Of a stretch of 29,087 nt of DNA, positions 1 through 29,087 are shown piece by piece; position 1 is the stretch's first letter, and the number at the start of each line of letters is the position of its first letter. The stretch is from a virus. A model generated the notes under the pieces. It did no database searches and was not told the DNA's origin. It worked only from the letters and a program-made list of their open reading frames with translations. Position numbers and translations under genes: made by a program. Location: the IMG/VR virus record IMGVR_UViG_3300006790_000082, positions 1 to 29,087 of that record; one strand, given 5' to 3'.

Positions 1-105
1 AACAGCTTTATTGAAACACAAGAAAAGTATTTTGATGTTGAGGTAGAAGATTTAGAATATGACGACACAAATAAAGAAGAAGAGACGGCCACGCCGGAAG
101 AATAA
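1..105 (+). CDS. 3' end of an upstream gene, acidic C-terminal tail (partial)
   Basis: Frame 1 is open from the first base to a TAA at 103-105 and gives 34 residues. The end is strongly acidic (EVEDLEYDD, then KEEE and PEE). The other two frames stop sooner: a TGA within the first dozen bases in frame 3 and a TAG at 44-46 in frame 2. The tail overlaps the start of the sigma-factor gene by 47 bases. Within the overlap, purine-rich DNA is read as acidic codons here and as Lys/Arg codons in the sigma gene. I do not recognise the protein because only its tail is present. It could be a chance open frame, since the frame-2 reading that ends at 46 would leave no overlap. Confidence 0.5.
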   Translation, partial: NSFIETQEKYFDVEVEDLEYDDTNKEEETATPEE

Positions 106-763
106 CTATTTTACAAAAGTGCACGAGAATGCCATTATAAGATATGCTTTAACTGACAGCAAGGCAGAAAGAACTGATCTTTATATATCTTATATTGGAC
201 CTGCTTTTGATGAAATGGTTGATAAGATTGTGTATACGTACAAATTTAATAATCTTCCAAATATTGATTATTTAAAAGATGATTGCAAACTTTGGCTTAT
301 AACAATTTTAGACAAGTACGATACAACTAGAAACTCTAAAGCTTTTTCTTACTTTAGTGTCATTACAAAAAATTGGTTTATTCATAAAGTAAAGCAAAAC
401 TCTAAAAAACTTAAACGTGATTTACAGTATGAAGACTTAAATGATGAAACTGAAATCGAACAATTTATTACTGAGAATACCTACGAAACCAATAGAGAAC
501 AGCAAGAATTTTGGCAACATTTATTTGGTGAAATGGATAAGTGGGAAAAATTAAAATTAAAAGAAACAGAAAGGAAAGTTCTACAAGCTATAAAGATCCT
601 ATTTAACAGCACTGATGATATAGAAATTTTTAATAAAAAAGCTATTTATCTGTATATGCGTGAGATCACTGGTTTAAATACAAAACAAATTGTCAACAAT
701 TTAAACAGGATTAGAAAAAGATATAGGATGTTTAAAGTAGAATGGGAAAAAGGAAACATATAA
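59..763 (+). CDS. 55: T4 gp55-like late-transcription sigma factor
   Basis: This 234-residue protein resembles the T4 gp55 family, phage sigma factors that bind host RNA polymerase core and direct transcription from late promoters together with the sliding clamp. The clearest signature is K94-AFSYFS-100 followed by VITKNWFIHKVKQ (to residue 113), the sigma region-2-like helix typical of gp55 homologues. The N-terminus is very basic (KKKRRPRRK at about 6-14). The C-terminal part (about 190-230) is helical and ends in a Lys/Arg-rich helix. T4 gp55 is 185 residues, so this one is longer. The next Met is near residue 52, inside the conserved part, so the ATG at 59 is the sensible start although no strong Shine-Dalgarno site precedes it. 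The gene overlaps both neighbours, which suggests translational coupling. The family call is from motif recognition, not alignment. Confidence 0.85.
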   Translation: MTTQIKKKRRPRRKNNYFTKVHENAIIRYALTDSKAERTDLYISYIGPAFDEMVDKIVYTYKFNNLPNIDYLKDDCKLWLITILDKYDTTRNSKAFSYFSVITKNWFIHKVKQNSKKLKRDLQYEDLNDETEIEQFITENTYETNREQQEFWQHLFGEMDKWEKLKLKETERKVLQAIKILFNSTDDIEIFNKKAIYLYMREITGLNTKQIVNNLNRIRKRYRMFKVEWEKGNI

Positions 764-1044
764 ACTCTCAAGAATTTGTCGAAGAAGCTATAAAAAATAT
801 CAGAGATGATAGAGCCATGGCTTCAACTCTCTTAATAGAGTTAATGAAAGTTCTCAAAACTGATGAAACAAAACATCAGTATTCTGGCCCAGTTGCAGCC
901 AAATATCTAGAGACCTTGCAACGCTCCAACGAGCAGTTAGTAAAATTAGCCTCTTTAATATCAAAAAAAGAGTCAACTAGCACGAATTTATCACAGCTAG
1001 AGAAGTCTGAGATCTATGACTTAATTAACGATACAGAGGAATAA
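742..1044 (+). CDS. small protein downstream of gp55; possible late-transcription coactivator
   Basis: This gene encodes 100 residues and starts 22 bases inside the sigma-factor gene, so the two are probably translated together. The protein is mostly helical and charged. A central stretch, KYLETLQRSNEQLVKLASLI (about 55-74), looks like an amphipathic helix. The last residues, EIYDLINDTEE, are hydrophobic then acidic, the general character of sliding-clamp-binding tails in T4 gp33 and gp55. Length (T4 gp33 is 112 residues) and position fit a gp33-like coactivator, the bridge between RNA polymerase, gp55 and the clamp. A small terminase-like or unrelated helical protein is also possible. The reading frame is well supported; the function is a guess from context. 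Confidence 0.75.
   Translation: MGKRKHINSQEFVEEAIKNIRDDRAMASTLLIELMKVLKTDETKHQYSGPVAAKYLETLQRSNEQLVKLASLISKKESTSTNLSQLEKSEIYDLINDTEE
1035..1040 (+). promoter_or_regulatory. ribosome binding site of the 1310-residue gene
   Basis: AGAGGA lies 8 bases before the ATG at 1049 and inside the last codons of the preceding gene. It is one of the strongest Shine-Dalgarno sites in the window and supports the chosen start. Confidence 0.6.
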
Positions 1045-1048
1045 TTTT

Positions 1049-4000
1049 ATGGCTAATACTGTTGAACCTGGTACATATGATTCTAAAGCAGATCCTAGAG
1101 CCCTAGAGGCAAATTTATTAGCTAGTCAAATAGGTGATGCAGTATATTATTATAATAATAAACCTAGGTTTTATGAGGGTGAAACTGCTAAGCAGCTCAT
1201 CCGAAGCACTTTAGAAGAAAATTTTACATATGAAGCAGAATTAAAAGGTAAACATTTAATAGCATATGTTACAAGGGTTTTAAAAGATGATGAAAGTATT
1301 GCCCTTTTAAATAATGAATCAAATAGAAGCAGGATTAATGACTTAAAAAATAGAAAAATTGTTTTCGCGCATGTCTTAGGGTTCGAAGGGCATGGATTAC
1401 CAAGAAGTAAAAATGATGAAATGTTACAAACCATGGTCGGCGCGTATTATTCTTTTAAGGAAGATAGTGACAATGAATTCAATAATGTTAAAAAAGGTTC
1501 ATACGTTTGGGTAAAAATATTTGGTGAGAATACGGCTGAAAAGATTGAAGGTTTTTCTGGGCAGTTAATAGGTCTTTTTGCACATGCGCAACCTCTTGTA
1601 GATTTAGTAGTCGATGAGCGCTCGAAAATAAAATTTTCACCTTCATGTAAAACAGAATTAGGATATACTGGCTTGTCTGGTAAATTATTAAGAGGTTTAA
1701 CAGATCCTAGACCATCTGTTGGTCAGCCAGTTATAAGAAAATTTAAAACTAAAATAAAAACTGGTATATACGGAAATGGTTCTGCTCAGACAAAAGCGCA
1801 CTTTAATCAATGTTTATATTCTCATAAACAATCTTTTGGTTATGAAGTATCTCCGTCTACAAACCGAGAAATGACTTTGGGGTCTCGCAACTCATTTATA
1901 TGGGTTGGGCACTTAAGGAATAATGGGTATTTAGATATTTTAGATCGTCCAGCTGATCTAGGTCGAGAGACGATCATATATGCACCGATGACACTTAATG
2001 TGTATGCCCCCATAGAAATAAAGTATTATTTTCACGATCGCGGAGGATTTGGAACAGCATGGACTAATGGTCCGTATAGCACAACTGATAATGCGATTGA
2101 AAATGCGACTGATGTTGGGAACGATTTTACTGAGAAAGTTGCGCCTGGTATTGCTGACATGATTAGAGATAAAAGAAATTTTATACTTGTTATTCCAGAA
2201 ATGGCTTTCTCTAGAGGCTTTGGCACTGCAGATGTTGAAGACGACGCTATTCTAAAATACCAAACACTTCTAGGAGAGAATGAAAATCCAATTAAAATTG
2301 GAGAGAAACCTAGTTCTAAAGTGCAAACAATAAGAAGTAAACTCAAGTCTGAATCAGCACCAATTGTAATGAAATACCTAAAAAGAAAAATTTCACTCAA
2401 CGGTCCTGAATCAATCACAGTATTGCAAAAAACACATCTAAGAGAAAGAGAGACTGTTACTTTTGATGGATCTTATACTGGAGGTAATTTTAGTAATTTT
2501 GATGCTGAAGTATTAGAGGTTATAAGGCAATACCTAGGACAATCAGCTTTTGACAACATAACATATAAATCAATTATAGCTGATGGATTAGGCGCAATTA
2601 ATATGGCTTCCATGGCTAAAACATACCCAACTTATGGTCAGCAGTCAGGATTTAATAATGTTGTTATTGACAGAATTGATTATATTGAGAATGGTCAAAA
2701 CTTAGGAAATAGTTATAATTTTTCTGAATCTCCTCTGTTGTCTTTTTATAGGGATTATATTAGTATAAGTCCTCGTTTTCCTAGGTTAGAATTTAATTAT
2801 GTAGGGTTATCTAAACCGCCGGCTCCATCAGGCGACGGAGAACGATTTCCTGGAAAAAAAATGTTTAATGAGATAGGCTTTGTAACTGAGTATTTAAAAG
2901 GTATAAAAAATTCTGGGCCGCCTGAACAAAGGTTTTTTGCAGAGCCACTTGGAACATCAGGGCCTTTAATAAGCATGCACACAGTGTCTGAAGTAGATCT
3001 AGGTGCAAAATATAGTTTTTATTTAAGGACTGATTCTGACAGGATGTTGACTAGCCAGAATCAAATACCAAATAGTACCTTAATTAATTTGCCTTCTGAC
3101 GACAATGTGCCCGATCATGCTGGCTCATCGGCTAGAAGATTGTCCGATGGCGTCTTACAAGAATATGCAAAAAAGAAACAAGATCTTGTGCCTGACCTTA
3201 AAAGCTATGAGTCTTTAATAGAAAGTTTAGATGATCCAATAAATCGCTTACGTGTTCCCGAAATCTACCGTAAAAATACGAGTGAATATTTAAAAAATAG
3301 AGTTGATTATCACAAATATGAGGAAATTATAAGACAAGAAATAGAGATAAAGAGGTATAAGAGAAATAGAGCTAAGATGGTGATGGTTTTAAATGATAAG
3401 AAAAATGGTATTTTAAAACAGTTAGAAGAAAAGAAAGCTTTTTTAAATTCACAAGAAGAATTTAATACTATTTTTCCTAAAAACTCAAATAACGTTAATT
3501 CTTTTTCCATATATTTTGATTTTAACGAAAAAAATGTACCAGTCAATAAAGATTATACTTTTAAGACTGCATATGAAAGATTGAAAAAAGATGATTTAAA
3601 AGTACCCACTTTTAATCAACAAACTGAGCAGAAAATTTTTGTTGCACAATTCGCTAAAGAGGATTACTCTGGACAACTATCTGGTATATTTGATATAATA
3701 TGTAGAGAAATAGCTCAAGGCGAGGCCTTGGAGGAACTAAAAAATTCAATTGAAAAAACAATAGAAAGCTTAGAGCCACTTGAAACAGTTGGGCCTGCAA
3801 ATAATGAAGAGTGTGCGCCTGCTCCACTAACACTAGACTTTTTAAGAAGAAATGAAGCACCGGTTACTTTTAATCGCGCTGACAGAAGAATTGATGAACT
3901 AGCTTGTGAGGGCAAAAACATTAGAGTTGTTTCAAATTATCGTGATTTGAGACAAATGATAGAATGGGATCCTAATATACCAAGTTTAAAATCAGAAGTG

Positions 4001-4981
4001 ACTAGCAAAAAAGGTATTAATGCAGCTACAAGCTTGACTTCGACTGCTCAGGATGGTCTTTATCGCACAAAACATTTTAAGTATAAATCTAGAGGCAGGA
4101 ACAATAGCATCAAATTTAGAAATAGTCCACCAATATGGGCTTGTATATCTAAAAAAGTAGAAGAAGCATGGGAAGCTGCTTGTAATATATCCGGGTACGT
4201 TCCATTCAGGGTGTTTAACGGAATAAAAGGATTTTTAGATCCATCATTGGGTGATTCTGCTGATCCTACTCCTGGAATTAATATATACCAAAGCGGAATT
4301 GAAGTTGGGACCTGGGGATTGACTTTAACTGTTGACAATCCGATCGCTCCTTATAATGGTAGTGGAGATCCTGTATATAGTGTGTTTACAAACACATGGT
4401 CTGGTAAATTTTTAGAAACATATCAAGACGAATTATATGAACTGGGTGTATTATCAGATTTAACTTTCTCTAGCCTTGACGGCACTTTTGGAATATCGGG
4501 CAGATATTTAGACAATGCTTATGAAGGATTTTTTTCTAGGGAGAAAAGAAAAGCAGAAAACTGGAAAAATGCATCTGATTCATCTTATAACGATTCAACA
4601 GAAGAACAATATGATAATGTTATGAATTCTGCAGATGGTTCAGATATTGTGCCCGATGGTGCAAACCCACTTCTTTGGGTTTTAACTTTTTGTGAAAGAA
4701 GTGGAATGAAATGGGGAAATTCATTTTTTATGAGAAAAAGACATAGAGGTCCTAGAGAGGGAATACAATTTTTTGGCTTTGCAAATCGATCTGATACACC
4801 AATTTCTTGGGATCTAGCAGAACAAAAAAGAATTTCAGCTATTTATGGTATAGAAGATGTAGTAGCAAGAGTAAATGCAATTTCTTTTCCACAGACAACT
4901 TATGACGCACACATGCATTTTCAATACTATTCAGGGCCAGCAATCATTCCATGGAAAGAAATTGAAGGGTATCGAGGATAA
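1049..4981 (+). CDS. large hub/lysin-like virion protein with OB-like, hydrolase-like and M15-like regions
   Basis: This protein has 1310 residues and no signal peptide. In order: (1) about residues 85-190, an OB-like strand pattern including YVWVKIFG (152-159), reminiscent of gp5/VgrG-type baseplate hub proteins. (2) About 300-530, an alpha/beta-hydrolase-like pattern: HDRGG at 329-333, VIPEM at 381-385 and ADGLG at 511-515 where a nucleophile elbow would sit, with Gly513 in place of Ser. (3) About 700-810, a charged helical or coiled-coil stretch. (4) About 1000-1300, an M15 D,D-/L,D-peptidase-like region with GTWGLTLTVDNPIAPY (1087-1102), GMKWG (1219-1223) and HMHFQYY (1288-1294). The large size and position beside a spike-like gene suggest a cell-wall-acting baseplate component. 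The gene is certain; domain assignments are by eye and moderate at best. Catalytic activity is doubtful because expected residues are replaced. Confidence 0.9.
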   Translation: MANTVEPGTYDSKADPRALEANLLASQIGDAVYYYNNKPRFYEGETAKQLIRSTLEENFTYEAELKGKHLIAYVTRVLKDDESIALLNNESNRSRINDLKNRKIVFAHVLGFEGHGLPRSKNDEMLQTMVGAYYSFKEDSDNEFNNVKKGSYVWVKIFGENTAEKIEGFSGQLIGLFAHAQPLVDLVVDERSKIKFSPSCKTELGYTGLSGKLLRGLTDPRPSVGQPVIRKFKTKIKTGIYGNGSAQTKAHFNQCLYSHKQSFGYEVSPSTNREMTLGSRNSFIWVGHLRNNGYLDILDRPADLGRETIIYAPMTLNVYAPIEIKYYFHDRGGFGTAWTNGPYSTTDNAIENATDVGNDFTEKVAPGIADMIRDKRNFILVIPEMAFSRGFGTADVEDDAILKYQTLLGENENPIKIGEKPSSKVQTIRSKLKSESAPIVMKYLKRKISLNGPESITVLQKTHLRERETVTFDGSYTGGNFSNFDAEVLEVIRQYLGQSAFDNITYKSIIADGLGAINMASMAKTYPTYGQQSGFNNVVIDRIDYIENGQNLGNSYNFSESPLLSFYRDYISISPRFPRLEFNYVGLSKPPAPSGDGERFPGKKMFNEIGFVTEYLKGIKNSGPPEQRFFAEPLGTSGPLISMHTVSEVDLGAKYSFYLRTDSDRMLTSQNQIPNSTLINLPSDDNVPDHAGSSARRLSDGVLQEYAKKKQDLVPDLKSYESLIESLDDPINRLRVPEIYRKNTSEYLKNRVDYHKYEEIIRQEIEIKRYKRNRAKMVMVLNDKKNGILKQLEEKKAFLNSQEEFNTIFPKNSNNVNSFSIYFDFNEKNVPVNKDYTFKTAYERLKKDDLKVPTFNQQTEQKIFVAQFAKEDYSGQLSGIFDIICREIAQGEALEELKNSIEKTIESLEPLETVGPANNEECAPAPLTLDFLRRNEAPVTFNRADRRIDELACEGKNIRVVSNYRDLRQMIEWDPNIPSLKSEVTSKKGINAATSLTSTAQDGLYRTKHFKYKSRGRNNSIKFRNSPPIWACISKKVEEAWEAACNISGYVPFRVFNGIKGFLDPSLGDSADPTPGINIYQSGIEVGTWGLTLTVDNPIAPYNGSGDPVYSVFTNTWSGKFLETYQDELYELGVLSDLTFSSLDGTFGISGRYLDNAYEGFFSREKRKAENWKNASDSSYNDSTEEQYDNVMNSADGSDIVPDGANPLLWVLTFCERSGMKWGNSFFMRKRHRGPREGIQFFGFANRSDTPISWDLAEQKRISAIYGIEDVVARVNAISFPQTTYDAHMHFQYYSGPAIIPWKEIEGYRG
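4052..4939 (+). other. region encoding M15 peptidase-like fold with altered zinc-ligand positions
   Basis: This covers residues about 1002-1297 of the 1310-residue protein. M15_4-type peptidases typically show a block of the form HxWGxAIDINPxxNPY, then FxWGG, then MHFE. Here I see TWG at 1088-1090 with NP and APY at 1097-1102, MKWGN at 1220-1224 and MHFQY at 1289-1293. The His and Asp that bind zinc in the first block line up with Gly1087 and Thr1094. Only the last zinc His (His1290) is kept. About 117 residues separate the first two blocks, longer than usual. Confidence 0.5.
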
Positions 4982-4989
4982 GAAAAAAA

Positions 4990-6426
4990 ATGAGTGTTAG
5001 AATTCATGCTTCAACATCACAAGCTGCCGGCTTAACTTACTATACTTTTAATGTCGCTAATGAAAATGGCGAGATTGAAGCTAGATCTTTCACAAATAGA
5101 GCTAAAGCCGAGCAATTTTTAAATGAACAAAAACAAAAGTATCCAGAAGCTAGTATTAATAACAAGCCTTTAAAAAGCTCAGATCCATTCAATGACGGTA
5201 CTTTTGTAGATCAAAGTGATACTAGCGGTCAATCATTTCAAGCACCCGTTGGCACTGGGCAAAAATATGATAAAAATGGTAACCTACTGCCGGCTGGACA
5301 AACAGAGACTACAGTTAGTGTAAGAAACATTGGAGAAGATAATCCAAGCGTAGCTGCTGTAAGTGATCAAACTAACAGCGAGGTCACGGGTCGCCCAGCC
5401 AGACTTTCTAAAGAAGCAAGGGATTACTGTGGCCTAAACCAGGAAGATTTTCAAGTTATAAAATCTTTAGTTGCTGCTGACATTGAAGAAAGAGTTGGTG
5501 GAACTTTAGGTGGTCATAGAATTCAGGCAAGAGTAAAAAGATTAAACTATGAATGTGAACACACAATTCAAGGCCCTGATAATAATGCATTTATTGTTTT
5601 AGGAAATGATCGCACTAGTGATCTTACAGACCCAGGTCATGGTGAAAAAGGTCATACACAGTGTGATGCTATAGATATTGTTGCTGGCCTGGGTGGATAT
5701 TGCCCACAGGAAATTGAGAAAATAGAGGTAGAAGATTCTAGGACCGGAGAGTTAGTAGTTCAAGAATCACCAGTTCAAACTAATCCTAATTTTTATGTAG
5801 ATGCCGCTAGAATTTATATCTCTCAGAAAACAAATTGTGATAGGAATTTCGGAATTGGTAGGTTTGGCAAGAAAACTACAAATAGTGGCGAGGAAGATTC
5901 TCGTAGTGCTAAAGATATAGGCAAATATGGTGGAAAATCTGCAGTTGTAGCTAAGGCAGATAACATTAGATTAATTGGTCGTGAAAGCATAAGAATTGTT
6001 ACAGGTACGGATCAATTTAATTCAGTTGGGGGTAAAATTACTGGCAAGCATGGTATAGAATTAATAGCCATGAATAAAGTAGAAGATTTACAGCCTTTAG
6101 TAAAAGGTCAAAATTTAGCTCTAGCTTTGACAGTTATGCTTAATAATATTGAGGCAATAACAGAGATATTTCAAGCTTACGTAGATTATCAAATGAAATT
6201 TAATAAAGCATTAAGCCAACATACTCATATAACACCTTTTTATGCTGGTAAAAGTCTGCCTTCTGAAAAAGCTATGGTGGGTGGTATACAATGTGATATT
6301 GACACTATGCTTAAAACAAATTTGTCAGTTATTAAACAAATTACTAATTTACAAGGTGTAAAAACTAACTTTTTATCGCCCAGCGGAGACGCTTATATCA
6401 TGAGTCGCTTAAACAAGACTAACTAG
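4990..6426 (+). CDS. baseplate spike-like structural protein of the marine T4-like type
   Basis: This protein has 478 residues. The first 130 are low-complexity and polar. From about 150 onward the sequence looks like a conserved virion protein: GHTQCDAIDIVAG, VDAARIYISQKTNCD, then a repetitive beta stretch with VVAKADNIRLIGRESIRIVT and GKITGKHGIELIA, similar in style to the beta-prism or beta-helix spikes of gp5 and VgrG. The C-terminal part has a helical segment, then HTHITPF, NLQGVKTNFLSPSGDAYIMSR and an Asn/Lys-rich end. I recall close relatives annotated as structural proteins in T4-like cyanophages, but cannot verify this here. Spacing of 8 bases from the upstream gene and GAGGA at 4974-4978 support the start at 4990. 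It may supply the spike for the preceding hub-like protein. Precise role unknown. Confidence 0.88.
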   Translation: MSVRIHASTSQAAGLTYYTFNVANENGEIEARSFTNRAKAEQFLNEQKQKYPEASINNKPLKSSDPFNDGTFVDQSDTSGQSFQAPVGTGQKYDKNGNLLPAGQTETTVSVRNIGEDNPSVAAVSDQTNSEVTGRPARLSKEARDYCGLNQEDFQVIKSLVAADIEERVGGTLGGHRIQARVKRLNYECEHTIQGPDNNAFIVLGNDRTSDLTDPGHGEKGHTQCDAIDIVAGLGGYCPQEIEKIEVEDSRTGELVVQESPVQTNPNFYVDAARIYISQKTNCDRNFGIGRFGKKTTNSGEEDSRSAKDIGKYGGKSAVVAKADNIRLIGRESIRIVTGTDQFNSVGGKITGKHGIELIAMNKVEDLQPLVKGQNLALALTVMLNNIEAITEIFQAYVDYQMKFNKALSQHTHITPFYAGKSLPSEKAMVGGIQCDIDTMLKTNLSVIKQITNLQGVKTNFLSPSGDAYIMSRLNKTN

Positions 6427-6434
6427 GAAAAAAT

Positions 6435-9400
6435 ATGGCTCTCAAGAAAAAACAAACACTTTTTAAGAAAATTCAAAATATATTTAAAGGAGGCTCGAAT
6501 GGCAATGGCGAAGGCTTAAGCGACACAGGCGGCCTAGCTCCTTTTAATGAGTCGGATGGAGAAAGCGACGGTGTACACGACTTTGTAAGCTTTGTCTTAG
6601 AACAAGAATTAAACGATATAGAATTAGATAATACTTGGTCTTTAGAACAAAATCAAAATGTTGCGCAGAATGATTTTTTATATAAAGCAAATTATATGAT
6701 TAATCAATATTCTGAAAAACAGTTACAAGACAATGGAAATCCTGCTTTGTTACCAGCAGGCCTTATAGATTATTCTGAACCGTTTTGGGAAGATGATTTT
6801 CCTGATAATATGGCGCCCCCTGCAGGAGATATTGTTTCAGCAGGTGGTTTTACTGGCGAATATGGAGAAAAGCCATCTGAAAATGACAGATGGCACCAAG
6901 AAGTTGGTGGGCCATTAATTAATAGTCTACTGCAAGATACTAAAATATTATTAGAGAACAGCTGGCTACAGCAAAACTCGCTCAATGGCAAAAGACTTAC
7001 GGCATGTAATACCTTAATTTTAGCTTGTGAAGAATATTTAAATACCCTAGAAGGTTTCTCTTTTACAACAAAGGTTGATACTGGCGCCCCACCCACTAAC
7101 TCTACTACTGCCGGTCCACTACCGACAGATGCTAGTTTACCAAATAATGTAGTGGGTGAATTATTCACTCATTATATTGCCTATAGCTCAACACCATTGC
7201 GATTGGCGCCTACTCTAGATCCAGATGATTCTGTTAGAGATTGGGATGATACTAACTTTACTTATGTAAGCACTATTGCTAGTACTAGCTCAAAAGATGA
7301 AATTAGAATAACAATTCCACAAGGTACTGGTATCATAGTCACTGAGATTGTTGAAGGGCGATCTGGCCAGTGGGTTGGTTTTGTTTTAGATCCTGCTACG
7401 ACAAATGAAAGGCCTAACACTGCTTACTACACTAGGCCTGAATTTATTAGAAAATTATCTGGTTCTCCCACTGATCCATTAGTTTCTGCTCCTGTGAACA
7501 TATCAGCAGAAGATTTTGTTTCATCAGCTCTTAGTAGAGGGGAGAGTAATTTACCACCTGGCTTAAAAGATTTTAGTCCTAAAGATAATGATAATTGGCT
7601 ATTTTTATTTCCAGATGAAGTAGTTTTATCTGAATATAACTTTATAGAACATGCCCAAAGTGATAATGCTCAGGAATATGGCATAAACCCGCTTAATCTT
7701 GAAGATGACATGCTTCCTTTTCGGTATCAAAGATATTCACAAGGACATTTTTATTTTATATTGGCAGAAATTGAAAGATCTGATACAACGATAAATACTT
7801 TAGAACAGGCCAGGGAAACAGCATGGGCAAATTTATTAAAATATTTTGATAAAGATAAAGCGAGCGAAGGTTTAGAGAATCTAAAAGAGCAATATTTTGT
7901 GCCAGTTGTATACAGAGTCAACACAAATAGTACTGGACCAAATCAAAAAATATTGTTTGCAATTCGTGCTTCATATATTGACTCATTACCAAACTCAAAG
8001 CTTCCATTTGCTGATAATTTTGATCAAAACGACGATAATGAAAAAGAGTTTATAGGCGGAAGAAATTATTCTGTGACTTTTAGAGTTTCTGAAGTCAAAC
8101 AAATTTGTATGGATCTAAAAAACCGCATTAAAGATATCAAGGGGAAAATAGAAAAATCTGATAAAAGCATTAAAATATTAGGCTCAAACGATCAGCCTTG
8201 GAATGCAGATATTATAGCAAATTATCTTTTATCTGACGATTCTAGCGACGGTACCGCAGGATCTGGAGATTTTCCAACGCTTCTAGCAGATTTATTAGAT
8301 CGTCAGGTATTTCCCAGAACAACAAAAAATGATTATATATCTACAACAATCAAACAAGCTGCTAATATTATAAGAGCTGGATCAACAACTGATGGTGCAA
8401 ATCACTTAATACAAATTGGTATAAGGGACAATGGTGTAATCGGACCTGGAGTGAGAGAAACAGTCTCTTATGTTTTGTTTTCGCCCGATCCGGATTCTCT
8501 AAAGGATGATCAAAATTCTCATTTTAATCTTTTTTACTTTGATCCTCACATAACTCAGCCTGAATTAGAAAGGGGAATACAAAGAAGTGCAATTGTAATG
8601 CGTACTGGGCTTTCCAACTTTAGAACTAATTTTGAAGGAACTTATGGTAGTATGGTTCTTCATTATCTTCTGTCGCATATGAAGCTTAAGAAGGGCTTTA
8701 AAGACCTCGCCGCGGCGACTGATAAAAAGTCAAATCAGTGGTCAGAGCTGTTATTAAATTATACTGTGCCGCCGGTCAAAATTGATAAAGATTCTCCACC
8801 TGCGTCTGATCAACCCGGAGAAGAAGGTGGAATGACCTTAGAGGAGATATTAGCGGAGCTAGCTAAATCTTCTCCAGTTCATGGTCGTAGACAAATAGAA
8901 CTAAGAGAGATGCTTTTAGCTAAAAAGCAAGAATTTTTTGAAGCACATAATGAAGCCATCCCAGCAACAGATCCTGAAGTATCTAAAAAGAATTTAGAAA
9001 AAAAATCTAAAGAATTAGATAATCTAGATTCAGCTGGTAAAAGTATAGAAGGACAAATTCCATGGCCGGTTAGATATATTTACGAAGGTATTTATAATTC
9101 TTTAGATGTAGAAGCTATTATTGCACTAATAATGGCATGTATACAATCAAAACTTGGTATACCACTCACAGCTGAAGCATTATGTGAAGCTGCAATAATA
9201 GAGATAATTCAAACATTAGGAATCGATCAGACACAAAGTGTTTTATTGGGTTTGGCATCAGAAGATCCATCAAAATATAGTGATTTTATAGAATCAGAAG
9301 AGCCCGTGCCCGGCTCATCGATTTCAGAAGATATAGATTACACCTTTAGCCAAGCCCCAATTGCAACCTACATGGCTATGGATCCTAATGCTGATCCTGC

Positions 9401-12400
9401 TGTAACAGCTGTTATTAAAGGTTTGGAGATGGGCGGAACAACAGTTAACTTAGTCCCCGGCCCACGACCCCAGGAATTAATTAATGATAGTGGCCAAGGT
9501 ATTGTTTTTAATTTTCCTGATGTGCCCGATAACATAGCTGAGTCTATGATCGATACTGTCTATGGCAAAGATGTGCAGGTTAATCCATTTTATACCTGGC
9601 CCGAAATTGAAGATCAAAGAGACTATTATCACACAATAGGCTTTAATTCACAGCAAGCTAGGGCAAAATTAGTACAAGATGGATATCTAATTCCAGATGA
9701 ACAGCAGTATGGGCCCCTTCTCAGTGGTGACGGCGTTTTAGATCAATTGCAGGCTGCTAGCGATCAATTAGCTAATAGACTAAATAAGGCCGGCGTCGAT
9801 AGCACTTTGGCCTCAAACATCGGCGCTACTTTTCAAGACGCAGATAATTATTTAACTTATCTTAAATCACTAATGAGTCTCCAAGATCTATGTGAATTAT
9901 TGGCAGGTAATTTATTGGATGGCCTTGACGATTTACTTAGAGATCCTTTAGGATTTATAAATGGCGGCGCAGGAAACTGGTTTGATAGTTTTATTGAGGA
10001 ATTGAAGAGAAAGTTTTCTTTTCCTGTACCAACCTTTAAATTTCCAGACAATCTAAAAACTGATAGTCACATGGGTAGTTATGGTGAAAAACTACTTGAA
10101 GCTGTATTGACATTGGTAGTTTCAGTGTCTGCACAAATTTTAAATCTTGTTATTAAAGATGCATTGCTTAAGTGTATTGAGGAAGGAGACACAGATTTAG
10201 GTCCAGCAAATGATCCAAATATTGGCGCACCACCAACTATACCTATTCCCAATCTACCTGCTGTTTTAAACAGACCTGGCGTGACTGGGCAACTTCCAGC
10301 AACAATTGCCTTGCCTTTGGTGGAGGAATTAATAGATAATATTTCTTTAGGTCAGCTTTGTGCTTTGCTAAAAGGAGAGGCCTCTCGCCAAACATTATAT
10401 AATATTTCGTTAAAAATTAAGTCAAAGGAAGACAGCCTTATAGACGATTATATTATTTTATTGAAAGCTGAGCCTTACAGGTATGAGCAAGCTGAGGCAA
10501 GTAATATAGCTAGACGAGCTGTGCGTTCAAGCATACGTACAATGGGTGAGATAGAAAATATGTTTAGAGCCATCGGCCAAAGTGGTAATTTTGACATATG
10601 CAACTTCTTGTCACCAACACAAACTATTTTAGATGATGTTTGTATTGCTTTTTATGATCGTAAAGGAAAATCTCTAGAATTACAAGAGGCCGGCTTGAGC
10701 GAACAAGAAGCTGAAAGCCAAATTGATCGTGATTTAACTAATTTAAAAAATAAAGTCATCGGTCTAGCACCTTCTTTATTCCCTGGTCGAAATGGTATAG
10801 GTGACATTATTCCACAGCCACCAGATCCATGTGAGGGCGGTTATTTCCAAGTCCCTCCGGGTGTTCAAAACGCCATGAGCTTAATTACTGATAATCTCTT
10901 ATCAAATGTGAAAGGCTCTTTAATACAGGATATGACAGCACTTAAGTTTTTTGCGACTCCTCCTAGGGCAGTAATGGCGTTAAAGGACCCCTCAAAACTT
11001 AAAGAAACATACGACATGTTTACAAAAGCTGCCACAAGACCATTTCAAAAGGAATGTGTGGCATTTATTGGTAATCCGGATCTTTTTCCAAACCAATCAA
11101 TTGAAAATATTGCAGCGTATCCTTTAGTATATGGTGTTGCTGATTTAGGATATCATCGTCACGCTGGACAATTTGATGGAAGTATAACTATAGAATCCCC
11201 TTCAATATTATTTCCTGAGGAGCAAGCAGAAAAATTAAGAGAGTATTATGCTGAGAGAGGAATCGAATATAGAATGGAACAGGATTACTTTAGGCCAACT
11301 AGTTTTATCCCCATGCTTAATTCTTTTAGGACCGAAGCAGATAATACAGATCCTTTATTTCCTTTATCTGAACCGGTATATGCCCTTTTCGATGGTCAAC
11401 AGAAAATTCCTATTTTAAAAGACCTATTAAAATCATTTATACCCGATCAAGAGGTGAGTGATAGCGAGAAAAAACGACTACTATCCAATGCCTTAGAAGA
11501 AATATATGGGGAAGACGTAAAGCCTAAATATTTGGCAGAAACAGTTATGGAAGCTAAACATTTACAGACCCCAGCGCTAAATTCGATTAGATTGCAGTCT
11601 GGTGAAGTTGATTTAGAAGACGTTATACAAGCCCAACAAGCGATTAAATATCCTTTATTAATACAACAACAAGACCAGATGGAATATTTTGGCCTTATTG
11701 CCAGGCCTTACTCCATACACACTAGATTACGCGATATTTGGGGGCCTTCTATAGGAGAAGATGCTGGCGATGATGATGTTTACCCATGGTATCAAATGTT
11801 TAACGCATATATAACTGGCAAAAGATTAGGACAAGGGGCAAATGTTGATTTATATTTTGAGGATCCTGCTAGGATAAAAACTGAAGAACATATACCATTA
11901 ATTATTAACCCTAAAGATGAGTGGAAAGAGAATGGTGTTGTAAATAAAGGTATATTAGATGACCCCTCAACGTGGAAAGAGGATTACGAAGAAGGCAGCG
12001 ATAGTTTGCCCTTTGGTCATCTCGATTTTAACACATTATTAGCTAAAATAGATAATATTCCTGGCTTTTCTACTTTGTTACCTCCCTTGACATCTCTTTG
12101 GCGTAACGAACTGGACGGATCAAACTCTACTATGTGGCTTCAAGGCTTTTTAGATTTGACTTTGGGAGAGGCTATTGGCTTTACAGACGAAAGAGTAAAA
12201 GCTTTATTTCCTAATTTTCCAGGTACTGGCAATGCATCAATCATGCTGGGAATAACCACAGATGAATATGGTGATTTTTCTTTTATTCCAGCATATGCAG
12301 TCTTTAAACAAACATATGTAGATCCGCAAAGCCCGCTAGCTGCCTCACAAGATGATATGGTATCATATTTTTCAGCTGATACAGATGCTGTCAATACTGA

Positions 12401-15400
12401 GTTATTTGAGTATTTATCAGATGATGAAGTGTTTCCTCAAGTTTTAGGATATGATAACGGCCCACTACAAGGATTTGAATCAGATCATATCAATGCATTT
12501 TTAAGACTTTATAATCAGCGCAATCTAAATCCAAATGTTATTAGATATGAGCTTCCTACTAGTGAAGTTAATACTGCGATTGATATGGAAACAGTTTTAA
12601 ATTATCCACTAAATTCTAATTATGAATCTGTTATTCAAGCACAAAACTTATTGCAATCAAACAATGAATTTATAAATAGAAAGCACAGCTTATTATACCA
12701 AAATATGCTAGGTGCCAAAAGAGGTGATGTTGTAAGTGCGGTCTCTTCTTTTGCAGATACGTATAGGGCCATGAAAGCTAAGCTATCTAAGGGCGACAAC
12801 CGCGAAATACCCCCCAATCCATTAGTTGGTTTTGAAAGTGCTGAAGATGTAGTGTTTGACTTAGCAGCTTCACATCCAGTGTCAGACGATATTCAACAAT
12901 TAGTTTCATCATTATATGGTGGGTCTACGGCGCCAATGCTTAGTGCAACTGAAAGATATGAAACTATTAAGCAATATTATAATCTTAAATTAATACAAAC
13001 TGATAAAACTTTGTCAAATCTTTCAGACAAGCCAGGCCATTTAAATGTTGATCCTACTAATTTCAAAGCTCAAGTTTTTGGACGCTTGTTGACAAGCAAA
13101 TTTTTCTCTAAAATAGAGGATTACTTAGATTTTGAGAGTGAAGAGGCTGCCACCGAGGCTGGTTTTACCAGCGCCTCAGAGAGAAGAGAATACCTTAGAA
13201 ATCAAATGGAAGCAATTTTAACTTCTCATGGTTTCTCATCCTTACAATATGCTTATTCAAACCAAATTTTTTCAAAATTAAAACGATCGCGGCTTCAAGA
13301 GCGTGGATTTATGAAAAAATTATGGAATAAAATGCTTGTTAATACATTATCTGATAATAATTCAGGGATTCATCCTGAATGTCGTAATCTTTTTGATAAC
13401 TTAAGTCTACAGACTTCTGATGAGATTGAAAACATAGAGACAGATTTCTTTAAAGTTGATGAAGTTAAACAAGAAATAATGAATTTTTATAAAAAAATGC
13501 TTTGTAGGGATGTATATGAAAAAAGTGGTCCAGATGAAAACGCTGTCAAAGATGCGTTAACACATGGAATAATAAAGTTATTAATAAAAGTATACTGTTT
13601 AGAGATGTGTATTGCAAGTGTTATATCATGGGACAGTTATGATTTGGGAGATGTTTTTGAATCAGATATTATGGTCAGTACCATAATAAACAATATTAAT
13701 ACTGATGATACAATGCAAGACGCTGGTTTGAGTTTTGGCGAGATCTATATGCATGCTTTAGAGATCGTCAGAAAAGACAATAATCTTCAAGATAATGTTG
13801 AATTAGCTGAGTTTTTAAATGGCACCAGCCCGGTAGCTTATATGATAGCCGACGCGGGCCGTAAAATTACTTCTATTGTTAGTAGTCTATTCCAAGGAGT
13901 AAATTATCAACCAATTTCCACAGATTTACAGTTTGAAGTTTTAAAAAACTCAGACCCTAATTTTATAACAGACTATAAAAGAAAAGTATTAGCCAACTAT
14001 AATCTTAATACATTACCAGATAATTTAAATCCTGAGAGATATAAAAAATTATATGATGTTGGCAATATTGAATATACTCTAGATGCTAGATTTAATCAAA
14101 ATGTTTATACTATGAATTATGGATCTGGTAATCCTCAAGACTTAATAGCTGGTACTTTAAATGATTCTGTCGGATATGATGGTTTTGATATAGATCAAGT
14201 GCTACCGAATAACAACAATACTCCTGACTTGTGCAAAAAATATATTAACATTTATGGATTTAATAATCGCGATAATATTATTAAAAACAAAAAATCTAAA
14301 AACTTTTTACACTCTGTTCCATACAATTTTTATCAAGCTGAGGGATGGCCTGGACAAGCATTAGATAGCCCTTCACAAAAAATTTCTTACCATAGTGAAG
14401 AATATTCTAGAACTTTGCTGGATAAAGATAGTGATCATAGACCAGGAGGAGTCCCTATTGAAGACTATGATTATAATGTCATTCAGCATGCCTACAGAGC
14501 TTTAGGAAATTTTGCAGCTTCAAGCAGTTATTATGGTCTAAATGATAAAATCTACGAAGATACTTCTTATAATACAGAATATGCTAGATTTATAAAAATG
14601 AATGATTTAGCTAGAAAGCAGCTTGGAGGCTCTGACGCTTACAATAAAGAAATGCACCAGCATCTACAATATGGTAACATATTCAATGGTATGTTTGGCA
14701 ATATTGTGTTTGAGCCATATGTAAAAATTGAGGACTATACTGAGGAGGACTTATTAAGTGAAGAGTATGCATCGCAGTTAAACTTGACTTATTATGTTGA
14801 AAAATCAGAGAGTCAACCTACAATAGAGCCCTGTAAGAATCCTTTTCAGATATTTGAGGTAAAAATAAATAATCTAGATGTATCTGGCTTTTTATCCGAC
14901 CTTAACAAATATCGCCAGGAAGATAATATCCACAACTCTTATATTTTTGATTGTGTGCCTCTGCCAGTTTGGAGCCATTTCTATAATGAGATATTTTTAG
15001 AAAAATTAAATCGCGAGCAAAATTCTGAATTAAAAGACTTTTTTAATATATACGGACTAACTCCTTTCTTTAAGAATATTAAATTTGGATTGAGAATGAG
15101 CTATGTTTCAGCTGTTAGCGGAGAGGACCAATACTCAGTCGTTTCAGACGATGCTAAGGAAAATTACTTAATTAAAAACTTCATGAAAGATACTTTTATG
15201 CCTGGAAAACGAAACTATCCCGGAGTTGACGAGGTCTCAGCATGGGGTTTGAAGAGCAGTAAGACTTTTTATAATCAGAGACCATATTATTATGGTGACG
15301 CAGATATGTTAGCTAATAAAAGGTTTAAAATATGTAATGAGCTACATATACCTATCGTAGAGCTAGAAAGAGAAATAAATTTTATTGAGGGTCAAGCTGC

Positions 15401-17855
15401 TTTTTCAATAGAGGGTGATTCTTCAAACACTATTTTCTCTCTGGATAAGCTAGGAGTCTTTTCTGCTGATACTTATGATATTCTAGGTGGCATAGAAAAC
15501 TTATTTGTTCCTCCTTCCGGCGCGTCTTTACCTGACGATTATACTAGCCCAGCTTCGTCGACGCCTCCCGGACCTTTTAGTGAGAGTGAGGTCGATAAGG
15601 TTGTAGCCGGCTCAGAGTACCAGAGCATTATAAATATTGTAAATTCCAACGTTCCAGAAAACGAACAATATATGAAAGACTTAGCTAAGTATTATGCGGA
15701 AATATTCAAAAATGCAATAAATCCTCCTAGTATGAATAATCTAGGAGTTATAGGCTGGGAGGTCGACCCCGGAGATCCTTTTTGGAAAAATATAGCTAGC
15801 GTTTTAATCAATAACCCTGATACATTTGGTAATTTAAATATTACTACCGCTACTGGCGAGTTAAACGCGGCATGGGTTGATCCAGCTCACCCCCTTGGCG
15901 CAAATGATGATACATATAAAACATTATCTAATAGAATTACAGCAATCGATTGGTTTTTGCAGGGTGGATATGAAATTTGGGCTGGAGACGGAAATATTTT
16001 AGGCAATCTAACAGAGACTCAACTACAAATAGCTAAATTACATCCAGATTTTGTAACAGCTGAACAGCAAGCTGAAGATAACAACACAGCTGCAACTTTC
16101 CTGTATAAAGATAAGATAATTTCTGGCTATAATTATCCTGGATATTATACAGTTGTAATCAATCCTGAAACGGGAGCGCCTTATCCTGGTGTCGGTGCTA
16201 CAATCAGAGCACAGAGCTTTAATTGGATGCTTCTTGCAGTCGAGGAAAATTTACCAGCCATATCATCAGCAAATACAGGCTTAAAAAGTCCTTTGGCACA
16301 TCCAGACGGAGGCTTGCAGCCAGCTTTGGTGACTAATAATTTTAAAGATTATATCCTAGAAGACGGCCAACCAAATGATTCGCTAGTAGGCCCTGGAGGG
16401 TCTGTCACACTTTCTACGCACAAATATTTTAAAGTTTGGTATAATATTGCACGTGCTATAAGCTACAACTCACCAGATAACGTTGTTGTCGCGACCGGTC
16501 CTATATTTGCAAAGGGATATGAAATTTATAATGGCTTAGACAGGTTTGTCACGCCTGTTGATGAGGAAGTTGAGGAAATAATTTTTGAAGCTCCTGAAGC
16601 TAGCGACGAGGCCTCTCCCTTACCTCAGCCTCCGTATCTACCAAACTTAAGTTCTGATGTTTCTAATATCGTCCAAGAGCTTCTTGATACAGAAAATGCA
16701 GAAGCTATTAAGCATATCACCAATAACTTTCATCAATTTTTCTATGGTAATCTAGCACAGGACATGATTGACGAGATGAAACAAACTCCTGAATTTAGAT
16801 TGCTTTTTGAACACTTATTCCCAATCAAAAGATACATGGCTTTAGGGTTTATGATGGGCAGTGATAGTTTATCAAAATATATTAAGGAGCCAACAGATGT
16901 TTTGGATATTACAAAAGGAAGAATATTTCAAATTGTCGATATATTAAAGAATTCAAGTAATGATTATACTTTCTTGCCTGGAGTAGTGGGTAATTTTGAA
17001 ATTGACGAGATACAAGGTTCTGAATTTGATACAGCTGCAGCACAGCCTGATTTATCAAAACAAATAGAAATGATTATCCTCAGGACTTCTTATTTAATAT
17101 TAAAAGGCTTTGTGGAGGTAACAGATCCTGCTGTAATTATTGCAAAAACTATTATTGATGTTGCCAATGCTGCCCAGCAAGCTATTGTTGCTGGAATTGA
17201 AACTGGAATAAGAACTGCCAAAGATGTTGCAAACGCAACAAAACAAGCAGCTCAAGCAGCAATGAAACAAATTGAAAGTCAAGTTATTTTAGCTACAATA
17301 CCGATAGAGACATCTATCAACATTATAGGTGAAATACCATTTAATGCTGCCGGCAATAAGCTCTCTAGTTTGATAGTTTTTGAAACTAGTGATGCAGAGA
17401 TAACTAATTGGAATATATCAGCTTCGCCTCTTCCAGACGGCGCCTCAGACTTTTTAGATTCTGATCAAATAGACACGTACAACAACATTAGAGATAGTAT
17501 AGAGTCTATGACAGATTTATTATCTGATTATAATAATGCGAAAAATGACTTTAACAATGTCGACACTGAACTTAAGGGCGCCTTAAAAACACTTGAGGAA
17601 GAATTAGAAGAAGCCAAGAAAATTATGAGAGATATTTTTCAATCTCCATACCTGTTGCCTGGATTGTGGGCTGCAATGATACCTTCTATGATGCCTTTCT
17701 TGGGTGGTGTTGTACCTCCGCCTTTCCCCGGCGGCCCGCCAAGTACAATACCAGGTATGATTTATATAGCGATATTATTCTTAGATGCTTATGAAGAATC
17801 GCAGCATCAAAAATATACAGATCTTAATGATGTAAATTGCGAAGATGAACTTTGA
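6435..17855 (+). CDS. giant 3806-residue virion-type protein of unknown function
   Basis: One uninterrupted frame of 3807 codons. The stop of the previous gene (TAG) lies within its Shine-Dalgarno site AGGA at 6425-6428, six bases before the ATG. The N-terminus is basic (MALKKKQTLFKK). A beta-rich, possibly SH3-like stretch lies at about 275-340. Short hydrophobic helices recur with a Leu-Cys pair (L916-C917, L1152-C1153, L1308-C1309, I1388-C1389). A long hydrophobic run lies at about 1221-1245. Near the C-terminus are an Ala-rich helical stretch (3564-3617), a coiled-coil-like stretch (3677-3737) and a hydrophobic, Pro/Gly-rich segment (about 3739-3784) with PPPFPGGPPSTIPG. No enzyme motif is evident to me. 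Its place between spike-like and gp25/gp6 genes points to a baseplate or tail-tip component, or a protein packaged and ejected with DNA. It is not obviously a tape measure. I do not recognise a named family. Confidence 0.92.
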   Translation: MALKKKQTLFKKIQNIFKGGSNGNGEGLSDTGGLAPFNESDGESDGVHDFVSFVLEQELNDIELDNTWSLEQNQNVAQNDFLYKANYMINQYSEKQLQDNGNPALLPAGLIDYSEPFWEDDFPDNMAPPAGDIVSAGGFTGEYGEKPSENDRWHQEVGGPLINSLLQDTKILLENSWLQQNSLNGKRLTACNTLILACEEYLNTLEGFSFTTKVDTGAPPTNSTTAGPLPTDASLPNNVVGELFTHYIAYSSTPLRLAPTLDPDDSVRDWDDTNFTYVSTIASTSSKDEIRITIPQGTGIIVTEIVEGRSGQWVGFVLDPATTNERPNTAYYTRPEFIRKLSGSPTDPLVSAPVNISAEDFVSSALSRGESNLPPGLKDFSPKDNDNWLFLFPDEVVLSEYNFIEHAQSDNAQEYGINPLNLEDDMLPFRYQRYSQGHFYFILAEIERSDTTINTLEQARETAWANLLKYFDKDKASEGLENLKEQYFVPVVYRVNTNSTGPNQKILFAIRASYIDSLPNSKLPFADNFDQNDDNEKEFIGGRNYSVTFRVSEVKQICMDLKNRIKDIKGKIEKSDKSIKILGSNDQPWNADIIANYLLSDDSSDGTAGSGDFPTLLADLLDRQVFPRTTKNDYISTTIKQAANIIRAGSTTDGANHLIQIGIRDNGVIGPGVRETVSYVLFSPDPDSLKDDQNSHFNLFYFDPHITQPELERGIQRSAIVMRTGLSNFRTNFEGTYGSMVLHYLLSHMKLKKGFKDLAAATDKKSNQWSELLLNYTVPPVKIDKDSPPASDQPGEEGGMTLEEILAELAKSSPVHGRRQIELREMLLAKKQEFFEAHNEAIPATDPEVSKKNLEKKSKELDNLDSAGKSIEGQIPWPVRYIYEGIYNSLDVEAIIALIMACIQSKLGIPLTAEALCEAAIIEIIQTLGIDQTQSVLLGLASEDPSKYSDFIESEEPVPGSSISEDIDYTFSQAPIATYMAMDPNADPAVTAVIKGLEMGGTTVNLVPGPRPQELINDSGQGIVFNFPDVPDNIAESMIDTVYGKDVQVNPFYTWPEIEDQRDYYHTIGFNSQQARAKLVQDGYLIPDEQQYGPLLSGDGVLDQLQAASDQLANRLNKAGVDSTLASNIGATFQDADNYLTYLKSLMSLQDLCELLAGNLLDGLDDLLRDPLGFINGGAGNWFDSFIEELKRKFSFPVPTFKFPDNLKTDSHMGSYGEKLLEAVLTLVVSVSAQILNLVIKDALLKCIEEGDTDLGPANDPNIGAPPTIPIPNLPAVLNRPGVTGQLPATIALPLVEELIDNISLGQLCALLKGEASRQTLYNISLKIKSKEDSLIDDYIILLKAEPYRYEQAEASNIARRAVRSSIRTMGEIENMFRAIGQSGNFDICNFLSPTQTILDDVCIAFYDRKGKSLELQEAGLSEQEAESQIDRDLTNLKNKVIGLAPSLFPGRNGIGDIIPQPPDPCEGGYFQVPPGVQNAMSLITDNLLSNVKGSLIQDMTALKFFATPPRAVMALKDPSKLKETYDMFTKAATRPFQKECVAFIGNPDLFPNQSIENIAAYPLVYGVADLGYHRHAGQFDGSITIESPSILFPEEQAEKLREYYAERGIEYRMEQDYFRPTSFIPMLNSFRTEADNTDPLFPLSEPVYALFDGQQKIPILKDLLKSFIPDQEVSDSEKKRLLSNALEEIYGEDVKPKYLAETVMEAKHLQTPALNSIRLQSGEVDLEDVIQAQQAIKYPLLIQQQDQMEYFGLIARPYSIHTRLRDIWGPSIGEDAGDDDVYPWYQMFNAYITGKRLGQGANVDLYFEDPARIKTEEHIPLIINPKDEWKENGVVNKGILDDPSTWKEDYEEGSDSLPFGHLDFNTLLAKIDNIPGFSTLLPPLTSLWRNELDGSNSTMWLQGFLDLTLGEAIGFTDERVKALFPNFPGTGNASIMLGITTDEYGDFSFIPAYAVFKQTYVDPQSPLAASQDDMVSYFSADTDAVNTELFEYLSDDEVFPQVLGYDNGPLQGFESDHINAFLRLYNQRNLNPNVIRYELPTSEVNTAIDMETVLNYPLNSNYESVIQAQNLLQSNNEFINRKHSLLYQNMLGAKRGDVVSAVSSFADTYRAMKAKLSKGDNREIPPNPLVGFESAEDVVFDLAASHPVSDDIQQLVSSLYGGSTAPMLSATERYETIKQYYNLKLIQTDKTLSNLSDKPGHLNVDPTNFKAQVFGRLLTSKFFSKIEDYLDFESEEAATEAGFTSASERREYLRNQMEAILTSHGFSSLQYAYSNQIFSKLKRSRLQERGFMKKLWNKMLVNTLSDNNSGIHPECRNLFDNLSLQTSDEIENIETDFFKVDEVKQEIMNFYKKMLCRDVYEKSGPDENAVKDALTHGIIKLLIKVYCLEMCIASVISWDSYDLGDVFESDIMVSTIINNINTDDTMQDAGLSFGEIYMHALEIVRKDNNLQDNVELAEFLNGTSPVAYMIADAGRKITSIVSSLFQGVNYQPISTDLQFEVLKNSDPNFITDYKRKVLANYNLNTLPDNLNPERYKKLYDVGNIEYTLDARFNQNVYTMNYGSGNPQDLIAGTLNDSVGYDGFDIDQVLPNNNNTPDLCKKYINIYGFNNRDNIIKNKKSKNFLHSVPYNFYQAEGWPGQALDSPSQKISYHSEEYSRTLLDKDSDHRPGGVPIEDYDYNVIQHAYRALGNFAASSSYYGLNDKIYEDTSYNTEYARFIKMNDLARKQLGGSDAYNKEMHQHLQYGNIFNGMFGNIVFEPYVKIEDYTEEDLLSEEYASQLNLTYYVEKSESQPTIEPCKNPFQIFEVKINNLDVSGFLSDLNKYRQEDNIHNSYIFDCVPLPVWSHFYNEIFLEKLNREQNSELKDFFNIYGLTPFFKNIKFGLRMSYVSAVSGEDQYSVVSDDAKENYLIKNFMKDTFMPGKRNYPGVDEVSAWGLKSSKTFYNQRPYYYGDADMLANKRFKICNELHIPIVELEREINFIEGQAAFSIEGDSSNTIFSLDKLGVFSADTYDILGGIENLFVPPSGASLPDDYTSPASSTPPGPFSESEVDKVVAGSEYQSIINIVNSNVPENEQYMKDLAKYYAEIFKNAINPPSMNNLGVIGWEVDPGDPFWKNIASVLINNPDTFGNLNITTATGELNAAWVDPAHPLGANDDTYKTLSNRITAIDWFLQGGYEIWAGDGNILGNLTETQLQIAKLHPDFVTAEQQAEDNNTAATFLYKDKIISGYNYPGYYTVVINPETGAPYPGVGATIRAQSFNWMLLAVEENLPAISSANTGLKSPLAHPDGGLQPALVTNNFKDYILEDGQPNDSLVGPGGSVTLSTHKYFKVWYNIARAISYNSPDNVVVATGPIFAKGYEIYNGLDRFVTPVDEEVEEIIFEAPEASDEASPLPQPPYLPNLSSDVSNIVQELLDTENAEAIKHITNNFHQFFYGNLAQDMIDEMKQTPEFRLLFEHLFPIKRYMALGFMMGSDSLSKYIKEPTDVLDITKGRIFQIVDILKNSSNDYTFLPGVVGNFEIDEIQGSEFDTAAAQPDLSKQIEMIILRTSYLILKGFVEVTDPAVIIAKTIIDVANAAQQAIVAGIETGIRTAKDVANATKQAAQAAMKQIESQVILATIPIETSINIIGEIPFNAAGNKLSSLIVFETSDAEITNWNISASPLPDGASDFLDSDQIDTYNNIRDSIESMTDLLSDYNNAKNDFNNVDTELKGALKTLEEELEEAKKIMRDIFQSPYLLPGLWAAMIPSMMPFLGGVVPPPFPGGPPSTIPGMIYIAILFLDAYEESQHQKYTDLNDVNCEDEL

Positions 17856-17899
17856 TTTAGTTAACTATTTATACATATATTTAATTTAGAGGATATTAT
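17856..17899 (+). promoter_or_regulatory. leader of gp25 with possible late-promoter-like box and ribosome binding site
   Basis: This is the longest intergenic gap in the window (44 bases). TATACATA at 17870-17877 differs at one base from the T4 late promoter box TATAAATA and lies 22 bases before the ATG. AGAGGA at 17888-17893 is a clear Shine-Dalgarno site six bases before the ATG at 17900. The promoter reading is weak, since such octamers are expected by chance in AT-rich DNA; the ribosome site is good. Confidence 0.35.
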
Positions 17900-18295
17900 A
17901 TGAAAGCCATTGGTCCACAAATACCTTTGCAAAGAGACGAAGTTTTTGGGCAATTTTCTCTAATAACAACTTATAGGGAAGAAATTAAACAAAATTTTAA
18001 AAACCTTTTATTGACTGCTCCCGGAGAAAAAATGATGAATCCTGATTTTGGTGTTGGTTTGAGGAATTTTTTATTTGACCCTCGTCAAGCAACCATAATA
18101 AACATCAGACAAAAGATACAAGAACAAGTTACAAAATATATGCCATTTATAGTAAATTTAAAAGTTAATTTTGATCGTAATAAGCCTGAAGATACCCTTC
18201 CTGATTCAAATATTTTATCTCTTACAATTATATATGATGTTCCTAGTCTGAATATTTCATCAGAATTACTAGCTATAAAAGAGGAATTAAATTAA
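17900..18295 (+). CDS. 25: baseplate wedge protein gp25 (GPW/gp25 family)
   Basis: At 131 residues the protein matches the length of T4 gp25 (132). It shows the family signature LLTAPGEKMMNPDFGVGL (about 37-54) followed by NFLFDP, the region conserved between T4 gp25 and P2 gpW. In contractile tails this protein joins gp6 and gp7 in the wedge core bundle and connects to the sheath. Older annotations call the family lysozyme-like, but this is a structural protein and no catalytic activity is implied. It begins after the largest gap in the window with a good ribosome site and ends three bases before the gp6 gene, giving the order gp25-gp6 (W-J in P2). Confidence 0.93.
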   Translation: MKAIGPQIPLQRDEVFGQFSLITTYREEIKQNFKNLLLTAPGEKMMNPDFGVGLRNFLFDPRQATIINIRQKIQEQVTKYMPFIVNLKVNFDRNKPEDTLPDSNILSLTIIYDVPSLNISSELLAIKEELN

Positions 18296-18298
18296 CAA

Positions 18299-20095
18299 AT
18301 GGCAAAGAAAGATAAAAAATTAATTAGATATACAGATAGAGACTTTAGTTCAATTAAAGAAAGTTTAATACGTTACACGAAAAGATATTATCCAGACGTA
18401 TATCAAGATTTTTCAGAAGCCTCTTTTGGGTCTTTGATGTTAGACACGGTATCATATGTTGGCGATGTTCTGTCTTTTTACTTAGATTATCAGACAAATG
18501 AATCTTTTTTAGATACCGCAATAGAATATGATAATATCATCAGACACGGTGAGCAAGTTGGCTATAAGCAACCATTAAGAGCAAATTCTTTTGGAGTTAT
18601 AACTCTTTACATATTAGTTCCTCCGGTTGTTAATGGAACACAGCCAGATAGTGATTATTTACCGACTCTAGTTAAGGGAAGTACTTTTTCATCAACTAGC
18701 GGAGCTGTGTTTACTTTAATAGATGACGTTGATTTTTCGAATGTCGATAACGAAATTGTGGTAGCTACTAGTGATTCAGCCACAGGCGCACCAACATCAT
18801 TTGCGATTAAAGCTTATGGCAAAGTTATTTCTGGAGAACTTTCCGAACAGGTCTTTACCGTTGGGGATTTTAAAAAGTTCCTAACGCTAGGCTTAGGCGA
18901 TCCAAATATTACTGAAGTTGTATCAGTCACTGATGCTGAGGGTAATGAGTATTTTGAAGTGGATTATTTATCACAAAATACTGTTTTTAGATCTGTTGTT
19001 AATAAGGATTCAGAAACCAGCAGGCATGCACCAGAGAAAATTGTTGCGACCTCGGTCCCTAGAAGATATGTTGTTTTTAATCGTTTTGGACAAGTTTTTA
19101 TTAAGTTTGGCTATGGTTCAGAATCTTCCTTGAAGACGGATAATATCACTCACCCATCTAATGTTGTTTTAAAAATGCATGGAAAAGACTATGAAAAAGA
19201 TGTTTCTTTTGATCCTTCAAACCTACTTGAAACTGATAAATTTGGTATTGCTCCAGCAAACACAACTCTTAATGTTGTTTATAGAACAAACAAAGTCGAA
19301 AATGTTAACGTCTCAGTCAATGGTTTGACAAAAGTAAATGCTCCAATCTTTGTTTTTGGCACAGCTGCAACAAATTCCACAAAAATTGAAAATGCAAGGG
19401 CTAGCTTAGAGATTACAAATGAAAAGCCAATATTAGGTGACGTATCATTGCCATCCTCAGCTGAGCTTAGACAAAGAATAAATGATGTTTTTACAACACA
19501 AAATAGAGCAGTTACTGCTGACGATTATGAGGGAGTGGTTTATAGAATGCCATCTAAGTTTGGCAAAGTTAAAAGAGCGAAAGTATTACGTGACCAGGAT
19601 TCTTTTAAAAGAAATCTAAATATGTATCTTCTCTCGGAAGATATAAATGGTAATTTCATTACCACAAATAGTGTTATAAAAAACAACCTTAAGGTATGGC
19701 TCAATAACTATCGAATGATAAATGACACAATTGATATGCTTGATGCTCGAATTATCAATATAAAAATTAACTTTACAGCTGTGGTTGATTACGAACAAGA
19801 TAAATTTGAAGCACTTAATTTAGCTATCAATGAAATACAGAACTTATTTACAACAAAAATGAATATTGGTGAACCGCTCTACATTACTAGCATATATGAT
19901 GTTGTTAATAACTTAGATGAGATTGTAGATGTTACAAATGTTAAAATAGAAAACATATCTGGCGGCAACTATTCCTCTGACACTCTAAATATTGATGAAT
20001 ACATATCTGCTGATGGTAGAATACTATATGCTCCAGAAAATGCTGTCTATGAATTAAAGTTTCCAAATCTAAATATTGTAGGGAGTATTAAGTAA
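18299..20095 (+). CDS. 6: baseplate wedge protein gp6 (baseplate J-like)
   Basis: At 598 residues it is close to T4 gp6 (660). The N-terminus has the typical IRYTDRDFSSIKESLIRYTK and FSEASFGSLMLDTVSYVGDVLSFYLDYQ pattern (about 9-65). The middle has FSSTSGAVFTLIDDVDF. The C-terminal half carries the J-like segment LRQRINDVFTTQNRAVTADDYE followed by YRMPSKFGKVKRAKV, then TSIYDVVNNLDEIVDV. In T4, gp6 dimers form the ring that holds the wedges together and drives the baseplate's structural change; P2 gpJ is the equivalent. GAGGA at 18281-18285 precedes the ATG. The stop codon overlaps the next start (TAATG at 20093-20097), implying coupled translation. Confidence 0.93.
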   Translation: MAKKDKKLIRYTDRDFSSIKESLIRYTKRYYPDVYQDFSEASFGSLMLDTVSYVGDVLSFYLDYQTNESFLDTAIEYDNIIRHGEQVGYKQPLRANSFGVITLYILVPPVVNGTQPDSDYLPTLVKGSTFSSTSGAVFTLIDDVDFSNVDNEIVVATSDSATGAPTSFAIKAYGKVISGELSEQVFTVGDFKKFLTLGLGDPNITEVVSVTDAEGNEYFEVDYLSQNTVFRSVVNKDSETSRHAPEKIVATSVPRRYVVFNRFGQVFIKFGYGSESSLKTDNITHPSNVVLKMHGKDYEKDVSFDPSNLLETDKFGIAPANTTLNVVYRTNKVENVNVSVNGLTKVNAPIFVFGTAATNSTKIENARASLEITNEKPILGDVSLPSSAELRQRINDVFTTQNRAVTADDYEGVVYRMPSKFGKVKRAKVLRDQDSFKRNLNMYLLSEDINGNFITTNSVIKNNLKVWLNNYRMINDTIDMLDARIINIKINFTAVVDYEQDKFEALNLAINEIQNLFTTKMNIGEPLYITSIYDVVNNLDEIVDVTNVKIENISGGNYSSDTLNIDEYISADGRILYAPENAVYELKFPNLNIVGSIK

Positions 20096-20709
20096 TGGGT
20101 ATAAAAAAGTACATCGCTACAAAAGATAACACTATAACTAATGGGTTTGGATTAAATATTTCTACTAGAAAAACTGGTTCGAACATGGGCGCCTCTGATA
20201 TCTTAGAGATTTATTCTGTCCATGGTCAACAAACTACTTCTTCCGTAGAATTATCTCGCGTCTTAATAGAATTTCCAATTAATAGCATATCCGCTGACCG
20301 GACCGCTGGGACAGTCCCAGCCTCTGGAAGTGTTAGTTTTTATTTAAGAATGTTCAATGCTCGACACTCTGAGCAGCTTCCTAGAGATTTTACAGTTAAT
20401 GTGATGGCAGTTTCACAGTCTTGGCAAGAGGGCACTGGCTTAGATATGGAAGGTTATAGTGACGAAAGCCACAGTTTAATTGCTGGCTCAAACTGGATGA
20501 GCGCGTCACAAACAACTGCATGGAATAAAGTGGGCGGTGACTATCATTCAGCTTCTTATGTTGCTGGGGCTAGTAGCACAATGCCTAACTATACCTTTAC
20601 ATTTAAAGATGGAGATGAAGACATATTAATTGATGTAACTTCAGCTGTCGAGGAGTGGATAGCTAATAATCAGCCAAACTATGGATTTGGTATATTTTTA
20701 ACGGCCAGT
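20095..20709 (+). other. region encoding the DNRLRE-like domain
   Basis: Residues 1-205 of the 502-residue protein. The best block runs from Asp180 to Gly199 (DVTSAVEEWIANNQPNYGFG). The start of the domain is approximate. Confidence 0.7.
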
Positions 20710-21603
20710 CAAGAAGGCTATGTGTCAAATTCATCTGGTTTAGACACAGATCCAATATTACACAATCCGGAAGGTGCGCAAAAAAGCTTTTATACTAAAA
20801 GATTTTTTTCTAGAACTAGTGAGTTTTTCTTTAAAAAGCCCTCTATTGAGGCACGCTGGGATTCAACTATAAAAGATGATAGAGGTTATTTCTTTGCCAG
20901 TTCTTCGATGGCCCCTTCACTTGATAATTTAAATAAGTTATACTTGTATAATTATATTCGTGGAAGATTAGTTGATATACCTCTTACTGAGGACGTGACT
21001 GTTAATCTATACGCTTCAAGCAATGGAATTCCAAATGGTAGTTCATTGGCTTCCGCAACAGCTGGAAAATCAAGTACCGGCATATATTCAGCTTCTATAT
21101 CGCTAGATACAACATCTTCGATTATTCACGATGTATGGTCAGGATCTGTAGGGGGTGTCTACAAAACTGGCTCAATTACAGTTAATAATTTCAACAATAG
21201 TAGTGTTTTATTAGCCAATGATTATAACGAATTTGTTACAAAAATAACAAATCTAAAATCGCGCTATATTAGCGATGAGACTGCTAGGTTTAGAGTTTTT
21301 GCAAGACCAAGAAATTACAGTCCAAATATATACACTGTCGCTAGCTCAAAAATTCAGAATACAATTATACCAAGCGCTTCTTTTGAGATTCGCAGAGCAA
21401 TTGATAATGAAATAATAATACAAAATTCTACCGGTAGCACCACACAGCACACTTATTTATCATATGATAATTCAGGTAGCTATTTTGATCTAGATATGTC
21501 TTTATTGGAGCCAGGCTACATGTATACTATAAAGCTTTATTTTCATTCATCAGGTGGCTGGAGAGAGCAAAAGCACGAATTTAATTTTAGAGTTGAAAAA
21601 TAA
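20095..21603 (+). CDS. DNRLRE-domain adhesin-like virion protein
   Basis: This protein has 502 residues. The N-terminal 205 residues look like a DNRLRE-type (CBM96-like) beta-sandwich: SWQEGTGLDMEGYSD, then NWMSAS, a Trp, VGGD, and IDVTSAVEEWIANNQPNYGFGIFL (about 179-202). These WxEGxG, GGD and DVTxxVxxWxxxxxPNYG blocks are the hallmarks of the domain, usually seen in secreted surface or carbohydrate-binding proteins. The rest is Ser/Thr-rich and beta-like, with repeated short strands, and ends in a strand-rich segment (about 400-502). No catalytic motif is visible. It begins inside the gp6 stop codon and ends with tandem TAA stops at 21601-21606. The placement between gp6 and the gp7/I-like gene suggests a baseplate-attached peripheral protein, possibly for binding the host surface. 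Confidence 0.9.
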   Translation: MGIKKYIATKDNTITNGFGLNISTRKTGSNMGASDILEIYSVHGQQTTSSVELSRVLIEFPINSISADRTAGTVPASGSVSFYLRMFNARHSEQLPRDFTVNVMAVSQSWQEGTGLDMEGYSDESHSLIAGSNWMSASQTTAWNKVGGDYHSASYVAGASSTMPNYTFTFKDGDEDILIDVTSAVEEWIANNQPNYGFGIFLTASQEGYVSNSSGLDTDPILHNPEGAQKSFYTKRFFSRTSEFFFKKPSIEARWDSTIKDDRGYFFASSSMAPSLDNLNKLYLYNYIRGRLVDIPLTEDVTVNLYASSNGIPNGSSLASATAGKSSTGIYSASISLDTTSSIIHDVWSGSVGGVYKTGSITVNNFNNSSVLLANDYNEFVTKITNLKSRYISDETARFRVFARPRNYSPNIYTVASSKIQNTIIPSASFEIRRAIDNEIIIQNSTGSTTQHTYLSYDNSGSYFDLDMSLLEPGYMYTIKLYFHSSGGWREQKHEFNFRVEK

Positions 21604-21620
21604 TAAACGGAACGTATTAA

Positions 21621-24600
21621 ATGAGCATTAAAGACTTATTCAACAAAGGCTATTCACTTAAGACTCTAAAAAGTAAAACTCAGAATGATTTTACAGAGGA
21701 TACAGAATCAAAGAGATATATAGAGGCCTACAGTGAGAAGAGGCACAGATATCTGCCCAGCACAGATTTTACCACTGCTTCTAATTTTGCTCGTTTTGGA
21801 TTAGCCGAAGAATATTATAGAAATTCAATTGAAAGAATTTACCAAACTTATCCGTATGATGGCTCATTAGCAGAAAAAACTGAATGGGAGAATGAAAGCA
21901 CTTATCTAGACTTATTTCTTTTTGAAAACGAATATCCAAGAACAAATGGATTTATTAATATTAACTCTGGATCAAGTACATACACTCTAACACAAGAGTC
22001 TAACACTTATAGCAGTAGCGCCCCGGAATATATACTTTTTTCAGGTGGACCGCATGCTGATTTGGGCGGTGATTATAAAAGTCATGTTTCTGCCGGCCCA
22101 TCACAATCTGGAATTTCAAAGTCTAATATATATAATGTCGATTATCAGAGGACAAGTAATCTTGAAATAGATCCAGACAAAGGTGTCACTATTGAATTTT
22201 GGATGAAGAAAGATGGATGGGCTGACACCAGTGTAATTAAGGTAGAAAATATTTTTAATATTGTTACAGCCTCTTCAGATACTGTAATTAACAGTGATTA
22301 TGCAAATTTAAGGGTATATTCTTTCGGCAACTCAGCCGGTAAAAATAAACTATTTTTGATTATTCATTCTGGATCTAGCGATTCTTTTTCTGTTGATCAT
22401 GATACTGGCCTAGGCGACATTGCAGACGGAAACTGGCATCACTATGCTTTGACATTTAAAGGTGATAAATCAAATCTCTACGTGGATTCAAGGCATGTTT
22501 CAACCAAAATTGATGCATCATCTATTGGCGCCATCGATGGAAAATTAGTTGCAACTCTAGGAGCACTCGCCGCTGCTGCGCCAGGCCATTCAACTTCTGC
22601 TCAAGGTTGGGGAAATGTTGTTTCTTGTTCATTTGATGAGTTTAGATATTGGAAAACAGAAAGAAATGCTCAACAAATTGGTCGATATTGGAGAGATCAG
22701 ATTAATGGAGGCACAAATACTGATGATGTTAAGTATGATGATGTTTCGAATCCAGTTGATTTAGGAGTTTACTTTAAATTTAATGAAGGAATAACCGGCA
22801 ATAGCGCTACCGATGCATCAATTTTAGATTATTCTGGTAGAATATCAAATGGTACATTTATTAATTATAACTCAACAACCTCTAGAAATACTGGCTCTGC
22901 GATTGTTATGTCGAATGCAGCATCAAAAGAATTTAAAGATCCAATAATCTATGATAACCATCCAGATGTCATAGCATTGCTTGATTCAAAGAAGAAAGAA
23001 GGCAAGATGCATGACTACACTAATAGTGTTTCATTATATAAGTCCTTACCCGGGTGGATTTTAGAAGAAGACGAGGCAGAATCAAATAATTTAAAATTTT
23101 TAATGCAAATCATGGCTAGTTTTTTTGATGATCTTTATCTTCAAATGGAAAATTTACCAAAGCTAAAAGATATAAATTATCCAGATGACAACTTATACGA
23201 AAAACCTTTACCTTTTGCTGGAAGATTGTTAGAGACAAGAGGCTATGATGCGCCACAGCTTTTTGCGCAAGCTTCAGTCTTAGCAGAGTATTTGCAAAGA
23301 GGTGAGAACAAGCTATTTGAAAAGAAGCTTTATGAAATAAAGAATACAATTTATCAAAATATCTATAATAATCTTGCTTATATACAAAAATCTAAAGGCA
23401 CATTTAAATCTTTAAGAAACTTTCTAAGATGTTTCGGGGTTGATGAAGAGCTAGTAAAATTAAACATATACGCCAATAACGATGTTTATGAGCTTAAAGA
23501 AAACTTTACAAGCACTGCTCTTAAGAAAAGATTTATAGATTTTGACGATTCAGACACAAGATTTGCTGCCAATTCAGATTATTTAAATTCATTTAGCGCA
23601 ACGGCTTATCAATTTAAGAATTCTTCTCACGATAACACAATATCTTATATACCAGGCATACCAACCGCATCTGTAACTGGTGCCGCGTTGACAATTGAAG
23701 CAGAAATAATTTTACCCAAAAGAACACCTGGCGTAGATCCAGCGTATGATTTATATCCCAACCTAACATCTTCAATATTTGGTTTACATGCCGTGCCGGC
23801 TTCAGACGCTGATTTTACATTTGCCACTGATGATACAATTAATTTTAATGTCATTGTTGATAAAAGACCAGAAGATCGCAGAGATGGTAAATTTTCAATA
23901 GTTACAAATGGTGCGTCAGATATTTTAAGTAATAAGTCTTCTACGCAGTACATTGGACTTTATGATAATCAAAAATGGAATTTAGCTTTTAGGTTGAGAC
24001 CAACAAATTATTCAGTTCCAGCTAATGTTAAAGATTCAATTGATCATGGTCTTAGTGATGCGTATACTTATGAGCTTTATGGTAACAATTATCTATCTGA
24101 TTATTTACAAAATGAATTTGTTGTTAGCGGCACACTTAGTGTTGCACAGGCAGCTAAGTTCTTTACTGAGCCAAAAAGAATATTCATCGGCGCGCAAAGA
24201 ACAAACTTTACAGGAAGCGTTATATCATATTCTGATGCTAAGATTTCATCAGTACGTGCATGGTATAGCTACCTAGACAACGAAACCATGCAGGCTCATG
24301 GTAAAAACTCTAATACTTATGGTGTTTTACACCCACTTAAAAATTCTAATTTTATAAATGATGATAGCGTACTTGAAACAAAAATACCACAAATAAAAAC
24401 TCTTCTATTGAATTGGAATATGGATAACGTAACCGGCTCTGATGCATCTGGCCAGTTTTACATTGACGATTTTTCATCCGGCTCAAGTGATCTATACAGT
24501 TATGGTATTTTAAGTGACGTACTGGAAAAAAATTATTCAGGCCGCGGCGATTTTTTCACTTCAAAGCAGGGCTATAGAGATCAAGCGATACAAGTAGAGT

Positions 24601-27437
24601 TTGTACAAACTGCAAAACAAAAATTACCTGAAGTTGTCAATAGTGATGATATGGTAAAAATTCTTAATAAGCAAGATGATATCGTATTCACTAGAGATAC
24701 CACTTACGTTCAACATCTTCTTTCAATTGAAAAAAGCATGTACCAGACAATTTCAGAAGAAATGATTAGGTTTTTTGCTTCTATTGTTGATTTTAATAAT
24801 TTAATTGGTGAGCCTGTTAACAGATATCGTCCATTTTATAAAAAAATGGAGAAAGTCAGAGATTTGTTCTTCATGGGTGTTGAGACAGAGCCTGATCTGG
24901 ACAAATTTATTGAGTTCTATAAGTGGATTGACGATGCTGTAACAATGATGATAGCCCAATTGATACCAGCATCTTCTAACACTGTAGAGTTAATGAGAAA
25001 TATGGTCGAAAGTCATATTTTAGAACGTAATAAATATTGGACTAAGTTTCCGACATTAGAAAAACAGCCTATCGATTTAACTGCCTATGCAGGTGCAGTT
25101 AACGAGAAGAAGTGGAACTACAGAGTTTTTCAGCCTCCTTTGGGGTCTCGCCCTGGACAAAACACCACTCAAAACAAAAGCTCTCTCTGGTGGAAGCAGA
25201 GAGCTGAAAGAGCAGATGTTTTAAGCTCTGGAGATGCAGGAGTTGATAATAGCAAAGATGCACTATTAAAAGTTTTGGTTTCAAAAGTTTCTGGCTCTGG
25301 AACAACTGCAAAAACCACAGCAGGCGTTAAATACTCAACATCTTATTATAAAAACACTAGCTTAACAAAAGTTGTTGACCTGGAGATAAAAAGACAAATA
25401 AATTTAAAAGCCGGCTCGAATCCAGATGAAGCAAAAATACATGATTATTATAAAACTGCTATAAAATGGGGCTCTGATGATGATTTTCTTTATCTAGATA
25501 TGGATAATCAAACATCTGAAAAAGACATTGATGATGTTTTTGATCCATTTGCAGATTTAAAAAAGAAAGTACGCATAGAAACGCTTACGATGACAGCTGA
25601 TCAGCTAAATGATTCAAATGCATTAGGAACAGAAGAAAATGATCTACAATACAATGATGCAAAAAGTACTTTAATACTACCATTTTCTATGTACTCATCG
25701 TCAATTTCCTCTGATTACAGAAGCTTGTATGCAGACCAATTTGGCTTAGACTTCACAAATCTTCATGAAGATAAATATGGGCCGCATGCTGAAATACCAC
25801 TACAAGGTCCATTCACCAAGCAGCATGTAGGTGGCATGGCTCATCGTCATGTTAAGCTGAATCAAGGCTCTGACAATAGGATGACCCGCCCAGAAGGCTG
25901 GCACTTGGAGACATTTTTAAATTTATCCTCTGCAGAAACAATATTATCTGAAGATTTTAGTAATGCATCAACAACACCAACTACGGACACTAGTATATTA
26001 TCGCTACCACCTGGTTCTGAATCTCCTGAGCCAAGTCCTTATGAATATTGGAGAAATGGCATCGGTGCTGACAATTCTTGGATGTTCTTTAAAGGCGCCA
26101 CTCCTTCTGTTGGCACTGGTCCCGCCGGCGGCTATGGCCCGACACCCAATGTTAATAGTCCTTATGCTTTTTGCGAGGTATTGCCAAGTAAAGTTGGTCA
26201 GACTTTTAGTTTAGTAACACCGCTGATAGATTTGTTAGATTTATCCACTGACTCATCTGTAAGATTTTATTTTAGATATCACATGCATGGTCTAGGAATA
26301 GGAAATTTAAGGGTTCAGGCATGCAGATATCGTAACTTTTCTAGAGGAGTGCAAGATTTACATGTTAGGTGGGGTTCGCTAGGTAGCGTTTCGTCACCTT
26401 CTTCAGGTGCGACTATATTAGCCGGGCAGCAGCATAGTAGCGATACTGATAATTGGAGCACAGCTATTATAAGTTCTGAATCCACACATGGAGAGGGTTT
26501 GAAGCAATGGCTGGGTAAAAGATTTTATATAAGATTTTTATATACAGCCGGGCCAAGCCACTTAGGTGACTGCGCTATTGATTCTATTAATTTTTATAAA
26601 AACATTGCTGGTTCAGCTGAGGTCAATCAAAACTCTTTCAAACTTCTTCATCCAACTTATGATGATGTTAGGCGCCCATACGCAACTTTGACCAGGGGCA
26701 ATCTAGCAAAGAGTCCAGTTAACATTAGAAATATTCATATGACCGGAAATTCACCTACAGTTGCAGGAAATTATCTTAATAGATATGAATATGTCAACAC
26801 CACAAGCCCTGAGAATAATGATCCATATTTTGTTAAAAATAACAATCAAATTAATGCAATACATCCAGAAATACCGTTTATTCAAAGAATACAAGATTTA
26901 CTTAGCACCCCACCCGGCGCACAAAGAAAAAATTCACCGGCTTTTAAAAACTACACACTTCCTGACCGTTCGTTTTTGACAGGCACAATTAAAAACAAAA
27001 CTAGAATTTTAACAAGATTTAGCGCTCCAGGCGGCTATGAAGTAACTTCACGAGGGTTTTTAGATCCAGCTCATGAAACTTTTTCTGTATACAATGTCAC
27101 AACGTTTAGAAATTTATCAGCTCGCACTGTCCACAACACACAACTGCAAGCACATCAAGGGCAGTTTGGTGTCAGCGCACACAACACTAGTGCTGCTAGG
27201 GTGTTTGGTAGTGAGACTGTAGGGGCTATTAAAAAAGCTGACTATACATTAACAGGTGATGCATCTTTTCATAAATATCACAGAAATAACATAGAAAGAA
27301 TAGAACTAACTGGGGCGTCTCAAGATTTTTCTGGTATGACCGCTGTAACAGCTTCTTCGTTTGATAATGCGTTTGTATCCCACATGATTCCAAGAACAGA
27401 TCAACAAACAAGATGGATTACTGCATCAATTATTTAA
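21621..27437 (+). CDS. 1938-residue baseplate wedge (gp7/tail protein I-like) protein with LamG-like and MAM-like modules
   Basis: Domains in order: LamG-like lectin fold at about 120-420, with TIEFWM (190-195), DGNWHHYALTF (269-279) and SFDEFRYW (337-344); a tail protein I/gp7-like region at about 474-620, with LPGW (476-479), FFDDLYLQMENLP and KGTFKSLRNFLRCFGV (592-607); a second LamG-like region at about 688-890; a helical region at about 1031-1150 (LSIEKSMYQTISEEM, then ERNKYWTKFPTLE); and a MAM-like region at about 1443-1660. The C-terminal 280 residues hold PGGYEVTSRGFLDPAHETFSVYN and end IPRTDQQTRWITASII. P2 gpI and T4 gp7 follow J/gp6 and complete the wedge core, which fits the order here. 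The lectin-type modules suggest the same polypeptide helps bind the host surface. A 17-base leader has only a weak GGA ribosome site. The gene is certain, the core assignment is good by pattern, and the module calls are by eye. Confidence 0.9.
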   Translation: MSIKDLFNKGYSLKTLKSKTQNDFTEDTESKRYIEAYSEKRHRYLPSTDFTTASNFARFGLAEEYYRNSIERIYQTYPYDGSLAEKTEWENESTYLDLFLFENEYPRTNGFININSGSSTYTLTQESNTYSSSAPEYILFSGGPHADLGGDYKSHVSAGPSQSGISKSNIYNVDYQRTSNLEIDPDKGVTIEFWMKKDGWADTSVIKVENIFNIVTASSDTVINSDYANLRVYSFGNSAGKNKLFLIIHSGSSDSFSVDHDTGLGDIADGNWHHYALTFKGDKSNLYVDSRHVSTKIDASSIGAIDGKLVATLGALAAAAPGHSTSAQGWGNVVSCSFDEFRYWKTERNAQQIGRYWRDQINGGTNTDDVKYDDVSNPVDLGVYFKFNEGITGNSATDASILDYSGRISNGTFINYNSTTSRNTGSAIVMSNAASKEFKDPIIYDNHPDVIALLDSKKKEGKMHDYTNSVSLYKSLPGWILEEDEAESNNLKFLMQIMASFFDDLYLQMENLPKLKDINYPDDNLYEKPLPFAGRLLETRGYDAPQLFAQASVLAEYLQRGENKLFEKKLYEIKNTIYQNIYNNLAYIQKSKGTFKSLRNFLRCFGVDEELVKLNIYANNDVYELKENFTSTALKKRFIDFDDSDTRFAANSDYLNSFSATAYQFKNSSHDNTISYIPGIPTASVTGAALTIEAEIILPKRTPGVDPAYDLYPNLTSSIFGLHAVPASDADFTFATDDTINFNVIVDKRPEDRRDGKFSIVTNGASDILSNKSSTQYIGLYDNQKWNLAFRLRPTNYSVPANVKDSIDHGLSDAYTYELYGNNYLSDYLQNEFVVSGTLSVAQAAKFFTEPKRIFIGAQRTNFTGSVISYSDAKISSVRAWYSYLDNETMQAHGKNSNTYGVLHPLKNSNFINDDSVLETKIPQIKTLLLNWNMDNVTGSDASGQFYIDDFSSGSSDLYSYGILSDVLEKNYSGRGDFFTSKQGYRDQAIQVEFVQTAKQKLPEVVNSDDMVKILNKQDDIVFTRDTTYVQHLLSIEKSMYQTISEEMIRFFASIVDFNNLIGEPVNRYRPFYKKMEKVRDLFFMGVETEPDLDKFIEFYKWIDDAVTMMIAQLIPASSNTVELMRNMVESHILERNKYWTKFPTLEKQPIDLTAYAGAVNEKKWNYRVFQPPLGSRPGQNTTQNKSSLWWKQRAERADVLSSGDAGVDNSKDALLKVLVSKVSGSGTTAKTTAGVKYSTSYYKNTSLTKVVDLEIKRQINLKAGSNPDEAKIHDYYKTAIKWGSDDDFLYLDMDNQTSEKDIDDVFDPFADLKKKVRIETLTMTADQLNDSNALGTEENDLQYNDAKSTLILPFSMYSSSISSDYRSLYADQFGLDFTNLHEDKYGPHAEIPLQGPFTKQHVGGMAHRHVKLNQGSDNRMTRPEGWHLETFLNLSSAETILSEDFSNASTTPTTDTSILSLPPGSESPEPSPYEYWRNGIGADNSWMFFKGATPSVGTGPAGGYGPTPNVNSPYAFCEVLPSKVGQTFSLVTPLIDLLDLSTDSSVRFYFRYHMHGLGIGNLRVQACRYRNFSRGVQDLHVRWGSLGSVSSPSSGATILAGQQHSSDTDNWSTAIISSESTHGEGLKQWLGKRFYIRFLYTAGPSHLGDCAIDSINFYKNIAGSAEVNQNSFKLLHPTYDDVRRPYATLTRGNLAKSPVNIRNIHMTGNSPTVAGNYLNRYEYVNTTSPENNDPYFVKNNNQINAIHPEIPFIQRIQDLLSTPPGAQRKNSPAFKNYTLPDRSFLTGTIKNKTRILTRFSAPGGYEVTSRGFLDPAHETFSVYNVTTFRNLSARTVHNTQLQAHQGQFGVSAHNTSAARVFGSETVGAIKKADYTLTGDASFHKYHRNNIERIELTGASQDFSGMTAVTASSFDNAFVSHMIPRTDQQTRWITASII
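21978..22880 (+). other. region encoding LamG-like module 1
   Basis: Residues about 120-420 of the 1938-residue protein. Diagnostic pieces are TIEFWM, DGNWHHYALTF, LYVD, and FDEFRYWKTERNAQQI near 338-353, followed by YFKFNEG and ILDYSGRISNGTF. This is the common order in concanavalin A-like LamG-fold modules. Confidence 0.75.
23040..23480 (+). other. region encoding tail protein I/gp7-like wedge core
   Basis: Residues about 474-620. LPGW, a long helical part with FFDDLYLQMENLPKLKD, then KGTFKSLRNFLRCFGV resemble the P2 gpI family pattern, in which a KGT motif precedes an Arg/Leu-rich helix and a GV or GI turn. Confidence 0.65.
23682..24290 (+). other. region encoding LamG-like module 2
   Basis: Residues about 688-890. 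It shows LTIEAEIILP, NQKWNLAFRLRP, RIFIGAQRTNFTGSV and KISSVRAWYSYLDN. This is the strand order of a LamG-like jelly roll, weaker than module 1. Confidence 0.5.
24711..25070 (+). other. region encoding a conserved-looking helical segment
   Basis: Residues about 1031-1150, dense in charged helices: SEEMIRFFASIVDFNNLIGEP, a KKMEKVRDLFF stretch, DKFIEFYKWIDDAVTMMIAQ, and MVESHILERNKYW. It has no lectin character. It could be a wedge helical bundle or assembly segment. Function unknown. Confidence 0.5.
25947..26600 (+). other. region encoding MAM-like module
   Basis: Residues about 1443-1660. EDFSNAS opens it, NSWMFFKG follows, then SSVRFYFRYHMHGLGIGNLRVQ (about 1545-1566) and GDCAIDSINFY at the end. 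The FxYHMxGxxxGxLxV block followed by a terminal D-x-I block is the classic MAM arrangement. Confidence 0.55.
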
Positions 27438-27473
27438 AAAATATTCTAATTATATGATAGGATTGATAAAATT
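27438..27473 (+). promoter_or_regulatory. 36-base leader before the last gene
   Basis: The gap is AT-rich with a second in-frame TAA at 27447-27449 and AGGA at 27459-27462, eleven bases before the ATG. I see no promoter or terminator hairpin. Confidence 0.35.
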
Positions 27474-29087
27474 ATGGCTTTTAGCGGATCAATAAATTTT
27501 TTAAGCGCTAGTTTAACTGGCTCTGATAATATTAATGTTGACTTTGTAGGACTTAATACTCTTATAGTAGATGCGGTGTCAGCTTCTTCAAACACGTTAG
27601 GGCTGCCAGAATCTTTAAGTTCAACAACTTATTATAATACAGCAATAGAAAATCAAGGAGATCCAAACAACCCAAATCAATTAAATAGCCTACTTCTAAA
27701 TAGAAACGGTCCGTATCAACACTCATCTTGGAATCAATATAGAGGTGGAGATCATCCTATTGCTAGACATTTACGTATGAATAATACAATGTCTGTTGAT
27801 ATGAATCATCCAGATCCTTTTGCTAGAGAAGAATCTAAAAGACTGGAAAGATATCGCTTAGAGCGCCTGAGACCAAGTGAATATCAATATAGCCCTGCTC
27901 AAGTAGATGAAAATGGAAATTATATAAGCTCAAGCGCTGGAAATTTCATTGATATTAGTGAGTCTAAACATCCAGGCATTCCTCAAAACTTAAGACAATT
28001 TTATACTCCTGTTGTGACTACTAAACACAGGCCACTAACATATTTAGTGCCCGGTGGCGAAGGTCAAGATATGAGAATAAGAGCATCATTTATGAATCAA
28101 ATGGTTGATTTCGCTAGTGATGAAATGAACTCTGCACTTAAATTTTCTTCAGGTGACCCTAGCACAGGATCTATAGATATACCAGGTAAGTTCATACATT
28201 TTAAATCAAGTAACATTAAATTTCATAATTTAATTAAGTTGGCAAAACAAGCTGGCGCCACAACTTTTATGTATTCAGAAAATCTTTGGCCTAGAGAAAT
28301 TAATTCTTATCGAGATTATAAACTAGAGAGACAAAGTTATGAACAAACTTCAGGTTTATCAGGATATGATTCTGCCTCACCGCGTTTATTTTGGAAAGAA
28401 AACCAAGGAGGAGACTCTACAACTTCGACTTCTGATGGCTCTACTAGATTAAGAACAGATGGAGTGGCTTTAAATTCTTTAGAGCTTCAACAGAACACTA
28501 AATTTCCTGAGTCTTATAGCGCAGCACAATTTTCCTCTGCTAGACAATTAATATCAAGTTCAGTAAACTTTGTTAGCGCTACCTTTGGAACTAGTCCTGG
28601 AATAGAAGGTACATCATCTTACACGAATAATGTTGTAACTAATTCTTTAGATTTGGGCTTGCAAGGCTTGGTTGTAGAATATATCAATAATGGTGTTGTT
28701 GTCAACAGATATCAAACTTACGAAAACCACCTACAATTACCAAATAATGGTCAACATCTTTCTGGCACTTTATTCCAGCTTGATTCATACCAGCCTTATC
28801 AGCCTTCATTGCTAAGTGCATGGCCTTTAGATGCCAGAAATGACATATATTCCAAGCCACCTTATTTAACTTCTTCTATCGGCGGTAAAGGCTTACAAAT
28901 TGGATTAACACCTCACCGAAATAATAATTTAATTAATAACTCTTTAACTCATGAAGGCTTATTAAAGTTATCAGGAAGCAGCCCTAATTTAACCTCTTCT
29001 ATTATAGATACCGTAGTTAACCTTCAAACAGCTTCAGCCGGCGAGCTTGTTTATAGCACAAAGCCGACAATATTTTTCTGGAGAAAC
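27474..29087 (+). CDS. large virion-type protein, N-terminal 538 residues (runs off the window)
   Basis: An ATG at 27474 opens a frame with no stop to the last base: 538 codons, incomplete at the 3' end. The translation is Ser/Asn/Tyr-rich and polar, with no signal peptide or membrane segment. It begins MAFSGSINFLSASLTG, continues with DFVGLNTLIVDAV, NSLLLNRNGPYQHSSWNQYRGGDHPIARHLRMNN, a charged segment (REESKRLERYRLERLRP) and FYTPVVTTKHRPLTYLVPGG. It lies in the same frame as the preceding gene, separated by two in-frame TAA codons. The composition resembles the C-terminal part of the preceding protein, so it may be its continuation as a separate chain or another peripheral virion protein. 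No family is recognised with confidence. AGGA at 27459-27462 supports the start. Confidence 0.85.
   Translation, partial: MAFSGSINFLSASLTGSDNINVDFVGLNTLIVDAVSASSNTLGLPESLSSTTYYNTAIENQGDPNNPNQLNSLLLNRNGPYQHSSWNQYRGGDHPIARHLRMNNTMSVDMNHPDPFAREESKRLERYRLERLRPSEYQYSPAQVDENGNYISSSAGNFIDISESKHPGIPQNLRQFYTPVVTTKHRPLTYLVPGGEGQDMRIRASFMNQMVDFASDEMNSALKFSSGDPSTGSIDIPGKFIHFKSSNIKFHNLIKLAKQAGATTFMYSENLWPREINSYRDYKLERQSYEQTSGLSGYDSASPRLFWKENQGGDSTTSTSDGSTRLRTDGVALNSLELQQNTKFPESYSAAQFSSARQLISSSVNFVSATFGTSPGIEGTSSYTNNVVTNSLDLGLQGLVVEYINNGVVVNRYQTYENHLQLPNNGQHLSGTLFQLDSYQPYQPSLLSAWPLDARNDIYSKPPYLTSSIGGKGLQIGLTPHRNNNLINNSLTHEGLLKLSGSSPNLTSSIIDTVVNLQTASAGELVYSTKPTIFFWRN

Follow-up and report, generated by a model that had tools for sequence, protein, structure and literature searches.

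What is the role of a protein of 3806 residues encoded immediately before the baseplate wedge genes of an uncultured phage? The IMG/VR source record is a viral fragment of 29,087 bases with no larger genome behind it, and the whole of it is referred to here as the window. A sequence-only reading of the window had claimed that one frame of this length fills more than a third of the window, carries no enzyme motif, lies between spike-like genes and gp25/gp6, and is a strong candidate for an undescribed component with an important job, such as a baseplate skirt, a tail-tip scaffold or an ejected protein. Below we examine whether this frame is a genuine gene, which phages carry it, and which roles its position, conservation and predicted folds suggest.

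A giant gene under purifying selection

The giant protein X (P0001) is encoded by one open frame on the + strand, from the ATG at 6435 to the stop at 17855 (3806 codons), and its 11,421 bases make up 39% of the window, as had been claimed. A full-length relative in IMG/VR (L001) shows 60-64% amino-acid identity with X across the whole length, with dN of 0.28 and dS of 1.9. Since the identity extends over the full length, dN is lower than dS, and pN/pS stays below 0.55 in all 13 blocks of 300 codons (0.18-0.54, with dS near saturation), X is not a chance frame. It is evident that X is under purifying selection along its entire length, including the insert at residues 3011-3400.

X belongs to a widespread protein family

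A single-sequence scan of IMG/VR with X recovered two relatives, L001 and L002, the latter being 100% identical to the last 1,335 residues of X. Scans with gp6 and with an 8-member X alignment recovered 80 and 72 loci, respectively, and at these loci 57 complete and 69 truncated ORFs immediately preceding gp25 are homologues of X, counts that include a few near-duplicate loci. X is thus one of more than 120 syntenic homologues and is longer than most of them. The complete homologues are mostly about 1,600-4,260 aa long, and the single short one (703 aa) corresponds to the latter half of a copy broken by a frameshift. Three families can be distinguished: family A (>2,700 aa, 28-64% identical to X), family B (about 2,100-2,500 aa) and family C (1,841-2,710 aa), which align in the same order in profile comparison. 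Judging from these alignments, X is not an orphan but belongs to a protein family that is widespread and undescribed.

No relatives of X were found in bacterial and archaeal genome contigs, and the lack of a match in bacterial genomes argues against a host-derived cargo gene. A tblastn search with the X halves and members of families B and C against 50,697 phage records gave no match, and we found no description of the family in the literature. It is apparently defined here for the first time; its members reach 4,260 residues and keep a constant position within the baseplate block, and it provides a genomic marker for its phage branch. The uncultured phages carrying X are apparently marine, to judge from the nearest literature and from the IMG sample series.

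A few loci depart from the common arrangement. In L027 a frameshift at about 1380-1402 splits the X gene into two frames, whereas the close relative L030 is intact; the frameshift may be a sequencing error. In L046 and L066 the slot before gp25 holds two shorter ORFs, and X has seemingly been replaced or split. In comparison with the Cys core of X (Table 1), the L066 slot gave a weak profile match of 75% and the L046 slot gave no match.

Anatomy of X and its predicted folds

In an alignment of 27 members, about 2,753 columns, of which X has 2,608, are common to at least 70% of the full-length members. X has a core of ~2,600 residues, and its lineage-specific inserts lie at about 2643-2696 and 3011-3400 (Table 1). 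Among the 21 cysteines of X, 13 show conservation in 24 or more of the 27 members, compared with 233 (6%) of all 3806 positions (P = 2e-11, hypergeometric test, a value overstated because the sequences share ancestry). Conserved hydrophobic stretches lie at about 893-918, 1226-1250, 2379-2395, 3551-3580 and 3772-3790. The small conserved domain at residues 238-355 has the pattern YLPVR..P..GW..PLG..ITVTEIV.S.TG.WVGF..LYT..Y.R and by eye looks like a bacterial SH3 domain; because it has no significant Pfam or PDB match, this resemblance is left as an impression.

Searches of X against PHROGs, Pfam and PDB sequence profiles returned nothing meaningful. The claimed absence of an enzyme motif agrees with this result, as no PHROG was found at E<=1 and Pfam gave only a sub-threshold coiled coil; nor does any characterised family in PHROGs, Pfam or PDB match most of the length of X. 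The structure prediction and fold search that the sequence-only reading had suggested yielded two AF2 models and, against solved structures, only a generic coiled coil. The C-core model, built on the shorter homologue L091, is usable (mean pLDDT 71, pTM 0.67), and the predicted structure combines a helical bundle with an alpha/beta domain and a long hairpin of helices and has a hydrophobic end. For X 450-1620, the N-core model is weak overall (pLDDT 61, pTM 0.37) and confident over the first ~340 aa. With Foldseek and VIA-align against solved structures, the C-core model matched coiled coils only (best Z 10 over about 115 residues, a score that helical models can reach by chance), and the N-core model gave nothing above Z 4.3. 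A likeness of the C-core model to Tc toxins was rejected, as these matches reflect the helical hairpin only. A single fold match of the C-core model is significant, that to A0A516MAR9, an unnamed viral protein in BFVD (E = 1.7e-5, probability 1.00; 898 aligned columns at 10% sequence identity).

The gene block around X

The family A block runs in the order sigma factor, 100-aa protein, 1310-aa protein, 478-aa protein, X, gp25, gp6, 502-aa protein and 1938-aa protein (Table 1), with almost no intergenic gap between the X homologues and gp25. Family B has the same order, with proteins of 253, 101, 389 and 341 aa before X that pair with those of family A at profile probabilities of 100, 99.5, 96 and 100%, respectively, and the gene order is common to families A, B and C. 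The match of the third pair suggests that the 1310-aa protein is the 389-aa core of family B enlarged by further domains.

The location claimed for X is clear on the gp25/gp6 side, where GPW_gp25 and a PHROG baseplate wedge are matched, and holds in part on the 5' side. We infer from motif and position only that the 478-aa protein is spike-like; the 1310-aa protein, of OB-fold/peptidase type, resembles a hub/lysozyme-type protein, and 5 of the 19 members of its family show an M15 peptidase signature, which lies in one of the added domains. Seven cysteines of the 1310-aa protein are conserved in family A. The laminin-G-like domain of the 1938-aa protein is located at residues 174-353, and a region near 1478-1577 shows a weak match to animal cell-surface domains, e.g., the enteropeptidase heavy chain.

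Table 1. Coordinates in the window of the genes of the block and of the parts of X
Feature	Position	Strand	Basis
gp55-like late sigma factor, block start	59..763	+	phrog_234 E 2.5e-6; syntenic
Conserved 100-aa protein	742..1044	+	hhalign 99.5% with group B counterpart
1310-aa hub/tail-lysozyme-type protein	1049..4981	+	N-terminal region common with group B 389-aa protein; added domains
478-aa spike-like protein (inferred)	4990..6426	+	conserved family A4; hhalign 100% with group B 341-aa protein
Giant protein X, 3806 aa	6435..17855	+	ORF, full-length homologues, purifying selection
X 1-237, poorly conserved N terminus	6435..7145	+	low occupancy in alignment of 27
X 238-355, small conserved domain	7146..7499	+	alignment A10
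X 450-1620, N core	7782..11294	+	conserved in family A, common to families B and C
X 1130-1545, Cys-rich core and hydrophobic helix	9822..11069	+	alignment A9 across A, B, C; HMM hits in G001, G005, G008
X 1550-1900, variable stretch	11082..12134	+	low conservation; pN/pS 0.52-0.54
X 1901-3010, middle core: helical bundle, then alpha/beta domain (predicted)	12135..15464	+	AF2 model of homologue L091
X 3011-3400, sublineage-only insert	15465..16634	+	low alignment occupancy
X 3401-3806, C core	16635..17852	+	most widely common part of X
X approx. 3540-3735, predicted long antiparallel coiled-coil hairpin	17052..17639	+	AF2, L091 segment helices 927-992, 1029-1085
X approx. 3738-3790, hydrophobic Pro/Gly-rich tail	17646..17804	+	invariant columns, hydropathy
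gp25 baseplate wedge	17900..18295	+	Pfam GPW_gp25 E 5e-15, phrog_261
gp6 baseplate wedge	18299..20095	+	phrog_219 E 4e-15
502-aa baseplate-block protein	20095..21603	+	counterparts in immuto, Mel-JY01, LR756508; hhalign 91-98%
1938-aa baseplate-block protein, laminin-G-like domain	21621..27437	+	counterparts in immuto, Mel-JY01, LR756508

X is carried by phages of the Far-T4 branch

All eight long records from the three families contain gp23 above the cut-off, and six contain a sheath match (one above the curated cut-off), which places these phages in the contractile T4 superfamily. The 186-kb record G001 also carries portal, terminase, tube, baseplate hub protein and UvsX. Its gp23, the one compared, is nearest to those of LR756508, immuto, Mel-JY01, LR756511 and RM378, suggesting that the X-carrying phages belong to the Far-T4 branch of the superfamily. 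The window itself holds no gp23 and is tied to Far-T4 through its gene block, and its gp6 is 32% identical over the full length to the immuto and Mel-JY01 counterparts. Uncultivated Far-T4 phages have been described (PMC4360716; PMC7198788), and their proposed hosts are Bacteroidetes (PMC7198788). The sheath is enlarged in these phages: its open frames in G001 (39251-42715) and further long records measure 932-1158 aa, compared with 659 aa in T4 gp18.

Possible roles of X

The position of X, the conservation of its gene block and the constraint on its sequence suggest a structural role at the baseplate. In our judgment the chances are about even that X serves as a giant structural protein in the contractile-tail baseplate of this branch of Far-T4-like phages, bridging the spike/hub and the inner wedge; X is probably a core part of the injection machine of these T4 relatives. 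X would be made late, fold around cysteine-stabilised (or metal-binding) helical cores and pack into the space that separates the central spike/hub from the inner wedge (gp25-gp6), so as to link the hub with the wedges and enlarge the baseplate, and its inserts might decorate the surface. We infer the presence of X in virions from gene position, and a gene product need not act beside the product of the neighbouring gene. This reading is weakened by the lack of detectable similarity to T4 or HTVC008M baseplate proteins. In profile comparison with 23 T4 and 12 HTVC008M tail proteins, the best probability for X is 3%, whereas the positive control, the C-terminal part of the sheath against T4 gp18, reached 99.8%. 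The hhalign probabilities are about 1% for gp27 and gp5, which, with no PDB fold match either, leaves room for a shared fold, and about 1% or below for gp7, gp8 and gp10.

The reading is also weakened by the conserved hydrophobic segments, which fit a membrane-acting protein as well. The main rival to baseplate bridging is thus an ejected or extruded protein for envelope penetration, borne at the tail tip and released on contraction, whose hydrophobic segments would insert in the host membrane and form or line a DNA path while the M15-peptidase protein opens the wall. The hydrophobic tail after the coiled coil and the adjoining spike and peptidase-type genes are consistent with such a role, as is the immuto slot protein, which likewise combines a coiled coil with Pro/Gly hydrophobic stretches, although its homology to X is not detected. 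However, the hydropathy peaks of X are modest (window-19 mean <=2.0) and fit buried helices, the known pilot proteins differ from a protein that can reach 4,260 aa and includes an alpha/beta domain, and homology to pilot proteins was not found; we regard ejection as rather unlikely. We consider it similarly improbable that X is a new tail component of one Far-T4 branch with no T4 counterpart, that is, a giant cysteine-braced baseplate assembly that couples sheath contraction to crossing of the host envelope (e.g., as a trans-envelope conduit).

Receptor-binding and tape-measure roles fit X less well than ejection. As a receptor-binding or adhesive side arm of the baseplate, X would carry inserts that set host specificity, in line with the lineage-specific inserts (e.g., 3011-3400), the wide length range of the family and the identity among X homologues (28-43%, vs. 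51-71% for the 502-aa protein), which places X among the faster-evolving proteins of the block. The C terminus of X is nevertheless its most conserved part, whereas in receptor-binding proteins the tip is usually variable; no lectin or other binding domain was found in X, and the 1938-aa neighbour with its LamG domain is a better candidate. A receptor-binding X is improbable in our view. The great size of X, its mostly helical models and its coiled coil could also suit an atypical tape measure or an assembly scaffold, setting tail length or being removed before maturation, but its alpha/beta core and conserved cysteines would be unusual, and a separate family of variable length (666-985 aa) immediately follows the tube and hub genes, where a tape measure is normally encoded; we consider this role very improbable. 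In G001 the hub/tube cluster, with the tube, the hub (phrog_150), a tape-measure candidate and a LysM/gp53-like protein, lies apart from the X block, so X is probably additional to the standard hub set. X showed no match to gp29 or to the HTVC008M tape measure, and tape measures diverge beyond detection. What speaks against an ordinary tape measure of the T4 gp29 type is that X lies in the gp25-gp6 block while another family fills the place in the tube/hub cluster. A gp53-like LysM wedge role is likewise disfavoured, as Pfam finds no LysM domain in X and a ~110-aa family of the hub cluster has a weak LysM match (E 0.003, below the cut-off). With candidates for both elsewhere in a related genome, these two roles are unlikely for X. 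The claim that X is an important undescribed component is plausible insofar as X is a large, conserved protein of the tail-baseplate block with no characterised homologue.

Comparison with known T4-like systems

The major capsid proteins nearest to those of the X-carrying phages are from Far-T4 (immuto, Mel-JY01, RM378). Counterparts of gp6 and the two next genes occur in immuto, Mel-JY01 and LR756508 (hhalign 98% to 58%), in the same order as in the window in immuto and Mel-JY01. In the slot before gp25, however, cultured Far-T4 phages have much smaller, unrelated-looking genes instead of X: a 371-aa protein in immuto and, elsewhere, a chitinase-annotated protein and small genes. X is thus not universally needed, as close cultured relatives manage without it. 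A profile test detected no homology between the 371-aa protein and X. Near the same slot, immuto26A_156 (L084 16021-17133) is annotated as a RecN-like ATPase, but its sequence looks like a coiled coil plus hydrophobic stretches rich in Pro/Gly, and a tail role seems likelier than one in DNA repair. The Cys-core HMM, which recovers X from all three families, found no X in immuto, Mel-JY01, LR756508, RM378, P-RSM6 or HTVC008M; a match in HTVC008M (E 0.007, 36 columns) was taken as chance.

More distant relatives offer other likenesses. The exo-T4 phages also carry very large uncharacterised virion proteins near gp25-gp6, namely CPXG_00133 (1240 aa) and CPXG_00128 (about 8.6 kaa) in P-RSM6 and 'VrlC' (2001 aa) in HTVC008M. 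In profile comparison CPXG_00133 and VrlC are not similar to X, and the whole-record Cys-core search of P-RSM6 gave no X match in CPXG_00128. The largest exo-T4 proteins come after gp6, whereas X comes before gp25. In T4, too, spike and tip genes immediately precede gp6, but none of its baseplate proteins (gp53, gp5, gp5.4, gp27, gp7, gp8 and gp10) is near the size of X. Should X prove to belong to the baseplate, the machine of these phages goes well beyond the design known from T4.
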